Source: Parafrankia elaeagni
GTDB lineage: Bacteria > Actinomycetota > Actinomycetes > Frankiales > Frankiaceae
Reading direction: 5' to 3'
Assembly (NCBI RefSeq): GCF_000374165.1
Contig: NZ_KB893728.1
Coordinates: 186,001-250,000, forward strand
DNA: 64,000 nt
Under the pieces are notes generated by a model. The model made no database searches and was not told where the DNA came from. It was given only the letters and a program-made list of their open reading frames with translations. The position numbers and the translations under genes were made by a program. Shown in pieces: positions 1 to 64,000 of the stretch (positions within the stretch are counted from its first letter, which is position 1; each line of letters begins with the position of its first letter).

Positions 1-1232
1 CCGTTCGGGCCGTCCGTCCACTGCATCGGCGTGCGCACGGCGAGACGGCCCTCGGCAGCCAGGTTCTCGCCCATCCCGATCTCCTCGCCGTAGAAGAGGG
101 TCGGGGTGCCGGGCAGCGCGAACAGCAGACTGTAGACGAGGCGCAGGCGCGCCGGGTCCCCGTCGAGCATCGGGGGCAGCCGCCGGCGCAGCCCGCGGTC
201 GTACAGCTGCATCGACGGGTCGGGGCCGAACGCGGCGAAGACCTCCCCGCGCTCGTCGTCGCTCAGTTTGTCGAGCGTCAGCTCGTCGTGGTTGCGGACG
301 AAGGTCGCCCAGTGCCCGTCCTTCGGTGCGGCCGGCCGCTCCCGCAGCGTGGTGGCGAGCACGGAGGCGTCCTCCCGGGCCATCGCCAGATAGAGCTGCT
401 GCATACCCGGGAAGTCGAAGCACATTGTCAGCTCGTCGCCGTCCTCGTCGCCGAAGAACGTGCGAAGCTCCGGGTAGGGAAGGTTCACCTCGCCGAGCAG
501 GATCGCCTCGCCGCTGCGACGGGACAGAAAAGCCCGCAGGTCACGCAGGAAGTCGTGGGGGTTCGGCAGGTCCTCGGCGTCCAGCGCGCCGGCGGTCTCC
601 AGCAGGAACGGAACCGCGTCGACCCGGAAACCGGAGACGCCGAGTTCCAGCCAGAAACCGAGGACCCGGGCGATCTCGTCGCGCACGTCGGGACTGGTGA
701 CGTCGAGGTCGGGCTGGTGCTTGTAGAACCGGTGTAGATAGTACTGGCCGGCTTCCTCGTCGTACTGCCAGACGCTGTCCTCCTTGTCCGGGAACACCAC
801 GTCGGACGGGCCGTCCTCCGGTGGCTCGTCCCGCCACACGTAGAAGTCGCGATAGGGAGAATCCCGGCTGGAACGCGCGGAACGGAACCAGGGGTGCTGG
901 TCGGAGGTGTGGTTGACGACGAGATCGATGATCACCCGGATACCGCGGTCGCGGGCGAGCCGCAGGAACTCGACCAGGTCGCCGTGGGTGCCCAGACGCG
1001 GGTCGACGCCGTAGAAGTCGGTGATGTCGTAGCCGTCGTCGCGGTCGGGGGATGGGTAGAACGGCATCAGCCACAGGCACGTGACGCCAAGTTCGTGCAG
1101 GTGGTCGAGCCGTTGGGACAACCCGCGGAAGTCGCCGCAGCCGTCGCCGTCGGAGTCGGAGAAGGTCTCGACGTCCAGGCAGTAGACGACTGCGGTCTTC
1201 CACCAGAGGTCACCCGTCCTGGTCAGCCTCAT
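1..1232 (-). CDS. GH13 alpha-amylase family glycosidase (trehalose-synthase-like), C-terminus beyond window
   Basis: About 410 residues are visible before the left window edge cuts off the C-terminus. The (beta/alpha)8 motifs of family GH13 are clear: YDITDF, DLVVNHTS near residue 103-110, nucleophile Asp205 in GFRVDAVPF, general acid Glu248 in LLGEVN, and His315-Asp316 in RNHDE. The order and the DSDGDGCGDF opening resemble trehalose synthase and alpha-glucosidase enzymes that rearrange or hydrolyse alpha-glucosides in the cytoplasm. No signal peptide is seen. The ATG at 1232 overlaps the TGA of the upstream LLM gene in ATGA, so translation is probably coupled. Whether it makes trehalose or only hydrolyses cannot be settled without the missing end. 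Confidence 0.9.
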   Translation of the reverse strand, partial: MRLTRTGDLWWKTAVVYCLDVETFSDSDGDGCGDFRGLSQRLDHLHELGVTCLWLMPFYPSPDRDDGYDITDFYGVDPRLGTHGDLVEFLRLARDRGIRVIIDLVVNHTSDQHPWFRSARSSRDSPYRDFYVWRDEPPEDGPSDVVFPDKEDSVWQYDEEAGQYYLHRFYKHQPDLDVTSPDVRDEIARVLGFWLELGVSGFRVDAVPFLLETAGALDAEDLPNPHDFLRDLRAFLSRRSGEAILLGEVNLPYPELRTFFGDEDGDELTMCFDFPGMQQLYLAMAREDASVLATTLRERPAAPKDGHWATFVRNHDELTLDKLSDDERGEVFAAFGPDPSMQLYDRGLRRRLPPMLDGDPARLRLVYSLLFALPGTPTLFYGEEIGMGENLAAEGRLAVRTPMQWTDGPN

Positions 1233-2332
1233 GCCTGCGCCGCTCCCGCCCGGGCCGCGGTCGGCCGCTGTGCCGTCGGACGGGTCGCCGCGGTGCCGGA
1301 GCCGCCGGAGCCGCCGGAGGTGCCGGGGGTGCCAGGGATGTCGGTGAGCTGCGGCAGGACGGATCCGGCGAACACCTCGATGAACTCGTCCAGGTGCTGG
1401 CCGACGTGGTGCAGGAAGATCTCCTCGTAGCCGAGCTCGGTGTACCGCGTGAGCTGCTCGGCGTGCCAGCCCAGGTCGCTGGAGATGTTGACGGACTCGG
1501 CGACGACCTCCGGCGGGACGTGCGCGGACACCGCGTCGAACGTGTCGATGTGGTCGATGTCCCAGCAGGCCGGCGGCGCGAACACGTTCGAACGCCACTG
1601 GTCGTGGGCGATGCGCGTCGCCTCGTCGGCGTCAGGGGCGTAGCTGAGGTGAACCTGCAGGCGCAGCGGGCCGCGCCCGCCGGCGTCGCGGTAGGCGTCG
1701 GCGACCGCACGCAGCCGCTCCTCGGGCCCGTTGACGGTGATCAGGCCGTCCGCCCATTCCGCGCACCACGCCGCCGTCTCCGGGCTGACGGCCGCGCCGA
1801 CGAGCGCCGGCGGTTCGGCGGGCAGCGTCCACAGCCGGGCCCGGTCGACGGTGACGAGTCCGTGATGGGTGACCTCCTCGCCGGCGAACAGCGCACGCAG
1901 GACGTCGACGCACTCCCGCAGCCGCGCCGCCCGCACCGGCTTCGCGGGCCACGGATCGCCGGTGATGTGCTCGTTGCTGGCCTCTCCGGTGCCGAGCGCG
2001 GCCCAGAACCGGCCGGGGAACATGGCGGCGACCGTGGCGATCGCCTGGGCGCTGATCGCCGGGTGGTAGCGCTGGCCGGGCGCGGTGACGACGCCGAACG
2101 GCAGGTTCGTCGCCTGCATCGCCGCGCCGAGCCAGGTCCAGGCGAAACCCGACTCGCCCTGCCGCGCGCTCCACGGCGAGAAGTGGTCGGACGACATCGC
2201 CGCGCCGAATCCGGCCTGCTCGGCCAGCACGACGGCGCGTACCAGCTCACCGGGCGCGATCTGTTCGTGGGACGCATGAACGCCGAAAAGAGTCACGCCG
2301 CGATCTATGCCCGCTGAGCGCGTCCTAACCAT
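1229..2332 (-). CDS. LLM-class (luciferase-like) flavin-dependent oxidoreductase
   Basis: A luciferase-like TIM-barrel protein of about 367 residues. The N-terminal strand VTLFGVHASHEQ, the SSDHFSPW segment and the GTGEASNEHITGDPWP loop are typical of flavin/F420-dependent LLM hydride-transfer enzymes. The sequence resembles the subgroup usually labelled TIGR03885, which may use FMN rather than F420. The ATG at 2332 is preferred because GGAGGG lies 5 bases upstream. In-frame GTG codons at 2338 and 2296 are alternatives. The last ~25 residues are a low-complexity Ala/Thr/Arg/Gly tail that is probably disordered. It overlaps the downstream GH13 gene by 4 bases, which suggests a shared role, but the substrate is unknown. 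Confidence 0.85.
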   Translation of the reverse strand: MVRTRSAGIDRGVTLFGVHASHEQIAPGELVRAVVLAEQAGFGAAMSSDHFSPWSARQGESGFAWTWLGAAMQATNLPFGVVTAPGQRYHPAISAQAIATVAAMFPGRFWAALGTGEASNEHITGDPWPAKPVRAARLRECVDVLRALFAGEEVTHHGLVTVDRARLWTLPAEPPALVGAAVSPETAAWCAEWADGLITVNGPEERLRAVADAYRDAGGRGPLRLQVHLSYAPDADEATRIAHDQWRSNVFAPPACWDIDHIDTFDAVSAHVPPEVVAESVNISSDLGWHAEQLTRYTELGYEEIFLHHVGQHLDEFIEVFAGSVLPQLTDIPGTPGTSGGSGGSGTAATRPTAQRPTAARAGAAQA

Positions 2333-2370
2333 CCGCACCCTCCGGGCTGTCCGTGAAGCGGCGTTGCGGC

Positions 2371-2418
2371 GTTGCGGCGAAGCAGTGTTGCGGCGAAGCG
2401 GCGTTGCGGCGAAGCGGT
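2371..2418. repeat. Three tandem copies of a 16-bp repeat
   Basis: Three consecutive 16-base units start at 2371, 2387 and 2403. They share the core GTTGCGGCGAAGC and differ only in the last three bases. The array sits just downstream of the stop of the carboxylate-amine ligase gene and upstream of the LLM gene. It has no spacer structure, so it is a simple tandem duplication. Confidence 0.8.
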
Positions 2419-2419
2419 G

Positions 2420-3556
2420 TCACACCGGCGACCCGCCCGCTGACTCCGGATCGGTCTCCCGCACGATCAGGTCCACGACGTCGGCGATCCGCCCGCGGCG
2501 ACGCAGCATGGCGCGCTGACGGTCGGCACCGGTACCGCGGGCGAACAGGGTGTCCACCATCCCGCCGACCGCTGCCAGGTCACCTGCCGCGGCGAGCGCG
2601 GGGGAGATCCGCTCCACCAGCCGGTCGACCATCGCGCGGGCCTTCACCAGCTCGCCGGACACGGGGTCGACCAGTTCTCCCTGGATGCCGTCGCGGGCCG
2701 CCCGCCACGTCGCCGCCCGCAGCACCTCCGGACGGGCGTCGGGCACCGGCCGGCCGTCCGCCCAGTCGGCTGCCGCGGTCGTGACGAGGCCACGGGCGAG
2801 CGCCGCGAGCAGGACGGCGTCCTCGACCGAGAGGCAGACGTCCGCGACCCGCAGCTCCAGGGTGGGGTAGTGGCGGGAGAGACGGGCATCGAAGTAGATC
2901 ATGTCGTCGTCCATCGCCGCGCCGCTGCGCACGAGCAGGTCGACGACCCGGTCGTACTCCGCGGCGGAGCCGAACGCCGCGGGGGCCCCGGCCGTTGGCC
3001 AGCGTGCCCAGACCTGGGTGCGGTAGCTGGCGTAGCCGGTGTCCTCGCCGTGCCAGAGGGGGGAGTTCGCGGACAGCGCGGCCAGTACCGACAGCCACGG
3101 TCGCAGCCGGTCGAGCGCGCCGACCGCCTCGTCCGGCGACTCGATCCCGACGTGCACGTGGCAGCCGCAGGTGAGCTGTTCCCGGGCGGTCAGGCCGAAC
3201 TCGTCCCGCATCCGCTCGTAGCGCGGTTTGTGGGTGAGGGTCGGATCGCCGCGGGTGGGGCTGGTGGCGGTCGCGGCGAGCATGACACCCTCGGCGCGGG
3301 CCGCCTGGGCGGCGGCGCGCCGCAGTGTGGACAACGACCCCCGAACCAGTGCGAGCGAGGTGTGCGGGGCGGACCCGCTCTCCACCTGCTCCCGGGTCAG
3401 CTCGACGTCGAGGTCGCCGTCCAGTTCGCCGTCGAGGTCGCCGCGGCCGCTGCTCCGGGAGAGCACGCGGGGAGCGGCGGCACGCACCGCGAGGCTGTCG
3501 GGATCGAGGAGGAGGAACTCCTCCTCGACGCCGAAGGTGCGAGGGCTGGTGGCCAT
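2420..3556 (-). CDS. Carboxylate-amine ligase, glutamate-cysteine ligase family 2 (YbdK type)
   Basis: A 378-residue protein opening with RTFGVEEEFLLLD, the signature N-terminus of GCS2/YbdK ATP-dependent carboxylate-amine ligases. The conserved CGCHVHVGI core (metal/ATP and substrate-binding region) and the ARLSRHYPTLELRVADV block (GCS2 C-terminal motif) are present. Members make gamma-glutamyl amide bonds, although physiological substrates of YbdK paralogues are mostly unknown and true gamma-glutamylcysteine synthesis is only one option. The ATG at 3556 fits the family start and has GGAAG about 9 bases upstream. It is transcribed away from the EthD-like gene, and a 20-bp palindrome lies between the two. 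Confidence 0.88.
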   Translation of the reverse strand: MATSPRTFGVEEEFLLLDPDSLAVRAAAPRVLSRSSGRGDLDGELDGDLDVELTREQVESGSAPHTSLALVRGSLSTLRRAAAQAARAEGVMLAATATSPTRGDPTLTHKPRYERMRDEFGLTAREQLTCGCHVHVGIESPDEAVGALDRLRPWLSVLAALSANSPLWHGEDTGYASYRTQVWARWPTAGAPAAFGSAAEYDRVVDLLVRSGAAMDDDMIYFDARLSRHYPTLELRVADVCLSVEDAVLLAALARGLVTTAAADWADGRPVPDARPEVLRAATWRAARDGIQGELVDPVSGELVKARAMVDRLVERISPALAAAGDLAAVGGMVDTLFARGTGADRQRAMLRRRGRIADVVDLIVRETDPESAGGSPV

Positions 3557-3698
3557 GGAGCACTGCTTCCCCGGCACGACGATGACTAACTGCCGCACGG
3601 GGAAGGGGCCCGACCGGGCCGGTGCGGGATCACCCGTTCTGCCCGGTACCTGCGCCGTCGGTGACCGTCGCCCGGACACCCACCCCTTTCTTTATATT

Positions 3699-3718
3699 GT
3701 AATCCTTGCTAGGATTAC
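3699..3718. promoter_or_regulatory. Perfect 20-bp palindrome, probable operator
   Basis: The arms GTAATCCT and AGGATTAC are exact reverse complements separated by TGCT. The element sits in an unusually AT-rich stretch (TTTATATT immediately before it) between the divergent carboxylate-amine ligase and EthD-like genes. Size and symmetry fit a TetR- or MarR-class dimer site that could repress either or both promoters. No regulator gene adjoins it, so the cognate protein is unknown. Confidence 0.6.
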
Positions 3719-3804
3719 GTCCGGCGGAATTCACGGAGAACGCCGGCCCCGGTCGGTCGGGGCTGGTTCGCCAGCTGTTTCCGGGAGAGAGAGGGGAGTT
3801 CCTC

Positions 3805-4215
3805 TTGTTCAAGCAGGTATGTTTCTTTCGCAAGCGCCCCGACATGACGATGGACGAGTTCCTCGACTACTACGAGAACCATCACACGCAGTTGGCGGCG
3901 AAATTAGGAAAGCCGGCGATTCCGAACGCGGTGCGCTACGTGCGGCGCTACCTCACGCCGGTCGAGAACCCGGTGACGGGTGAGATCCACGACAGCGGCT
4001 ACGACTGCATCATGGAGATCTGGTGGAACAGTCGCGAGGATTTCGAGACCTCGCAGCGGCTTATCCGGGATCCGGAGCGCCTGCCGTACACGATGGAGGA
4101 CGAGAAGAAGCTCTTCGCCACCCACGAGAACCCGATCTGCATCGTCGAGGAGCATGATTCCCCGATGGGCCCCGAGGGTGAGACCTACGACTGGGTGCCG
4201 GTCGTCCGGAGCTGA
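3805..4215 (+). CDS. EthD-domain-like small protein
   Basis: A 136-residue protein beginning LFKQVCFFRKRPDMTMDEFLDYYENHH, which matches the ferredoxin-like fold of EthD/dimeric alpha-beta barrel proteins (RRP.MT.EEF..Y....H). Such proteins assist degradation of ethers, polyketides or xenobiotics, often without known chemistry. The TTG at 3805 is chosen because GAGAGGGGAG ends about 6 bases upstream and the domain starts at once. An in-frame start at 3706 would overlap the palindrome. The probable regulatory palindrome at 3699-3718 lies ~90 bases upstream. The next gene, a flavin-binding protein, begins ~80 bases downstream on the same strand, so the two may be co-transcribed. Confidence 0.75.
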   Translation: MFKQVCFFRKRPDMTMDEFLDYYENHHTQLAAKLGKPAIPNAVRYVRRYLTPVENPVTGEIHDSGYDCIMEIWWNSREDFETSQRLIRDPERLPYTMEDEKKLFATHENPICIVEEHDSPMGPEGETYDWVPVVRS

Positions 4216-4296
4216 GATTCCACTGCAGCGGCAAACGCCCCGCATCCGGGCCTGCCGCGTCAGCACCCATCCATATGACAGGAGATGGTCAGCGCG

Positions 4297-5337
4297 ATGA
4301 GTGGTCTTCACGATCTCCCGGCGGCGGTGTCAGGTCTCATCGAGTCGGGCGTGGTGGCGGAGTTCTCCACGGTGTCCGCGGCGGGTATCCCGATCGACAC
4401 GCCGACCTACTACTTCCCGGCCGACGACATGTCGTCGATCGACCTGGCGACCGGTCTGCCCAATCCCGCCAAGGCCGAGCGGGTGCGGCGCAACCCGAAG
4501 GTCGGCCTGCTGATCGAGGGCAGGCCCGAGGAGCCGGTCGTGGTCGTGCGCGCGCACGGCGCGGTCCGCGACAGCGACATCCAGGCGAACGCCGTCCGAT
4601 ACCTCGCCGAGACCGGCTACAAGGGGATCAGTCACGGCATCACCTGGGAGGAGGCGCGCAAGGCGGTCACCTACTGGTCCCGCATCATCATCGAGAACAA
4701 GCCCGAGCGGGTGTACTGGTGGGAGAACCACGCGGCGCTCGACAGCCCGCCGCAGGTGTGGTCCGCCGAGCCCGGAACGGTCTTCCCGGTGTCGGATCCG
4801 GCGCCCGCCGGGCGTATGAAGAAGTCCGCCTGGCCGGTCCGCCCCTGGCCGGTCGTGGCCCGGGAGGCCGTCGAGGGCGGGACTCCCGCTCATCTGTCGG
4901 TACTCGACGACGACGGGTACCCCCTTCCGATGCGCGCGCTCGACTTCTCCCTGACCGATGACGGATTCCTGCTGCGACTGCCCACGGGAACGCCCTGGCA
5001 GCTGAAGGGCCGGGCGTCCCTCACCTTCGCCGGGTTCCGCACGTTCGTCGGCGATGCCGGGCCCGACGGCGACCGGGTCCTGTTCCGGGTCGAGCGGGCG
5101 CTGCCGCAGCACCCCGCCACCCTCGACACGAAGCAGGTGCTCCAGCCGAGCGAGGACACCCTCGCCAAGGCCCGCGCGCGTCTCGAGCACGAGGCGTCCC
5201 GCCGCGGCCAGTCCCTGCCGGTCATCCCGGCGGACCCGCCGGCCCGCACCCGCCTCGCCCTCGCCCGCCAGGCCCGCATCGAGAGCGACGCGCCGATCAC
5301 GGGCATCACCGAGGACCACGGCAACCGCACCACCTGA
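4297..5337 (+). CDS. Pyridoxamine 5'-phosphate oxidase-like (FMN split-barrel) protein, two-domain
   Basis: About 346 residues. The first half (residues ~12-150) shows a split-barrel pattern: GVVAEFSTVSAAGIPIDTPTYYF, then RRNPKVGLLIEGR and VVVVRAHGAVR. The second half (residues ~185-265) repeats it with GTPAHLSVLDDDGYPLPMRAL and LLRLPTG. The family binds FMN, F420 or heme and performs small-molecule redox, with no reliable substrate call. The ATG at 4297 has AGGAG 12 bases upstream, while the ATG at 4285 abuts that motif directly and is less likely. The Lys/Trp-rich middle (ENKPERVYWWENHAAL) is not one I recognise. Probable partner of the upstream EthD-like gene. Confidence 0.7.
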   Translation: MSGLHDLPAAVSGLIESGVVAEFSTVSAAGIPIDTPTYYFPADDMSSIDLATGLPNPAKAERVRRNPKVGLLIEGRPEEPVVVVRAHGAVRDSDIQANAVRYLAETGYKGISHGITWEEARKAVTYWSRIIIENKPERVYWWENHAALDSPPQVWSAEPGTVFPVSDPAPAGRMKKSAWPVRPWPVVAREAVEGGTPAHLSVLDDDGYPLPMRALDFSLTDDGFLLRLPTGTPWQLKGRASLTFAGFRTFVGDAGPDGDRVLFRVERALPQHPATLDTKQVLQPSEDTLAKARARLEHEASRRGQSLPVIPADPPARTRLALARQARIESDAPITGITEDHGNRTT

Positions 5338-5779
5338 CCGGCGGTCGGACCTGACCGGCAGCACCACCTGGCCGGCAGTCCCGTCCGTGGCGGCCGGACG
5401 CGCCGCCGCGGACGGGACGGTCGTTCTCTGTCGCACCGGCTGGGTGGCAGAGAACTGCCATGGCAAGAAGCGCGTTCTTGGACGGTGCGCCGTCATCCCC
5501 AGGGGAAAGGGCAGGTCGGAACGTCTGGCGCGGTTCCGGCGGATCCACAGCGGCAGCTTCCGCGACCCTGATGACAGTACGTACCCTGCGTAGCATTCCG
5601 TGCGCGTGCTGTTCGATGATGTGCCCGGAGCTGGCCGGGAGGCGGCCGCGCGGAGACATCTTTCCCAACGGTCGCACGTTTTTTCCCCATGGTCTGTCAG
5701 GCGGATGACTTTGCTTGATCTCCAGCGAACCGTTGCTGGATAGTGCGTCATCACATTGACGGTGCAACGAGGGGGGCGG
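5338..5779. other. 442-bp intergenic region, no convincing gene
   Basis: No frame here has family resemblance. A hairpin with arms GTTCTCTG (5423-5430) and CAGAGAAC (5448-5455) could be a weak terminator or regulatory structure but has no U-run. A T6 run lies near 5679-5684. The region just upstream of 5780 carries GAGGGGGGCGG, which serves as ribosome-binding site of the next gene. It is longer than most gaps here, so it probably contains the promoter of the Rieske module. Confidence 0.5.
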
Positions 5780-6376
5780 ATGGCGCTCGGAACACAGAGG
5801 TCCGATCGGAGTACGGGATCGGAGGCGGTGCTCGCGCGCTCGGCGGGGGCCGGGTTCGCCCTGGCCCTGCTCGTGGGTGTCGCAGTCGCGGTGTCACTGG
5901 GTGTGTACGCACGCGAGCATGACCCGGCTGGCCGCCCCCTGTACACGCTCGGTTTCTCCGGAGCACTGCCGATGAAGGCCTGGCTGACGACGGGGGCCGC
6001 CGCCCTTCTCCTCGTCCAGCTCACCACGGCACTGTGGATGTGGGGCCGCCTTCCCGGCGCCGGCCGCGCCCCGGCCTGGGCCGCGCCGCTGCATCGGTGG
6101 AGCGGCACGGTGGCGTTCGTCCTCACGCTGCCGGTCGCTTTCCACTGCGTCTGGGCGCTCGGTTTCGCCAGTGACGAGACCCGCACGCTCGTGCACAGCC
6201 TGGTGGGTTGTGTGTTCTACGGCGCCTACGCCGCGAAGATGCTCGGACTGCGCACCCGCCGGCTGCCCGGGTGGGCCCTGCCGGTTCTCGGATCCGCTGT
6301 TCTTCTCTCCCTGGTGGTGCTCTGGCTGAGCGCCTCGCTGTGGTTCTTCACCCGTCCCGACATCCCGAAGTTCTGA
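5780..6376 (+). CDS. Four-helix integral membrane protein (DUF6529-like), partner of Rieske protein
   Basis: A 198-residue protein with four predicted membrane segments (residues ~23-45, 68-88, 110-132, 170-193). The segment HRWSGTVAFVLTLPVAFHCVWALGF carries membrane-embedded histidines, and HSLVGCVFYGAYAAKMLGLR carries another. The pattern is reminiscent of small cytochrome b561-type di-heme proteins. I believe this is the family catalogued as DUF6529, which has no proven function. The ATG at 5780 follows a strong GAGGGGGGCGG site. The Rieske gene starts 13 bases after the stop, so the two are surely co-expressed and may form a minimal quinol- or donor-oxidising unit in the cytoplasmic membrane. 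Confidence 0.75.
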   Translation: MALGTQRSDRSTGSEAVLARSAGAGFALALLVGVAVAVSLGVYAREHDPAGRPLYTLGFSGALPMKAWLTTGAAALLLVQLTTALWMWGRLPGAGRAPAWAAPLHRWSGTVAFVLTLPVAFHCVWALGFASDETRTLVHSLVGCVFYGAYAAKMLGLRTRRLPGWALPVLGSAVLLSLVVLWLSASLWFFTRPDIPKF

Positions 6377-6389
6377 AAGAGGCCGGTAC

Positions 6390-6839
6390 ATGGCGCAGGA
6401 AACTCCGACACGACGAGTGGTGGTGCCGGGCGTCGTCGTCACCGTCGCCGGTGCCGCGGCCGGGTTCGCCGTCGCGTCGAACAGCAGCGCGGCGGACCCG
6501 AAGCCTCCGACGGCAGCGGCCAACGGCGGTGGAGGGGCACCCGGCGGGACCACCGGGCCACTCGCCCAGCTCTCCGACGTCCCGGCGGACGGTGGGGTCG
6601 TCCTCAGCGACGCCGGCATCGTTCTGACCAGGGGCAGCGGCGACGACATCCAGGGCTTCTCCGCGGTGTGCACCCATCAGGGCTGTCTGGTCTCGTCGGT
6701 GGCCCAGGGCCAGATCAACTGTCCCTGCCACGGCAGCAGCTTCGACGCACGCACCGGCGCACCCGTCGCCGGGCCCGCCAAGAAGAATCTGCCGCCGGTA
6801 GCGGTGACGGTCCGCGACAACGCCGTGTACATGGCCTGA
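6390..6839 (+). CDS. Rieske [2Fe-2S] protein with Tat-type N-terminus
   Basis: A 149-residue protein. Both Rieske cluster motifs are intact: Cys94-Thr-His96 with Cys99 (CTHQGC) and Cys111-Pro-Cys113-His114 (CPCHGSSF). The N-terminus TPTRRVVVPG followed by a hydrophobic Val/Ala/Gly stretch looks like a twin-arginine signal or membrane anchor, which would place the cluster outside the membrane as in bc1/b6f complexes. A Gly/Pro-rich linker (residues ~36-57) separates anchor and domain. The immediately upstream gene encodes a four-helix, His-bearing membrane protein, the likely electron-transfer partner. An FHA gene follows after 14 bases. Confidence 0.92.
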   Translation: MAQETPTRRVVVPGVVVTVAGAAAGFAVASNSSAADPKPPTAAANGGGGAPGGTTGPLAQLSDVPADGGVVLSDAGIVLTRGSGDDIQGFSAVCTHQGCLVSSVAQGQINCPCHGSSFDARTGAPVAGPAKKNLPPVAVTVRDNAVYMA

Positions 6840-6853
6840 GGAAGGTGACGTCG

Positions 6854-7426
6854 ATGGAACTGGGCAGTATTCGGGTGACCACCCCCGCAGGCTCGGTGGA
6901 ACTGTCCCCGGACCGTTCGCACGTGATCGGCCGTGGCCGCGAGGCGGATCTGGCGGTGGCGGACGGGAAGGTCTCCCGCCGTCACGTCGAGCTCGTGCCG
7001 GGGCCGGCCGGCTGGATCGCCCGTGACCTGAGCAGCAACGGCATCTGGCGGGACGGCGTCCGGGCGAAGGAGTTCGCCGTGGACGGCGAGGCCCACGTCC
7101 GCCTCGGCGGCAGCAATGGCCCGGAGATCACACTGCGGGCATCCCGACCGGTCCGCCGTCCGCCGGCGGTGGTCGACAACTCCGAGGTCCAGACCGTTCT
7201 CAGCGGCCAGGGGCGGGGGCCCGAACCGGGCCGCGGGCCGGTCCCGGCTCCGGCAGCGGGGGGAGCCCGGGCGCAGCCCGCGGGTGCGGCCTCGGAACCG
7301 CAGGGCGCGCCCGAACGCGAGGCAGGCCCGGTGCCCGCCCTGTCCGGATGGTTGCGGATGCTGCCGACCCTGGTCTGGCTCACGGCGGTCGGATTCACGC
7401 TCGGGGCCCTGGTGGCGCTTTCCTGA
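6854..7426 (+). CDS. FHA-domain protein with C-terminal membrane anchor
   Basis: A 190-residue protein. Residues ~15-95 form a forkhead-associated phosphothreonine-binding domain with the conserved GRGREADL, VSRRHVEL and SSNGIW blocks. A Pro/Ala/Gly-rich linker follows, and the last ~25 residues form one hydrophobic helix (MLPTLVWLTAVGFTLGALVAL), so the domain faces the cytoplasm with a tail anchor. The ATG at 6854 lies 14 bases after the Rieske stop. FHA proteins report Ser/Thr kinase activity, and its place in this operon suggests kinase control or assembly of the Rieske module. That is inference only. Confidence 0.85.
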   Translation: MELGSIRVTTPAGSVELSPDRSHVIGRGREADLAVADGKVSRRHVELVPGPAGWIARDLSSNGIWRDGVRAKEFAVDGEAHVRLGGSNGPEITLRASRPVRRPPAVVDNSEVQTVLSGQGRGPEPGRGPVPAPAAGGARAQPAGAASEPQGAPEREAGPVPALSGWLRMLPTLVWLTAVGFTLGALVALS

Positions 7427-7482
7427 TCGGTCCTCTTCGGGTCCTGACCGGTCCTCTTCGGGTGAGGTCCTCCGCGGGGCCC

Positions 7483-7545
7483 GGCCCTCGGCCGCCCGCT
7501 GCGCGAGATGCTCAGAGGGCGAGCCGAGGGCCGCCGGGCGTTTTC
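7483..7545 (+). terminator. Candidate rho-independent terminator
   Basis: A perfect 10-bp stem, GGCCCTCGGC (7483-7492) with GCCGAGGGCC (7523-7532), is closed by a 30-base loop and followed within a few bases by GCCGGGCGTTTT. It sits ~60 bases downstream of the FHA stop and before the MFS gene, where the Rieske operon would be expected to end. The loop is long, so confidence is moderate. Confidence 0.45.
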
Positions 7546-7595
7546 GTGCGCCCGGCGGGGCCCGGCCGCGTTGACCAGCCGCGGCGAGGAGGACC

Positions 7596-9326
7596 TTGAA
7601 CCCGTTCCGTTCTTTGCGTGTGCGTAACTTCCGGCTGTTCGTCGCCGGTCAGATCCTGTCGGTCGCCGGGACCTGGATGATGGTCGTCGCGCAGGACTGG
7701 CTGGTGCTCGATCTGACCGACGACTCGGCGAGCGCGCTCGCCGTCGTCACCGCCCTGCAGTTCACGCCGTCACTGCTGCTGACACTGCTCGGCGGCCGTC
7801 TCGCCGACCGGTACGACAAGCGGCTCCTGCTCACCCTCGCCAACATCGTCTCCGGCGCGTTGGCACTGGTGCTCGCGCTGCTGGTGCTGGGCGGCGACGT
7901 CACGCTGTGGCAGATCCAGCTGTTCGCGCTGGCGCTGGGTGTGGCGAGCGCCGTCGAGATCCCCACCCGGCTGTCGTTCATCAGCGAGATGGTCGGCCCG
8001 GAGCTGCTGCCGAACGCCTCGGCGCTCAGCGCCGCCTACTTCAACCTGGCCCGGGTGGCCGGCCCGGCGGTCGCGGGCCTGCTGATCGCCGCGTTCGGCC
8101 CCGGGCCGGTGATGGTCGTCAACGCGGTGAGCTACCTGGCGACGGTGGTGGGCCTGCGCATGATGCGGCCCGCGGAGCTGCTGCGGCCCACCCGCCCGCC
8201 GTCGCGGGTGCGGGTCGTGGACGGACTGCGCTACGTCGCGTCCCGCGACGACCTGGCGCTGCCCCTGGTCCTGGTCGCCGCCGTCGGCCTGTGCGCAATG
8301 AACTTCCAGCTGACGCTGCCGTTGCTGGCCCGGACGGTGTTCCACGCCGACGCGGCCGCGTTCGGCCTGCTGACCGCCGCGTTCGCCGGCGGGTCACTGG
8401 TGGCGGCGCTGGTCACGACCGGGCGGCGGGAACGGCCGTCGGCCGGGCTGGTGAACGGGGCGGCTGTCGGCCTCGGTGTGGCGATGACCCTGACCGGATG
8501 GGCCCCGACGTTCGCGGCCGCGGCGGCCGGCCTGTGCGTCACCGGCTTCGGGGTGATCTATTTCGCCCAGGCCGCGAACCACCGCATCCAGCTGGGCAGC
8601 GACCCGGTGTTCCGCGGGCGGGTCATGGCGCTCTACTCGACGATCATGATCGGGTCGACGCCGCTCGGCTCACTGCTGGTCGGGGTGCTCGCCGAGCAGG
8701 TCAACGCCCGCGCCGCGATGTGGTTCGGCGGCGCCGCCACACTGGTCGCGGTCGCGGCCGTCCACACCGCCGACCGGCGTGCCCGGCGTGCCCGGCCGGC
8801 CCGTGTTCCGTCGCCGCGTCCGGACGGGCGTGTCCTGGCTCCGGACGGGGCAGCGGCGGCGGCGCGGTCAGGCAGCGAGCCGGAACGAGGTGCCGGAACT
8901 GCTCGGGACCCAGGCGTCGGGGAGCGCCAGGGCGAGGGCCCCCTGCGCGCGCCAGCCGGTGCAGTGGGCGGAGGCGACGAGGTCGGGTGCCAGCTCGGTG
9001 AGCGCGCTGACCGTCGGCGGGATGACCGGCTCGAAGGCGGGGCCGCCGAGGTGCAGCCCGCCGATCAGCGCGTGCAGCCGGTCCACCCCGGTCAGCCGCA
9101 GGGCGTGTCGGGCGATGTTGACCGCGCCCGCGTGCCCGCAGCCGGTCAGGACCAGGAGACCCCGGCCCCGCACGTGCACGACCAGCGCCTGGTCGTCGAG
9201 GACGAGCGGGTCGTGCTGCCAGCCGGAGCCGTTCCACCCCTGGTGCGAGGGCGGCATCCCGCGTTCGAAGTCCGTCGTGCGGTCGATCTCGCCGGTGATG
9301 AGGACGTGGCCGTCGACCAGCAGTGA
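7596..9326 (+). CDS. MFS transporter (drug/siderophore exporter type) with long antisense-overlapping tail
   Basis: Residues 1-400 are a typical 12-helix major facilitator of the enterobactin/multidrug exporter group: NFRLFVAGQILSVAGTWM at the N-terminus, LGGRLADRYDKRLLL in loop 2-3, and GRVMALYSTIMIGSTPLG late. The TTG at 7596 has AGGAGG just upstream. The family normally ends near residue 410-420, but this frame has no stop until 9324. The last ~150 residues (from codon 425) are low-complexity Arg/Ala/Gly and lie antisense to the convergent metallo-hydrolase gene. The tail may be translated, or the true end may have been lost by a small indel around 8780-8870. Confidence 0.85.
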   Translation: MNPFRSLRVRNFRLFVAGQILSVAGTWMMVVAQDWLVLDLTDDSASALAVVTALQFTPSLLLTLLGGRLADRYDKRLLLTLANIVSGALALVLALLVLGGDVTLWQIQLFALALGVASAVEIPTRLSFISEMVGPELLPNASALSAAYFNLARVAGPAVAGLLIAAFGPGPVMVVNAVSYLATVVGLRMMRPAELLRPTRPPSRVRVVDGLRYVASRDDLALPLVLVAAVGLCAMNFQLTLPLLARTVFHADAAAFGLLTAAFAGGSLVAALVTTGRRERPSAGLVNGAAVGLGVAMTLTGWAPTFAAAAAGLCVTGFGVIYFAQAANHRIQLGSDPVFRGRVMALYSTIMIGSTPLGSLLVGVLAEQVNARAAMWFGGAATLVAVAAVHTADRRARRARPARVPSPRPDGRVLAPDGAAAAARSGSEPERGAGTARDPGVGERQGEGPLRAPAGAVGGGDEVGCQLGERADRRRDDRLEGGAAEVQPADQRVQPVHPGQPQGVSGDVDRARVPAAGQDQETPAPHVHDQRLVVEDERVVLPAGAVPPLVRGRHPAFEVRRAVDLAGDEDVAVDQQ

Positions 9327-9926
9327 CGGCTGGCGTCGCTCGATCACCTGGAAACCCTCGGACTCCAGCGCGCGCCGGCTCAGCGTCGGCAGCTCGGACG
9401 GGTCCAGGCCGGGCGGAGCGAGCCGGCGGCGCGTCCAGACCTGTGGGTGGACGGTCATCGGCAGGCCGCGCACCCCACGGCGGCCGGCGAGCCCGGCGAG
9501 GCCGCCGGCGTGGTCGAAGTGCCCGTGGCTGAGAACGACACCCTGGACGTCGCCGAGGTCGACACCGAGCCGGTCGGCGTTGCTCACCATGCCGTCCGGC
9601 GAGACGCCGGTGTCGAACAGCAGCGTGGTGACCGTGTCGCCGCGGCGGACGCGGACCAGCGCCGAGAAGCCGTGCTCGGCCCGCAGCCCCGCCGTCGTGA
9701 TCCCGGCCTCGAACTGCGGTGCCTCGACCAGCCCCACCCCGCGCGGCGGACGGATCACCCGCTCGTCGCCGGGCAGCAGCCCGTCGTAGGTGTTGTCCAT
9801 CAGCGCGGTGACGACGACCTCGTCGACGGGGACCAGCGCGACCGGGTCCACAGCCGTGCCGGGGGCGGGGCGGGGCAGGCTGGCACGGGCACCCGCCGGG
9901 CTACCGGACGGATCGTCGTCGCACAC
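8868..9926 (-). CDS. MBL-fold metallo-hydrolase
   Basis: A 352-residue metallo-beta-lactamase-fold protein. The metal-binding HxHxDH motif is seen as LSHGHFDHAGG (His134, His136, Asp138, His139). Further ligand regions are TGCGHAGAVN, GGLHLGG and SAHCTGW. This layout resembles the group annotated as 7,8-dihydropterin-6-methyl-4-(ribofuranosyl)aminobenzene-phosphate synthase-like hydrolases, whose members act on varied substrates. A GTG at 9926 gives the longest form. The first ~40 residues are low complexity, so an internal start near MDNTYDGLL (residue 43) is possible. It converges on the MFS gene, whose frame overlaps its last ~459 bases. Confidence 0.87.
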   Translation of the reverse strand: MCDDDPSGSPAGARASLPRPAPGTAVDPVALVPVDEVVVTALMDNTYDGLLPGDERVIRPPRGVGLVEAPQFEAGITTAGLRAEHGFSALVRVRRGDTVTTLLFDTGVSPDGMVSNADRLGVDLGDVQGVVLSHGHFDHAGGLAGLAGRRGVRGLPMTVHPQVWTRRRLAPPGLDPSELPTLSRRALESEGFQVIERRQPSLLVDGHVLITGEIDRTTDFERGMPPSHQGWNGSGWQHDPLVLDDQALVVHVRGRGLLVLTGCGHAGAVNIARHALRLTGVDRLHALIGGLHLGGPAFEPVIPPTVSALTELAPDLVASAHCTGWRAQGALALALPDAWVPSSSGTSFRLAA

Positions 9927-10013
9927 ACGCGGCTCCTCGGACTGCTTGATCGTGCTCGGTCGGGACTACAGGCCGGTCCGGGCGTGAGGACGCGGCGGCT
10001 GGCGTTCGGGAGG

Positions 10014-10490
10014 CTACGGCTGATCCGTACTGGCCTGGGCCTGATAGCCGGGCGCGGGTGTGCCAGGGGGGTTGTAGACGCCGGGCTTCGCGTCCGGGTT
10101 CGGCACGCAGACCTCCGCCTCCAGCCCGTCCGGGTCGCGGAAGAACAGGCTCAGGACGGGGCCGAAGTCGGTGACGAAGCCGTCGGTGGCACCGCGGGCC
10201 ATCAGCCGCTCCCGGATCAGGTCGAACGCGTCCGTGGAGGCGGCCTGCAGACCGAGGTGGTCGATGCGGCCGCGGCCGAACATCGGTGTCTGCCGCTGCG
10301 CCTCGGTGTTGTCGCTGATCTCGAAGATGTTGAGCTCGGTGAGCGGACCGATGGAGAGAAGCGACAGGGTTCCACCGGGCATCCTCTCCTCGTGGTCCAC
10401 CGTGGCCTCGAAGACGTCGCGGTAGAACCTGTGCAGCCGCTCAGCGTCGTTCGTCAGGATCGCCACGTGGTTCACGCCGTTCAGCAGCAT
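10014..10490 (-). CDS. VOC-superfamily (glyoxalase/dioxygenase fold) protein
   Basis: A 158-residue protein with the paired beta-alpha-beta-beta-beta units of vicinal-oxygen-chelate proteins. It opens NGVNHVAILTNDAERLHRFYRDVF (first metal His in NHVAI), then has RIDHLGLQAAS (second His) and FFRDPDGLEAEVCVPN (terminal Glu). Functions in the family range from glyoxalase to extradiol dioxygenase, and no substrate can be assigned. The ATG at 10490 has AAGGA about 10 bases upstream. The C-terminal ~20 residues are Pro/Gln-rich and outside the fold. It stands alone between two oppositely arranged genes. Confidence 0.85.
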   Translation of the reverse strand: MLLNGVNHVAILTNDAERLHRFYRDVFEATVDHEERMPGGTLSLLSIGPLTELNIFEISDNTEAQRQTPMFGRGRIDHLGLQAASTDAFDLIRERLMARGATDGFVTDFGPVLSLFFRDPDGLEAEVCVPNPDAKPGVYNPPGTPAPGYQAQASTDQP

Positions 10491-10699
10491 GGGCGTTCGT
10501 CCTTCCGGATCCGGGTGGTGCGGGAGAACCTCGCGACAGCAGAATCTCACGCGGTCCGCGCGCGTCGGGCCGGGTCGATCAGCAGAGCACACCGGGAAAC
10601 GCCGGACCGTCGCCCGACGGGCCACCAGGACGCGCGGGACCCTGTCGGTTCGGCGTCCTTTCCTCCCGGTCGGCTGGTCGCCCGCGCTACAACGCTGGC

Positions 10700-11329
10700 A
10701 TGTCGCGTGTGCTCGCCGGCCTGGCCGCTGCCCCGATGCTGCTGATCGGGGGCGTCCTCACGGTCGCCTTCCTGCTGCCGGCCGACCGGATGTACCTGCT
10801 CGGGCCCATGATCGCCGGCGTGATGATCATCATGATGGTCGTGCTCCTCACGCTGCTGCCGCGGGTGATCCGCTGGCGGATGGCCGAGATGTTCGGCGGC
10901 GAGCTCTCGCCGCTGCTCGGGCACGGCGGCATCTCCGGCGGGCGGCGTGGTGGAGCGGGCGGCACGTTCCCGTTCCCCTTTCCCCTCGCCGCCGGCCTCC
11001 GGGATGCTCCGGTCGGCGCCGGCGAACCCGGGGGCGCGGACGATGGCGACCTCCGCGGCGGCTGCCGCCACGACCACCGCGACCGCCACGACCACCGCGA
11101 TCACGGCGGTCACGGCGGTCACGGCGGTCACCACGACCATGCTGGTCACGGCGGTTCCGACGGCCATCACGGCCACGACCACGGCTGGACGGGGCCGGCT
11201 TCCTGTGCCGGCGGCTCGGACAGTTTCGACAGCTCGTCGAGCAGCAGCTGCGGCAGCTCGTCCAGCTGCGGTTCCGACAGTTGGTCGAGCAGCAGCTCCG
11301 ACAGCTCGTCCAGCAGTTCCTCCTGGTGA
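10700..11329 (+). CDS. Membrane protein with His-rich metal-binding segment and Ser/Cys tail
   Basis: A 209-residue protein I cannot place in a family. Residues ~5-55 hold two hydrophobic helices (LAAAPMLLIGGVLTVAFLL and MIAGVMIIMMVVLLTLL), with PRVIRWRMAEMFGGELSP after them. Residues ~115-165 are crowded with histidine (HDHRDRHDHRDH, then GGHGGHGGHHDHAGHGG), which would bind Ni, Zn, Co or Cu. The last ~40 residues are almost only Ser with two Cys-Gly pairs and single Trp, ending SSSSSSSW. The His and Ser stretches arise from short DNA repeats of GGTCACGGC and of a serine-codon unit. It is probably a metal-storing or envelope protein and is fast evolving. Confidence 0.6.
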   Translation: MSRVLAGLAAAPMLLIGGVLTVAFLLPADRMYLLGPMIAGVMIIMMVVLLTLLPRVIRWRMAEMFGGELSPLLGHGGISGGRRGGAGGTFPFPFPLAAGLRDAPVGAGEPGGADDGDLRGGCRHDHRDRHDHRDHGGHGGHGGHHDHAGHGGSDGHHGHDHGWTGPASCAGGSDSFDSSSSSSCGSSSSCGSDSWSSSSSDSSSSSSSW

Positions 11330-11393
11330 CAGGTGTCCCTGCGGGGACAGCTCGGTGAGAACAGCTCGGTGAGGACGCCTCGGTGAGGCGGCG

Positions 11394-11822
11394 TTGCGCA
11401 GGCGCTCCGCGATGGGCGTCTACACCCGCGGCCTGGTGGACGCCATCCCCGGCGCCCGACCTGGATCGTCCGGCGGTGCCGCTGACGGGCGTGCACCGCC
11501 CGGTCCGCACGGCGAGCCGGTCGGTATCGGTGCCTGGGCCGACTGGGTCGCCGAGCAGGGCGTTCCGTTCGCGGTGCCCGAGTGGGGCGTGAACGACCAG
11601 GCCTGGGGCTCGACCGACCCGGCCTTCATCACCCAGATGTGCACCGTGTTCGAACGGGCCGCCGCGTCGAGGACCGGGCTCGCCTACGAGTCCTACTTCG
11701 ACGGCTCGACCGGTTACAGCTGCAAGTTCACCCTGCACGACAAGGAGTGCGGCTTCGACTACCACGAGGCCGCGGCCCAGCGGTACAAGGAGCTGTGGAC
11801 GGGGCCGTACGTCAGATCCTGA
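11394..11822 (+). pseudogene. C-terminal remnant of a secreted glycoside hydrolase (GH26-like)
   Basis: Only the end of a glycosidase is recognisable, from about 11500. It contains WADWVAEQGVPFAVPEWGVND, in which the Glu of PEWG is the typical nucleophile strand of GH26/clan A mannanases and glucanases. DPAFITQMCTVFE, YESYFDG and AAQRYKELW follow. The catalytic domain's first two thirds, including the acid/base Glu and the signal peptide, are missing. The preceding ~100 bases are short imperfect repeats of CAGCTCGGTGAG. I read this as a gene truncated by deletion or rearrangement. A functional small protein cannot be excluded but would lack an active site. Confidence 0.65.
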
Positions 11823-11931
11823 TCCGCGGTTCTGATTCTCGCCCGGCACAGGCGGTGTCGCGCGGCGGTCCACCCGTCGCGCGGCGCCGCCGTGCCGGGC
11901 TTCTCCCGGCTCGGGCGCCTACGATCTGGTC

Positions 11932-12750
11932 GTGCCTGATGCGGTCGTGCCCGTGGCCCCGCTGCTGCCGATGCGCCGTCGCCTGACCGTGTCCGCAGGC
12001 ACGGTGGAGCACCACGCGACCGAGCCGATCTCCTACTGGCATCGCCACGACCTGCACGAGATCGAGTACGCGGTCCGTGGCAGCGCCGAGATCCGGACCC
12101 GGTCGACGCACTACCTGCTGCCGCCGCGCTACGCGGCCTGGCTCCCGGCCGGAGTGGAGCACTCGCCGCTGCTGCGGGACGTCCACACTGTGGCGGTCTT
12201 CTTCGACCCGGCCGTGTTCAGCCTGCCCTGCCCGCGGGCGGCGATCATCCCGGTCCCGCCGGTCCTGCGGGAGATGATGCGCTACGCCGTCCGCTGGCCC
12301 GTCGAGCGGCTCGACGACGACCCGGAGGCGCTCGCCTTCTTCAAGGCGCTGGCCGGGGTCCTCCGCCAGGCGCTCGCGCAGGAGCTGCCCCTGTCGCTGC
12401 CCGTCTCGGACGATCCGGTGATCCGGGACGTGGTCGCCTACACCGCCGCGCACCTGGACGACGTCACCGCCGGTGCTGTCTGTCGCGCTGTCGGGATCTC
12501 CGAGCGGGTGCTGCGCCGCCGGTTCGCCGCCGAGCTGGGCCAGACCTGGCGCGACCATCTGCAGCACGCCCGCCTGCTGCGGGCGATGTCCCTGTTGAGC
12601 AGCACGACCCAGCCGGTCGGTGAGATCGCCGCCGCGGTGGGGTTCGGCAGCGCGAGCGCGCTCGCCCGCGCCTTCCGCACCTGGACCGGTGAGGCCCCGA
12701 CCGCCTACCGCGACCGCTGGCAGTCCACGCGGGCGGAGCTGTCCGCGTAG
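11932..12750 (+). CDS. AraC-family transcriptional regulator
   Basis: A 272-residue one-component regulator. The N-terminal half is a cupin sensor (HHATEPISYWHRHDLHEIEYAVRGSAEI, LLPPRYAAWLPAGVEHSP). Residues ~165-265 are the double helix-turn-helix: TAGAVCRAVGISERVLRRRF and PVGEIAAAVGFGSASALARAFRTWTGEAPTAYRDRW. The GTG at 11932 is the apparent start. The effector is unknown. Neighbouring genes are a glycosidase remnant upstream and the convergent kinase downstream, so its target is probably distant or was lost with the glycosidase locus. Confidence 0.9.
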   Translation: MPDAVVPVAPLLPMRRRLTVSAGTVEHHATEPISYWHRHDLHEIEYAVRGSAEIRTRSTHYLLPPRYAAWLPAGVEHSPLLRDVHTVAVFFDPAVFSLPCPRAAIIPVPPVLREMMRYAVRWPVERLDDDPEALAFFKALAGVLRQALAQELPLSLPVSDDPVIRDVVAYTAAHLDDVTAGAVCRAVGISERVLRRRFAAELGQTWRDHLQHARLLRAMSLLSSTTQPVGEIAAAVGFGSASALARAFRTWTGEAPTAYRDRWQSTRAELSA

Positions 12751-12795
12751 TCCCGGCGCGGCTGTCATCAGCCCTTTCCAGTGACGGACCGCCGC

Positions 12796-14553
12796 TCAGA
12801 CCGGGGTGATCTGGGAGACCCGCCACCCGGCCGCGGTCGGGACGAGGTTGACGTCCTGGACCATCGTGCCGGTGGCCGCCTGCCGGGTCAGCACCCGGCC
12901 GGAGGCGCTGACGACGGAGAACGGCATCATGTGCGAGGCGAAGCGCAGGACCACGATGCGCTCGTTCTCGGTCAGCACATCGACGGAGTCGATGACCTGC
13001 TCGCCGCCCTGGCCATGGCCGCCGATCGCGATCATCGCCCGGATCGACTCCTCCTCGCTGGCCCGTGCGCTGCTGGCCTCGGTGTACACCTCGCCGAGCA
13101 GGCCGATGTCGGCGGCCGCGTAGGCGGCGACCCGGCTCCGGTCGAGGGTCCGCAGCACCTCGGTCCAGTACTGCACGGTGTGTCGCCCGCCGCCCGGTTC
13201 GGGGGCGGGCCCCGGCGCGCCCGCGGACCCCGGCACGTCGCCGGTGACGGGGACCGTGGCCGGGGCACTGTTCGGCTGGGCGGAGGAGACCGGCGCGGGC
13301 GGAGGGGACGTTCCGGTGGCGGCGGGCGGGCCCGAGGGCGTCGTCACGTCCGCGGCGGTGGCAGCACCTGACACCGGGCCCTCGACCACTCCGGTGCTGG
13401 AGACGGTCACCGCGGGAGCGTCGAGGGCACCGGAGGAAGCGGCGTCCGGCATGGAGCGGACCAGGAGAAGTGCCACGCCGGCGGCCGCGAGGGCGGCGAT
13501 CGCCGCCGAGACCGCCCCGAGCGCGCGTCGCCCTCTCCCGGGTGGACGGCGTCGGTGTCCGGCCCGTGACTGACCGCCCTCCACCTCCACCTCCACCCCC
13601 GCCGCCGGCGGCGGGGGCGTGATGGGTGGTCCGATGCCGGCTGCCGTCTCCATCGGCTCGGCGACCGGCGGCTGGTCGGGCACGGCCTGGGCCTGAGCCT
13701 GGGGCGGCAGCACGGCGGCCATCGGCCGCGTCGAACCGGTCAGCTGGCCGAGCAGGTCGGTGGCGGTCGGCCGCTCGGGCGCCTTCTTGCTCATCGCGGC
13801 CCGGACGAGCGGGAGCAGGCGCGTGTCGAGCCCGTCGAGGTCCGGCTCGCCGTGCACCACCCGGTACATGACGGCCGGCACGGCACCGAGCCCGAACGGC
13901 GACCGGCCGGTGCCGGCGAACGCGACGACACCACCCCAGGCGAAGACGTCCGCGGCGGCGCCGGTCGCCTCCCGTGCGGCCTGCTCGGGTGCCATGAACG
14001 CCGGGGTGCCGACGGTGTCGGACGCCCCGGTCAGCAGCGAGGCCGACTCGACCGACATCGCGACGCCGAAGTCGATGAGCCGCGGCCCGGTCTTCGACAG
14101 CAGCACGTTGCCCGGCTTGACGTCCCGGTGGACGAGGCCGGCGTTGTGGATGGAGGTGAGCGCGGCGGCGATCGCGACGGCGAGCTGGTGCAGGTCGGTG
14201 GTGGACAGCGGGCCGTGCTCGTCGACGGCCTCGGCGAGCGTCGGCCCGTCCAGGAACTCGGTGACGATGTAGGGCCGGCCGTCGGCCACGCCGAAGTCGA
14301 GGACCTCCGCGGTGCAGAACGGCGCGACGCTGCAGGCGATCCTCGCCTCACGCTGGAACCGGGCCAGGTACTGCCCGTCCCGGGCCAGGTGCTCGTGGAT
14401 GACCTTCACGGCCACCCGGCGGCCTTCGGGCGAGCGGCCCAGGTAGACCCGGCCCATCCCGCCGGTGCCGAGCACGCCCTCGAGGGTGTGTGGCCCGAGG
14501 AGCGTGGGGTCGGTCGTCAGCAGCGGCGTCACTCCGCCCACCGCCATGCGCAT
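12796..14553 (-). CDS. Transmembrane serine/threonine protein kinase (Pkn family)
   Basis: A 585-residue eukaryotic-type kinase. It has the glycine loop GTGGMGRVYLG (residues 29-39), ATP-binding Lys50 in VAVKVIH, the catalytic loop His142-Arg143-Asp144 (HRDVKPGN), Asp161 of DFG and the APE-type segment FMAPEQA. A Pro/Ala linker leads to one membrane helix (~344-366, ALGAVSAAIAALAAAGVALLLV) and an extracellular region of ~215 residues. The final ~110 residues (TVQYWTEVLRTLDRSRVAAYAA onward) look like a small folded sensor domain rather than PASTA repeats. Start is ATG 14553, with GTG 14556 and ATG 14547 as alternatives. It lies downstream of, and on the same strand as, a class III cyclase, which suggests a signalling pair. 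Confidence 0.93.
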   Translation of the reverse strand: MRMAVGGVTPLLTTDPTLLGPHTLEGVLGTGGMGRVYLGRSPEGRRVAVKVIHEHLARDGQYLARFQREARIACSVAPFCTAEVLDFGVADGRPYIVTEFLDGPTLAEAVDEHGPLSTTDLHQLAVAIAAALTSIHNAGLVHRDVKPGNVLLSKTGPRLIDFGVAMSVESASLLTGASDTVGTPAFMAPEQAAREATGAAADVFAWGGVVAFAGTGRSPFGLGAVPAVMYRVVHGEPDLDGLDTRLLPLVRAAMSKKAPERPTATDLLGQLTGSTRPMAAVLPPQAQAQAVPDQPPVAEPMETAAGIGPPITPPPPAAGVEVEVEGGQSRAGHRRRPPGRGRRALGAVSAAIAALAAAGVALLLVRSMPDAASSGALDAPAVTVSSTGVVEGPVSGAATAADVTTPSGPPAATGTSPPPAPVSSAQPNSAPATVPVTGDVPGSAGAPGPAPEPGGGRHTVQYWTEVLRTLDRSRVAAYAAADIGLLGEVYTEASSARASEEESIRAMIAIGGHGQGGEQVIDSVDVLTENERIVVLRFASHMMPFSVVSASGRVLTRQAATGTMVQDVNLVPTAAGWRVSQITPV

Positions 14554-14636
14554 CACCCCGAATCAGCTCACCTCGCGTGACCGGTAGGCCGCCGGCCGGC
14601 ACATCGCGGCTGATTCTGCCATTGCGGATGAAGTGG

Positions 14637-15338
14637 TCAGGCGGCCCGCCGGGCCGGGCCGCCGGCGGGGACCTCCCGCAGCACGGCCCGGTGCGTGACC
14701 AGCGGCTGCAGGGCGGTGGCACCGGCGGCAGCGGCCGCCAGCCGGTAGGCCTGCACGAGCGCGACCCGGCCCCTGACGGTCGTGGGTGCGAGCGCGACGG
14801 CGCCGTCGCCGGTACCGGCCAGCCCTGCGGCGGTCTGGGCGCAGACGACGGTGGTGCCGGGCTCGCGGGCCATGCTCTGCAGCCGCGCGGCGAGGTTCAC
14901 CGTGTCGCCGACCAGGGTGAACCCGAGCCGCTCGTCGTCGCCGAGAACGGCGGCGGCGACCTCGCCGGTGCACACCCCGATGCCGAGGCCGAACGGCGCC
15001 AGGCCCTGGGCGGCCCAGGTCTCGTCGAGCCGCCGCTGCCGGCGGTGCATGGCGGCGGCGGCCCGGCAGGCCCGCTCCCGGTGGTCAGGTGCGGGCCCCG
15101 GGACGCCGAACGCGGCGAGCACGGCGTCACCCGCGTACTGGATGACGGTCCCGCCGGCGTCGAGGACGGCGGTGGCCATCTCCCGCCGGTGGGCGTCGAG
15201 CTGGCCGGCGAGCACCATCGGATCGGTGCGTTCCGCGATGCCGCTGTAGCCGCGGACGTCTGACATCAGCACGGTGACGACGAGCCGCCGGGCCACCAAC
15301 GCGGGCCGGGCGTCGATCGTGTTCACGGTTGCAGGCAT
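14637..15338 (-). CDS. Class III adenylate/guanylate cyclase, catalytic domain only
   Basis: A 233-residue soluble protein that is essentially one cyclase homology domain. Metal-binding Asp27 (MSDVRGYS) and Asp71 (YAGDAVLAAFG) and the transition-state pair Asn148/Arg152 (GDTVNLAARL) are present. The usual adenine-selecting Lys is Gln67, and its Asp partner is Thr141, so base specificity is uncertain; Thr at that place is known in some bacterial adenylate cyclases. The ATG at 15338 has AGAGGA about 10 bases upstream. It lies 31 bases after the FAD oxidoreductase gene and 83 bases before the kinase gene, all on the minus strand, and is probably one transcript. Confidence 0.9.
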   Translation of the reverse strand: MPATVNTIDARPALVARRLVVTVLMSDVRGYSGIAERTDPMVLAGQLDAHRREMATAVLDAGGTVIQYAGDAVLAAFGVPGPAPDHRERACRAAAAMHRRQRRLDETWAAQGLAPFGLGIGVCTGEVAAAVLGDDERLGFTLVGDTVNLAARLQSMAREPGTTVVCAQTAAGLAGTGDGAVALAPTTVRGRVALVQAYRLAAAAAGATALQPLVTHRAVLREVPAGGPARRAA

Positions 15339-15369
15339 CCTCGCTGCGTCCTCTCTGCGTCGACCGGCA

Positions 15370-16818
15370 CTAGGCAGCCGGGGGAACGGGGTGGTTGGCG
15401 ACGAACAGCCCACCCGGGTCCACCGCGGCGCGGATCGCGCGCAGCCGGGCCCAGGTCCGCGGGTCGTAGCCGGCGGCGGCGTCGACCTCCGCCTCGACGA
15501 AACCGAGGTACTCCTGGCCGCCGGCGAACGGGGCCAGGGCGGCGGCGACCCGGCGGGCGTCCGCGAGGGCCGGGACGGCCGCATCCGGTGTTGGCACGAC
15601 CCCGCAGGAGAACAGGACGAACGCACCGTCGAGGCAGGCCAGCGCGCCGCCGCCCGGGGCCGGCCGGGCCAGGGCCCCGCCGAGCTGGCGCAGCTCGGCC
15701 GGCACCGCCAGCGAGGTCCCCGAGTCGGGCCCGGCGGTGTTCAGCACGGCGTCGACGGCCCCCGCCGGCAGCCCGGCGAGCATGCGGCTGGCGGACACCA
15801 CCGGTGTCGGCCCTTCCGGGTCCATGTGCAGGCGGATCAGCGCGGGTGCCGGCAGCCGGGTGAAGGTGTCGAGCTCCGGTCCGAGCTCCCGCAGGGGGGC
15901 GAGGATCCGCTCGGCGTCGGCGTTGTCGCCCAGCACCGCGCCGTCGATCGCCACCAGCCGCCGGCCGCGGACCGCCTCGGGCATCTCCGGAATCGGCGGA
16001 ACCTGCAGCAGTCGCAGCGCGGTGGTGACCGCCTCCGGCGCGGTGCCCGCCCAGTCGGCCCAGCGGGTGAGCACCCGCTGGGCGTGCCGCCAGTCCCAGG
16101 CCAGCAGGCCCGCGTAGGCGGTGTCGATCGGGTGGAGGTCGAACTCCAGTGCCGTCACGACGCCGAAGCTGCCGCCGCCGCCGCGCAGCGCCCAGAACAG
16201 ATCGGCCTCGTGATCCGCGTCGGCGCGGACGAGGGTCCCGTCGGCGGTGACCAGCTCGATGGCGGTCAGGCTGTTGGTCTGCAGGCCCAGCGCCCGCGAG
16301 TACCAGCTCAGCCCGCCGCCGAGCGAGTAGCCGGCGACCCCGACATCCGGGGACGAGCCGTGCAGCGCGGCCAGCCCGTGGGCGGCGGCCGGCGTCACGA
16401 CGTCCAGCCAGAGCGCGCCGGCGCCCACCCGGGCCCGCCGTGCCCCCGGGTCGATGGTGACCTCGTCCAGCCTGGACGTCCGCAGCAACACGACGTCGTC
16501 GAGCGAGCCCAGGGACGCCGCGCCGTGGCCGGTCCCCTGGGCGGCGATGCGCAGGTTGCTGGCGGCGGCCATCCGGACCACCGCGGCGACCTCCGCGGCG
16601 TCCGCCGGATGGGCGACCGCGGCCGGGCGCTGGTCGACGGCCGCGTTCCACGGCAGTCGGGCGGCCTCGTAGCCGGGGTCGCCCGCGAGAAGCAGGCCGC
16701 CGGCGGGCGGCTGCGGCGCCGACCCGGGCTGCGGCACCGGCGCGGGGGACAGCGTGGTGGGCGGGGTCGTCGCCGTGGCGGACGGGGTGGTCTCGGAGTG
16801 AAGCTGGTCGATGTTCAC
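15370..16818 (-). CDS. FAD-binding oxidoreductase, BBE (berberine-bridge-like) type
   Basis: A 482-residue flavoprotein of the FAD_binding_4/VAO group. The PP-loop region reads RIAAQGTGHGAASLG, followed by GVAGYSLGGGLSWYSRALGL and LFWALRGGGGSFGVVTALEF. The C-terminal BBE element ends YDPRTWARLRAIRAAVDPGGLF. Such enzymes oxidise sugars, alkaloids or polyketide intermediates with O2. The first ~40 residues are a Thr/Pro-rich leader without a clear Sec signal. The GTG at 16818 has AGGGAGA 8 bases upstream. It is transcribed away from the large SARP regulator across a region with SARP-type heptamer repeats, which makes it that regulator's most likely direct target. Confidence 0.9.
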   Translation of the reverse strand: MNIDQLHSETTPSATATTPPTTLSPAPVPQPGSAPQPPAGGLLLAGDPGYEAARLPWNAAVDQRPAAVAHPADAAEVAAVVRMAAASNLRIAAQGTGHGAASLGSLDDVVLLRTSRLDEVTIDPGARRARVGAGALWLDVVTPAAAHGLAALHGSSPDVGVAGYSLGGGLSWYSRALGLQTNSLTAIELVTADGTLVRADADHEADLFWALRGGGGSFGVVTALEFDLHPIDTAYAGLLAWDWRHAQRVLTRWADWAGTAPEAVTTALRLLQVPPIPEMPEAVRGRRLVAIDGAVLGDNADAERILAPLRELGPELDTFTRLPAPALIRLHMDPEGPTPVVSASRMLAGLPAGAVDAVLNTAGPDSGTSLAVPAELRQLGGALARPAPGGGALACLDGAFVLFSCGVVPTPDAAVPALADARRVAAALAPFAGGQEYLGFVEAEVDAAAGYDPRTWARLRAIRAAVDPGGLFVANHPVPPAA

Positions 16819-16869
16819 GGGTGCGTCTCCCTGGTGTCTGGGCTGGCGGGACGACAGTGCGTCAGGCGC

Positions 16870-16912
16870 CTTGCGGTGCACTTGGGAGCGGCCGCTTGCG
16901 GACCACTTGAGA
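16870..16912. promoter_or_regulatory. Two SARP-style heptamer direct-repeat pairs
   Basis: Two near-identical units lie 25 bp apart. The first is CTTGCGG-N4-CTTGGGA (16870-16887) and the second is CTTGCGG-N4-CTTGAGA (16895-16912). In both, heptamers recur with an 11-bp period separated by 4 bp, the layout known for DNA sites of SARP (OmpR-fold) activators. They lie between the divergent FAD oxidoreductase gene and a gene for a SARP-domain protein, so autoregulation and/or activation of the oxidoreductase operon is likely. Confidence 0.65.
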
Positions 16913-17068
16913 ACGACTGACGTCCACTGACAAGCCGTCCCAAGAAGGTCGGACGGCACAGGGCGGCGGGTGTCGTACATTCGCTCGGACGCCGAACGCG
17001 GGCGGCGCTGAGGGGGAGAGCTGTGCGCGGTGGTCAGGGCTGGGCAGGAGGACCCGGCACCGGTGACC

Positions 17069-17113
17069 CGAACGGCCCGAACGGCCCGAACGGCCCGAAC
17101 GGCCCGAACGGCC
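17069..17113 (+). repeat. Five perfect 9-bp tandem repeats inside the SARP gene
   Basis: The unit CGAACGGCC is repeated exactly five times and encodes an Asn-Gly-Pro tripeptide array near residue 16-31 of the regulator. Perfect copies in a coding region indicate recent slippage. The length is likely to vary between strains without breaking the frame. Confidence 0.9.
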
Positions 17114-20100
17114 GCATCGATCCGGGTGGTCCGGGTGGATCGGGTGGATCGGCCGGGGCCGACCTGCCGCTGATCAGCGTGCTGGGTGACCTGACGGCCT
17201 CCCGTCGCGGCGTGGCCCTCGACCTGGGCGGGCGTCGCCAGCGGGCGGTGCTCGGCCTGCTCGTGATCGCCCGGGGCGACGCCGTCGCCGCCGACCGGCT
17301 GATCGACCTGCTGTGGGCCGACCGGCCGCCGTCGGGGCCGCACGGCGCGCTCCAGTCGTACGTGTCCCACCTGCGGCGCGCCCTGGAACCGGAACGCGTC
17401 GCCCGGTCCCGCGGGACGGTGATCGTCCGGATGGGGTCCGGCTACGCGCTGCGGGTCGCCCCCGACGCGGTGGACGCCTGGTGGTTCGAACAGCTGGTGC
17501 GGCGCTCCGGAGCGGGCGCCGAGCCGCAGGTACGGGTCGACCTGCTCACCACCGCGCTGGGCCTGTGGCACGGCCCGGCGTTCGCCGAGTACCGGGACGA
17601 GGCCTGGGCCCGTCCTGAGGCGGCGAGGCTCGCCGAGCTGCGGGAGGTCGCCCGCGAGCAGCTGATCGAGGGCCGGCTCGGCCGCGGGGAGACCGCAGTG
17701 GTGGTGCCCGAGCTCGAGGCGCTGGTCGCCGAGCAGCCGCTGCGGGAGGAGCGGTGGCGACTGCTCGTCCTGGCCCTGTACCGGGCGCAGCGGCAGGGCG
17801 ACGCGCTGGCGGCGCTGCGCCGGGCCCGGCAGGTGCTCGCGGACGAGCTCGGCGTGGACCCCGGCCCGGCGCTGCGTGCGCTGGAGGCCGAGGTGCTCCG
17901 CCAGTCACCGACGCTGCAGGCATCGCCGCCGACCGCCCCCGGGCCGTGGGCCGCGCCAGCCGCGTCCCCGTCTGCAGTCCCCCAGCCGGCTGCCGCGCGG
18001 CTGTCCGCGTCGCTGGAGTTCGGCGGACTGTCGGCGTCGCCGCCGAAGGCACCGGCGGCACCGGCGTCCGGACCGGTGCCGCCGACGCCGCCGGTCCGGG
18101 AAGGACTGGTGGACCGGGACCGTGAGGTCGCCGAGCTGGCTGCCTGTGTGGCCGAGGCGGCGGCGGGCGAGGCCAGGCTGGTGGTCATCGAGGGCCCGGC
18201 CGGGATCGGCAAGAGCCGGCTGCTGGCCGAGGCCCGTCGTCTTGCCGTCCCGGAACGGTTCCGGGTGTTCACGGCCCGGGGGAGCCAGCTGGAACGGGAG
18301 TACGGCTTCGGCGCCGTCCGTCAGCTGTACGAGGCGGAGGTCGCCAACGGTGCGGCGGGCCGTGGCGTGCTCGTCGGGCCGGCGACGCAGGCCGCGTCGG
18401 TGTTCGACGTCCGGCTGCCCGACCCCGACCCCGACCCGGGGCCGGGCGTCCTGGTCGGCCCGGCCGGCCTGGCCGGCCTGGTGGGCACCGCGGGAACAGC
18501 GGGCGCCGGCGGCGGGCCCGGCCTGACCGGGGCGGCTGATCCGACCGTCGGAGGGTACCCACTGGGCCGGCGGCGGGGTGACGGTTCGTTGGCAGTCCTG
18601 CACGGCCTGTACTGGCTGACAGTGCGCCTCGCCGCGGACGGGCCGATGATGCTCGCCGTCGACGACCTGCAGTGGTGTGACAGCGCCTCGCTGCGCTTCC
18701 TGTCCTACCTGGTGCGGCGGGCCGAGGACATGCCCGTCCTGATCGTCGCGACGCTGCGGACCGGTGAGCCGAGTGACGACGAGGGCCTGCTGGCCGAGCT
18801 GACCCACGACCCCGGCACGGTCTGGATCCGGCCGGCGCCGCTCGGCCCGAGCGGCGTCGCCGACCTCGTGCGCGGCCGGCTCGGCACCGACGCCGAGGAC
18901 GGTTTCGTGGCCGCCTGCCACCGGGCCACCGCCGGGAACCCGCTCTACCTGCGGCAGCTGCTGCGGGCGCTGCAGGCCGAAGGGGTCCGGCCGCGGAGCG
19001 CGCAGGCCGGCACCGTCACCGCCATCGGGGCGCGGGCGGTGTCCAGCCTGGTGCTGATGCGGCTGGCGCGCATGCCACGGGAGAGCACCACTGTCGCCCG
19101 CTGGATCGCGGTGCTGGGCGGCGGCGCGGTGCTGCCGATCGTCGCCGCGCTCGCCGGCCTGTCCGACGCGGCGACGGCGGCAGCTGTCGGCGCGCTGGCC
19201 CGGGCCGAGGTGCTGCGCGACGACTACCCGCTCGGTTTCGTCCATCCGCTGGTCGCGGACGCCGTCTACCGCGACCTGCCGCCGGGGGAGCGGCAGCTGC
19301 ACCACGACCGCGCGGCCCGCGAGCTGTACCGGTCCGGTGCCGCGCCGGAGCAGATCGCCGCGCACCTGCTGCAGGTGCCGCACCGGGGCGACCCGTGGGT
19401 GGTCGGCGTCCTGCGGCAGGCCGCGGCCAGGGCCACCGACCGGGGCACGCCGGACGCCGCCGCGTCCTACCTGGTCCGCGCGCTGCGCGAGCAGCCCGAG
19501 CCGGAGCTGCGGGCGCAGGTGCTGCTCGAACTGGGACGGGTGGCCGTGCTCAGCGACGGCGTCGCGGCCGTGACCCACCTGGCCGAGGCGTACGAGGCGC
19601 TCGAACCCGGGCCGCGCCGGGCGCTGGTGGCGCAGATGCTGACCCGGGCGCTGGTGTTCGCCGGTTCCCCGGGCGAGGCGACGCGCTTCGGCTACCGGGT
19701 CGCCGACGAGCTGCCGGACGAGCTGGGCGACGAGCGCCAGGGCCTGTTCGGTCTGGCCCGCATCGGCGGCTACATGCACGACGTCGACCCGGTGGTCTGG
19801 CGCCGGACGCCCGAGCCGGCCGTGACCGGAGACGGCCCCGGCGCGCGGATGCTGGCCGCGGCGCTCGCCTGGGAGGCCCTGATCGACGGGGTGGACCGCC
19901 CGCGCGCCGTCGAGCTGGCCCGGTTCGCCGTCGCCGGCGGGGTGCTGACCCGCGCGGACGTCGGGCTGCTCTGGGTGGTCGCCGCCGTCGCGCTGCACCT
20001 GGCGGACGAGGACACCGACGCGGTGTTCCAGGACGGCCTGGACCACGTGCACCAGCTCGGCTCCGTGTTCGGGGCGCTGGCCGCCAACATCTGGCGGGCC

Positions 20101-21044
20101 TACGCCCGCTGGGGGCACGGTGACCTGCGCGAGGCCTACCAGATCTTCCAGCTCGCCAGCGACCAGTCGGCGACCTGGGGGCTGGCCTTCGGCTCCGGGC
20201 ACAGCGACTCGTACGCCGTCGGCGTCCTCGTCGACATCGGGGACCTCGTGCAGGCCCGGGCGCTGGCGGACGCCATACGCGACAAGCCGCGCTCACCCGA
20301 GGGCATGCGGCTGTTCGGCGAGATGCACGCCAGCCTGCTCATCGCCGAGGGCCGCCACGCGGAGGCGCTGACCAGCCTGGACGAGGTCCGCACGCTGATG
20401 GCGCACGCGAGGAACCCGGCCTGGCGGCCCTGGCACTCACTGCGCGCCCAGGCGCTGGCCGGGCTCGGCCAGCGTGACCAGGCCGTCAGCCTGCTCAGGG
20501 GCGAGCTGGCCGCGGCCCGCGCGTGGGGCACGCCGACCTCCGTCGGCCGCACGCTGCGCCTCCTCGGCGAGATCCGCGCCGGTGACGCCAGCGGCGCCGG
20601 TGACGGCAGCAGCAGCGGTGACGGCGCCGGTGACGGCGGCCTCGCCGAGCTCCGGGAGGCCGAGGCGCTGCTCGCCCCGACACGGGCCCGGCTGGAGCAC
20701 GCACGTGCCCTGCGCGCCCTTGCCGCCCGCCTCGTCACCCCACAGACGCAGGCGACGCAGGCCACCGTGGACCCGGGGGACCGGGAGCGGGCCCGGGCGA
20801 TGCTGGTCCAGGCGGCCGAGCAGGCCTGGCGATGCGGCGCGACCGGGCTGTACCGGCAGATCAGCGACCAGCTCACCGCCGCCGGGGAACCCCTGGCGAC
20901 CCGCCCCCCGGCCCTCGGCCCGACGTCCATCGAGCGGGACGTCCTGCGCCGGCAGGCGGGCGGGGCCGACGAGCAGGAGATCGCGGAGGCCCTGTTCGTG
21001 ACGCCGCACTCGGTCCGGCGGATCCTGGCCTCGGCCCGGGCAGC

Positions 21045-21854
<810 letters not shown>

Positions 21855-21895
21855 GGCCCCAGCCTAGGGGGTCGCGGTTTCCGTAGCCTGAGCCG

Positions 21896-22192
21896 ATGAC
21901 GAGCTGGAGACCGGCGCTGCCCGGACCGGGCCGGGGACGCTGGTGGAAGGTGCTGGGGCTGGCGAGTGTCGTCGGCGTCGCCGCGGGTGGGGCGGCGCTG
22001 GCGCGATCCGAGCGCACCCGCCGGGCGTACACCCCGGACGAGGTCAGGGCCCGGCTGATCTCGCGGCACGCCGAGGCATCGGACGAACAGGCAGACGAAC
22101 AGGCATCGGACGGGCCAGCGCCGAGCGACCAGGGGTCGGCGAGGCCGGCGGGGTCGGCGGGGTCGGCGGCGGGCTGGCGGGATCGTCCTTAG
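21896..22192 (+). CDS. Small single-pass membrane protein of unknown function
   Basis: A 98-residue protein beginning MTSWRPALPGPGRGRWWKVLGLASVVGVAAGGAALARSERTRRAYT (described in parts: Trp/Arg-rich start, one helix at ~residues 18-36, then a basic stretch). The PDEVRARLISRHAEA segment after it is the kind of short amphipathic tail conserved in many actinobacterial one-helix proteins. The rest is Ala/Ser/Asp-rich. The ATG at 21896 lies 41 bases from the start of the divergent permuted-papain gene, so the two share a promoter region. No function can be named. Confidence 0.6.
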   Translation: MTSWRPALPGPGRGRWWKVLGLASVVGVAAGGAALARSERTRRAYTPDEVRARLISRHAEASDEQADEQASDGPAPSDQGSARPAGSAGSAAGWRDRP

Positions 22193-22209
22193 CACGGGTT
22201 CGGGGTGCG

Positions 22210-22235
22210 GCCGGGTTGCCGGCTTGGTAATTTTT
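22210..22235 (+). terminator. Candidate rho-independent terminator
   Basis: A short hairpin GCCGG-GTTG-CCGGC (22210-22223) is followed by TTGGTAATTTTT. It lies 18 bases past the stop of the small membrane protein and ahead of the malic-enzyme-like gene. The stem is only 5 bp, but the T-run is rare in this GC-rich sequence. Confidence 0.5.
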
Positions 22236-22330
22236 CAGGTGGCAAGATGGTGACCTGTCGGGGTGGCCGGGTGGGCGGATTCCCGGTGAGCGCGAGGTGG
22301 TCGGGCCCGTGAGTCGTTCGTACCGTCACT

Positions 22331-23608
22331 GTGCGGGCCCGCCGCGGGGTGGCAGCCGTGCCCTCTGAAGCCGCCGGTGTGCGCGGGACGAGCGCCGCCT
22401 TCAGCGTGACGGTCCTGGTACCCGGCCGGGTGCGGGCCGACATCGACGCCGTGATCGCCTCCGCCCCGGGGGTCGTGGCCTGCTATGCGGACGAGGCCGA
22501 CGAAGCCGACGCCCGCGACCAGCGCCGCATCACCCTCGACGCCGATAGCGGCTCGACGCTGGCCTGGCTGACCAGCGCCCTGCGGGCGCGGCTCGGCGCC
22601 GACCTGCTGCAGACCGAGGATCCCGTCTTCACCGTCGCGTCGTCGGGCAAGCTCACCCAGTCGCTGTGCGCGTCGGTCACCACCGGCCACGACCTGGCCC
22701 TCTTCGACGCCGAGGCGGACCGCCGGGTCATCCGGTACCTCTCCGTCCACCCGAACCACACCGACCGGGTGACGGGGCGCCCCCGCCGGATCGCCCTGCT
22801 CACCGACGCGAGCGCCGTCCTCGACTTCGAGCCGCTCGCAGCCGAGGCGGCCCTGCCCGCGGTCGAGTCGCAGGCCGCACACCTGCACCGGGCGACGGGC
22901 CTCGATGTCATCCCGATGCCGGTCGACGCGCACGAACCGGCCGACCTCGCCCGGCTCGTCGGCATGCTCGCCCCCGGCTTCGCCGCGATGGTGCTGGTAC
23001 ACACGCACGTCCGGAGGATCGACGCGGTGCGCGCGGCGATGCTCGCCGCGGCGCGGCCGACGTCCCCCCTGCTGCTGGACTCGATCAACGACGGCCTGGC
23101 GGTCGCGGCGACCGCGGCGATCCTCAACCACCTGCGGGCGCACGGCATCGAGCCGCCCCGGGCCCGGGTCGCCATCGTCGACCCCGGTCGGGGCGGCGAC
23201 CTCGCCGGCCTGGTGGTCGGCGCCGGCGTCCGGCAGGTGACGCTCTACGACCCGGTGCTGTACGGGGTGCAGCCGCTGCACGGGCTCGCCGCGGACCTCG
23301 ACCTGATCGTGGACCTGATCGGCCTCGCCCGGCCGCCGGACGGCGTCGCCGTGCTGCGGACCCGCCCGGAACTGCCGCCGCCGCTGGACTCGGCGAGCCT
23401 CGGCCCCCGCCCGCTGCACGCCCTGCCGGGCCTGCTCCAGGCGGCGGTGACGATGCGCCGGCCGATCACCCCGGCGGCACGGCTCGCCGCCGTGCGTGCG
23501 CTGACCGTGCAGACTCCGCCCGGGATGCTGCTGCCCCCGCTGGACCTGCCCCGGCTCACCCCCGCCGTCGCGGCTGCGGCCGTAGAGGCACTCGCGGCGC
23601 GGGAGTAG
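22331..23608 (+). CDS. ACT-like/malic-enzyme homologue lacking catalytic residues (putative pseudoenzyme)
   Basis: A 425-residue protein collinear with actinobacterial ACT-domain NAD malic enzymes. An ACT-like fold (residues ~22-95) is followed by RIALLTDASAVLDFEPLAAEAALPAVE, APGFAAMVLVH, TAAILNHLRAHGIEP and VVGAGVRQVTLYDP, which align with the malic-enzyme segments for the Gly-rich strand, catalytic Lys, metal site and Rossmann fold. The key residues are gone. EGKA is ESQA (Gln181 for the catalytic Lys), LEDI is VHTH (no metal Glu/Asp), FHDDQHGT is LDSINDG, and the Tyr of SRAYTPG is absent. GAGAAG is DPGRGG. It cannot be an active malic enzyme. A regulatory or ligand-sensing role via the ACT part is plausible. 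Start GTG 22331 is provisional. Confidence 0.72.
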   Translation: MRARRGVAAVPSEAAGVRGTSAAFSVTVLVPGRVRADIDAVIASAPGVVACYADEADEADARDQRRITLDADSGSTLAWLTSALRARLGADLLQTEDPVFTVASSGKLTQSLCASVTTGHDLALFDAEADRRVIRYLSVHPNHTDRVTGRPRRIALLTDASAVLDFEPLAAEAALPAVESQAAHLHRATGLDVIPMPVDAHEPADLARLVGMLAPGFAAMVLVHTHVRRIDAVRAAMLAAARPTSPLLLDSINDGLAVAATAAILNHLRAHGIEPPRARVAIVDPGRGGDLAGLVVGAGVRQVTLYDPVLYGVQPLHGLAADLDLIVDLIGLARPPDGVAVLRTRPELPPPLDSASLGPRPLHALPGLLQAAVTMRRPITPAARLAAVRALTVQTPPGMLLPPLDLPRLTPAVAAAAVEALAARE

Positions 23609-23883
23609 GGCCCGGCTGGCGTCGGGGAAACATCTGCCCGCTATTTTCGGCTGATGTCGCCGAGTCCGGGGGAGTATCTTCACCAGCCGATCGGGCGGTT
23701 TCCGCACGGGTTCCTCGGCTGTATCGGGAAGGTGTCTGGTAAAAGCGGAGAGAAGCGGGCTTCCGGATCCGAATGTGCGGAGATTTCCGCGCCATTCCGT
23801 CGGGCGGTCGGCGCCGTTCACCTGCACGCCGTGCCATCGGCCGATGCCTCTCCCGTGCGCGTGCGTGGACTGACCGCACCAAC

Positions 23884-24768
23884 GTGACGATCGTTCTGCT
23901 CGGCTTCGTCGCAGGCTTCCTCATCGCCGCGGTCACAGCACCGGTCGGGGTGTCCGGCGCGGTGTTCATGCTGCCGGTTCAGCTCGACGTGCTGCACACC
24001 CCGAATCCCGCCGTGACCCCGACCAACCTGCTGTTCAACGTGGTCGCCACCCCCGGCGCGCTGCTCCGCTACCGGGCGCGTGGGCAGGGCGCCGGGCCGC
24101 TCGCCCGCAGGCTCGTCGCCGGGACCCTGCCCGGGGTGGTGCTCGGGGCCGTCCTGCGCGTGCATGTCGTGCCCGGAGCCCGCCTGTTCCGCCTCCTGCT
24201 CGGGCTCTTCCTGCTCCCGCTCGGCGTCTGGCTCCTCCTGAGCACCGCGCGCGCTCGCCGGCAGGCCACCGCGGCGGTGTGCGGCAGCGCCTGCCGGAGC
24301 GGGGCCACGTGCGGGAGCGCGGGCGAGAACGCGTGTGGGAGCGGGAACGGAAGCGCCAGTACGGCGGGAGGGAAGGCGCCGGCGCCCGGGCCCGCGCCAC
24401 GCACCATCACCGCGCTGGCCGTGGCCGTCGGGCTTGTCGGCGGCGTCTACGGCATCGGTGGCGGTTCCCTCCTGAGCCCGATCCTGGTCGGCCGGGGCCT
24501 GCCGGTCGCCACCGTCGCACCCGCCGCCCTCACGGCCACGTTCACCACCTCGGTCGTCGGTGCGGTCACCTACGCCCTGCTCGCCATGACCACCCCCGGC
24601 AGCATCGCGCCGCACTGGGCGGTGGGGCTGGCCAGCGGCCTGGGTGGGCTCGCGGGCGCCTACCTCGGCGCCCACCTGCAGCACCGCGTCCCCGACACCG
24701 CGCTGCGCCTCCTGCTCGGCGGCCTTGCCGTCACCCTCTCGATCGGGCACCTCCTCCAGGCGACCTGA
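23884..24768 (+). CDS. TauE/SafE-family membrane permease (sulfite exporter type)
   Basis: A 294-residue protein with about eight membrane segments in two homologous halves. The first half reads GFLIAAVTAPVGVSGAVFMLPVQ with TPTNLLFNVVATPGALLRY. The second has GLVGGVYGIGGGSLLSPILVGRG with ALTATFTTSVVGAVTY. This is the TauE/SafE inverted repeat used for sulfite, organosulfonate or other anion export. The central loop (residues ~120-165) is long and carries five Cys within a Gly/Ser/Ala stretch, which is unusual for the family. The GTG at 23884 is chosen because it starts directly at the first helix. The 275 bases upstream show no gene. Confidence 0.85.
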   Translation: MTIVLLGFVAGFLIAAVTAPVGVSGAVFMLPVQLDVLHTPNPAVTPTNLLFNVVATPGALLRYRARGQGAGPLARRLVAGTLPGVVLGAVLRVHVVPGARLFRLLLGLFLLPLGVWLLLSTARARRQATAAVCGSACRSGATCGSAGENACGSGNGSASTAGGKAPAPGPAPRTITALAVAVGLVGGVYGIGGGSLLSPILVGRGLPVATVAPAALTATFTTSVVGAVTYALLAMTTPGSIAPHWAVGLASGLGGLAGAYLGAHLQHRVPDTALRLLLGGLAVTLSIGHLLQAT

Positions 24769-24789
24769 TCGGAGTCGGGGCATTCGGGG

Positions 24790-25233
24790 TCAGGGCATGG
24801 AGCGCAGCTGGCGGACCTCGGCGATCGCGCTGAGGCGGAACACCTCGACGAACCGCAGGAGGGTGCGCAGTTCGTCGTCGTTGAAGGCGGCCAGGTCCTC
24901 GCGGGTCCGGGCGGTCAACCCGGCGTAGTAGGCGTTGATCCGGTCGAGGCCCTCGTCGGTCGGCTCGATGATGATCCGGCGCCGACTTCCCGGGTCCGGA
25001 ATCCGGCGCACGCAGCCGGCTGCGGCGAGCCGGTCGATCATGCGGGACGCGGAGCCGGGCGTCAGGCCCACACGCTCGGCCAGTGCACTGGCCGTGGTCG
25101 GACCGTCCTGCTGCAAGGCGTGGAGGCAGTGGAAGTCCGTCACGACCACCCCCATCCGGGCGGCGATCAGGCTGTTGAGCTGGATGAGGTGGGTGATCCA
25201 GTCCGGCAGCGCTTCGATGACCTGTGCCGTCAA
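24790..25233 (-). CDS. MarR-family transcriptional regulator
   Basis: A 147-residue winged-helix protein. It has MGVVVTDFHCLHALQQDGPTTASALAERVGLTPGSASRMIDRL as helices 2-4, the wing DPGSRRRIIIEPTDEG, and a C-terminal dimer helix. MarR proteins usually repress a neighbouring efflux or detoxification gene in response to phenolic ligands. The only start is TTG at 25233, with no recognisable ribosome-binding site. The sequence immediately upstream belongs to a truncated SNF2 helicase in the opposite direction, so the native promoter of this gene appears to have been replaced at a recombination junction. It may be poorly expressed. The convergent neighbour is the TauE/SafE permease. Confidence 0.85.
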   Translation of the reverse strand: MTAQVIEALPDWITHLIQLNSLIAARMGVVVTDFHCLHALQQDGPTTASALAERVGLTPGSASRMIDRLAAAGCVRRIPDPGSRRRIIIEPTDEGLDRINAYYAGLTARTREDLAAFNDDELRTLLRFVEVFRLSAIAEVRQLRSMP

Positions 25234-25254
25234 CGACTGGCTGGTGTCCGGCGA

Positions 25255-25531
25255 GTTCTGTTCGTTCGTGGTCCTGCACTACGGCCGCTGGTGGAACCCG
25301 GCGGTGGAGGAGCAGGCGACCGACCGGGCGCACCGGATCGGTCAGCTGCGAACGCTCAACGTTCACACGCTCGTCACCGGCGGCACGATCGAGGACCACA
25401 TCGCGCAGATGCACGAGAACAAGCGGGGCGTCGCCGAGATCGTCTCCGGCGACACCCAGGCCGCACTGGCCAGGATGTCCGACGACGACCTCCACGCGGT
25501 CCTGGACCTGGGCCAGGGGGCGCTCGCATGA
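25255..25531 (+). pseudogene. C-terminal stub of an SNF2/RapA-type helicase
   Basis: About 90 codons encode the end of helicase motif V/VI of SNF2 ATPases: LHYGRWWNPAVEEQATDRAHRIGQ (seen as LHYGRWWNPAVEE, then ATDRAHRIGQ), VHTLVTGGTIEDHI and a Lys/Arg-rich end. A complete SNF2 protein needs ~900 further residues upstream, but the sequence switches to the antisense of the MarR gene at 25233-25266. The reading frame is open to an ATGA overlap with the SWIM gene, so the original operon order SNF2-SWIM is preserved at its 3' end while the 5' part was deleted. Confidence 0.85.
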
Positions 25532-26091
25532 TGCCACCGGAGTTCGGCGCCACGCCCTGGGGCCGCGCCTGGGGCCGCACCGTCGAGCCGACATCGATGG
25601 CGCGGCCCAACCCGCTGCTACCCAGGGCGCGCACCCTCGCGCGGAACACCACCACCGTCGTGGTTGCCGGCGTCGGCCACGTCGAGGCCGAGGTCACCGT
25701 GTCCGGGCAGGTGTGCCGGGTCCGGATCGACCTGCCGCTCTGGCCCGACGAGACGCAGGCCGAGGCAGGGCGTCTGATCGCCGGGGCCATGGCCGAACAC
25801 CGTGGGCTGGTCGCCGGAGACCTGCCCGACACCCTCGAGGTGGACCTCACCCAGCACGCGATCAGCATTGCCGTCCCCCCGGAAGCGCGGCGAGGCGAAT
25901 GCACCTGCCGGGCCCGCACACGACCATGCGTGCACATCCTCGCCACGATCTACGCGCTGGCCCAACTCGTCGACGAACGCCCGGCGCTGGCGGTCGAGCT
26001 GCGATCCACCCCCACGAAGACCACCGTCACCGCGGACCCGGGCTGGGTCGCGCTGTCCGACCTCGACCCGGCCGGCTTCTACGGAGACTGA
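25528..26091 (+). CDS. SWIM zinc-finger protein
   Basis: A 187-residue protein. The SWIM motif CxCx(n)CxH is visible near the end as CTCRARTRPCVHILATIYALA. The N-terminus FGATPWGRAWGRTVEP is the standard start of actinobacterial SWIM proteins that are encoded next to SNF2 helicases. The domain binds Zn and probably DNA or protein partners of the helicase. Its ATG overlaps the stop of the SNF2 stub (ATGA). Because the helicase partner is truncated here, the protein is orphaned. Length is shorter than the usual 250-300 residues, with little after the finger. Confidence 0.83.
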   Translation: MMPPEFGATPWGRAWGRTVEPTSMARPNPLLPRARTLARNTTTVVVAGVGHVEAEVTVSGQVCRVRIDLPLWPDETQAEAGRLIAGAMAEHRGLVAGDLPDTLEVDLTQHAISIAVPPEARRGECTCRARTRPCVHILATIYALAQLVDERPALAVELRSTPTKTTVTADPGWVALSDLDPAGFYGD

Positions 26092-26214
26092 CCCGCTGGC
26101 GCCGGCTCTGGGGGTGCCGACGATGCCGCGCCGTGCTGACGTCCTGGTTCCTGGTCCCTCGGGACAGCACCGACATCGCCTCAAAAGGGCAGGGACGGTC
26201 GCTCAGGGGTTTCC

Positions 26215-27135
26215 TCACGGAACAATTATGATCTTGCCTCGGGTGCGGTTGGACTCGGCGTCGCGGTGTACCGCGGCGAGGTCGGCGAGGGGGCGGGACG
26301 CGGCGATGTCGATGTGGACCACGCCGGTGTCGACGAGTGTGACGAGTGCGGCGAGCTGGCTGGTGTCATTGCGCGCCACGAAGTTCCTGGCTGTCACGGG
26401 GATGCTGGTGGGCGGTTCGACCGGGGTGGTGATGGAGACGAACATGCCGCCGGGGCGAAGCAATGGGACCAGCGCGTCGGCCTGCTGCGGGGTGATCGCG
26501 GCGAGGTTGAGTACCGTGTCGATCCGCTCATCCAGGTGATCGGCAACGGGTGAGGCCGTGTAGTCGATGATCTGGTCGGCGCCCAGGCGACCGACCGCCA
26601 CGGCACTGCGTGGGCTTGCTGTGGCTAACACGTGTGCTCCCGCGTGCTTGGCGAACTGGACTGCGAACCCGCCGACCCCACCGCCGGCGCCGTTCACAAG
26701 GACCCGCTGCCCGGCTGTGACGTGGGCGTGTTCAAAAACCGCCTGCCAGGCGGTGAGACCGGCGACCGGGATGGCCGCGGCGTGGGTGAGTGGGGATGAG
26801 GTCGGTGCCAGTACCAGTGCGTCGGCTGCGGCAACGGCGTATTCGGCCGCGGCGCCGCTGTCGAGAAGTCCGATGACCCGATCATGGACGGTGAACGTAC
26901 GGACGTTGCTGCCGACCTCGACGACCGTGCCGGCGACGTCCCAGCCGAGGGTATGCGGCAGCTCCAGTGGAAAGGTGGAGCGCAGCAGCCCGGAACGCAG
27001 CCCGATCTCGGACGGGTTGAAGGAGGTCGCGGCGACGCGAATCAGCACCTCGCCCAGTCCGGGAACGGGGCGCGGAACATCTTCGTAGCGGATGACGGAC
27101 GCATCTCCGTACTCGTGAATGCGGATCGCTCGCAT
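26215..27135 (-). CDS. Quinone-oxidoreductase-like MDR NADPH oxidoreductase
   Basis: A 306-residue zinc-free medium-chain dehydrogenase/reductase. The N-terminal MRAIRIHEYGDASVIRYEDVPRPVPG and LGWDVAGTVVEVG belong to the GroES-like domain. The Rossmann motif is VNGAGGGVGGFAVQFAKHAGAHV, and GKIIIV ends the protein. Lack of catalytic Cys/His zinc ligands places it with quinone/alkenal reductases using NADPH. It is divergent from an AraC-type activator 88 bases away, a common arrangement in which the activator responds to the electrophile and induces the reductase. Confidence 0.92.
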   Translation of the reverse strand: MRAIRIHEYGDASVIRYEDVPRPVPGLGEVLIRVAATSFNPSEIGLRSGLLRSTFPLELPHTLGWDVAGTVVEVGSNVRTFTVHDRVIGLLDSGAAAEYAVAAADALVLAPTSSPLTHAAAIPVAGLTAWQAVFEHAHVTAGQRVLVNGAGGGVGGFAVQFAKHAGAHVLATASPRSAVAVGRLGADQIIDYTASPVADHLDERIDTVLNLAAITPQQADALVPLLRPGGMFVSITTPVEPPTSIPVTARNFVARNDTSQLAALVTLVDTGVVHIDIAASRPLADLAAVHRDAESNRTRGKIIIVP

Positions 27136-27223
27136 ACGTCGAACCTAGGACGAGAACACGAGCCGGCCCATGCGTAGGAGTGCCTGATTCATACTCGAGC
27201 GTCTCGCCGGCAATACTGCACAG

Positions 27224-28162
27224 ATGGATGTGCTCAGCGACGTGATCGCGGTCATGCGCACCGGTCGTCCGCGTTCGGCGCGGGTGACCTGGCACGCCCC
27301 CTGGGCGCAACGGTTCGGGTCCGTGCCCGGCTCCGTCGGCTTCCAGGTGATCATGCAGGGGCCGTGCTGGCTTGTCGCGCCGGACGCTGGCCCTGTGGCG
27401 TTGGCCGCCGGAGACGTGGTGTTCCGGCCGCACGGGCGCGGGCACACCCTGGCGGACAGCCTGACGACCTCACCGGCTGCGGCCCCCTGCGATCCGAGCG
27501 ACCCGCGGCTTCTCGAGAGCCACATCACGGACACCGTCGGCGCCCCCGCCGGTACGACTGTCCCCGCCGCGGTGACGCTCTGCGGCGCCTACCAGGTTGA
27601 TCCGAGCCGGGCCCATCCGCTTCTGCGTGATCTGCCGGAACTCGTGCACCTCCCTGCACATCTCACGCGGCACCCCGAACTACACGCCGCCGTCGATGCG
27701 CTCGCCACCGAACTGGAGTACCCCCGTCCCGGCAGAGACGCCATCGTCCCCGCGCTGCTCGACACCCTGCTGGTCCACATCCTGCGAACCTGGTTCGACG
27801 AGCGGCCCACAGGCGGGCCCGCCACCGGCTGGGCAGCTGCACTCAACGACCCGGCGACCAGCCTCGTACTACAGGCCATACACCGCGACCCGGCGCGGCC
27901 CTGGACGGTCGCGGCGCTGGCCGCCGAGGCAGGACTGTCCCGGGCGCCCTTCGCCCGGCGCTTCACCTCCCTTGTCGGACAGCCGCCGCTGCAATACCTG
28001 ACCTGGTGGCGGATGACCACCGCCGCCCGGCTGCTGCGAGAGTCCAACGCGCCGCTGAACATCGTCGCTGCCCGGGTCGGCTACACGTCGGAATTTGCCT
28101 TCGCCAGCGCTTTCAAACGCCGTTACGGGACCGCGCCCGGCAAGTACCGCCACGGCGAATAG
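27224..28162 (+). CDS. AraC-family regulator with cupin_6-type sensor
   Basis: A 312-residue AraC/XylS protein. Residues 1-170 form the cupin sensor found in regulators of oxidoreductases (PGSVGFQVIMQGPCWLV, LAAGDVVFRPHGRGHTLAD). Residues ~210-310 contain both HTH units: WTVAALAAEAGLSRAPFARRFTS and PLNIVAARVGYTSEFAFASAFKRRYGTAPGKYR. The start ATG at 27224 faces the MDR oxidoreductase gene, its most probable target. Sequence in this pair is a little less GC-biased than its surroundings, consistent with the mosaic character of the 25-30 kb region. Confidence 0.92.
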   Translation: MDVLSDVIAVMRTGRPRSARVTWHAPWAQRFGSVPGSVGFQVIMQGPCWLVAPDAGPVALAAGDVVFRPHGRGHTLADSLTTSPAAAPCDPSDPRLLESHITDTVGAPAGTTVPAAVTLCGAYQVDPSRAHPLLRDLPELVHLPAHLTRHPELHAAVDALATELEYPRPGRDAIVPALLDTLLVHILRTWFDERPTGGPATGWAAALNDPATSLVLQAIHRDPARPWTVAALAAEAGLSRAPFARRFTSLVGQPPLQYLTWWRMTTAARLLRESNAPLNIVAARVGYTSEFAFASAFKRRYGTAPGKYRHGE

Positions 28163-28595
28163 CGGAATCCCCTCCTGGTACGGGCCGCCATCCCGGGCTC
28201 ACCTGAGCCTTGGCCGGGATGTCGTCGGCATCGGATCGATACGACGGAAGATGATCCCAGGACGGCCACGGCGGACTGTGAGGCAACCTTGATCCTTTCT
28301 ATGTCGGCCGGGGTCAGTTGAAGCTGCCCCGGTTTCGTTCACAGGTAGGGCTTTGAACGATTATGCGGCTTGGTGACGCGCCTGGTCCTTCGGTGCGGCC
28401 GGTGCGGTCAGCGGCTGTTGACGAGGATGCTGTCCGCTGCGGCCAGGACCCGCTTGGTCGACGCCTCGTACCCCGCGGCTGGGCGGAGTGGATCTCCTGG
28501 CAGCTAGCCAGGGCAAGTAGCTACACCAGGCCGTTGACAGGGCGAATGTGGCCTGACGCGGCACTATTCGGGCCGCTGGCGGAAACCCTGTGGGT
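28163..28595. other. 433-bp intergenic region with a possible insertion-sequence end
   Basis: No gene is supported here. A segment at 28319-28345 begins TGAAGCTGCCCCGG and then has GTTTCGTTCACAGG, which resembles the terminal inverted repeat of IS3-family elements, but no matching second end or transposase is visible. A TTGACA at 28534-28539 lacks a -10 box at proper distance. The region probably also contains the promoter of the UspA gene. Confidence 0.4.
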
Positions 28596-29060
28596 ATGCA
28601 GCACATCGTTGTCGGAGTCGACACCCGGGAAGCAGCTCCCGCCGCCCTGGTCCGGGCGGCTGACCTCTCGCGGCGGCTGGGCGCGGAACTCGATGTCGTC
28701 CACGTCCAACCCCTCAGTCGCGGTGAGATCCGCGTGATGGTCTCCACGGTGCCCGGGCGGCACCTGTCCGAGCGGTTCCTCAGGGCTGACCAGAATGCCC
28801 GGACCAGGGAGGTCCGCGTGCTGGTGGAACGGACACTGGCGGGCAGCGCCGTGCCCTGGCGGTTGCACGTCTTGGCCGGGGATCCCGCGGCGCACCTGCT
28901 CGCGGTGGCCGACAGCATCGACGCCTACGCGATCGTCATCGGCACCCGGCACGGCGGCGGGGTCGTCCTGGAGCGGCTGCTGACCGGCTCGGTCTCCCAC
29001 CGGGTGGTCAACTGGGCGAAGCGGCCCGTTCTGGTCGTTCCGACAGACCTGGACAAGTAG
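28596..29060 (+). CDS. Universal stress protein (UspA family)
   Basis: A 154-residue single-domain USP. It starts MQHIVVGVDTREAAPAALVRAADL, the first beta-strand with the conserved Asp. The ATP-binding signature G-x2-G-x9-G-(S/T) is intact: IGTRHGGGVV followed by LLTGSVSHRVV. The end RPVLVVP is typical. ATP-binding USPs in actinobacteria are often linked to hypoxia or dormancy. The ATG at 28596 is preferred, and a GTG two codons earlier is possible. It stands alone between an intergenic region and the IS6 remnant. Confidence 0.9.
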   Translation: MQHIVVGVDTREAAPAALVRAADLSRRLGAELDVVHVQPLSRGEIRVMVSTVPGRHLSERFLRADQNARTREVRVLVERTLAGSAVPWRLHVLAGDPAAHLLAVADSIDAYAIVIGTRHGGGVVLERLLTGSVSHRVVNWAKRPVLVVPTDLDK

Positions 29061-29109
29061 CAGAACCACCGTGCCGCGGCCAGATCACGAGGGTCGCAGG
29101 CCAGCACGT

Positions 29110-29275
29110 CTCGACGAACCATCCCGGGCGAGTGCAGGCACGGCCGGGCGGCGTCGACGAGCAGCGGGGTGAACCTCCGTACGCACCGGTACACGGTCAC
29201 GTGATGAACCTCGATGCCCCGTCCGGCCAGCAGCTAATCGACGTTCCGATATGACGGCGGAGATCGCGGGTACCA
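29110..29275 (-). mobile_element. Degenerate IS6-family transposase fragment
   Basis: Read on the minus strand, the segment gives SYRNVD, an in-frame TAG at 29236-29234, then LLAGRGIEVHHVTVYRCVRRFTPLL and VDAARPCLHSPG. This matches the N-terminal third of IS6-family DDE transposases (SYRDVEELLAERGIEVDHVTVYRWVQRFTP). The catalytic DDE core (DRWFVDETYVK onward) is missing and the glutamate codon after D is mutated to stop. No terminal inverted repeats are evident. It is an old dead remnant that marks a past insertion. Confidence 0.75.
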
Positions 29276-29285
29276 GAATGATCTC

Positions 29286-29750
29286 GTGGACGAGCTGGGC
29301 GTGGACGAGCTGGGTATGGATGGTGCGGTGGAGGAGCTGGAGATCGTCTGGTGGCAGCTGAGCTCCGGTCGGAAGGTCATGGCGAGCCTGCCGCATCTCG
29401 CGGCGCAGGCGCTCGCCGAGGGGCACGACAGCCCGGCGTTGCGCGAGCTGGCAGGGCTCGGCGTCCGTGACGATCTGCTGGCCCGCCGCCTGCTCCCGCT
29501 GGTGCTCGAGGAGCTGGATCGTGACCTTGACCGGGCACCTGGCGGCTGGGGTTGGACGGTGCCCTGGGAGACGGCGCGGGAGCAGTTCGAGGCTGGTCTC
29601 GTCGACCGTACCGAACATGCGCTGGCAGCTGTCCGGCGTGATCTCGCAGAGATCGGCGCCACGGTCGGCCGCCTGACGCTGCACTGGGCGGGCAGCTATG
29701 ACGACTGCGGCAGCACCGATGAGCCGCCTCGTTCGGCTACGCGGCAGTGA
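29286..29750 (+). CDS. Hypothetical protein, 154 residues
   Basis: An acidic, probably all-helical soluble protein with no domain I recognise. The N-terminus carries a short duplicated DELGVDELGMD. The centre (LAAQALAEGHDSPALRELAGL, then DLLARRLLPLVLEELD) looks like a helical bundle, and a Trp-rich motif GGWGWTVPWE follows. Similar short proteins occur as strays beside transposon remnants or as immunity-like proteins, but nothing here proves that. GTG at 29286 follows the IS6 remnant directly. The stop lies 3 bases from the convergent tetR gene. Confidence 0.55.
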   Translation: MDELGVDELGMDGAVEELEIVWWQLSSGRKVMASLPHLAAQALAEGHDSPALRELAGLGVRDDLLARRLLPLVLEELDRDLDRAPGGWGWTVPWETAREQFEAGLVDRTEHALAAVRRDLAEIGATVGRLTLHWAGSYDDCGSTDEPPRSATRQ

Positions 29751-29752
29751 GG

Positions 29753-30406
29753 TCAAAGAAGCAGCGTGGTGAGGGTGGCCTCGTACCAGGCGGCGACGGA
29801 GGCCTCGTCGCGGTCGGGGTCGTCCTCGTAGAGCAGCCACGCCGTGTACCAGTTGCACGTCGTCCACACCGTGCGCGAGGCGTCGTCCACGCTGAGGCCG
29901 GGCCGTAGGCCACCACCGGCCGCGAGGGCCGCCACGAACAGCCGCGTGTCCTGCAGGCGGCGGCGCTCCTGCTCGCGCCAGGCGGCGGCAATCGACTCGT
30001 CCTGCGCGGCCGCCTGGACGTAGGCGCGGCTGATCTGGGCGTTGCGCCTGGCCCGGCGGCCCGCGAGCACCCCGAACAGGCGCAGCTGGCTTCGCTGGTC
30101 CGCGGCGCCCATCGCGGCGCGGAAGGTGTCGTCCTCGGCGAGCGCGGTGTCGGTGCCGTCGTCGACGGTCCGTTCCAGGGCCAGCTCGAGCAGCCGCGCC
30201 TTGGACGCCAGCGCGTAGACCGACTCGACGGCCACGCCGGCCTTCGCGGCGACGGCCTGCATGGTCGTTCCGGCGTAGCCATGGGTGCAGAAGAGGTCGA
30301 CGGCGGCGTCGAGGATCGCGGCCCGGGTCGCCTGGGCCTGCGCGGCCCGGCGGGGCGAGTGGTAGCTGCGGGTCGGCTTCACGACGACTTGCACTCCAGG
30401 TGACAT
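29753..30406 (-). CDS. TetR-family repressor
   Basis: A 217-residue regulator. The HTH is RAAILDAAVDLFCTHGYAGTTMQAVAAKAGVAVESVYALASKARLLELAL (residues ~27-76). The remainder is the ligand-binding helical domain with a Trp/Tyr-rich CNWYTAWLLYEDD. A perfect 27-bp palindrome begins only 3 bases upstream of the start and lies between this gene and the divergent hemerythrin-SRPBCC gene, so this protein almost certainly represses both. With the ATG at 30406 the message would be nearly leaderless, and a downstream GTG start is an alternative. Confidence 0.92.
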   Translation of the reverse strand: MSPGVQVVVKPTRSYHSPRRAAQAQATRAAILDAAVDLFCTHGYAGTTMQAVAAKAGVAVESVYALASKARLLELALERTVDDGTDTALAEDDTFRAAMGAADQRSQLRLFGVLAGRRARRNAQISRAYVQAAAQDESIAAAWREQERRRLQDTRLFVAALAAGGGLRPGLSVDDASRTVWTTCNWYTAWLLYEDDPDRDEASVAAWYEATLTTLLL

Positions 30407-30408
30407 GG

Positions 30409-30435
30409 AATCAATACAGTCTGCCTGTATTGATT
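30409..30435. promoter_or_regulatory. Perfect 27-bp palindrome: TetR operator
   Basis: Arms AATCAATACAG (30409-30419) and CTGTATTGATT (30425-30435) are exact reverse complements with a 5-base TCTGC centre. AT content is far above the local background. It sits between the start of tetR and the ribosome-binding site (GAGGGAG) of the hemerythrin-SRPBCC gene, so one bound dimer pair would block both promoters. Length and symmetry fit a TetR site. Confidence 0.85.
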
Positions 30436-30453
30436 CTAGCGAGGGAGCCTCCG

Positions 30454-31575
30454 ATGGCGAAACCGACCGCCTATCTTCTGATCCACGACGCCATCCGCCT
30501 GGAGCTGCGTCGCCTGGCCGACGTGACGTCCGAGCTCGCCGACGGCCGCCGGGTGGCCGGGCCGGCGCAGCTCGTTGCGCTGCGCGACCACGTGAACGAC
30601 GTCCTCGACGTCCTGCACCACCACCATGTCGGCGAGGACGACTACCTCTGGCCCCTGCTGCGTGACCTCGGGCTGCCGGCCGACGGCCTGGCCACCCTCA
30701 GCGCCGACCACGAGCAGCTCGACCTGCTGATCCAGCGGCTGCGCACCGGGCTGGCGGGGCTCGCCGGCGGCGACCGCGGGGCGGTCGGCGCGCTCGCCAC
30801 TGTCACCGGCACCCTGCACTCCCTCATGGACGAGCATCTGGCCGTCGAGGAGTCACTGGTCGTTCCCGCGATCGAGAGCATGATCACGGACGCCGAGCTG
30901 GCCCGGCTCGAGAAGCGGATGAGCCGCGACTCGACGGCGCGGATGTCCTTCGCGCTGCCCTGGGTGGCCGAAGCGGGCCCGGACCGGATGGCGGAGGTCG
31001 TCGGCGGGATCGGGCCGCTGCTGCCCGCCCTGCTCGCGGTGAGCCGCGCCGGTTACCGGCGCCGACTGGGTATCGCCTACGGGGCCCTCGTGGCGGAACC
31101 GGGCCCGGTGCGGCTGCGCGGCGCGGCCGAGATCGTCATCCCCGCCCCGGTGGAGGAGGTGTATGCGGCGGTGTCCGACGTCCGCCGGATGGCCGGGTAC
31201 AGCCCGGAGTGCTACCGGTGCGAGTGGCTGGACGGGGCCTCCGGGCCTGTGGTCGGTGCCCGGTTCCAGGGCTGGAACCGCTTCCGGGGGTTCCGGTGGT
31301 CCCGTGAATGCGAGATCGTCACCGCCGATCCCGGCCGGATGTTCGCGTTCCGGACGCGTCGGACCAGTCTCCGGCCGGACAGCACGCTGTGGCGGTTCGA
31401 GCTGCGCGAGCACGCCGCAGGCACCCACGTCAGCCAGACGTTCGAGCTCTCCGCGGGGGCGGTGACCATGCTGTTCGAGCGGGTGAGCGGCCGGGAGACG
31501 AGTACTCCGGCCGCCATGCTGCGCACCCTGGAACGGGTGCGTGACGACCTGGCCCGCGTGCCCGTGCGCATCTGA
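30454..31575 (+). CDS. Hemerythrin-like HHE protein fused to SRPBCC (polyketide cyclase-type) domain
   Basis: A 373-residue two-domain protein. Residues ~1-150 are a hemerythrin/HHE cation-binding bundle with ligands in place: His11, the HHHH at 55-58 with Glu61, His86, His122, His128 and Glu132, suited to a di-iron site for O2, NO or peroxide sensing. Residues ~220-370 form a START/SRPBCC pocket (GAAEIVIPAPVEEVYAAVSDVRRMAGYSPE, FQGWNRFRGFRW) that binds a hydrophobic ligand. The ATG at 30454 follows GAGGGAG. It is divergent from tetR across the 27-bp operator. Fusion of these two domains suggests oxidation or sensing of a lipid or aromatic ligand. Confidence 0.87.
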   Translation: MAKPTAYLLIHDAIRLELRRLADVTSELADGRRVAGPAQLVALRDHVNDVLDVLHHHHVGEDDYLWPLLRDLGLPADGLATLSADHEQLDLLIQRLRTGLAGLAGGDRGAVGALATVTGTLHSLMDEHLAVEESLVVPAIESMITDAELARLEKRMSRDSTARMSFALPWVAEAGPDRMAEVVGGIGPLLPALLAVSRAGYRRRLGIAYGALVAEPGPVRLRGAAEIVIPAPVEEVYAAVSDVRRMAGYSPECYRCEWLDGASGPVVGARFQGWNRFRGFRWSRECEIVTADPGRMFAFRTRRTSLRPDSTLWRFELREHAAGTHVSQTFELSAGAVTMLFERVSGRETSTPAAMLRTLERVRDDLARVPVRI

Positions 31576-31677
31576 GTCGACCGGCCGCATGGCGGGGTAA
31601 ACAACCCGAAAAGGTTGACGCGGGCCGCCCCACTGCGAATGCTGAATGGCCGGTGCGGAAAGGGAGCGAACAGCGGA

Positions 31678-33009
31678 ATGGTGCTCTGGGGAAGTGGCGT
31701 GGCCGGCCGGCGTGTGCGGCGCTCGACACCGGACTTCACCTGGAGTAAACGGAGGCGGGGCCGGGTAAACGCGGGTCGCCGCCGTGCCCCGTGGGCAGCA
31801 GCCGGTCTCTCGGCGGTTCTCCTGACGGTGTCGAGCGGGTGTTCCGGCGCCGGGGATGCTCCGGCTGCGCCGGACTGCGCGAGCGCGCCGGGGATTACGA
31901 GCGACACCATCCGCCTGGGTCTGCTCATCTCGGACTCGGGGACTGCGGCCAGTCAGGTCATCGGTGCCCGGTCCGGCATCGACGCGCGCATCGAGTCCGA
32001 GAACGACCGGGGCGGTGTGCACGGCCGCAGAATTGTCTACGACTGGCGCGATGACGGGTCGAATCCGGCGGCGAATCTGATCGCGGCGCAGGACCTGGTC
32101 GAGCGAGGTGGCATTTTCGGCCTGCTCAGCGCGAGCATCGTGGCCACCGGTTCGGCCGATTACCTGCACGAACGGGAGATCCCGATCGCGGGCCTCGCGA
32201 CCGAGCCGGCCTGGTCGAGCTACGACAACATGGTGAGCTACCTGAACCGGGTGCCGACGGCGGTCGTCTACGACACTCTGGGGCAGTTCGCCCGGTCGAA
32301 GGGGGTGCAACGAGCCGTGATCGTCAAGACCTCGATGTCGGCGGCCTCCGAGGTCGGGGCCCAGCGGATCGAACGGATCCTGCGGCACGCCGGAATCGAG
32401 ATCGTCGCGGCCGTCGACTACACGCCGAACGGCATCACCGCGGCGACCCTGGGCCGCCAGATCGCCCGGACCGGAGCCGACGGCCTGTTCGGCGCGCTCT
32501 CCGGAGACCAGTTCGCCGAGGTGTACGGCGGCGCGGTGGCGGCCGGTGCCCCGCTGCGTGCCGGGGTGGGAACCAACGGCTACGGCCATGAGCTCCTCAG
32601 CAGGTACGGCGCGAAGATCGCCGGAGCCTACTTCTACCTCGCCTACCAGCCGTTCGAGGCTGACACGCCCGCCCAGCGGGAGTATCTGGCGGCGCTGGCA
32701 CGTCATGCCCCGGAGCTTCATCCGCCCGACGCGCAGGCCGCCGTCGAGTCCTACATCGTCACGGATCTGCTGATCAGAGGACTCGACGCCGCCGGGCCGT
32801 GCCCCACCCGGGCCGGGCTGCTCGCCGCGCTGAGATCCATCACGGACTTCGACGGCGCGGGCCTGCTGCCCGGGCCGGTCGATCTCACCAGGGGCTTCGG
32901 CCAGTCGGCGAGCTGCCTCACCTTCGTACAGGTCAACCAGGGCGGGACGGGCTTCGAGGTGGAACAGCCCCCGCGGTGCGGCCAGGCCATCTCCGGCCCG
33001 GCCGCGTGA
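31678..33009 (+). CDS. ABC transporter substrate-binding lipoprotein (branched-chain amino acid/amide type)
   Basis: A periplasmic-binding protein of the Leu/Ile/Val or urea/amide class. A basic region (SKRRRGRVNAGRRR) precedes a hydrophobic core and the lipobox VSSGC, so the mature protein is a lipid-anchored receptor. Mature-chain motifs include DTIRLGLLISDSGTAASQVIGARSGIDARI, GVHGRRIVYDWRDDGSNPAANL and GLLSASIVATGSADYL. No permease or ATPase gene is next to it, so it may serve a distant ABC system or act as a sensor. The start is uncertain: ATG 31678 gives an unusually long leader. Its TGA overlaps the GTG of cobK. Confidence 0.87.
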   Translation: MVLWGSGVAGRRVRRSTPDFTWSKRRRGRVNAGRRRAPWAAAGLSAVLLTVSSGCSGAGDAPAAPDCASAPGITSDTIRLGLLISDSGTAASQVIGARSGIDARIESENDRGGVHGRRIVYDWRDDGSNPAANLIAAQDLVERGGIFGLLSASIVATGSADYLHEREIPIAGLATEPAWSSYDNMVSYLNRVPTAVVYDTLGQFARSKGVQRAVIVKTSMSAASEVGAQRIERILRHAGIEIVAAVDYTPNGITAATLGRQIARTGADGLFGALSGDQFAEVYGGAVAAGAPLRAGVGTNGYGHELLSRYGAKIAGAYFYLAYQPFEADTPAQREYLAALARHAPELHPPDAQAAVESYIVTDLLIRGLDAAGPCPTRAGLLAALRSITDFDGAGLLPGPVDLTRGFGQSASCLTFVQVNQGGTGFEVEQPPRCGQAISGPAA

Positions 33010-33779
33010 CGCGGCGGGTGCTGGTGCTCGGCGGCACGGCGGGCGGCCGCCTGCTCGCGGAGCGGCTCGCCGAACTGCCCGACGTGCGGGTCACCTACTC
33101 CCTCGCGGGCCGGGTCACCGCGCCCGCGCTGCCGCGGGCCGCCGGCGCGGCCCGGATCCGCGCCGGCGGGTTCGGCGGCGTGGACGGTCTGGTCGACTAT
33201 CTCCGGTCCGAGCGGATCACGGCGGTGATCGACGGGACGCATCCGTTCGCCGCCGTGATGACCGGGACGGCGGTGGCGGGCTGCCGGGCGGCCGGAGTGC
33301 CCCTCCTGGTCATGCGGCGGCCGGGATGGACCGAATCCGCCGGTGACCGCTGGCACCGGGTGCCCTCACTCGACGCGGCGGCCCGCGCTCTCGACGGGCT
33401 CGGCGAGCGGGTGTTCCTCACGACGGGCCGTTCCAGCGCCGCGGTGTTCGCCGGTCTGGACCGGCACTGGTTCCTCCTCCGGTCGGTCGAGGCCCCCGGG
33501 CCCGTGCTGCCCGCCCGGTCGGAGATCCTGCTGGAACGGGGTCCGTTCACCGTCGAGGGGGAGACGGCGCTGATGCGCCGCCACCAGGTGGACGTCGTCG
33601 TCACCAAGGACAGCGGCGGCACGCTCACGGCGGCGAAACTGAGCGCCGCGCGGGCCCTGGGCCTGCCGGTGGTGATGGTCGACCGGCCCCCGCTGCCAGC
33701 CGGCGCGGTCACCGCACCGGACTCCGGCGCGGCCCTGCGCTGGCTCGACACCCAGTGCGACGGAGCGGGCAGCGGGTAG
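33006..33779 (+). CDS. cobK: Precorrin-6A reductase
   Basis: A 257-residue NADPH-dependent reductase of the corrin ring in B12 biosynthesis (precorrin-6A to dihydro-precorrin-6B). Family features are RRVLVLGGTAGGRLLAERL at the N-terminus, ITAVIDGTHPFAAVMT, LLVMRRPGW, RVFLTTGRSSAAVFA and DVVVTKDSGGTLTAAKLSAARALGLPVVMVDRPP near the end. The GTG at 33006 overlaps the stop of the upstream lipoprotein (GTGA). No other cob gene is nearby, so this step is encoded apart from the rest of the pathway, as happens in several actinobacteria. Confidence 0.92.
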   Translation: MTRRVLVLGGTAGGRLLAERLAELPDVRVTYSLAGRVTAPALPRAAGAARIRAGGFGGVDGLVDYLRSERITAVIDGTHPFAAVMTGTAVAGCRAAGVPLLVMRRPGWTESAGDRWHRVPSLDAAARALDGLGERVFLTTGRSSAAVFAGLDRHWFLLRSVEAPGPVLPARSEILLERGPFTVEGETALMRRHQVDVVVTKDSGGTLTAAKLSAARALGLPVVMVDRPPLPAGAVTAPDSGAALRWLDTQCDGAGSG

Positions 33780-33790
33780 CGGCGGCCGGC

Positions 33791-35737
33791 TCAGCTCTTG
33801 GCGTCCGACCACCGTTCGGAGACCGTGATGTCGGCGACGAACCGGACACCGCTGCCCGAGGCCCAGTAGCCGGCCGTCGCGTCCAGCGCTCTCCGGGTCG
33901 CCGCCACCACCTCGTCCGCCCGTTCCGTGGGCACGTGGAGCAGCAGCTCGTCGTGCAGGCAGAGCACGATCTCCCCGCCGAGCGGCACGAGCAGCTGCCG
34001 TACCGTCACCGCCCACGCCTTGAACAGCTCGGCGGCCGCGCCCTGGACCACCGCGTTGCGGGCGAAGCGGCCCCAGCTCGCGTTGAGCTTCTCCTGATCC
34101 CGCGCGCCGTCCGCCTCGTCCGTGCCGTCAGGCCTGACGGGCAGCGGGATCCGGCGCCCGCCGAAGGTCCGCAGCGGGGGCCGTGCCATGCCCGCCGGCG
34201 CGGCGGGCTCCCGGCCGACGGCCTCGGCCGCGTCGAGGTAGGCGAGGGCCACGGGATAGGTTCGCCGCATCTGGCGCAGTGCCTGGCCGGCGGCTCCGGA
34301 CGTCTGCCCGTACATCGCGGCGAGGACGGCGACCTTCGCCGTGGGGCGGTCGACCCGCAGACGTGCCGCGACGGGTGCGTACAGGTCGTCCTGGGCGGTC
34401 GCCCGGGCCAGCTCCGGATCTCCGGAGACCACAGCGAGGACACGGGGCTCGATCTGGCCGAGATCCGCGCGCACGAACCGGTGCCCGGGTTCGGCGATCA
34501 CCGCCACCCGCAGGTCGCCGGGCAGGCTGTGCAGCCCGGCGTCGGCCGTCATCCGGCCCGCGGCGCCGTCGCTGCCCCGCCAGGCTCCCCGCAGCCGCCC
34601 GTCGGCGCCGACATGATCGTCCAGCCAGCCGAAGCCGTAGGTCGTGGCGATCCGCTCCGCGCGCCGCCAGGCCAGCAGCGGCTCGATCACCGGGTGGGCG
34701 CCGCGCAGCGCGGTGAGCCGCCACGACCGGGTGTCCGGCACGTCGATGCCGACCGCGGCCAGGCCGGCCCGGAGCGACAGCGGGCTGCGCAGGTCCACCG
34801 ACGGGCCGAGATGGCGCAGGACGGGGGCATCGCGGGCCTGCCTGGCCGTGACCCGTCCGGTCTCGTCACGCGGCCTCGGCCCGATGATGGCGGCGATGGT
34901 CCGCTCGGCTGTCGGGCGGTGCACCGGCAGGCCGCGCCGCGCCAGCTCGTGGGCGAGCAGCTCCGCGGCCGACTCGGCGCGCGCCGTCAGGACGGCCAGC
35001 GGCACACCGGTCGGGCGGACCCGCGGGTCGGGCAGGGCCCGCAGTGCGCGCTCCTGGGCAGCCATGGCCGCCAGCGCCAGCTCGGCGAACCGCTCCGCCC
35101 GCGTCAGCCTCACGGCCACCCCGCCCGCCGCGGTTCCGCGCAGCGTCTCCTCGACCCAGCCCGGCCGGAGCTGGCCGTCCGTGCCAAGCGCGCCGTCCGT
35201 CCAGCCGTCCGTCCAGCCGTCCGTCCAGCCGTCCTCCCGGGCCTGGCTCCCGGCGCCTGCTCCGGGTACCGCCGGCGACTCGTCGAGGGAGGCGAGCAGG
35301 TCGAGCTGGCCGTCGCGACGAGGACGCGGCGGCGGTGGCGGCGGGAGCCCGCGCGCGGCTGCCCAGACCGCGCCCGGGTCGTCCCGCCGCCCGCCGTGCA
35401 GAACACGGTGGACGGCGGCCAGGTCCCAGCACAGCGCGGGGGCCGCGAGCCCGGCCGGGACTCCGGTGGCCACCGTGCCGCCGGACGTGTCGTCGCCTCC
35501 CGCCCCCGCCAGCAGCGGCCCGGTGCCGTGCACCGCCCACCAGACCCACCTGGGCGCGAGGGCCGCCTCCACCGCGCGGAGGACGGCGCCCGGGTCGGCG
35601 GGACAGGCCCAGGTCGACCCCCCGTGCGCCAGTGCGACCCCGGTGCGGCCCACCGGGACCACCGCCACGGGCGAGCCCCGCGCAGCTCCGGCCGCGACCA
35701 GCGCCCGCACCGCCGCGGCGCCGGCGTCAGTGATCAC
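33791..35737 (-). CDS. Family A DNA polymerase with exonuclease-like N-terminus
   Basis: A PolA-type polymerase of ~648 residues, of the actinobacterial group labelled bifunctional 3'-5' exonuclease/DNA polymerase. It has motif A as VRADLGQIEPRVLAVVSGD, the O-helix/motif B around KVAVLAAMYGQTSGAAGQAL and motif C as LCLHDELLLHVP. The N-terminal third is poorly conserved and probably lacks intact exonuclease residues. There is no 5'-nuclease domain, so this is an accessory repair or mutagenic polymerase, not PolA itself. The centre holds a tandem DGWT repeat (DNA unit 12 bp, 35193-35228). The GTG at 35737 is preferred; the frame is open to 35851. Confidence 0.85.
   Translation of the reverse strand: MITDAGAAAVRALVAAGAARGSPVAVVPVGRTGVALAHGGSTWACPADPGAVLRAVEAALAPRWVWWAVHGTGPLLAGAGGDDTSGGTVATGVPAGLAAPALCWDLAAVHRVLHGGRRDDPGAVWAAARGLPPPPPPRPRRDGQLDLLASLDESPAVPGAGAGSQAREDGWTDGWTDGWTDGALGTDGQLRPGWVEETLRGTAAGGVAVRLTRAERFAELALAAMAAQERALRALPDPRVRPTGVPLAVLTARAESAAELLAHELARRGLPVHRPTAERTIAAIIGPRPRDETGRVTARQARDAPVLRHLGPSVDLRSPLSLRAGLAAVGIDVPDTRSWRLTALRGAHPVIEPLLAWRRAERIATTYGFGWLDDHVGADGRLRGAWRGSDGAAGRMTADAGLHSLPGDLRVAVIAEPGHRFVRADLGQIEPRVLAVVSGDPELARATAQDDLYAPVAARLRVDRPTAKVAVLAAMYGQTSGAAGQALRQMRRTYPVALAYLDAAEAVGREPAAPAGMARPPLRTFGGRRIPLPVRPDGTDEADGARDQEKLNASWGRFARNAVVQGAAAELFKAWAVTVRQLLVPLGGEIVLCLHDELLLHVPTERADEVVAATRRALDATAGYWASGSGVRFVADITVSERWSDAKS
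35193..35228. repeat. Three perfect 12-bp repeats within the DNA polymerase gene
   Basis: The unit CCGTCCGTCCAG occurs three times in direct succession, with a partial fourth on each side. On the coding strand it gives a repeated Asp-Gly-Trp-Thr in the linker between the N-terminal region and the polymerase domain. Perfect identity indicates recent expansion. Confidence 0.85.
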
Positions 35738-36184
35738 CTCGGCGCGGCCGGGAGGCGCCGGCTCGGCGGGAAGCCCGCGGTGGTGGCGATGAGCACCCCG
35801 GTTCCGCCCGGCGTCCAGGGACACGTGCCCGACCTCCCCTCCGCGCGACATCAGCGGCGCCGCCGGACGTCCCGCGCCGGCCGATGGAGATTCCGCGAAG
35901 GACCGGAACCGAGGAAGACCATGCTACGGACCATGCTACGGACCACCGGCCGGAAAGCGCGGCCGGCGGATGCCGCCTCGGCCTGTTCCCGGCCCCGCGG
36001 CTTCTTTTCTCCGCGGCATGTCGGGTGTTTTGGAGGGGACGGGCTGGCAGGGCGCATAAAGGGGCGACGCGGGAACGAACTCGGTATGGTCGGCGAGATC
36101 GTCGATCCGCCGGAGTGGCCCTGCGCGCGGGCCGGCGAGTTCGTACCAGCCGGGCCGGGCACGGACGATCGAATGGGGTGTGCG
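35738..36184. other. Region between divergent DNA polymerase and thiolase genes
   Basis: No gene is supported. It contains a perfect 12-bp tandem duplication GACCATGCTACG (35917-35928 and 35929-35940), a purine-rich stretch GGAGGGGACGGG near 36033, and CATAAAGG near 36055 that could act as a -10-like element for the thiolase. Part of the left side may be coding if the polymerase starts at 35851. Confidence 0.45.
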
Positions 36185-37402
36185 ATGCGTGACGCGGTGA
36201 TCTGTGAGCCGGTTCGTACCGCGGTCGGGCGCTTCGGCGGGGCGCTGCGCCCGCTGAGCGCGCAGGCGCTCGGCGCGGCGGTGCTGCGGGGCCTCGTCGA
36301 GCGGACCGGTCTGGGGCCGGCGGATCTCGACGACGTCGTGTTCGGCACCTGCTACCCGACGATGGACGCGCCGGCCCTCGGCCGCGTCGTCGCGCTGGAC
36401 GCCGGCCTGGACATCAGCGTCCCCGGTCTGCAGCTCGACCGCCGCTGCGGGTCGGGCGTGCAGGCGGTGGCGCTGGCGGCGATGCAGGTGCAGACCGGGG
36501 TCAGTGACGTCGTGATCGCCGGCGGCGCGGAAAGCATGAGCAACGCTGCCTACTACTCGACCGGAATGCGCTGGGGCGCGGGCGGCGGGGACGTCACCCT
36601 GCACGACGCGCTCGCCCGCGGCCGCGTCACCGCCGGCGGTGAGAACCATCCGGTGCCCGGCGGGATGATCGAGACGGCGGAGAACCTGCGCCGCGAGTAC
36701 GGCATCGCCCGCGCCGAGCAGGACGCGCTCGCGCTGCGCTCGCACCAGCGGGCGGTGGCGGCGCAGGCCGCCGGCCGTTTCACCGACGAGATCATCCCGG
36801 TGCGGGTGCCGGGCCGCCGCGGCAGCGTGACGGTCGTGGACGTCGACGAGCATCCGCGGGCGGACACCACCGTCGAGTCGCTCGCTGCCCTGCGGCCGGT
36901 GATGGGCCGCACCGACCCGGAGGCGACGGTCACCGCGGGGAACTCCAGCGGGCAGAACGACGGTGCCTCGGCGTGCGTGGTGACGCACCCGGAGGCGGCC
37001 GAGCGGCTCGGCCTGCGCCCGCTGGCGCGCCTCGTGAGCTGGTCCGTGACGGGCGTCGAGCCGGGGCGGATGGGGATCGGGCCGGTCTCCGCCACCGCGC
37101 GGGCGCTGGAACGGGCGGGGCTGAAACTCGCCGACATCGACCTCATCGAGCTCAACGAGGCGTTCGCCGCGCAGGTGCTGGCCTGCACCCGCGAATGGGG
37201 CTTCGGCACCGCCGACTGGGAGCGGTGCAACGTGAACGGGTCCGGAATCTCGCTGGGCCACCCGGTCGCGGCGACCGGCGGCCGGATTCTCGCGACGCTG
37301 CTGCGCGAGATGCACCGCCGGGGCGTCCGCTACGGCCTGGAGACCCTGTGCATCGGCGGTGGGCAGGGCATCGCGGCGGTCTTCGAACGCGTCGACGGAT
37401 AA
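36185..37402 (+). CDS. Thiolase (acetyl-CoA C-acyltransferase)
   Basis: A 405-residue thiolase. The nucleophile is Cys88 in RRCGSGVQAV, the activating His359 is in GISLGHPVAATGG, and the second catalytic Cys389 is in TLCIGGGQG. The N-terminus is VICEPVRTAVGRFGGAL. All catalytic residues are present, so it should reversibly condense or cleave acyl-CoAs in beta-oxidation or in acetoacetyl-CoA formation. The ATG at 36185 fits the family, and an in-frame ATG at 36173 is possible. An alcohol dehydrogenase follows after 133 bases on the same strand, which may indicate a small lipid-derived-substrate operon. Confidence 0.95.
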   Translation: MRDAVICEPVRTAVGRFGGALRPLSAQALGAAVLRGLVERTGLGPADLDDVVFGTCYPTMDAPALGRVVALDAGLDISVPGLQLDRRCGSGVQAVALAAMQVQTGVSDVVIAGGAESMSNAAYYSTGMRWGAGGGDVTLHDALARGRVTAGGENHPVPGGMIETAENLRREYGIARAEQDALALRSHQRAVAAQAAGRFTDEIIPVRVPGRRGSVTVVDVDEHPRADTTVESLAALRPVMGRTDPEATVTAGNSSGQNDGASACVVTHPEAAERLGLRPLARLVSWSVTGVEPGRMGIGPVSATARALERAGLKLADIDLIELNEAFAAQVLACTREWGFGTADWERCNVNGSGISLGHPVAATGGRILATLLREMHRRGVRYGLETLCIGGGQGIAAVFERVDG

Positions 37403-37535
37403 GCCGCACGTCTCAATACAAGCCCGGCGCGGCCCTGGGTTCCCGGCATAGCGGCACCAGTGAAATCATCGTGGCTGACCTGGGTGACGTCGCCGCGTTC
37501 CCGATCGCTGGACAACCGTTCGGAGGGAGATATCC

Positions 37536-38549
37536 GTGGACCTGATGCGAGCCGCCCGCCTCCACATTCCCAGCCGCACTCTCACGATCGAGGAGGTCCC
37601 CAGACCTGTTCCCGGGCCGTGGCAGGTGCTGGTGAAGGTCGAGGCGGCCGGCGTGTGCATGTCGGACGTCCACCTCATCGACGGCTCGCTGGGCCGGCCC
37701 CGGTACCTGCCCGGCGACACGGTCACGATCGGCCACGAGGTCGCCGGCACGATCGCGGAACTCGGCCCGGACGTGCCCGAGCTGACCGTGGGCCAGCGGG
37801 TCGTCCTGCAGGCGGGTGAGGTCCGGGACGGTGACATGCACACCCGCGGCATCGACTTCGACGGCGGCTGGGCAGAGTACGCCCTGGCCGGGGTGGAGTG
37901 GGTGTTCCCGCTGCCTGCCTCGATCCCGTTCGAGCAGGCGGCGATCATCCCGGATGCGGTGTCGACCCCGTGGGGCGCGATCGTGCACACGGCCGCGAGC
38001 CGGCCCGGCGAGGCGGCGGGGGTGTGGGGCGTCGGCGGGCTGGGCGCGCACGCCGTCCAGGTGCTGCGGGCGGTCTGCGCCTACCCGATCGTCGCCGTCG
38101 ACCCCGTCCCCGCCGCCCGGGCACGGGCCCTGGAACTGGGCGCGGACCTCGCGCTCGACCCCCGGGACAACACGCTCAAGGACCGGATTCTGTTCCTCAC
38201 CCGCGGCGCCGGCCTGAACACCGCCTTCGACTTCGCCGGGGTCCCCTCGGTGTACGACCAGGCGCTGGGCGTGCTCGCGCAGGAGGGCCGGCTGGTGGTC
38301 GTGGGCCTGTCCGGCCGTCCGCTGACCATCCGCAACAGCACGACCTTCGGCTACATGAAGCACCAGGTCCTGGGGCACTTCGGATCCGGGCCGGATGTCG
38401 TCGCCCGCCTCGTGGACCTGGTGGAGCACGGCCGGCTCGACTTCTCCCGGTCGATCACCGACGTCCTGCCGCTGGAGCAGGCCAGCGTCGCCGTCCAGCG
38501 CATGCACACCAAGGAGGGCGACCCGCTGCGCCTCATCCTGCGGCCCTGA
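37536..38549 (+). CDS. Zinc-type alcohol dehydrogenase (MDR), structural zinc site absent
   Basis: A 337-residue medium-chain dehydrogenase. The catalytic-zinc Cys is in EAAGVCMSDVHLIDG and the GHEVAG motif follows. The NAD(P)-binding loop is GVWGVGGLGAHAVQVL. The lobe that normally carries four structural-zinc cysteines reads AGEVRDGDMHTRGIDFDGG, with none, as in some quinone/aryl-alcohol variants. The GTG at 37536 has a strong GGAGGGAG 8 bases upstream. The substrate is unknown. It follows the thiolase, so it may oxidise a hydroxyacyl or alcohol intermediate. Confidence 0.92.
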   Translation: MDLMRAARLHIPSRTLTIEEVPRPVPGPWQVLVKVEAAGVCMSDVHLIDGSLGRPRYLPGDTVTIGHEVAGTIAELGPDVPELTVGQRVVLQAGEVRDGDMHTRGIDFDGGWAEYALAGVEWVFPLPASIPFEQAAIIPDAVSTPWGAIVHTAASRPGEAAGVWGVGGLGAHAVQVLRAVCAYPIVAVDPVPAARARALELGADLALDPRDNTLKDRILFLTRGAGLNTAFDFAGVPSVYDQALGVLAQEGRLVVVGLSGRPLTIRNSTTFGYMKHQVLGHFGSGPDVVARLVDLVEHGRLDFSRSITDVLPLEQASVAVQRMHTKEGDPLRLILRP

Positions 38550-38598
38550 GGCGCGCCGGACCGGCCTCGGGCGGGCCCCGCCCCCCGGGGGGCCGGGT

Positions 38599-41460
38599 TC
38601 AGGATCCGAGGCGGACGGCGAGCATCGCCACGTCGTCGTCGTTGTCCCCGGTGCGGCCCAGCGCGGCGAGCAGGAGGTCGCACAGCTCCTCGGGAGGCAG
38701 ATCCGGCGTGGCGCTGCGCCGCAGCAGCTCCAGTCCCTCGTCGATCGGGCGGATCCGGTCCTCGACCAGCCCGTCGGTGTACAGCAGCAGCGTGCTGCCG
38801 GGTTCCAGGACCAGCTGTGACTCCGGGTATTGCGCCACCCCGGTGCTCAGCGGCGGCCCCGGCTCGACCGGCGGATACCACGGCTCCCCGCGCGGCGGCA
38901 CGATCAGCGGTGGGAGGTGCCCGGCGGACGCCACCGTCAGCGACCCGTCCGCCGGGTCGAGGACGCCCATCGCCACCGTGGTGATGCTTCCCTGCTCAAG
39001 GCGGCTCATCGCCGCGTCGAGCTGGCCGAGGACCACGGCCGGGGCGAACCGCTCCCCGGCGTACGCCCGGGCGGCCGCGCGGATCTGGCCCATCGTCGCC
39101 GCGGCGTGCAGCCCGTGGCCCATGACGTCGCCGATCACCAGCGCGGCCCGTCCGCCGTCGAGGTGCAGGACGTCGTACCAGTCGCCGCCCACCAGCGCGC
39201 CGGCGCTGCCCGGCAGGTAGCGCCAGGCGACGGTGAGCCCGGCGACGTCGGGTGGCCGGCGCGGCAGCATGCTGCGCTGCAGCGTCACCGCGATCGCCCG
39301 CTCGCGCTCGTACTGCAGGGCGTTGCCGAACGCGTTGCTCGCCCGGCGCACCAGCTCCTCGGTCAGGGTCTCGTCCGCGGGGTCCGTCCCGTACACCGGC
39401 CGGCCCGGTCCGGCCGGTCCGGCCGGATCGTCCTGCGTGCCGTCCTGCCTGCGCAGGTGCCGCTGACGGCCCAGGGCGACGACCGCGGCTGCGCGGCCGG
39501 CGACCAGCAGCGGGAAGACGGACGTCCCGGTGGCCAGGTCGTGGACGGGGACCCCACGCCGCGCCGCCGTGACGACGGGGAGGGGCGGACGCCCGGTCAG
39601 CGTGCGCAGTGCGTCGGTGCCGCCGGCGGTGGCAGCGGTCACGGCGGTGGCCTCGAGGAGGGACGCGACGCCGGCGCCGTCCATCGGGATCCGCCAGACG
39701 GCCGCCGCGTCCGCGTACCGGGGTACGAGGAGCCCGAGGAGGCGGTCGAGGATCTGGCCCGAGTCGAGGGTGGAGGCGAAGAGCTCGGCCGCGGTCGTCA
39801 GGAAGGCGGCCCGTTCCCGGGCCCGCCGCTCCGCGGCGAACAGGCGGGCCCGTTCCATCGCCAGCGCGGTCTGCGCGGCGATCGCCTCGGCGAACGCCCG
39901 CTCGTCCGGGTCGAACAGGTGCGGGTGGTCGAACGAGAACCGCAGGGCGCCGAGCACCTGGTCGGTGACGACCAGGGGAAGGCAGCACATCGCCACCACC
40001 GACGGCTCGAGCCGGGCCAGGTCGGGATAACGCTGGTAGCACTCGGCCCGGGACTCCAGCCAGACCGGCCGGCCGCTGCGCAGCGCCTCCGCGGCCGGCA
40101 GCTGGTCGTCCAGCCGCTCCGCCCGAAGCTGCGCCATGAGCTCGTCGCCGTACCCGACGGCCCCCGGGATCTGGACCTGCGCGGCGCTGGCGGAGCCCGG
40201 CTCCGCGGGCACCAGCAGGCCGCCGCCGGCGGCCCCGAGCGCGGTCACACTCTCCGAGACGACCACCGCCGCCACCTGCTCCGGTGTCGTCGCGGTGGCC
40301 AGCGCCGCGGTCACCCGTTGCAGGCGTGCCGCGCGCTCGGTGGCCCGCCCGGCGAGAACCTCGGCGTCGAGGGTGTCCAGCAGGTACTGCTCGAAGGTCG
40401 GCGTCGCCACCGGCGCACCGCCCGTCTCCAGCGCGCGCAGCTGATCCACCAGCGAACGGACGTACCAGCGGCGGAACGCCACATGCTGCGGCGGGGACTG
40501 CAGGGTCAGCAGCCGTGCCGCCCGGGCGTAGCTCTCGATCTCCTCCAGCGCCGTCAGATAGGCGTCGCCGGCCTCGGCGGAGGTGGCGGACAGCTTGAGA
40601 TCCAGGGTGGTGCGTGGCGCGCCGCCGGCGGCCGCGGTGAGCGCCAGCCGCCGGATCGCCTCCCGCGGCTCGGCGAACCTGGTCGTCACGATCCGCAGCA
40701 GGTCCGCGAGCCGCCCCGGCAGCGGACCGCTGGACCCGTTCCGCGCCCCGGACATGGCGAGGGTGAACTCCCGCATCAGCCCGTCGACATGGTTCTTCGC
40801 CGCGAGCAGCAGATCTGTCGGGACGTCCCCCAGCCTGACCGTGACCCGTGTCGGGTCACCCGCGTCGGGCGGCGCCAGGTCGGGTGCGCGGGTGGCCGCG
40901 GGTGGCTCCGCGTCACCGGGGAGCTCGGTCTCACCGGCCAGCTCCGCCCAGATGATCTTGCCGCTGCCCGCCTGGGCGACACCCCACCGCGCCGCGAGCG
41001 CGGCGACGAGGCCGATGCCGCGCCCGGTGAGCCCCAGGCCACCGGCCGGCGGGCACACCGGCGGTGTCACGCTCCCGTCCGCGATCTCGATGCGGACGGC
41101 CTCGCCGGAGACCAGGAGCCGCGCCTCGACCGGCGGCTGGCCGTGCAGCCAGGCGTTCGCCGTCAGCTCGCTGGCGATCAGGACGGCGTCCGGCCGCAGG
41201 TCGGCCCACTGGTCACCACCCAGCGCCGCGCCCACCAGCCGACGCACCGCGGACGGCGCTGACGGCTGGCAGTCCAGCTCCCACTGGCCGGCCCGGACCC
41301 AGCCCTCACCCGGCGGAGGCCACCCCGAAGGTGCTGCCGGAGCCAGGCCGTAGTCCACCGGACCATGTATACCTGCCTTCGCCGGGAAACACCTCCCGGC
41401 AGGCTCCGTCCCAACGCCGCCTTCCGGGCCGACCGGGCTTTCGGCGCATCTCCTCCGCAT
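38599..41460 (-). CDS. RsbU/SpoIIE-type PP2C phosphatase with N-terminal anti-sigma-like HATPase and GAF sensors
   Basis: A ~950-residue signalling protein. Residues ~60-170 are an RsbW-type HATPase (VLIASELTANAWLHGQ, GLGLTGRGIGLVAALAARWGV). A ~200-residue ANTAR- or helical-like linker follows, then two GAF domains, and finally a SpoIIE/PP2C phosphatase with GGDWYDVLHLDGG, VIGDVMGHGLHAAATMG, ASAGHLPPLIV, LLYTDGLVEDR and DDDVAML (metal-binding Asp). It carries both the kinase-like and phosphatase functions of the partner-switching stress pathway in one chain. Start ATG 41460 sits 2 bases after AAGGAGG; GTG 41358 nearer the HATPase is an alternative. It diverges from the VOC gene. Confidence 0.87.
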   Translation of the reverse strand: MRRRCAESPVGPEGGVGTEPAGRCFPAKAGIHGPVDYGLAPAAPSGWPPPGEGWVRAGQWELDCQPSAPSAVRRLVGAALGGDQWADLRPDAVLIASELTANAWLHGQPPVEARLLVSGEAVRIEIADGSVTPPVCPPAGGLGLTGRGIGLVAALAARWGVAQAGSGKIIWAELAGETELPGDAEPPAATRAPDLAPPDAGDPTRVTVRLGDVPTDLLLAAKNHVDGLMREFTLAMSGARNGSSGPLPGRLADLLRIVTTRFAEPREAIRRLALTAAAGGAPRTTLDLKLSATSAEAGDAYLTALEEIESYARAARLLTLQSPPQHVAFRRWYVRSLVDQLRALETGGAPVATPTFEQYLLDTLDAEVLAGRATERAARLQRVTAALATATTPEQVAAVVVSESVTALGAAGGGLLVPAEPGSASAAQVQIPGAVGYGDELMAQLRAERLDDQLPAAEALRSGRPVWLESRAECYQRYPDLARLEPSVVAMCCLPLVVTDQVLGALRFSFDHPHLFDPDERAFAEAIAAQTALAMERARLFAAERRARERAAFLTTAAELFASTLDSGQILDRLLGLLVPRYADAAAVWRIPMDGAGVASLLEATAVTAATAGGTDALRTLTGRPPLPVVTAARRGVPVHDLATGTSVFPLLVAGRAAAVVALGRQRHLRRQDGTQDDPAGPAGPGRPVYGTDPADETLTEELVRRASNAFGNALQYERERAIAVTLQRSMLPRRPPDVAGLTVAWRYLPGSAGALVGGDWYDVLHLDGGRAALVIGDVMGHGLHAAATMGQIRAAARAYAGERFAPAVVLGQLDAAMSRLEQGSITTVAMGVLDPADGSLTVASAGHLPPLIVPPRGEPWYPPVEPGPPLSTGVAQYPESQLVLEPGSTLLLYTDGLVEDRIRPIDEGLELLRRSATPDLPPEELCDLLLAALGRTGDNDDDVAMLAVRLGS

Positions 41461-41663
41461 CTCCTCCTTCTTTCGACCGTCCCGCTGTTCCGCGTCCCGC
41501 TGTCCCGGTGGGATGCCGGGACGTCCCCGCCGACGTCCCCGTGCGGGTGCCGGGCCGGTCGTCGAACCCGGGAAGAGCGGGAGGCCCGGCGCCGCAGTGG
41601 GTATGACGGTGCCGAGCGGGTGGCGGACCGATACCCGCATCGACCCGGAAGGGAGTGACGCCG

Positions 41664-42191
41664 GTGACCACCGACGCGAGACCAGCTGCCCGGCCCGCCG
41701 TCGCGCCGGGCAGCGCGACCGGCGGCGAGCAGGCGGGCGGTGCCGGGATCGTACGGCCGCGCTGGACCCACATCGCGCTGCCGTCGGGTGACCTCGACGC
41801 CTCCATCGCCTTCTACACGTCCATGACTCCGCTGGTGGTGGTGGCGACGCGGGAGGACGCCGACGGACGCAACGTCTGGCTGTCCAACCCCGGGCAGTGG
41901 GAGACACCGTTCGTGCTGGTGCTGGCCTCGTTCAATGCCACCAGGGGCAGCCGGCAGGGCATCCTGAAGCCGTTCGCGCACATCGGCATCGAGCTGCCCA
42001 CCCGCGCGGACGTCGACGATGTCGCCGCCCGGGCGCGGGCCGCCGGCTGCCTGCACTGGGAACCGCGGGACATGCCCGGCCCGATCGGCTACATCTGTGC
42101 CGCCACAGATCCGGATGGCAACGTGATCGAGTTCAGCCATGACCAGCGGGTCTTCGCGACCGTCCGGGAACTGTGGGGCCCGAGGTCGTGA
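41664..42191 (+). CDS. VOC-superfamily (glyoxalase-like) protein
   Basis: A 175-residue protein with two VOC repeats: RWTHIALPSGDLDASIAFYTSM (metal His in THIAL), FAHIGIELPTRADVDDVAARA (second His) and ATDPDGNVIEFSHDQ (Glu). The first ~30 residues are a low-complexity leader. The GTG at 41664 has GGAAGGGAG 8 bases upstream; GTG 41655 overlaps that motif. The family includes glyoxalases, dioxygenases and resistance proteins, and no specific assignment is possible. It is divergent from the large phosphatase-sensor gene. Confidence 0.85.
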   Translation: MTTDARPAARPAVAPGSATGGEQAGGAGIVRPRWTHIALPSGDLDASIAFYTSMTPLVVVATREDADGRNVWLSNPGQWETPFVLVLASFNATRGSRQGILKPFAHIGIELPTRADVDDVAARARAAGCLHWEPRDMPGPIGYICAATDPDGNVIEFSHDQRVFATVRELWGPRS

Positions 42192-42338
42192 CCCCGCCCT
42201 CCCGCGGCCCCTCGAATCTGTGATCTTCCTCTGGTCGCTGTGACGACTCGAGCGAGAGCGGCTGCGCGAGTTCGGCGCTGAGTACTCTCGTGACCGGAAG
42301 TTCTACCGGACGTCGAACTTGCGCGGAGAGGAATCCCG

Positions 42339-42623
42339 GTGGACGGCAGGGTCAACTGGCTCGTCTGCAAGGTCGGCTGTATCGAGTGCGGCATCATCGA
42401 GGAGCCCGCGCTGATGGTGATCGGCGTCTTCGCGGACGAGGAGCAGGCCGTGGCGGCCGCGCGCGGGGCGGCGCACACCATCGCGAAGCGCTGGGGGATG
42501 ACCAACCCCGAAGAGCCGTACGCGGTGCGCGCGGCCGAGGTCCTGGGCTCACGGCTGGGCGCGGGCTGGATGTGGACACCCGCCGACCACGAGCAGGTCT
42601 ACGCGGTGCAGATCCCGTACTGA
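42339..42623 (+). CDS. Small Cys-rich-start protein of unknown function
   Basis: A 94-residue protein. The N-terminus NWLVCKVGCIECGIIEEPALMVIGVF carries Cys in a CxxxCxxC pattern (residues 10, 14, 17). The remainder (FADEEQAVAAARGAAHTIAKRWGM, and TPADHEQVYAVQIP at the end) looks like a small alpha/beta domain. The GTG at 42339 has AGAGGA 6 bases upstream, which supports expression. I do not recognise the family. The cysteines could bind a metal or form disulfides, but three thiols alone do not define a zinc finger. Confidence 0.65.
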   Translation: MDGRVNWLVCKVGCIECGIIEEPALMVIGVFADEEQAVAAARGAAHTIAKRWGMTNPEEPYAVRAAEVLGSRLGAGWMWTPADHEQVYAVQIPY

Positions 42624-42674
42624 CGCCGCTCGCGGGGCCCGCGCGGAGCTACCGGCGCCCGGGGCGCGCCCGGT

Positions 42675-43040
42675 TCATGAGGGCGAGCAGCTGTAGTACG
42701 CGGACACCTTCTCGATCAGCCCGTCGGCGTTCACGACCAGGACGTCCGCCACCAGCCTGCCGCCGACGCCGCGCATGTACAACGTGATGCCGTCCAGCCC
42801 GCGCAGCACATCGACGATCTCGAACCGCAGGCCGGGGTTGGCGCCCACAGCGCGCCCGAAGTAGTCGCGCAGCCCGTCCCGACCCCGCACGACGGGGGTG
42901 CCGACGACCTGCTCGGCGAAGGGGGAGGTCAGCTCGACGTTCTCGGCGTAGAGCTCGACGATCTCATGGGGATCGAGCCTGTTCCACACGGCGATGTGGT
43001 GCTCGGCGAACGAGACGGCGTCCTCGGCGGTCCAGAGCAT
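42675..43040 (-). CDS. SnoaL/NTF2-like protein
   Basis: A 121-residue cone-shaped alpha+beta protein. It has AEDAVSFAEHHIAVWNRLDPHEIVELYAENVELTSP, GRDGLRDYFGRAVGANPGLRFEIVDVL and VADVLVVNADGLIEKVSAYYS, all typical of the SnoaL-like/NTF2 superfamily used as isomerases, hydrolases or small-ligand binders. The ATG at 43040 has GGGAGA about 9 bases upstream. It is divergent from a TetR gene starting 120 bases away, so it is a likely regulatory target and may act on the same ligand. Confidence 0.8.
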   Translation of the reverse strand: MLWTAEDAVSFAEHHIAVWNRLDPHEIVELYAENVELTSPFAEQVVGTPVVRGRDGLRDYFGRAVGANPGLRFEIVDVLRGLDGITLYMRGVGGRLVADVLVVNADGLIEKVSAYYSCSPS

Positions 43041-43159
43041 GTCAGGATTCTCCCATCTCGACGGGGTAATCTGGACGATCACCGGGGGGTCGGCAGGCGG
43101 ATGTCACCGATCCTCGTAGGCTGGTCCGACCTGTGGGGAAGGCGTTCTGGTCCCAGGGG

Positions 43160-43768
43160 ATGAGAGCTCGCGTGCAGCCGTCAGATGAGATCGTCCGTGT
43201 GGTGCTGGAGCTCTTGGAGTCCGGCGGTTACGAGGAGGTCCGTCTCCGCGAGGTGGCGCTGCGGGCCCAGGTCTCCCTCACCACGATCTACAAGGTGTTT
43301 CCCACCCGGAACGAGCTCATCGTCGCCGCACTGGAGCAGTGGCTGGCGATCCACGCCGACCCGCGGCTTCTCCCGGCCCCGGCCCCGGCGCCGGAGTGCC
43401 TGTACGACGGACTCATGCGGATCTTCCACCGGGTCCTCGAACCGTGGACGGAGCATCCGCGGCTGCTCGCGGCCTGGGTGCGCTCCCAGCGGGAGCCAGG
43501 CGGGTACCGGCTCTTCGAACAGGCCACCGCGGCCATCGAACCGGCGTCCCGCGTGCTGTTCGAAGGCTGCGAACCGCGCTACGCCGAGGACATCGCCGCC
43601 GTGGTGACGAATGTGGCCCACGGGCTCGTCTGGCAGTTCACGAACGGTGTCATCGGGGCCGCCGACATCCTGCCGGGCCTGGAACGCACCGTGTTCCGCC
43701 TCACCGCCGACAACGGGCGCCCGACCCCGAGCACCCGGCACGTCCGTCACGGACGCCTGCCGGCCTGA
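43160..43768 (+). CDS. TetR-family regulator
   Basis: A 202-residue regulator. The HTH lies at residues ~10-55: EIVRVVLELLESGGYEEVRLREVALRAQVSLTTIYKVFPTRNELIVAALEQWL. The C-terminal domain (residues ~65-190) is helical with an AAAxxxP-rich loop LLPAPAPAPECL, and NVAHGLVWQFTNGV lines the ligand pocket. The group resembles KstR-like steroid or fatty-acid responsive repressors, although this is only a sequence impression. The ATG at 43160 is the assumed start. It is divergent from the SnoaL-like gene. Confidence 0.9.
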   Translation: MRARVQPSDEIVRVVLELLESGGYEEVRLREVALRAQVSLTTIYKVFPTRNELIVAALEQWLAIHADPRLLPAPAPAPECLYDGLMRIFHRVLEPWTEHPRLLAAWVRSQREPGGYRLFEQATAAIEPASRVLFEGCEPRYAEDIAAVVTNVAHGLVWQFTNGVIGAADILPGLERTVFRLTADNGRPTPSTRHVRHGRLPA

Positions 43769-44133
43769 GGGACACGGCGGTACCGGTCGGGAGCGCCGAC
43801 CCCTCGGCCTACCCGGATCGGGTGCGCCCGACTGACCGCGGGGGCCACCGGTGGGCGGGACGTCGCCGGGCGGGAAGGGGATTCTGACCAGGCATAGGTC
43901 AGTCTGGCAGACCCCGGGGGCGGTGGCCGAAACACCGGCCGGGAAGCCTGCGGGACAGGCCCAGCCCCTGGCACCTGGCGAGGGCCCCGCGGACATCGGG
44001 ACCTGCGGCGTCCGCCGACGGTGCTCTCTGCCGTGGGCGGGCCGGTCCGCGCCGCGTAGCGTTCACAACCGGCCGGGTTCCTGGACGTCGGACCAGGCGC
44101 CGGACCGAGCCGTCCGGAGGGTGACGACCGAAG
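43769..44133. other. 365-bp intergenic region, no gene seen
   Basis: No open frame here resembles a protein. The 6-bp inverted repeat CTGACC...GGTCAG (43884-43889 and 43897-43902) is embedded in the least GC-rich part and could be a small operator. GAGGGTGAC near 44118 is the likely ribosome-binding region for the next gene. Confidence 0.4.
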
Positions 44134-44556
44134 ATGATCGTTGTGCTGATCGTGCTGTTCCCCTTCGCGCTGATGGTGATGATGCTGGGTATGCACGCGA
44201 TCGAGGGCGCCTTCACCAGGCCGGCCGCGTTCGCCGGGCCGCCGGGGCTGACTCTCGCCTCGCCGCCCGCCGGCTCCGCGCCCGCCGGCTCCGCGCCCGC
44301 CGCGCCGGCGACGCCCGGGTGGTCAGCCGCGCCCCGCCCGGCGGTGGCGCCCGACCTGACCGGCGCCGCCCGTCCGGCGGCGGCGCCGCTCCTGTCGATC
44401 GTGCCCCGTCAGACCCCGGCGCCTGGTTCCGCGGTGCCGTCCCGTCCGGCGGCTTCGGCCACACCGGCGGCGCCTCGCGTGACGGGGCCCCGTCTCGCGG
44501 TCGTGCCGGCGCATCCGTCCCGGTCCGCCACGCCGTCGACCGTGCCGACCGCCTAG
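44134..44556 (+). CDS. Small membrane-anchored Pro/Ala-rich protein
   Basis: A 140-residue protein. Residues 1-20 (MIVVLIVLFPFALMVMMLG) are one hydrophobic anchor. The segment HAIEGAFTRPAAF follows, then a low-complexity Pro/Ala/Ser/Thr tail of ~110 residues with repeated APAGS units. This is typical of disordered cell-envelope linkers. The ATG at 44134 has GAGGGTGAC about 8 bases upstream. No domain is recognised, and its existence rests on the clean anchor and start. Confidence 0.5.
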   Translation: MIVVLIVLFPFALMVMMLGMHAIEGAFTRPAAFAGPPGLTLASPPAGSAPAGSAPAAPATPGWSAAPRPAVAPDLTGAARPAAAPLLSIVPRQTPAPGSAVPSRPAASATPAAPRVTGPRLAVVPAHPSRSATPSTVPTA

Positions 44557-44769
44557 CGTTCCTGCCCGGGCGGCACCGCGGAACCGAGGGACGCGGTGCC
44601 GGTCCGCTGCGACATCAGCATCCGTGCGCGGGTGCTGCGCGACGTCCCGTAGGCCGGGGCGACACGACGGCTGAACGCGGCCCGGAGCCGCAAACCACGC
44701 GGGTCGGCACGTGTAGGCCTCCGGACAGGAGCGGGCCTGCTGGTGCGTCCGGGCGGTAGACAATTGTCC

Positions 44770-45588
44770 GTGGCAGCACATCCCCCCGATGACTGGCAGG
44801 CCCGCCCGGGAGAGGCGGCCAGGCCTCCGAGCGGGCCGCGGCCGAGCCCGCCGCCCCGACCAGCCCGGCCGCCCCGACCAGCCCGGCCCGGTGAGCGGGC
44901 CGAGGGCGCCCCGCCGGAGGGTCTCCTGTTCCGGCTGGTCCGGGCGCCGGTGTTGCTGGTCGCGCTCGTGGTGGTCGTGCCCCTGCGGCTGCTCTGGGAA
45001 CTGGCCGTGCTGACCGTGCGGGCGCTCCGGACGCTGCTGTGGAACTGGCTGGCCCGGCCGCTCCTGCTCGGGCTGAAGCGCCTGGTGTGGGACTGGTTCC
45101 TGGCGCCTCTGGGGCGCCTGCTGTGGCGGTGGGTGCTGTGGCCCCTGCTGGCCGCCGCCCGGGTCCTGCTCCACCTCCTGGTCGTGGTGCCCGTGCGGTT
45201 CCTGGTCACCTACCTGCTGGTCGTGCCGGCGCGATGGTTGTGGCAGCAGGTGCTGTGGGTGCTGGTGGTGTGCCCGCTCCGCTGGGTCTGGCGGGTGGTG
45301 ATGGTGCCGGTGGGCCGCGCCGTCGCCGTGGCGGTCCGGTTCGCTCTGCGGGTCGCGGCCGCGATCTGCCGTGGCGTGGGCATCGTGCTGCGGGTCGTGC
45401 TGGTCCGGCCGGTTGTCGTGGTGTGGCGGGCGGTGGTCGTGCCAGTGGCCCGGGCTGTCGCTGTGGTCTGGGGTCTGGTGGTTGTCGCCCCGGCCCGCTG
45501 GGTGCGCCGCACGTTCTGGCTGCCGGTCGCGCGGGCGACCCGCGAGGTGACCAGGGCGCTGTTCGGTCGACCAGCCCGGCGTCACTGA
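44770..45588 (+). CDS. Pro-punctuated Arg/Trp/Val-rich membrane repeat protein of unknown family
   Basis: A 272-residue protein. A Pro/Arg-rich disordered N-terminus (~50 residues) is followed by ~220 residues built almost entirely from Val, Leu, Trp, Arg, Ala and Pro. Prolines recur at alternating spacings of 16 and 11-12 residues (units such as PVRFLVTYLLVV, PARWLWQQVLWVLVVC, PLRWVWRVVMV), a 27-28-residue repeat of two short amphipathic/hydrophobic helices with Arg just after each Pro. No charged acidic residues occur in the repeats. GTG 44770 sits just after TAGACAAT, suggesting leaderless transcription; GTG 44743 is an alternative. The function is unknown. It would coat or span membranes, or bind anionic polymers. 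Confidence 0.6.
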   Translation: MAAHPPDDWQARPGEAARPPSGPRPSPPPRPARPPRPARPGERAEGAPPEGLLFRLVRAPVLLVALVVVVPLRLLWELAVLTVRALRTLLWNWLARPLLLGLKRLVWDWFLAPLGRLLWRWVLWPLLAAARVLLHLLVVVPVRFLVTYLLVVPARWLWQQVLWVLVVCPLRWVWRVVMVPVGRAVAVAVRFALRVAAAICRGVGIVLRVVLVRPVVVVWRAVVVPVARAVAVVWGLVVVAPARWVRRTFWLPVARATREVTRALFGRPARRH

Positions 45589-45758
45589 CCGGATCCCGCG
45601 CCGGTGGAACCGGGCGAGGTCCGGTGAACGCCTGATCCGCGGTGGCTGCCGGCAGGCCGATGGCGGTGTTAGCGTCACGCTTTGTGCGGCTGCCGCCACG
45701 TGAGTGCCGCCGGACCCGCAGACCGCAGACCGCAGACCCCGGACCCGGGAGTGCCCAG

Positions 45759-48218
45759 GTGACCCGCAGGGACGATGCCACCCGCAGGGACGATGCCACC
45801 CGCAGCCCCCAGGCCCGGGCCGACGAGCTTCTGCGCAGGATGACCGTCGAGGAGAAGGCGCAGCAGGTCACCGGCGTCATGCCGATCGCCCTGTTCGGCC
45901 GGGCCGGTCTGCTCCACGACCAGGCGGAGCGGCTGCTGGGCACCGGCATCGGTCACGTGGCACCGCTGGGGATGCTCAGCCATCCGGCTCCCGCGCGGCT
46001 GGCGGGCTCGGTGAACGAGATCCAGCGTTTTCTCGTCACGCACACCCGGCTCGGCATTCCGGCGCTGTTCCATGTGGAGGCGCTGAACGGGGTCGTCTCA
46101 CCGGGGTTCACCGGCTTCCCGACCGCGATCGGCCTGGCCGCGACCTGGAACCCGGCCGGGGTGGAGGAGATGGCGGGCGTCCTGCGCCGCCAGACGCGGG
46201 CGATCGGGCACCGCCAGGTCCTGTCCCCGGTGCTGGACGTCGCCCGCGACGCCCGGTGGGGCCGGGTGCACGAGACCTACGGTGAGGACCCCTATCTCGT
46301 GTCGGCGATGGGGGTCGCCTTCGTCCGCGGCCTGCAGGGGCCGGACCCGCGCGACGGGGTGATCGCGACCGGCAAGCACTTCCTCGGCTACGGGCTGACC
46401 GAGGGCGGGCAGAACATGGCGCGTACGACCGCCGGCCCGCGGGAGCTGTACGAGGTGTACGCCCGCCCGTTCGAGGCCGCGATCCGGCTCGCCGGCCTGG
46501 GCGGGGTGATGAACTCCTACAGCAGTGTGGACGGGGTGCCGGTGGGCGCGAGCCCGGCCGTGCTCACCACCCTGCTCCGGGAGAGGCTCGGTTTCACCGG
46601 CACTGTCGTCTCCGACTACGACACCGTCCGCCACCTGCACACCCGGCTGGCGGTCGCCCGCGACGCCGAGGAGGCCGGGTGTCTCGCGCTCGCCGCGGGC
46701 CTCGACGTCGAGCTGCCGACCCCCTACGGGTACGGCCCGGCCCTCGCGGCGGCGGTGCGGCGCGGTGCCATCCCCGAGGAGCACCTCGACCGGGCCGCGC
46801 GGCGGGTGCTGCGGGACAAGTTCGCGCTCGGCCTGTTCGACCAGCCCTACGTCGACGAGGACCCGGTCACCCTCGGCCGCGTCGCCGGCGAGGGGTCGGG
46901 GCTGTCGCTGGCCCTGGCCCGCCAGTCGGTCACCCTGCTCACGAACGACGGGACGCTCCCGCTGGACCGGGCGGGCCTGCGGCGGATCGCGGTCGTCGGC
47001 CCGCACGCCGACGGAGTCGCCGTCGCGTTCCCGCCCTACACCTACCCGGGCGCGCTGGAGATGCTCCGTGCCCGCATCACCGGCGAGCGGGCTGCCATCC
47101 CCGGTACCGAGCACCTGGCCGCCGACCTGCCCGCGGAGGCGATCGAGCTGCTCGGCGAGGAGCTGATGGCCGCCTTCGCCAGCCCGATCGACGAGTACGT
47201 CCGGGAGAGCTACGGAGCCGTCTCGCTGGTCGACGCCGTCCGGCGGGCCGCCCCCGGCGTCGAGGTGACGATCGCGCCCGGCTGCGGCGTGCTGGCCGAG
47301 GAACCGGCGGACGTCCCCGTCGCCGTCGCCGCCGCCCGTGACGCCGACGTGGTCATCCTGGCCCTGGGCGGCCGGGCCGGCTGGTTCACCCCGCGGATCA
47401 CCGAGGGCGAGGGGTGCGACACCGCGGACATCGACCTGCCCGCCCACCAGGTGGATCTCGCCCGCGCCGTCGCCGCCACCGGGACGGCGTGCGTCGGCAT
47501 CGTCCACACCGGGCGGCCGCTGGCGCTGACCGCGCTGGTCGACGTCCTACCGACCCTGCTGTACGCCTGCTACGGCGGGCCGCACGCCGCCACGGCGCTC
47601 GCCGAGGTGCTGTTCGGCGAGGTCAACCCGGGCGGGCGCCTGCCCGTCTCGATCCCGCGCCACTCCGGGCAGGTGCCGGTCCACTCCGGGCAGCCGACGG
47701 GCACCGGCTACCGGCGCACCGACCTGGACATGCACCAGGGTTACCAGGACCTGGCCTCGACCCCGCTGTTCCCGTTCGGCCACGGACTCAGCTACACGGA
47801 CTTCACCTATGGCGATCTCGTCGTCACACCGGAGCGGGTGGACGCCGGCACCGGCGCCGTCACCGTGGAGGTGACCGTGCGCAACAGCGGGGCGCGCGCC
47901 GGGGACGAGGTCGTCCAGCTGTATCTCTCCGACCAGGCCACCGGAGTCAGCCGGCCGGCGCGGGAGCTCGTCGGTTTCACCCGCCTCACCCTCGCCGCCG
48001 GCACCGCCGCCGTGGTGCGGTTCACGGTACCGATGAGCCAGCTGGGCTATGTCGGCCTGACCGGCGAGTTCGTCCTCGAGCCCGGCCCCGTCCAGGTGCA
48101 CGTCGGCAGTTCCTCCGCGGACATCCGGCTGACCGGCACCTTCGAGATCGCCGGTGACACCGTCGTCCTCGACGGCCGACGCACCTACCTCTCGGACGTC
48201 ACCGTCGTCGCGCGTTGA
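45759..48218 (+). CDS. GH3 beta-glucosidase/beta-xylosidase-type glycosidase
   Basis: An ~820-residue cytoplasmic GH3 enzyme with the TIM barrel, the alpha/beta sandwich and a C-terminal fibronectin-III-like domain. Motifs are RMTVEEKAQQVTG, FPTAIGLAATWNP, ARDARWGRVHETYGEDP, GVIATGKHFLGYG and the nucleophile Asp286 in VVSDYDTV. FPFGHGLSYTDF near the end is the usual GH3 signature before the FnIII domain. No secretion signal is seen. The GTG at 45759 has GGGAG 7 bases upstream. An 18-bp tandem duplication just after it (45762-45797) adds a Thr-Arg-Arg-Asp-Asp-Ala repeat. The frame is open from 45642. Confidence 0.92.
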   Translation: MTRRDDATRRDDATRSPQARADELLRRMTVEEKAQQVTGVMPIALFGRAGLLHDQAERLLGTGIGHVAPLGMLSHPAPARLAGSVNEIQRFLVTHTRLGIPALFHVEALNGVVSPGFTGFPTAIGLAATWNPAGVEEMAGVLRRQTRAIGHRQVLSPVLDVARDARWGRVHETYGEDPYLVSAMGVAFVRGLQGPDPRDGVIATGKHFLGYGLTEGGQNMARTTAGPRELYEVYARPFEAAIRLAGLGGVMNSYSSVDGVPVGASPAVLTTLLRERLGFTGTVVSDYDTVRHLHTRLAVARDAEEAGCLALAAGLDVELPTPYGYGPALAAAVRRGAIPEEHLDRAARRVLRDKFALGLFDQPYVDEDPVTLGRVAGEGSGLSLALARQSVTLLTNDGTLPLDRAGLRRIAVVGPHADGVAVAFPPYTYPGALEMLRARITGERAAIPGTEHLAADLPAEAIELLGEELMAAFASPIDEYVRESYGAVSLVDAVRRAAPGVEVTIAPGCGVLAEEPADVPVAVAAARDADVVILALGGRAGWFTPRITEGEGCDTADIDLPAHQVDLARAVAATGTACVGIVHTGRPLALTALVDVLPTLLYACYGGPHAATALAEVLFGEVNPGGRLPVSIPRHSGQVPVHSGQPTGTGYRRTDLDMHQGYQDLASTPLFPFGHGLSYTDFTYGDLVVTPERVDAGTGAVTVEVTVRNSGARAGDEVVQLYLSDQATGVSRPARELVGFTRLTLAAGTAAVVRFTVPMSQLGYVGLTGEFVLEPGPVQVHVGSSSADIRLTGTFEIAGDTVVLDGRRTYLSDVTVVAR

Positions 48219-48323
48219 GCGTCGGGCGCGCAGCGTTGTGTCTGTGCGTTTCCGGGTCGGCGCCGCGGGCGATCGATACGCTGCTGTCGCGGCAGATCGA
48301 CGACGTCACGGGGGCGGGGGATC

Positions 48324-49115
48324 ATGGACGCGGGGATCGTCGCTGCCCTGATCTCCTCAGTGCTGAGCGCTGTCGTCGCGGTCGCCGCGACGGTGTGGAC
48401 ACACCGGCAGGGCGTCGAGATGGAACGCCTTCGCCACGACCTCGAACGGTCCGAGCGGGACAACGAGAAGCGGTCCGCCGCGAAGACCGAACTCGACCGC
48501 TACCGGGAACCGCTGCTCGTCGCCGCGTTCGATCTCGGTTCCCGCATCCACGCCATCCGCAAGAAGGAGTTCCTCGCCTATCTGACGTCCACGGAGCGCC
48601 GGAGCCGGCTCGCGCTGCTGGGCACGCTGTTCTGCGTCGCCCGCTACTTCGGGACACTGGAGATCGTGTACTCGCGCCTGGCGTTGCTGCGTTTCGAGAG
48701 CGCCGACGACACCCGGGTCGTCGCCGCACTGCTCGCGGACATCGGCGGGGCGTTCAGCAGTGACCAGTACGACCGGGTCGACACCTACCACTCCTCCCGC
48801 TTCATGCTGTGGCGGGAGGAGCAGCGGGCCATCGGCGAACTCATGCGCGGCGGTCCCGGCAGCACCGCGACCGAGTGCCTGGGGTTCGCCTACTTCCACG
48901 ACAACTACGACCAGGTCTTCGCCGAGTGGTTCGACGCGTTCGCCGCGGCACTGGAGTCACCCGAGGCCGCGGTGGCGGCCAGCGCCCGGCTCGCCCGGCT
49001 GCAGACCCTGCTCGCCCTCCTCGTGGGCCTGCTCGATGAGGAGGGCGCGTTCACCCTCACCGTCGGCGGCGAGCGCCTCGCCCCCGACTGGGTCACCCCG
49101 GCAGGCCTGGCCTGA
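48324..49115 (+). CDS. Membrane-anchored hypothetical protein with coiled-coil neck
   Basis: A 263-residue protein with one N-terminal membrane helix (residues ~4-25, GIVAALISSVLSAVVAVAATVW). A short Arg/Glu-rich coiled coil follows (HRQGVEMERLRHDLERSERDNEKRSAAKTELDRYREPLLVAAFDL, in parts). A helical domain of ~180 residues comes next (LGTLFCVARYFGTLEIVYSRLALLRF, FSSDQYDRVDTYHSSRFMLWREEQRAIGELM). Related proteins are common in actinobacteria without assigned function. The ATG at 48324 is preceded by GGGGGCGGGGG. It follows the GH3 gene by ~105 bases but is not obviously linked. Confidence 0.65.
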   Translation: MDAGIVAALISSVLSAVVAVAATVWTHRQGVEMERLRHDLERSERDNEKRSAAKTELDRYREPLLVAAFDLGSRIHAIRKKEFLAYLTSTERRSRLALLGTLFCVARYFGTLEIVYSRLALLRFESADDTRVVAALLADIGGAFSSDQYDRVDTYHSSRFMLWREEQRAIGELMRGGPGSTATECLGFAYFHDNYDQVFAEWFDAFAAALESPEAAVAASARLARLQTLLALLVGLLDEEGAFTLTVGGERLAPDWVTPAGLA

Positions 49116-49139
49116 CCCGTCCGAGGGGAGGTCCGCCCG

Positions 49140-49760
49140 TCAGGGCTCGCGACGGGTCGGCCGCCGCCTCTTGATCACGAAGATGGCGGCGATGATGGCG
49201 AAGGCGGCGATACCCGCGCCGATCACCGCGAGGATCCAGCCGTGCCCGCCGCCGCTGTCGTCCGGCGCGGGGCGGATCACCTCCGGGGCGGTGCTCGTCG
49301 CGGACGTGACGGCAGCCGTCGGTGCCGACGTCGATGTCGTCGATGTCTGCGTGGGCGTGGGTGTGGGCGGCGGTGCGGGGGCGGCCACGGTGAAGGAGAA
49401 GTCGCCGTTCATCGCATGGCCGTCCCCGGCGATCACCCGCCAGACGGCCTGGTAGCGGCCGTTGGCGAGCCCGGTGACGGGCACCGTCAGCGTGGTGTCG
49501 GCAGCGGACGGTGCGCCGACCGTGACGGGCGCGCCCGCGCCGCCCGTCACGGTGACGGTGGAGCCGTCGGCGCGGACGAGCCCGCTGAAGGTGAGCGAGA
49601 TCTGCCCGGGGACCGTGTCCAGCGTCGCACCGGCAGCCGGATCGGAGGTGGTGAGCGCGGTATGGGCCCAGGCGGGCGAACCCAGGGCAGTGACCGTCAG
49701 TACGGCCAGTGCGACGACCAGTGTCGCTGCGGACCGGGTCGCGCGTGATCGTCTGTGCAC
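49140..49760 (-). CDS. CopC-domain copper-resistance protein with C-terminal anchor
   Basis: A 206-residue secreted or membrane-anchored protein. The signal peptide at residues 1-32 ends AWA before HTALTTSDPAAGATL, giving the mature N-terminal His that ligates Cu(II) in CopC. The beta-barrel has SLTFSGLVRADGSTVTVTG and VIAGDGHAMNGDFSFTV (Asp/His Cu ligands). A Thr/Ser/Pro linker and one C-terminal helix (GWILAVIGAGIAAFAIIAAIFVI) plus a basic tail follow. It is the standard actinobacterial YcnJ/CopC-like receptor, usually beside copD or DUF1775 genes, which are absent here. The GTG at 49760 is the apparent start. Confidence 0.9.
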   Translation of the reverse strand: MHRRSRATRSAATLVVALAVLTVTALGSPAWAHTALTTSDPAAGATLDTVPGQISLTFSGLVRADGSTVTVTGGAGAPVTVGAPSAADTTLTVPVTGLANGRYQAVWRVIAGDGHAMNGDFSFTVAAPAPPPTPTPTQTSTTSTSAPTAAVTSATSTAPEVIRPAPDDSGGGHGWILAVIGAGIAAFAIIAAIFVIKRRRPTRREP

Positions 49761-50216
49761 GGCTCGGATGTTACGGCGCGGACCGCCCCGCCGACCGCAG
49801 AGCCGGCCTCCCGCCCCGCGCGGGTCTGCCCGCACGTCTGCCTGCACGTCTGCCTGCATCGGCTCCACGGGCGGAGCCCGGTGGCGCGCTGCGGCCGGTG
49901 TCGGCTGCGTCAGCGTGGCGGCCGGCCGGGGGGCAGAAGAATCCGGTGCGCCGCCGTGGTCATTTCCGTCATCTCGCGTGGAACGGAACGGTATTACTTC
50001 CGGGATGCTGCCTTGACGTGCGACCGACGACACACCTAATCTGTGTTATCCGAATGTCGTCATATCGTCAACGGGAGTTGCCGTGGACAGGCTGATCTGT
50101 TTGGTGGGCAGGGCGATCTTTTTATCGGGCGGCCGGGATGCGGGAATTCGCACGAGTGCACGCCCCGGTTTTGTCGATGATCGGGCTGTGTTTTCCGTGT
50201 GGGTCGGGGCGGCACG
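49761..50216. other. 456-bp intergenic region with a sigma-70-like promoter
   Basis: No gene is supported. The right half is markedly less GC-rich than its surroundings. It includes TTGACG/TAATCT at 50013-50042 and a TCGTCATATCGTCA stretch, so it is most likely the regulatory region of the TIM-barrel epimerase gene. Confidence 0.45.
50013..50042 (+). promoter_or_regulatory. Candidate sigma-70-type promoter
   Basis: A -35 element TTGACG (50013-50018) and a -10 element TAATCT (50037-50042) are separated by 18 bp. They lie ~175 bases upstream of the GTG of the sugar-isomerase-like gene. The match is good for a high-GC genome where such boxes are rare. Confidence 0.45.
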
Positions 50217-51086
50217 GTGACTGCGCCGGCGCCCGGTGCCGCGTCGGCCGCGGTGACCGCCCCGACGCTTTTTCCGCTCGGCGGTCCCTTCGGGGCGGCC
50301 GAGGCGCGTGCCCTGGTCGACGCGGTGGCCGGTGCCGGTTTCGGTGCCGTGCAGCTGACCGGCGCCCATGTCGACGGCGCGGCCGCGGACGGGATGGCCC
50401 GCGAGGAGTTCCTCGACCTGCACCGGGCCCGCGGGCTGGAGGTCGTGACCGTCGAGGTGCTGATGGGCTGGGCGACGGCCGACCAGGAGACGATCGCCGC
50501 CGAGGCCGTGCCGCTGCTCGACCTGGCCCGGCACGCCGGCTGCGACAAGGTCGTGGCGATCACGATCGACAGGTCGGGGGCGTCGGCGGCCGAGGTGGCG
50601 CAGCGGCTGGCCTACCTGTGCGATCTCGCGGCCGAGCGCGGCCTGCGGATCAGCTACGAGTTCATACCCTGGTCGGTGGTGCCGACCCTGGCGGATGCGC
50701 TGCGCCTGCTCGACGCGGTCGACCGGCCCAATCTCGGGCTGGTGCTGGACACCTGGCACCTGTTCCGCCAGCCGGGCGGGCTGGACGAGGCGGTGCTGCG
50801 GGCGGTGCCCGCCGACCGCGTGCACGTGGTGCAGCTGTGCGACGCGCCCGCCCGGCCCGCCGACGACCCGGTGGTGGAGACGACGACCGGCCGGCTGCTG
50901 CCCGGCGAGGGCGACATCGACATCCCGGCCGTGCTCGATGTGCTCGCCGCCGCCGGGGCCACACCGGTCATCGCGGCCGAGGTGTATTCCGCCCCGCTTG
51001 CGGAACTCGGGCCGGCGGAAATGGCGCGGCGAGTTTACGCGGCGACCGAGAAGGTCCTCGGAACTCGCTTTTCCGGGCGGGTATGA
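50217..51086 (+). CDS. Sugar phosphate isomerase/epimerase-type TIM barrel protein
   Basis: A 289-residue AP-endonuclease-2-like TIM barrel. Conserved pieces are FGAVQLTGAHVDG, VVAITIDRSGAS, RISYEFIPWSVVPTLADALRLLD, NLGLVLDTWHLFRQPGG (metal Asp/His) and VIAAEVYSAPLAE (Glu). Metal ligands E-D-H-E are placed as in hydroxypyruvate isomerase, inositol 2-keto epimerases and xylose-isomerase-like enzymes. The exact substrate is not determinable. The GTG at 50217 is preferred, and GTG 50199 is in frame. It converges on the CoA-transferase/lyase operon 190 bases away and may act on its products, but no direct evidence supports this. Confidence 0.85.
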   Translation: MTAPAPGAASAAVTAPTLFPLGGPFGAAEARALVDAVAGAGFGAVQLTGAHVDGAAADGMAREEFLDLHRARGLEVVTVEVLMGWATADQETIAAEAVPLLDLARHAGCDKVVAITIDRSGASAAEVAQRLAYLCDLAAERGLRISYEFIPWSVVPTLADALRLLDAVDRPNLGLVLDTWHLFRQPGGLDEAVLRAVPADRVHVVQLCDAPARPADDPVVETTTGRLLPGEGDIDIPAVLDVLAAAGATPVIAAEVYSAPLAELGPAEMARRVYAATEKVLGTRFSGRV

Positions 51087-51276
51087 ACAGCTAGGAGGAC
51101 GCCGTTCACCCGGCTGGCGGAAGGCGTATACCGGCCAGCCGGGAAACGGTGTCACCGGCGCCCCGCGGTCCATGGAAAAGCCGGTCCCCGGGAAAGTCAT
51201 CGCCGCGGGCGGCCGTGGATCCGGGGAGAAACCGGTGCCGCGGCGGTCAGCCGTCATCGCCCGCGGTGGGTCAGCC

Positions 51277-52311
51277 CTACCGGGTCGTGGTGACCCCGTC
51301 GAAGCCGCCCATGATCTCCTTCCAGGTCGTGTCGACCATGTCGCGTGCCGATCCTCCGCGGGTGAGGTGGTCGAGCGGGTCGCGTCCGGTCGCCTCCCGG
51401 GCCAGCTCCGACACCCGGGTGTACCGCTCGGCGTCCACCCCGGTGCTGACACCGATCGCGTCGGTGAACGCGAGGAGGTCCTCGGTCGGCAGGTTCCCGA
51501 GGACGTCCGGCTCGCCGGGGAACCACAGGTCGCCGCCGATGCCGCAGAACGCCGACTCCAACCAGTCGACACCGGTCTGCAGCGCGGCGAGGGCGTTCGC
51601 GAGCGCGAACCCGTTGCGGGCATGCAGGTGCAGCCCGAGCTCCAGGCCGGGGAAACGCTGCCGGGCCGCGGCCAGCGCCTCGGCGACCTGCACCGGGTTG
51701 GACATGCCGACGGTGTCACCGAAGTAGACCCCGGTCGCGCCGGCGTCGACGGCGCGACCGATGATCTCCATCCGCGTGGCGGGGTCGGTCGGCCCCACAC
51801 ACGGCGCGAAGAACGCCATCGCGATCCCGACGACGAGCGCGGCACCCTCGCGCCGGGCGGCCGCCCCGATCGCGGGCAGCTCGGCGAGGACCTCCTCGAC
51901 GCCGCGGCCCTGGTTGAGCCGGCTGACGTCCTCGTCGCAGCAGGTCAGCGCGACCAGGTGGTCGAGACCGCAGCCGGCGGCGCGCAGCGCGCCCTTCAGG
52001 TTCGGGACGAGCGCCCGGTAGCGGACCCCGTCGACCCGCGGCACGGCGGCCAGGACGGCTTCGGCGTCCGCGAGCTGGGGGAGGACCTTCGGGTGCGCGA
52101 ACGAGGCGACCTCGATCTCGCGCACCCCGGCCTCGACCAGCCGGTGGACGAGATCGACCTTCACCTCGGTCGGGATGGTCTGCTCCACCGACTGCAGGCC
52201 GTCCCGCAGCCCGACCTCGACCAGCGTCACGCTGCCCTGCAGGGCGAGCGCCGCTGCCGGCGACCCGCCCTCGGCCGGTGACCCGCCGTCGGCCGGTGTG
52301 GCCGGCGTCAT
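51277..52311 (-). CDS. HMG-CoA-lyase-like DRE-TIM aldolase lacking the catalytic loop cysteine
   Basis: A 344-residue DRE-TIM metallolyase. The divalent metal and catalytic sites are intact: Arg36-Asp37 (GLRDGLQ), His228 and His230 (LGLHLHARNG) and Asn273 (GNLPTED). The flexible loop that in HMG-CoA lyases reads GGCPYA and provides the proton-donating Cys is GIGGDLWFPG here, with Asp261 in its place. The enzyme should therefore cleave a related 3-hydroxy-3-methyl-type acyl-CoA, probably not HMG-CoA itself. Its ATG overlaps the stop of the CaiB/BaiF CoA-transferase gene (ATGA), consistent with activation followed by retro-aldol cleavage. Confidence 0.88.
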   Translation of the reverse strand: MTPATPADGGSPAEGGSPAAALALQGSVTLVEVGLRDGLQSVEQTIPTEVKVDLVHRLVEAGVREIEVASFAHPKVLPQLADAEAVLAAVPRVDGVRYRALVPNLKGALRAAGCGLDHLVALTCCDEDVSRLNQGRGVEEVLAELPAIGAAARREGAALVVGIAMAFFAPCVGPTDPATRMEIIGRAVDAGATGVYFGDTVGMSNPVQVAEALAAARQRFPGLELGLHLHARNGFALANALAALQTGVDWLESAFCGIGGDLWFPGEPDVLGNLPTEDLLAFTDAIGVSTGVDAERYTRVSELAREATGRDPLDHLTRGGSARDMVDTTWKEIMGGFDGVTTTR

Positions 52312-53549
52312 CGGACGACTCCCCGTTCACGCAGGTCGGCGATGTCACCGTCGCTGAATCCGAGCTCGTCCAGCAGGTCGTCGGTGGCGTCGCCGAGTGG
52401 CGGGCCGGCCCAGCGCACCCGTGCCGGGGTGCGGCCGAACCGCGGGACGACGGTCTGCATCGGCAGCTCCGACCCCTTGACATCCACCGCGACGATGGAC
52501 TGCCGGGCGGCGAAGTGCGGGTCGTCGAGCATTTCGGGGGCGCGGTAGACCATCCCGCACGGGACGGCGTGCTCCTCGCAGCTGCGCTCCACCTCGTGGT
52601 GGGTCAGCGTGCTGGTCCAGGCGGCGATGCGCTGGTCGAGCTCCTCCTGCCGGTCGCCGCGCGCACCGTGGGTGGCGTAACGGGGGTCGTCCGCCAGCTG
52701 CGGGTCACCCATGGCGGCGGCGAGCCGGCGGAAGACGGTGTCCTGGTTCGCGGCGATCAGCACCTCGGCGCCGTCCGAGGTCGGGTAGACGTTGGACGGG
52801 GCGACACCGGGAAGCACCGATCCGGTGCGCTCCCGGACGTGCCCGAAGGCGGCGAAGTCGGCGACCAGCGACTCGCTCATCGCGAGGACGGCCTCGTACA
52901 GCGCGCAGTCGACGACCTGCCCGCGCCCGCTGACTCCGCGCTCGACGAGCGCGGAGACAGCGCCGAGCGCGCCGAGGGTGCCGGCCAGGCTGTCGCCGAT
53001 CGACAGGCCGGCGCGGCTCGGCGGGCGGTCCGCCTCGCCGATGAGAGCCCGCAGCCCGCCCATCGCCTCGCCGATGGAGCCGTAGCCGGCCCGGGCGGCG
53101 TACGGGCCGGTCTGGCCGAAGCCGGTGACCCGCACCATGATCAGGCCGGGGTTGACGGCGGAGAGCTCCGGGTAGCCCAGGCCCCACCGCTCCATCGTGC
53201 CGGGGCGGAAGTTCTCCACCAGGATGTCGGCGGTGGCCGCGAGCCGGCGGACCAGCGCCTGGCCCTCGGCGCTGCGCAGGTCGCAGCCGAGCGAGCGCTT
53301 GTTCCGGGCCAGCACCGACCAGTGGACGGGGTCCCTCGTCCCGTCGGTGTGCCCCCAGCGCCGCATCGGGTCGCCGGCCGACGGATCCTCGATCTTGATG
53401 ACCTCGGCGCCGTAGTCGCCGAGGAGCTGGCCGCAGAACGGGCCGGCGATGAGCTGGCCGAGTTCCAGCACCCGGATGCCGGCGAGTGGCCCCTCACCGG
53501 GCCGTCGGCGTGCGGCCGGCGCGCTCGTCGTCCCGGGTTCGTCCACCAT
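52308..53549 (-). CDS. CaiB/BaiF family III CoA-transferase
   Basis: A 413-residue class III CoA-transferase that moves CoA between carboxylic acids via an aspartyl-anhydride. The family start GIRVLELGQLIAGPFCGQLLGDYGAEVIKIEDP, the VHWSVLARNKRSLGCDLRSAEGQAL block, DILVENFRPGTMERWGL and the catalytic Asp186 in GLSIGDSLAG are all present. It forms the tightest pair of the operon with the downstream lyase (4-base overlap) and follows the IclR gene by 27 bases. Function by context: CoA activation of the acid later split by the lyase. Confidence 0.93.
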   Translation of the reverse strand: MVDEPGTTSAPAARRRPGEGPLAGIRVLELGQLIAGPFCGQLLGDYGAEVIKIEDPSAGDPMRRWGHTDGTRDPVHWSVLARNKRSLGCDLRSAEGQALVRRLAATADILVENFRPGTMERWGLGYPELSAVNPGLIMVRVTGFGQTGPYAARAGYGSIGEAMGGLRALIGEADRPPSRAGLSIGDSLAGTLGALGAVSALVERGVSGRGQVVDCALYEAVLAMSESLVADFAAFGHVRERTGSVLPGVAPSNVYPTSDGAEVLIAANQDTVFRRLAAAMGDPQLADDPRYATHGARGDRQEELDQRIAAWTSTLTHHEVERSCEEHAVPCGMVYRAPEMLDDPHFAARQSIVAVDVKGSELPMQTVVPRFGRTPARVRWAGPPLGDATDDLLDELGFSDGDIADLRERGVVR

Positions 53550-53576
53550 CTCCGGTCTCCTCGATCCTCGGTGTGC

Positions 53577-54383
53577 CTACAGAAGCTGCTGGGAGATCGC
53601 CTTCGCGCAGTCCACCAGGGTCGGCGCGTGCCGGGCGGCCGACTCCAGGGAGAGCCGGAACGTGGGTGCGCCGATCGCCAGCGCCCCGACCAGGGCCCCG
53701 TGCGCGTCGGTGACCGGCGCGGCCATCGAGCTGAGCCCGCGTTCGCGTTCCTCCGGGGCGTACGCCCAGCCGCGACTCCGGGTCTCCCGCAGGTCGTCCT
53801 CCAGCCGCTCGCGGCTGACGATCGTGTTCGTGGTGTACGCGGTGAGGCCGGCGTCGAGGGCGGCCCGCAGCGCCTCGGGGTCGTAGGCCATGAAGACCTT
53901 CCCCGCGCCGCCGGCGTTGAGCGGCTGGATCTGGCCGACCCGGCCCTGGTAGATGATCGACTGCTCGGAGTGGCTGATCAGCACGGCGACCCGCGACCCG
54001 CCCTGGCGCACGTAGACGATGCTCGACTCGCCGGTGCGGTCGCGCAGCTCGGTGACGACCGGCTTCGCCGCCTCGATCAGGTCGGAGCCGGCGGTCGCCG
54101 CCGCCGACCAGGCCATCACCCGCAGCCCGATCGAGTAGAAGTCACCTGTCCGCGCCAGCAGGTTCTCCTGGACGAGTGACCGCAGGATCCGGGCGACCGT
54201 CGTCGCCGGCAGGTCGGTGGCCGCCCGGACGTCCGATGCCCGCAGCCGCGGCTGCCCCCGGGAGAAGCAGTCGAGGATCAGCGCCTGGCGGTGGAGTACC
54301 TGCACCGCGTCGGCGTCCCGGGCTGCCCCGCGCTCCGGCTCGTCGTCCTGGTCGTTGGTTCGCAATCGGTGTGCTGCCTTCAA
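53577..54383 (-). CDS. IclR-family regulator
   Basis: A 268-residue IclR protein. The N-terminal winged helix is RQALILDCFSRGQPRLRASDVRAATDLPATTVARILRSLVQENLLARTGDFYSIG. The effector domain includes GESSIVYVRQGGSRVAVLISHSEQSIIYQGRVGQIQPLNAGGAGKVFMAY. It is embedded inside the catabolic operon it probably controls, 16 bases from the isomerase-like gene and 27 from the CoA-transferase. The only good start is TTG at 54383 without a clear ribosome-binding site. A 12-bp direct repeat (TCAGTGGTGGAG) lies just ahead of it. Confidence 0.92.
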   Translation of the reverse strand: MKAAHRLRTNDQDDEPERGAARDADAVQVLHRQALILDCFSRGQPRLRASDVRAATDLPATTVARILRSLVQENLLARTGDFYSIGLRVMAWSAAATAGSDLIEAAKPVVTELRDRTGESSIVYVRQGGSRVAVLISHSEQSIIYQGRVGQIQPLNAGGAGKVFMAYDPEALRAALDAGLTAYTTNTIVSRERLEDDLRETRSRGWAYAPEERERGLSSMAAPVTDAHGALVGALAIGAPTFRLSLESAARHAPTLVDCAKAISQQLL

Positions 54384-54399
54384 ATTCAGTGGTGGAGGG

Positions 54400-55158
54400 T
54401 CAGTGGTGGAGAAGGAGTGAGCCGAATCCCTCGCGCCGGTCCGGCAGACCGGCCCGGCGCAGGGCGTGCCAGTACGTCGCCGTGTTCACCGCGATGACCG
54501 GCAGCCCGAGCCAGCGCTCGGCCTCGTCGGCGAGCCGGGCCATCGAGAGGTTCGCGCCGAACTGGATGATGGCCCGCGGCCGGTCCCGCGCCAGGTCGGT
54601 GAGGGCGGTGCGGACGTCCGCCTCGGGGATGTGGGAGATCTGCAGCGGGGTGGGCGCCCGCAGGTGGATCGCCCGCCGGTAGTCGTAGCCGAGCTCCTCG
54701 ACGAACCCGCGCAGGTGCCCGTCGGCGTCCGGCATGTACGGGGTGACCAGGGAGACCTCACCGCCGTCGATGCCCAGTGCCGCCAGCGCGGCGGGCAGGG
54801 CATCCGCCGCGTGGATGAGGGTCAGCGGGCCGAACCTCTCGGCGAGGCGCTTCTCGATCGCCCGCGCGGCGGACACTCCGCCCTGGTAGACAGCCTCGAT
54901 CGAGACACCCATGAGGACACAGTCCGGGGCGCAGGACAGCACCCGTTCGACGGCGTCGTCCAGCGCGCCGTCGATGGCGCGGACGAGTTCCTGGAACCCG
55001 GAGTCCCCGTCGATCGGCTTCTCCGGGATGTGGATGCGCGCCACGTGGTTCGTCACCCCGTACGGCCGCATCGCGTCGTACTCGGGCTGGACCACCGTGT
55101 TGACCGACGGTGTCACCACGCCGAACTTGGCGCGGTACCCCAGCGGGTCACCGGGCAT
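54400..55158 (-). CDS. Maleate isomerase/arylmalonate decarboxylase-like protein without catalytic cysteines
   Basis: A 252-residue Asp/Glu-racemase-superfamily protein. Fold motifs are clear: FGVVTPSVNTVVQPEYDAM, CVLMGVSIEAVYQGG, VSLVTPYMPDADGHLRGF and RAIIQFGANLSMARLADEAERWLGLPVIAVNTATYWHALR. The positions that hold Cys in maleate isomerases and AMDases (CTS-type loop and SCTNL-type loop) are Gly-Val-Ser and Gly-Ala-Asn, so thiol-based isomerisation or racemisation is not possible. The ATG at 55158 has GAGGAGA 8 bases upstream and overlaps the end of the OYE gene by 11 bases. It may be a decarboxylase, hydrolase or binding protein of the pathway acid. Confidence 0.85.
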   Translation of the reverse strand: MPGDPLGYRAKFGVVTPSVNTVVQPEYDAMRPYGVTNHVARIHIPEKPIDGDSGFQELVRAIDGALDDAVERVLSCAPDCVLMGVSIEAVYQGGVSAARAIEKRLAERFGPLTLIHAADALPAALAALGIDGGEVSLVTPYMPDADGHLRGFVEELGYDYRRAIHLRAPTPLQISHIPEADVRTALTDLARDRPRAIIQFGANLSMARLADEAERWLGLPVIAVNTATYWHALRRAGLPDRREGFGSLLLHH

Positions 55159-57196
55159 GGTCTCGTCTCCTCGGGCCTGGTAGCGGGTGGGCGGCGGCAG
55201 TGATCGACCGGGCGGCGAGGTCACCGTCCCAGACGGCGTCGAACACCCGGCGCGGGGCGACGCAGTCCCCGACGGCCACCGCGTGCTGGCCGGCGGCGCG
55301 GAGCTCGCGCAGCAGGCCGTCCTCGGCGATCTGCCCGGTCACCAGCACCACCGCGTCGACTGGTTCACGCACCTCCTCCTCGCCGGTGTGGACGTCCGCG
55401 AGACGCACCCTGTCCTCGTCGATGGCGACGAGCTCGAGGCCGGCGGTGAGCCGGACCCCGGCCCGGCGCAGCCGCCCGGTGACGCTTGGCAGGTCGTGGC
55501 TGTCGGCCAGCCCGATGCCGACGTGGGGCAGCCGGGTGACGATCTCGACGGTGCGGCCGGCGGCCAGGTACTCGGCGGCGGCGAGGGCCCGGCGGTCCCC
55601 GATGTCGTCGAGGACGAGCACCGACGCCGGCAGCGTCACCTGGTCACCGAGGACCTCCCTGACCGTGTAGACGTTCCACTGGCCGGTGCCCGGGACAGGG
55701 GCCGACCCGGGCGCCCACCGGGACGGCCGCAGCGCCGTCCACCCGTCGCGGCGCGGGACGGACCCGGTCGCCACGACGCAGGTGTCGTAATGGCCGGCGA
55801 GCTCCGCGGCGCTCACCTCGTGGCCCAGCCGCAGGGTGACGTCGTGGTGCCGCAGCTGCTCGGTCATCCAGTCGGTGATGCCGAGCCACTCCCGGTAGGG
55901 CTCGGCGGCGCTGAGCCAGCGCACCTGGCCACCGGTTTCCGCCGCCCGCTCGAACAGCGTCACCCGGTGGCCCAGCTCGGCGGCGGTCAGTGCCGCCCGC
56001 AGCCCCGCCGGCCCCGCCCCGACGACCGCGACGCTGGCCGCGGGCGTGGTGGTGGCGGTGGCCGCGGCCACCACGGTCCCGGCCTCCCGCCCGACGTCCG
56101 GGTTGTGGATGCAGGCGAGCGAGGTGCGGGCGATCGAGGCGATGCAGTGGTTCGCGCCCACACACGGCCGGATGTCGTTGGGACGCCCCGCCGCGGCCTT
56201 CGCCACCCACTGCGAGTCGGCGATCAGCTGCCGGGCCATCCCGACGAAATCCGCCTGGCCGCGCTGGAGCACGGCCTCGGCCAAATCGGGGGTGGTGATG
56301 CGCCCGACGGCGATGACGGGCAGCCCGCCGGCGGCCGCCCTGATCTGTTCGGTCGCCGGGAGCTCGTAACCCGCCGGCGCGGGGGCGGCACCGTAGATGA
56401 GCATCCGGTCGAGGTAGGTGCCCTGGGAGACGGAGATGTAGTCCACCTTGCCGGTGGCGGCGATCCGCCGGGTGATCTCCACCCAGTCCGCGGGGCGCAG
56501 CGCGGCCTCGAAGTCGCCGTCGTCGCCGTTGACCCGGATGCCGACGACCAGGTGCGGCGGCACCACGGAGCGGACCCGCTCGATGATGCGCTCGACCAGC
56601 CGGAACCGGTTCCGCGCGTTGCCGCCGTAGTCGTCGGTGCGGTGGTTGGTGGCGGGGGAGAGGAACTGCCCGAGCAGGTAGCCGTGCGCCAGCCCGTGGA
56701 TCTCCACCCCGTCGAGGCCGCCCTCGACGGCGAGCCGCGCCGACTGCTCGTAGCCGTCGACGAGCTCGTCGATCTCCGCGGCGGTCACCTCGTGCGGGAT
56801 CTCCCGGTACACCGCGCACGGGACCGGGCTCGGCGCCCACACCGGCAGCCGGCTCACCACGCTGTCCGTCTCCCGGCCGCGGTGCCACAGCTGGGCGAAC
56901 AGCAGGGTGCCGTGCGGCTGGACGGCCGCCGCGACCTTGCGGTAGCTCTCCACGACCGCCGGGTCGTAGGCGAGCACGACACCGGTGCGGGGCTGGCTCG
57001 TCGGATGGACCGACGTCGCCTCCATCGTGATGACCGCGACCCCGTTCGCCGCCCGCTCGCCGTAGTAGGCGGCGTGCGCGTCGGAGTAGGTGTGGTCGGT
57101 GGTGAACTCGGTCGCGTGGGCCGTCATCCAGACCCGGTTGCGGGTGGTGCGCGGACCGAGCCGTCCGGGGGTGAACAGCGCTGGGTAGGTCGTCAT
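55148..57196 (-). CDS. Old yellow enzyme-type NADH:flavin/2,4-dienoyl-CoA reductase-like oxidoreductase
   Basis: A 682-residue flavo-iron-sulfur enzyme of the 2,4-dienoyl-CoA reductase/trimethylamine dehydrogenase family. The FMN TIM barrel covers residues 1-330 (LGPRTTRNRVWMTAHATEF, GVEIHGLAHGYLLGQFLSP, DDYGGNARNRFRL). The FAD/NAD(P) domain begins at ~385 (VAVVGAGPAGLRAALTAAELGHRVTLFE). The Fe-S loop gives Cys345, Cys351 and Cys362, but the second ligand position is Ala348 (family C-x2-C-x2-C-x11-12-C). The cluster may be 3Fe-4S or lost. It likely reduces or dehydrogenates a CoA or carboxylic substrate in this operon. Confidence 0.9.
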   Translation of the reverse strand: MTTYPALFTPGRLGPRTTRNRVWMTAHATEFTTDHTYSDAHAAYYGERAANGVAVITMEATSVHPTSQPRTGVVLAYDPAVVESYRKVAAAVQPHGTLLFAQLWHRGRETDSVVSRLPVWAPSPVPCAVYREIPHEVTAAEIDELVDGYEQSARLAVEGGLDGVEIHGLAHGYLLGQFLSPATNHRTDDYGGNARNRFRLVERIIERVRSVVPPHLVVGIRVNGDDGDFEAALRPADWVEITRRIAATGKVDYISVSQGTYLDRMLIYGAAPAPAGYELPATEQIRAAAGGLPVIAVGRITTPDLAEAVLQRGQADFVGMARQLIADSQWVAKAAAGRPNDIRPCVGANHCIASIARTSLACIHNPDVGREAGTVVAAATATTTPAASVAVVGAGPAGLRAALTAAELGHRVTLFERAAETGGQVRWLSAAEPYREWLGITDWMTEQLRHHDVTLRLGHEVSAAELAGHYDTCVVATGSVPRRDGWTALRPSRWAPGSAPVPGTGQWNVYTVREVLGDQVTLPASVLVLDDIGDRRALAAAEYLAAGRTVEIVTRLPHVGIGLADSHDLPSVTGRLRRAGVRLTAGLELVAIDEDRVRLADVHTGEEEVREPVDAVVLVTGQIAEDGLLRELRAAGQHAVAVGDCVAPRRVFDAVWDGDLAARSITAAAHPLPGPRRRDHAR

Positions 57197-57206
57197 CCCG
57201 CCTGGC

Positions 57207-58037
57207 CTACTGGATCGGCTCGTCGCCGAGGAGAGTCGTCCGGTGCATGACGCGCGGCTTCGAGCGGTCGAACTCGCAGGCCCGGTGGACGAGGCCGCGG
57301 TTGTCCCAGATCACCATGTCGCCCACCGTCCAGGTGTGGCGCAGCACCCGGTCGGGGGTGGTGGTGCGCTGCTCCAGTTCGTCGAGCAGCTCCCGACCCT
57401 CGGCGGCCTCCAGCCCCACCACGTGGGACGTCGTCGACCCGATCACGAGCGAGCGGCGGCCGGAGCGCTGCTCCCAGACCAGCGGGTGCGTCCGTTCCGG
57501 CCGGGACGCCCACTCCGCCAGCTGCTCCGGTGTCGGGTCCGGGTAGCTGTGGCGCTGCACGGCCTCGAAGGTGTGCACCACCCGCAGCTTCGCGAAGCGC
57601 TCCTTCTCCGCGGCGGAGAGGGCCTCGTACGCGTTGTAGGTGCTGGCGAACTCCGTCTCGCCGCCCTCGGCGGCGACCACGTGGGCGCTGAGGACCCCGG
57701 CCTTCGGCGGGGGCACGGCGTCGAGGCAGCCGTCCAGGTGCCAGCGGTCGTTGCTGCGGAAGTACTCCGCGTTCGGGTTCGCCGGGTCGAAGCTGATCTC
57801 GGTGACCTCGGGGATCCGGTACTTGGCGGACTTCGCCAGGCTGCCCAGCTTCCGGCAGAACTCCACCTGGCTCTCGTCGTCAGCGTGTAATTCGCGGAAA
57901 AGCAGCACGCCGTACTCCTCCAGCGCGGCTGTGCAGGCCCCCGGCAGATCGTCGTCGGCGCGCAGGCGCTCGACGTCGACACCGAGGATCTCCACCCCGA
58001 CGTGCTCGCTCAGTCTCTCCACGGCGATCACGGCCAT
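57207..58037 (-). CDS. TauD/TfdA-family 2-oxoglutarate Fe(II) dioxygenase
   Basis: A 276-residue jelly-roll dioxygenase. The Fe(II) facial triad His100-x-Asp102 (RWHLDGCLD) and His251 (NRGLVHRACEF) is complete, and Arg266 (RVMHRTTLLG) would bind the 2-oxoglutarate carboxylate. N-terminal LRADDDLPGACTAALEEYGVLLFREL is typical. Members hydroxylate sulfonates, aryloxyacids, glutarate or other carboxylates. It is the first gene of the tightly packed run and is followed after 10 bases by the OYE gene. An oxygen-dependent hydroxylation of the pathway acid is the natural first or second step. Confidence 0.93.
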   Translation of the reverse strand: MAVIAVERLSEHVGVEILGVDVERLRADDDLPGACTAALEEYGVLLFRELHADDESQVEFCRKLGSLAKSAKYRIPEVTEISFDPANPNAEYFRSNDRWHLDGCLDAVPPPKAGVLSAHVVAAEGGETEFASTYNAYEALSAAEKERFAKLRVVHTFEAVQRHSYPDPTPEQLAEWASRPERTHPLVWEQRSGRRSLVIGSTTSHVVGLEAAEGRELLDELEQRTTTPDRVLRHTWTVGDMVIWDNRGLVHRACEFDRSKPRVMHRTTLLGDEPIQ

Positions 58038-58187
58038 CCGTCGTTCCTCCTCCTGCCGGTGCCCCGCCCGGGAGCCACCGACCCGCTGGTCCTGTTCGTG
58101 CCTTCCTCGCGTTCGCGTCGACCCACCGCGGCGCTCGGATCCACTGCGGCGCTCGGATCGTGGTTCGATTGTGCTACTGATCGTCCG

Positions 58188-59006
58188 TCAGATCCGGCGT
58201 CCGGCCGGTACCTCGTTGTGTCTGCGTGGCCAGCGGAACATCGCGTTCGACGCGTGCTGGCCGCCGTTGATCAGCAGGGTCACGCCGGAGACCCAGCCGG
58301 CCTCCGCCGAGCACAGGTAGAGCGCCGCGGCCGAGACGTCGTCGACATGGCCCACCCGGTTGATCGGGTAGAACGACGCCAGGTCGATCTGGTCCTCCTC
58401 GGAGACCAGCCGGTCGGCGACGAGCGGGGTGTCGATGAGGCCGGGCGCGATCGCGTTCACCCGGATCCCGTGCGTGCCGAACTCCATGCCCAGCGTCGAG
58501 GTCAGATGATTGATGGCCGACTTCGCCGACCCGTAGAGCACGGCGCCGGGTGTCGGGAACAGGCCGCCGGTCGAGGTGATGTTGAGAATGGCGCCGGGAA
58601 TGCCCAGGCGCACCATCGACTCCGCGGCCTTGATCGAGGTGAACAGCGCCGACTTCACATGCAGCTGGTAGACGTGGTCGACGTCGTCGTCGGTGAGATC
58701 GAAGGTGGAGCGCTCGAGCCGCCCGGTGTCACCGGCCGAGTTCACGAGGACGTCGATCCGCCCCATCACGTCGAGCGCGCGGGTGACCAGGTCCTGCGGG
58801 GCGCCGCGGGCGGTCAGGTCGACGGGCAGCGCCCACGCCTCCCGGCCCAGCTCCTTGATCTCCCGGACGGTGTCGTCGAGCTGCCCGGGGCTGCGGGCGG
58901 CGACGGCGACGTCCGCTCCGGCCTTCGCGTAGGCCAGTGCGATGGCCCGGCCGATGCCGCGGCCACCCCCGGTGATCAGGGCCCTGCGGCCAGCATAGGA
59001 GAACAT
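58188..59006 (-). CDS. Short-chain dehydrogenase/reductase
   Basis: A 272-residue SDR. Cofactor motif TGGGRGIG near residue 12, NSAG near residue 88, and catalytic Ser (ILNITSTGG), Tyr and Lys (YGSAKSAINHL) are all present, as is the PG loop IAPGLIDTP. The ATG at 59006 has GGAGG 7 bases upstream. It precedes the dioxygenase by 150 bases on the same strand and is probably part of the same regulon, suited to oxidising the hydroxyl group introduced by the dioxygenase. NAD(P) preference cannot be called with confidence. Confidence 0.93.
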   Translation of the reverse strand: MFSYAGRRALITGGGRGIGRAIALAYAKAGADVAVAARSPGQLDDTVREIKELGREAWALPVDLTARGAPQDLVTRALDVMGRIDVLVNSAGDTGRLERSTFDLTDDDVDHVYQLHVKSALFTSIKAAESMVRLGIPGAILNITSTGGLFPTPGAVLYGSAKSAINHLTSTLGMEFGTHGIRVNAIAPGLIDTPLVADRLVSEEDQIDLASFYPINRVGHVDDVSAAALYLCSAEAGWVSGVTLLINGGQHASNAMFRWPRRHNEVPAGRRI

Positions 59007-59227
59007 GATCGACCTCCGCACGTGGTAGCGATCCGGCCGGGGCTCCGCGAGCGTCTCCTGGCCGGCCGACGTGACCGTATCGTGGTTACTGGACCCGAGA
59101 TACGGCTTCGACGAAAAATCATTGTTCGGGCAACCTGCCCCGGATCGCCATCCACTGAGACGCTCCGACCGTCTTTGTGTGGATATCGGAGGTAAGGTTC
59201 CACCCCGTCACCACCTACGCTGGACGC

Positions 59228-60979
59228 GTGACGGCACCGACGACGGCTGACCCCGCCGCCTCCGCGACCGGCCCCGGTACGGCGGGCACGCCTCAGTCGG
59301 GCGGGGGCGGGCCCCGGTGGCGGCATCTCCCGGACCGCGCCGCCGCCCTCCGGCTCCGCGTCGCCGCCGGAGGCTCCGGCCAGGCCGCCACCGGCAGGTC
59401 GGGACACGGCGGCAGCGACCGGGCGGACGAGGCGCTGAAGAACCGGCTGTGCCCGCCGATGCCGACCGATCGGGTGCTCGGCTGGGCAGCGGCCCTCGCC
59501 GTCACCGTCGTCGCCGGCCTGCTGCGGTTCTGGCAGCTGACCGAGCCGAAGGGCATCTACTTCGACGAGGTCTACTACACCAAGGACGCCTGGGGCCTGA
59601 TGACCGCGGGCTACGAGGTGGACAGCAACACCTGCTCGGGGCCCGCCTTCGTCGTGCACCCACCGTTGGGCAAGTGGTTCATCGCGGCGTCCGAGAGGGT
59701 CTTCGGCTACATCGACTGCGCCGGGGTGCCGCACGGAAGCCCCGAGCTCGGATGGCGGTTCGCCTCCGCGTTCTTCGGCACCCTCGCCGTGCTGGTGCTC
59801 ACCCGGCTCGCGCGGCGGATGTTCCGTTCCACCCTGCTCGGCTGCGTCGCCGGCCTGCTGCTCGCGCTGGACGGGCTCGCCTTCGTCCAGAGCCGGATCG
59901 GCATCCTCGACATCTTCCTGATGACGGGCCTTGTGCTGGCGCTGGCCTGCCTCGTGCTCGACCGCGACCACGGCCGCGCCCGCCTCGCCGCCCGCCTCGC
60001 GGCCGACGGTGCCGCGCCTGACGACGGTGCCGCGCCTGACGACCGTGCCGCGCCCGACGAGCGCGCGGCGCGGTACGGGCCCCGGCTCGGGTGGCGGCCC
60101 TGGCGGATCGCCGCCGGACTGTGCCTCGGCGCGTCCCTGGGGGTGAAATGGAGCGCGCTCTACACCCTGGTCGGGTTCGCCGCGCTCGCCCTGGCCTGGG
60201 ACATCGGCGCCCGGCGCACCGCCGGCGCCGCCAGGCCGGGGCGTGGGGCGCTGCGCCGCGACGCCCCCGCCTGGGCGGGCTGCTACGTCCTGCTGCCGAT
60301 CGTCACCTTCCTGGCCACCTGGACGGGCTGGTTCGTCACCGACGGCGGGTGGCGCCGGCACGAGCACGGCGACGGGTTCGTCGCCGCCTGGCGCGGCTGG
60401 TGGTCCTACCAGCAGGCGATCCTGAACTTCCACGAACACCTGTCCTCTCCGCACGTCGCCCAGTCGACGCCGATGAGCTGGCTGGTGATGGGGCGTCCGG
60501 TGGCCTACGACTACGAGGGCGTCCCGTTCGGCCAGCAGGGCTGCCGGGCCGCGGAGGGCTGCGCCCGCGAGGTGCTGGCGCTCGGCAACCCGGCGGTCTG
60601 GTGGGTCGGGTCCGCCGCGCTGCTGGCGATGGTCGCGCTGTGGGCCAGCCGGCGCGACTGGCGGGCCGCCCTGGTGCTCGTCGGCTTCGGCTCGTCGTTC
60701 CTGCCCTGGCTGGCGTTCCCGGACCGCACGATGTTCTTCTTCTACGCGCTGCCGCTGCTGCCGTTCCTGATCCTCGGGATCACGATGTCGGCCGGCCTGG
60801 TCCTCGGCCCCCGCACCGCGTCCGACACGCGCCGCCTGGCGGGGGCGGTGGTCGTCGGCAGCTACCTCATCGTGGTCATCCTGCTGTTCGCCTACTTCTA
60901 CCCGCTGCTGGCCTCACAGGTGATTCCGCTGAACGGCTGGCGGGACCGCATGTGGTTCCCCGGCTGGATCGTCGCCTGA
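59228..60979 (+). CDS. pmt: Dolichyl/polyprenyl-phosphate-mannose protein O-mannosyltransferase
   Basis: A ~583-residue membrane GT39 enzyme with about 11 helices. The essential acidic motif FDEVYYTKDAW sits in the first extracytoplasmic loop. PAFVVHPPLGKWFIA and SRIGILDIFLMTGLVLALACLVLDRD follow, and WFVTDGGWRRHEHGDGF is in a large loop. It transfers mannose from polyprenyl phosphate to Ser/Thr of secreted proteins, as Rv1002c does. A Pro/Asp-rich cytoplasmic insert comes from three 18-bp tandem repeats (60005-60058). The GTG at 59228 is preferred over 59177. Confidence 0.92.
   Translation: MTAPTTADPAASATGPGTAGTPQSGGGGPRWRHLPDRAAALRLRVAAGGSGQAATGRSGHGGSDRADEALKNRLCPPMPTDRVLGWAAALAVTVVAGLLRFWQLTEPKGIYFDEVYYTKDAWGLMTAGYEVDSNTCSGPAFVVHPPLGKWFIAASERVFGYIDCAGVPHGSPELGWRFASAFFGTLAVLVLTRLARRMFRSTLLGCVAGLLLALDGLAFVQSRIGILDIFLMTGLVLALACLVLDRDHGRARLAARLAADGAAPDDGAAPDDRAAPDERAARYGPRLGWRPWRIAAGLCLGASLGVKWSALYTLVGFAALALAWDIGARRTAGAARPGRGALRRDAPAWAGCYVLLPIVTFLATWTGWFVTDGGWRRHEHGDGFVAAWRGWWSYQQAILNFHEHLSSPHVAQSTPMSWLVMGRPVAYDYEGVPFGQQGCRAAEGCAREVLALGNPAVWWVGSAALLAMVALWASRRDWRAALVLVGFGSSFLPWLAFPDRTMFFFYALPLLPFLILGITMSAGLVLGPRTASDTRRLAGAVVVGSYLIVVILLFAYFYPLLASQVIPLNGWRDRMWFPGWIVA
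60005..60058 (+). repeat. Three 18-bp tandem repeats inside the mannosyltransferase gene
   Basis: Units start at 60005, 60023 and 60041. The first two are identical, and the third differs at two bases. They encode a Asp-Gly-Ala-Ala-Pro-Asp type hexapeptide in a cytoplasmic loop between helices. A loop length polymorphism is likely between strains. Confidence 0.85.
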
Positions 60980-61029
60980 CCATTCCGCTCTGGACGGGTG
61001 GCCGCCGTACCGGGGCGGCGCAGCAGGCT

Positions 61030-61074
61030 GGGAACCAGGCGATCGGGAACCAGGCGATCGGGAATCAGGCGATC
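61030..61074. repeat. Three 15-bp tandem repeats across the LLM gene stop codon
   Basis: Units GGGAACCAGGCGATC at 61030 and 61045 and GGGAATCAGGCGATC at 61060. The single C-to-T difference in the third copy creates the TGA stop of the leftward LLM gene. With the consensus unit the frame would read on as Ile-Ala-Trp-Phe-Pro repeats. Confidence 0.85.
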
Positions 61075-61985
61075 GCGGGCATGATCTCCTCGGCCACCCA
61101 CTGGGTGTAATCGTAGTATTCCTGGATGTCGTTGACGGCGGGGATGGGCACCGAGCTCATGGTGACGCCGAGTTCGGAGAACCAGCCCAGCCGATCGATG
61201 ATCTCCTGCCTGCTCATGCCCGGCCGGGCCCGCGGATCCGTCTGGACGCTGTGGCCCTCGCCGACGCGGGAGGTGGCGAACCCGTAGTACACCTCGGTGA
61301 GCCGGCCGTTGTAGTCCGGCTGGGAGCGGATGAAGTCCAGCCGCGCCGGGATGTCCTCGGGCTTCGTGAGGAACGGCCACCACCCCGACGCGTAACGGGC
61401 GGTGCGCCGCAGGACGGGGTCGGCGTCGCCGCCGAACCACACCGGCGGATGCGGGCGCTGCACCGGCTTCGGCTCGAACGCTACGTCCCGAAAGGAGACG
61501 TAGCGGCCCTCGAAGGCGGGCTTCTCCGCCGTCCACAGCTCGATGATCGCCTGGACGTACTCCTCGGCGATGGCGCCGCGTTCCCGGAACGGGACACCGA
61601 GGATCTCGAACTCCTCCGCCAGCCAGCCGACACCGAAGGTGACGGTGACCCGCCCACTGGACAACCAGTCCGTCGTCGCCAGCGATTTCGCCGTCACGAC
61701 GGGATGCTGTAACGGCAGGATCGCGATACAGGAGTTGACCCGGATCCGTTCGGTGGCGCCCGCCAGGTAGGCCATCCCGGAGTAGGCGTGGAAGTAGTGC
61801 GGGCCGGACAGCTCCACATGGCTCTCCGGGACGATGTGGTGCTCCGGGAGACTGATCATCGCGTAGCCGAGCTGCTCCGCCCAGCGGGCCAGGCGGGTCT
61901 GGTCCGCGCCGGTCACCTGGGCCTCCCAGGGCTGGCAGGTGGCCTTCAGTCGGAGCATGTGCGGCATCGCGAAGCCGAGTTTCAT
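61065..61985 (-). CDS. LLM-class oxidoreductase, probable F420-dependent (TIGR03619-like)
   Basis: A 306-residue luciferase-like TIM barrel. MKLGFAMPHMLRLK at the start, LARWAEQLGYAMISLPEHHIVP, GRVTVTFGVGWLAEEFEILGVPFRERGAIAEEYVQAI and PVWFGGDADPVLRRTARYASGWWPF are the conserved blocks. The family in actinobacteria usually uses F420H2 or FMNH2 for monooxygenation or hydride transfer. The ATG at 61985 has CAGGAG 9 bases upstream. It lies 19 bases downstream of the acyl-CoA synthetase stop on the same strand, so the pair is an operon, perhaps acting on a CoA-activated substrate. Confidence 0.92.
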   Translation of the reverse strand: MKLGFAMPHMLRLKATCQPWEAQVTGADQTRLARWAEQLGYAMISLPEHHIVPESHVELSGPHYFHAYSGMAYLAGATERIRVNSCIAILPLQHPVVTAKSLATTDWLSSGRVTVTFGVGWLAEEFEILGVPFRERGAIAEEYVQAIIELWTAEKPAFEGRYVSFRDVAFEPKPVQRPHPPVWFGGDADPVLRRTARYASGWWPFLTKPEDIPARLDFIRSQPDYNGRLTEVYYGFATSRVGEGHSVQTDPRARPGMSRQEIIDRLGWFSELGVTMSSVPIPAVNDIQEYYDYTQWVAEEIMPAIA

Positions 61986-62004
61986 GATCGTTCACTCCTG
62001 TCGG

Positions 62005-63330
62005 TCAGGTGAGCAGCAGCTTCTTCTGGACCTTGCCCATCGGGTTGCGCGGCAGGGACGTCGCGAAACGGATCTCCCGTGGGCGCTTGTGCGGAGCCAG
62101 CGTCGACGCGACGTGGTCGATCAGCACGGTGGCCTCGACGGTGTCACGGGTGACGACGACCGCCACGATCCGCTGGCCCAGATCGTCGTCGGGGACGCCG
62201 ATGACGGCAGCCTCGGCGACCGCGGGATGGGCGAGCAGCGCGTTCTCGATCTCCCCGGCGCCGATCTTGTAACCGCCCGACTTGATGAGGTCGGTGCTCT
62301 GCCGGCCGACGATGCGCAGCTGCCCGTCCGGCTCGAACACCCCGAGGTCGCCGGTGGCGAACCAGCCATCGGGCGCGAGCGCCGCGGCGGTCGCCGCCGG
62401 ATTGCCCAGGTAGCCGGTGAACACGTTCGGGCCGCGCACCTCCACCGGGCCGAACTCCTCCGCCCCGGTGACCCGGACCTCGACACCGTGCAGCGGGGCA
62501 CCGACGACCCCCGGCCGGCGGTCACCGTCGGCCCGCGCGGCGGTGTTGATGAGGGTCTCCGTCAGGCCGTAACGTTCCGCGACCCGCTGGCCGGCCTGGG
62601 CCACGAACCGGTCGAACACCGGCACCGGCAGCGCGGCCGAGCCCGAGACGAGCAGGCGGGCCGACGCGAAGGCCTCCGGTTCCGGCACCCGGGACCACAT
62701 GGTGGGCACCGCGAAGTACAGCGTCCCGCCGGGCACCGGCGCGAAGCGTGCCACGTGCCGCAGCGCGGAGCCGATCCGCAGCGGGCCCAGCGTGCCCAGC
62801 ACGAGCCCGTGCACGTGGAACAGCGGCAGGGCGTGCCCGAGCACGTCGTCCGGCGACCAGGCCCAGGCGTCCGCGAGCGCGTCGATGTTCGCGGCGATCG
62901 CCCGCCGGGGGATGACCGCGCCCTTCGGTGGCCCGGTCGTCCCCGAGGTGTAGATGACAAGCGCGGGGGCTTCGGCGCCAGCCCCGCCAGCCCCGCCAGC
63001 CCCGGGAGCCTCGTCGACCTCGGGGGGCAGCGCGGAGCGGGCGGTCAGGTCGACCTCGTCGAGGACCAGGTCGGGCGCGCTGTCCTGCAGGACGTAGGCC
63101 CGTTCCGTCTCGCCCGCCTGCGGGTTGATCGTGACCACGGTGACGCCGGCCTCCACCGCGCCGGCGATGGCGACGACCGTCTCCAGGGTGGGGGTGGCGA
63201 CCACGGCCACCCGGCGCACGCCGCGCAGCCGCGCGGCGACGGCGCCGACGGCGCCCGCAAGATCGTCTCCTTCCAGAGCGACGTCCGCTACCTGGATCCT
63301 GGCCTCGCCTCGGCGCAACGCAGTCAGCAC
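62005..63330 (-). CDS. Acyl-CoA synthetase of the malonyl-CoA synthetase (MatB) type
   Basis: A 441-residue AMP-forming ligase. The P-loop-like A3 motif is ALVIYTSGTTGPPKGAVIPRRA, with A5 ERYGLTETL, A7 DGWFATGDLGVFEPDGQLRIVGRQSTDLIKSGGYKIGAGEIENAL and the adenylation Lys in PRNPMGKVQKK. The short N-terminus and the LFHVHGLVLG block resemble malonyl/methylmalonyl-CoA synthetases. The GTG at 63330 with GGAGA upstream fits. It is coupled to the downstream LLM gene. The specific acid cannot be proved here. Confidence 0.88.
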   Translation of the reverse strand: MLTALRRGEARIQVADVALEGDDLAGAVGAVAARLRGVRRVAVVATPTLETVVAIAGAVEAGVTVVTINPQAGETERAYVLQDSAPDLVLDEVDLTARSALPPEVDEAPGAGGAGGAGAEAPALVIYTSGTTGPPKGAVIPRRAIAANIDALADAWAWSPDDVLGHALPLFHVHGLVLGTLGPLRIGSALRHVARFAPVPGGTLYFAVPTMWSRVPEPEAFASARLLVSGSAALPVPVFDRFVAQAGQRVAERYGLTETLINTAARADGDRRPGVVGAPLHGVEVRVTGAEEFGPVEVRGPNVFTGYLGNPAATAAALAPDGWFATGDLGVFEPDGQLRIVGRQSTDLIKSGGYKIGAGEIENALLAHPAVAEAAVIGVPDDDLGQRIVAVVVTRDTVEATVLIDHVASTLAPHKRPREIRFATSLPRNPMGKVQKKLLLT

Positions 63331-63368
63331 ACGCCCATTCTCCGGCCCCGGCGTGCCTCAGGTCGACG

Positions 63369-63425
63369 GAACCGGCAGGGTCGGGAGGAACCGGCAGGGT
63401 CGCGAGGAACCGGCAGGGCCGGGAG
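63369..63425. repeat. Three 19-bp tandem repeats upstream of the ligase operon
   Basis: Units of 19 bases beginning GAACCGGCAGGG start at 63369, 63388 and 63407, with one or two differences each. They lie in the promoter region of the leftward acyl-CoA synthetase, ~40 bases from its GTG, and in the leader region of the rightward one. A regulatory role is possible. Confidence 0.8.
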
Positions 63426-63554
63426 CAGGACCGCGGCCCGGGGCTCCGGCAACGGCCGGACAACGCCGCCTTCACTGGCCTAACCTGCCCTGGTGTCCAT
63501 TCGTCCGCCCGCGACCGGCCCTTCCCGCTAGAGACGACCGACGGAGAGGAACGA

Positions 63555-64000
63555 ATGTATCCGGGGGTACACGCCGAGCGCTTTCCCGACAAGGCCGCCG
63601 TGGTCGTGGCGGAAACGGGGGAGCGGCTGACCTACCGCGAGCTCGAGGAGCGTTCCGCGCGGTTGGCCCGGTATCTGTACGATGCCGGTTTCCGCCGCGG
63701 CGACCACATCGCCCTGCTGACCGACAACTCCCCGCGCGCCTTCGAGGTGTACTGGGCCGCGCTGCGCTCCGGGCTTTACCTGACCGCTGTCAACAGTCAT
63801 CTCTCGGCGGCCGAGGTCAGCTACATCGTGAACGACTGCGACGCGGGTGTGCTGGTCGTCTCGGGCGTGCTGCGCGACATCGCCGAGAAGGTCGTTCCGG
63901 ACACGCCCGCGGTGCGGGTCCGGCTGGTGTTCGGCGGGGCGGCCGAGAACCATGGCGACTACGATGCCGCGCTCCGTTCCGTCTCTCCGGAACCGCTTCC
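63555..64000 (+). CDS. AMP-dependent acyl-CoA synthetase, C-terminus beyond window
   Basis: The first 148 residues of an acyl-CoA synthetase. MYPGVHAERFPDKAAVVVAETGERLTYRELEERSARLARYLYDAGFRRGDHIALLTDNS and EVYWAALRSGLYLTAVNSHLSAAEVSYIVNDCDAGVLVVS are typical of the N-terminal domain of fatty-acid/aromatic acyl-CoA ligases (quoted in parts). The ATG at 63555 has GGAGAGGA 4-5 bases upstream. The right window edge cuts it before the AMP-binding motif. It is divergent from the malonyl-CoA-synthetase-like gene across the 19-bp repeats. Confidence 0.9.
   Translation, partial: MYPGVHAERFPDKAAVVVAETGERLTYRELEERSARLARYLYDAGFRRGDHIALLTDNSPRAFEVYWAALRSGLYLTAVNSHLSAAEVSYIVNDCDAGVLVVSGVLRDIAEKVVPDTPAVRVRLVFGGAAENHGDYDAALRSVSPEPL

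Follow-up and report, generated by a model that had tools for sequence, protein, structure and literature searches.

Organization of the gene block

The window analysed here, a stretch of 64,000 nucleotides of the Parafrankia elaeagni genome, carries at positions 51277–59006 seven closely spaced genes on the minus strand, in the order SDR, TauD, OYE, MI, IclR, CaiB and HMGL. A first-pass annotation had proposed such a leftward series, and its position, strand and family assignments were all borne out by open reading frame and family searches. The first gene (58188–59006) encodes an SDR dehydrogenase (PF13561, 173 bits) with YGSAK as its YxxxK motif, and is separated by 150 nt from a TauD/TfdA-type 2-oxoglutarate-dependent dioxygenase (57207–58037; PF02668, 200.4 bits). 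This gap contains two tandem 18-nt repeats (58120–58155), which form a putative regulator site. The next gene, OYE (55148–57196; PF00724), encodes an OYE/FAD oxidoreductase of the FadH/TMADH type that scores 569.9 bits on TIGR03997, the mycofactocin OYE_2 model, against a cut-off of 793.15. It is followed by a cysteine-less protein resembling maleate isomerase and arylmalonate decarboxylase (MI, 54400–55158), with ATG 55158 as the likely start, immediately preceded on its 5' side by GAGGAGAC; the longest reading frame begins at 55224. An IclR-type regulator (53577–54383; PF01614/PF09339), listed with a provisional TTG start, is taken to control the operon. A CaiB/BaiF family III CoA-transferase (CaiB, 52308–53549; PF02515, 410.8 bits) and a DRE-TIM lyase resembling HMG-CoA lyase (HMGL, 51277–52311; PF00682, 126 bits) complete the series.

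From TauD onward the genes are, as had been claimed, separated by at most 27 nt or overlap. The gaps are 10 nt between TauD and OYE, 16 nt between MI and IclR (given the TTG start) and 27 nt between IclR and CaiB, whereas OYE and MI overlap by 11 nt (77 nt if the start at 55224 is used) and CaiB and HMGL by the 4 nt ATGA. A search of three intergenic stretches for inverted repeats that could serve as IclR operator revealed none. Convergent to the operon lies a gene for a xylose-isomerase-like TIM-barrel protein (AP2, 50199–51086, plus strand; PF01261, 112 bits). In loci L020 and L089 this gene comes immediately after HMGL in the same orientation, and in the Nocardia loci L025 and L026 it is found near MI, so that it is a candidate member of the set.

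Altered active sites

The absence of a defining cysteine from three enzymes, noted in the first-pass annotation, was confirmed for MI, HMGL and OYE by comparison with solved relatives. The predicted fold of MI is of the Asp/Glu racemase type and agrees with that of maleate cis-trans isomerase, but compared with the solved isomerases (2xec, 4fq5) both catalytic cysteines and Asn163 are replaced; at Cys76 and Cys194 of the Nocardia farcinica enzyme MI has Val and Gly. Both cysteines are missing in 66 of the 69 rows of the MI family alignment, from which 3 of 65 clustered reading frames, shorter than 180 amino acids, had been dropped. Among Asn17, Tyr133 and Asn163, which we take to be the substrate residues of maleate cis-trans isomerase, the equivalent of Asn17 is present in 67 of the 69 rows and that of Tyr133 in 64, and the Asn163 column contains Asn in none. 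The family further shares a conserved motif QxG[A/T]N. Since a protein without these cysteines cannot use the accepted mechanism of maleate isomerase, calling MI an isomerase is guesswork based on its fold.

Arylmalonate decarboxylase does not provide a better name, as MI has Gly in the column of its Cys188 and scores 29 bits on the corresponding model against a cut-off of 225. Nevertheless, arylmalonate decarboxylase is the name given to MI relatives under 15 of 25 listed plasmid matches (36 records in total). Four of these entries were checked and all are devoid of the cysteine that the name requires, which suggests from sequence that many annotations of this kind on MI relatives are probably wrong.

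The flavoenzyme next to MI has a C-x2-A-x2-C-x10-C motif instead of four Fe–S cysteines, with Ala at the position of the second Fe–S cysteine of FadH. One Fe–S cysteine is replaced by Ala or Ser in all 14 MI-linked OYE proteins in which the motif is visible. HMGL retains RDGLQ, HxH and GN, presumably the metal-site motifs of HMG-CoA lyase, and has Asp with a three-residue insertion at the position of human Cys266 in alignment with solved relatives. This replacement occurs in all five type-A HMGL proteins, and the cysteine is kept in four distinct type-B proteins. It is also missing in 15 of 29 distant relatives, these being the loci fetched from the phylum sample among 55 places listed. A lyase that does have the cysteine occupies the same place in the Frankia version and in two further versions from the genus of the window, and the altered HMGL site was therefore rejected as a pathway-defining trait. 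Thus, the earlier emphasis on altered active sites holds for what is observed in the three proteins, but the pathway is not characterized by a cysteine-less lyase.

CaiB reaches the Pfam gathering score for family III CoA-transferases and has an aligned Asp (GDSLAG), which we assume to be the catalytic one of that family; the nearest NCBIfam models are succinate–glutarate CoA-transferase (288.8 bits against 750) and then formyl-CoA transferase, both with scores under the cut-off. TauD reaches its Pfam score and contains WHLD and LVHRA...RVMHR, presumably the HxD...H facial triad of TauD/TfdA dioxygenases.

Conservation and genomic surroundings

The genome is close to that of P. colletiae, with 94–100% likeness across the seven genes. 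The full set is present in five genomes of the genus Parafrankia at protein identities of 73–100%, in the same order in four of them and with SDR and TauD inverted in one, so that the gene set proposed for a synteny check is indeed conserved. A smaller core also occurs in Frankia, Rhodococcus, Williamsia and Nocardia. Neighbouring genes were examined by tblastn in 16 actinobacterial genomes that carry an MI relative of at least 52% identity, with L086 and L024, and likewise L090 and L021, being duplicates that were counted once. MI adjoins OYE in 15 of these 16, one OYE being interrupted by a contig end, while CaiB was found in 11, TauD in 10 and an HMGL-type lyase in 9. MI genes without OYE nearby occur in Thermocatellispora (54%) and in genome G028 (38%), and in locus L044 genes for TctA and TctC carboxylate uptake adjoin an MI relative, with OYE nearby. 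Matches to MI were found in 10 of 36 genomes of the order sample (E 1e-20) and in 6 of 396 genomes of the phylum sample (E 1e-30), including that of the window, the other five being 36–43% identical.

The distance matrix of MI correlates with those of OYE (r 0.97, n = 14), CaiB (r 0.98, n = 11) and TauD (r 0.90, n = 9; Mantel tests, 0 of 2000 permutations in each case), correlations that fit joint transfer and shared vertical descent alike. The dN/dS ratios were 0.00–0.32 in 25 of 28 comparisons, the three values left out being those of HMGL, TauD and SDR of L021, and are consistent with purifying selection. The possibility that MI and OYE are degenerate enzymes was rejected in view of these low ratios and the conservation of cysteine loss across genera.

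That the genes are unrelated neighbours which merely share a transcription direction might be suspected from the presence of seven different families with no obvious shared textbook pathway. However, junctions overlap, the set recurs over five named genera, and among four relatives tested the flanks of the block in the window (44000–50150 and 59177–64000) match L019 only (blastn, E 1e-10), which indicates that the block is located in different surroundings within the genus. With the same set recurring in unrelated surroundings, we regard chance assembly as extremely improbable. Operon structure, families and conserved synteny all support the catabolic operon reading put forward earlier.

Wider neighbourhood and possible substrates

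Genes for a FAS1-like dehydratase, a P450, a Baeyer–Villiger monooxygenase (BVMO), a TPP enzyme, an aldehyde dehydrogenase (ALDH) and an acrylyl-CoA reductase are located 31–45 kb away on the same contig, the dehydratase about 44 kb beyond the operon. Genes for a BVMO, a TPP enzyme, a lactonase-like protein and a Rieske protein (C59:276–290 kb here) recur in the Frankia version, in which BVMO, TPP, SGL and Rieske genes are joined to the core. It follows that the system is probably larger than seven genes and that the substrate may be cyclic. The claim that a hydratase is lacking and could be replaced by TauD is thus unsupported in its original form: it was drawn from the seven genes, which include none, but the FAS1-like dehydratase is on the same contig and the set is probably larger.

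These distant genes invite the idea that the operon is the side-chain and end part of a larger pathway for degradation of terpenoids or alicyclic ketones. The P450, Rieske protein and BVMO would open rings, the SMP-30-like protein would hydrolyse a lactone, the TPP enzyme and ALDH would shorten the product, and CaiB and the lyase would remove an end of the 3-hydroxy-3-methyl type. The gene order P450-SGL-SDR-Rieske-BVMO-SDR-TPP-ALDH-AcuI on the operon's contig and the joined Frankia version fit such a route, as does the BVMO, which resembles the pentalenolactone type (NF045818, 689 against 1100) and has 5mq6, which we take to be a polycyclic ketone monooxygenase, as nearest PDB match (403 bits). 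A concrete candidate is abscisic acid, which would offer a 2-cis enoate to MI, a ring enone to OYE, and a methyl-branched side chain to CaiB and the lyase, with the methyl ketone dehydrovomifoliol as product. Rhodococcus P1Y is described to convert abscisic acid to dehydrovomifoliol and rhodococcal acid (PMC7996341, PMC9599779), with the enzymes still to be elucidated according to the latter report (PMC9599779). On the other hand, the stretches fetched from Rhodococcus, Williamsia and Nocardia have no BVMO, SGL or TPP gene nearby, apart from a partial BVMO match of 27% in L025, and no carboxylase or specific hydratase was identified. We consider this larger pathway rather unlikely.

The resemblance of the BVMO and TauD to the pentalenolactone models PtlE and PtlD might also suggest that the operon serves tailoring of a natural product instead of degradation. 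Both scores are far under the cut-offs (689 against 1100 and 83 against 550), and the CoA-transferase and lyase, the IclR control and the lack of a scaffold synthase among the seven genes indicate catabolism, making a biosynthetic role very improbable.

Another possibility is a route similar to alpha-oxidation, in which CaiB would form an acyl-CoA, TauD would hydroxylate it at C-2, and a TPP enzyme resembling oxalyl-CoA decarboxylase or 2-hydroxyacyl-CoA lyase would yield formyl-CoA and an aldehyde to be oxidized by ALDH. The nearest PDB relatives of the TPP enzyme (acetolactate synthase, oxalyl-CoA decarboxylase, 2-hydroxyacyl-CoA lyase), the second-best scores of CaiB with formyl-CoA transferase models, and the TauD and TPP neighbours in L024 and L087 agree with this. 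However, the only TPP match of the genome is 39 kb from the operon, the window and L019, L022, L023 and L074 have TauD without a TPP match in the stretch compared, and MI, OYE and HMGL would have no role. Such a route is improbable.

Proposed role

The seven-gene block appears to belong to a pathway, not yet described, that breaks down an unsaturated organic acid and is centred on two enzymes devoid of cysteines essential to their well-known relatives. At a chance somewhat short of even, the genes constitute a catabolic module, found repeatedly as one unit in actinobacteria associated with plants and soil, whose substrate is a carboxylic acid that is unsaturated, branched or cyclic. TauD and SDR would oxidize the substrate from C–H via C–OH to C=O, after which MI, with the Asn17 and Tyr133 equivalents kept, may bind the carboxylate of an enoate or enedioate and shift or isomerize the double bond by chemistry independent of cysteine. 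The adjacent OYE could then reduce the same double bond. CaiB would transfer CoA to the resulting acid from a donor such as succinyl-CoA, and the DRE-TIM lyase would cleave the CoA ester by a retro-aldol reaction to acyl-CoA units. In the Frankia version, Baeyer–Villiger, lactonase-like and TPP enzymes may feed this core. We tentatively propose, as a possibility worth less than an even bet, that MI and OYE are a co-evolved pair whose new chemistry first shifts a double bond conjugated to a carboxylate and then reduces it, MI being an isomerase or lyase that has the maleate isomerase fold but works without cysteine and OYE a flavoenzyme with a three-cysteine Fe–S cluster, and that this pair is the core of an undescribed pathway in Parafrankia, Frankia, Rhodococcus, Williamsia and Nocardia.

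In Rhodococcus USK10, a lyase of the ICL superfamily and a LeuC/LeuD-type hydratase are encoded upstream of MI and OYE, with three transporter-like genes in between; LeuC and LeuD both score above a family cut-off, the lyase under every equivalog cut-off. Five additional loci have an ICL-type lyase no more than 4 kb from an MI relative, and in a sixth the distance is 9 kb. The earlier suggestion that a branched or dicarboxylic acid is degraded with a final retro-aldol cleavage thus receives indirect support. In USK10 the hydratase and ICL-type lyase may act instead of the CoA branch. Several observations count against the model: Nocardia versions lack TauD, USK10 lacks TauD and CaiB within the fetched stretch, the MI genes of Thermocatellispora and G028 have no OYE nearby, a USK10 hydratase would need a second double bond if OYE removes the first, and HMGL is without Cys266, its score being under the HMG-CoA lyase subfamily cut-off (NF004283, 215.3 against 246). 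If correct, the module may show how root-associated actinobacteria consume plant-derived acids, possibly hormones, and a defined activity of MI would provide a mechanism that dispenses with cysteine in a fold already studied in depth.

Comparison with known systems

A described pathway with a matching gene set was not found in openly licensed PMC papers, in agreement with the earlier statement, although this is weak evidence of absence. The flavoenzyme has the two-domain OYE plus FAD architecture common to mycofactocin OYE_2, FadH and trimethylamine dehydrogenase; membership in the mycofactocin group was rejected because of the low TIGR03997 score and the Ala at the second Fe–S cysteine. In the bai operon, which comprises BaiF, BaiCD and BaiA, CaiB, OYE-FAD and SDR families also occur together, but OYE scores only 323 bits against 825 on the BaiCD model and, to our knowledge, there is no counterpart of MI, TauD or HMGL. 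Degradation of itaconate and citramalate involves a CoA-transferase, a hydratase and citramalyl-CoA lyase (Ccl), which is CitE-like. The likeness to this route is the use of a CoA-transferase followed by a carbon–carbon lyase on a branched dicarboxylate, whereas the operon has no hydratase among its seven genes, has TauD, OYE, MI and SDR in addition, and encodes a lyase with the HMG-CoA lyase fold. The dimethylmaleate/dimethylmalate branch of anaerobic nicotinate fermentation uses DmdAB and an ICL-type lyase. The hosts of the present genes are aerobic actinobacteria and the operon itself lacks genes for a hydratase and an ICL-type lyase, but USK10 resembles this branch, since LeuC, a LeuD/DmdB-family subunit and a lyase of the ICL type are encoded upstream of its MI and OYE genes.

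Structure of the operon

Both the ORF list and the scans for protein families bear out the seven leftward genes that the first-pass annotation had placed at 51277–59006, and they do so for the families it had named: an HMG-CoA-lyase-like protein (HMGL), a CaiB CoA-transferase, an IclR regulator, a maleate-isomerase-like protein (MI), an OYE/FAD oxidoreductase (OYE), a TauD dioxygenase and an SDR. The close packing from the dioxygenase onward is equally clear. The TauD–OYE junction, read from the sequence, measures 10 nt, OYE and MI overlap by 11 nt if the ATG at 55158 is taken as the start of MI, the MI–IclR and IclR–CaiB junctions are 16 and 27 nt, and CaiB and HMGL share a 4-nt ATGA overlap. 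The sole wide junction is the gap of 150 nt between SDR and TauD, within which two tandem 18-nt repeats occur (58120–58155). An F420-dependent luciferase-like oxidoreductase (61065–61985; TIGR03619, above cut-off) is separated from the operon by a PMT-like gene, labelled by eye (59177–60979).

Conservation and gene arrangements

For comparison, 16 actinobacterial genomes having an MI relative of at least 52% identity were used. The anticipated conservation of synteny was indeed found, with OYE as the immediate same-strand neighbour of MI in 15 genomes, CaiB (57–100%) next in 11 and TauD (62–100%) at no more than 4.2 kb in 10. Nine of the genomes have a lyase of the HMGL type, and five have IclR. 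The OYE next to MI is truncated by the contig end in Rhodococcus JCM 9791 (L023), it is absent beside MI in Thermocatellispora (L045), and none was detected within the 18 kb fetched around an MI relative of 38% identity (G028). Because the 7.6-Mb genome contains 29 CaiB-family matches, fragments among them, CaiB is by itself hardly informative.

Pairwise distances of MI are correlated with those of OYE (r 0.97, n=14), CaiB (r 0.98, n=11) and TauD (r 0.90, n=9), and in each case none of 2000 permutations reached the observed r, which could also be explained by joint vertical descent. The dN/dS values, computed in 25 of 28 comparisons, range from 0.00 to 0.32, and the counterparts in Parafrankia colletiae have 94–100% protein identity to the operon genes.

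The gene set of the window recurs in four loci of the same genus (type A; L019, L020, L021 and L089), with SDR and TauD inverted in L021; the flanks of the window match those of L019, with no match in L020, L021 and L089. In type B (L024, L087), SDR-GntR-CMD-SDR-TauD-TPP-BVMO is divergent from MI-OYE-CaiB-HMGL-SGL-SDR-Rieske, where TPP is a TPP enzyme, BVMO a Baeyer-Villiger monooxygenase and SGL an SMP-30-like, lactonase-like protein. Two further loci of the window's genus (L084, L085) carry MI-OYE-CaiB-HMGL, preceded in L084 by a TPP gene that is cut. In Rhodococcus SMB37, Rhodococcus JCM 9791 and Williamsia, SDR-TauD is divergent from MI-OYE, and among these three only Williamsia has CaiB adjoining the pair. 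The Nocardia loci have SDR-AP2-GntR divergent from MI-OYE, AP2 being a xylose-isomerase-like TIM-barrel protein, and CaiB is present in one of the two.

A second cluster on the same contig

Within the window, no match was found for the BVMO, TPP, SGL and Rieske genes to which the MI-OYE-CaiB-HMGL core is joined in Frankia. The window covers C59:186001–250000, and a catabolic cluster lies outside it, at 276–290 kb of the same contig (C59:276049–289928; 6049–19928 of the fetched stretch L092), 31–45 kb from the operon, in the order P450-SGL-SDR-Rieske-BVMO-SDR-TPP-ALDH-AcuI-FAS1-like dehydratase. Its BVMO is 76% and its TPP enzyme 87% identical to the Frankia genes, and its acrylyl-CoA reductase (AcuI) scores above its cut-off. 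The BVMO is nearest to 5mq6 and PtlE, and the TPP enzyme to acetolactate synthase, oxalyl-CoA decarboxylase and 2-hydroxyacyl-CoA lyase. A similar cluster occurs in another genome (G019:C3:212–232 kb), together with a TauD that is 63% like that of the window.

Relatives of MI in other settings

On a plasmid of Rhodococcus USK10 (L083), the genes for an ICL-type lyase, LeuC, LeuD, an ABC ATPase, two transporter-like proteins, MI and OYE stand in this order, divergent from IclR. The lyase and the LeuC/LeuD-like hydratase (8506–11103) lie ahead of the transporter-like genes, of which the two beyond the ABC ATPase were labelled by eye; LeuD scores above the LeuD/DmdB cut-off. This locus is possibly a version of the pathway that works on the free acid. 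In PLSDB, the plasmid is recorded without annotation. A scan of 87 loci and the window for ICL-type lyases near MI relatives gave matches within 4 kb in L045, which also has a LeuC-like match, L046, L049, L050 and L052, of which L049 and L050 are near-identical, and one at 9 kb in L032.

In Acetobacteraceae (L044, 4051–11576), the uptake genes TctA and TctC are followed by MI and then by RidA- or CMD-like genes, with OYE and a short gene divergent from them; L034 (4527–11268) looks the same by eye, and the RidA- or CMD-like labels in both clusters were likewise assigned by eye. These clusters place the MI family in one more undescribed context. Four plasmid-borne MI relatives (L154–L157) are named 'arylmalonate decarboxylase' and are without its catalytic Cys; two adjoin an FAD-dependent monooxygenase and two a GntR regulator.

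Proposed pathway and comparison with known systems

The earlier interpretation stands in outline, with a probably catabolic, conserved operon unmatched in the literature searched, but its gene set was incomplete and the altered site of the lyase was wrongly regarded as a defining trait. Judging from families and neighbours, the most likely scheme is that TauD and SDR would oxidise the substrate, after which MI may shift a double bond and OYE would reduce it; CaiB would then transfer CoA, and HMGL would carry out a retro-aldol cleavage. The best hint to the compounds handled comes from USK10, where a hydratase and a free-acid lyase stand in for the CoA branch: the substrate of MI and OYE may be a (di)carboxylic acid that is unsaturated. 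The gene arrangement in Frankia, for its part, points to a cyclic ketone as a possible compound upstream of the core.

Abscisic acid matches several of the steps on paper and is a lead. It is reported to be degraded via dehydrovomifoliol in Rhodococcus P1Y (PMC7996341, PMC9599779), by enzymes that, according to the latter paper, still await elucidation (PMC9599779). The families of MI and OYE are already known, while no description of their combination and active sites was found in the literature searched, and it is this MI–OYE pair that is the lasting point of interest.
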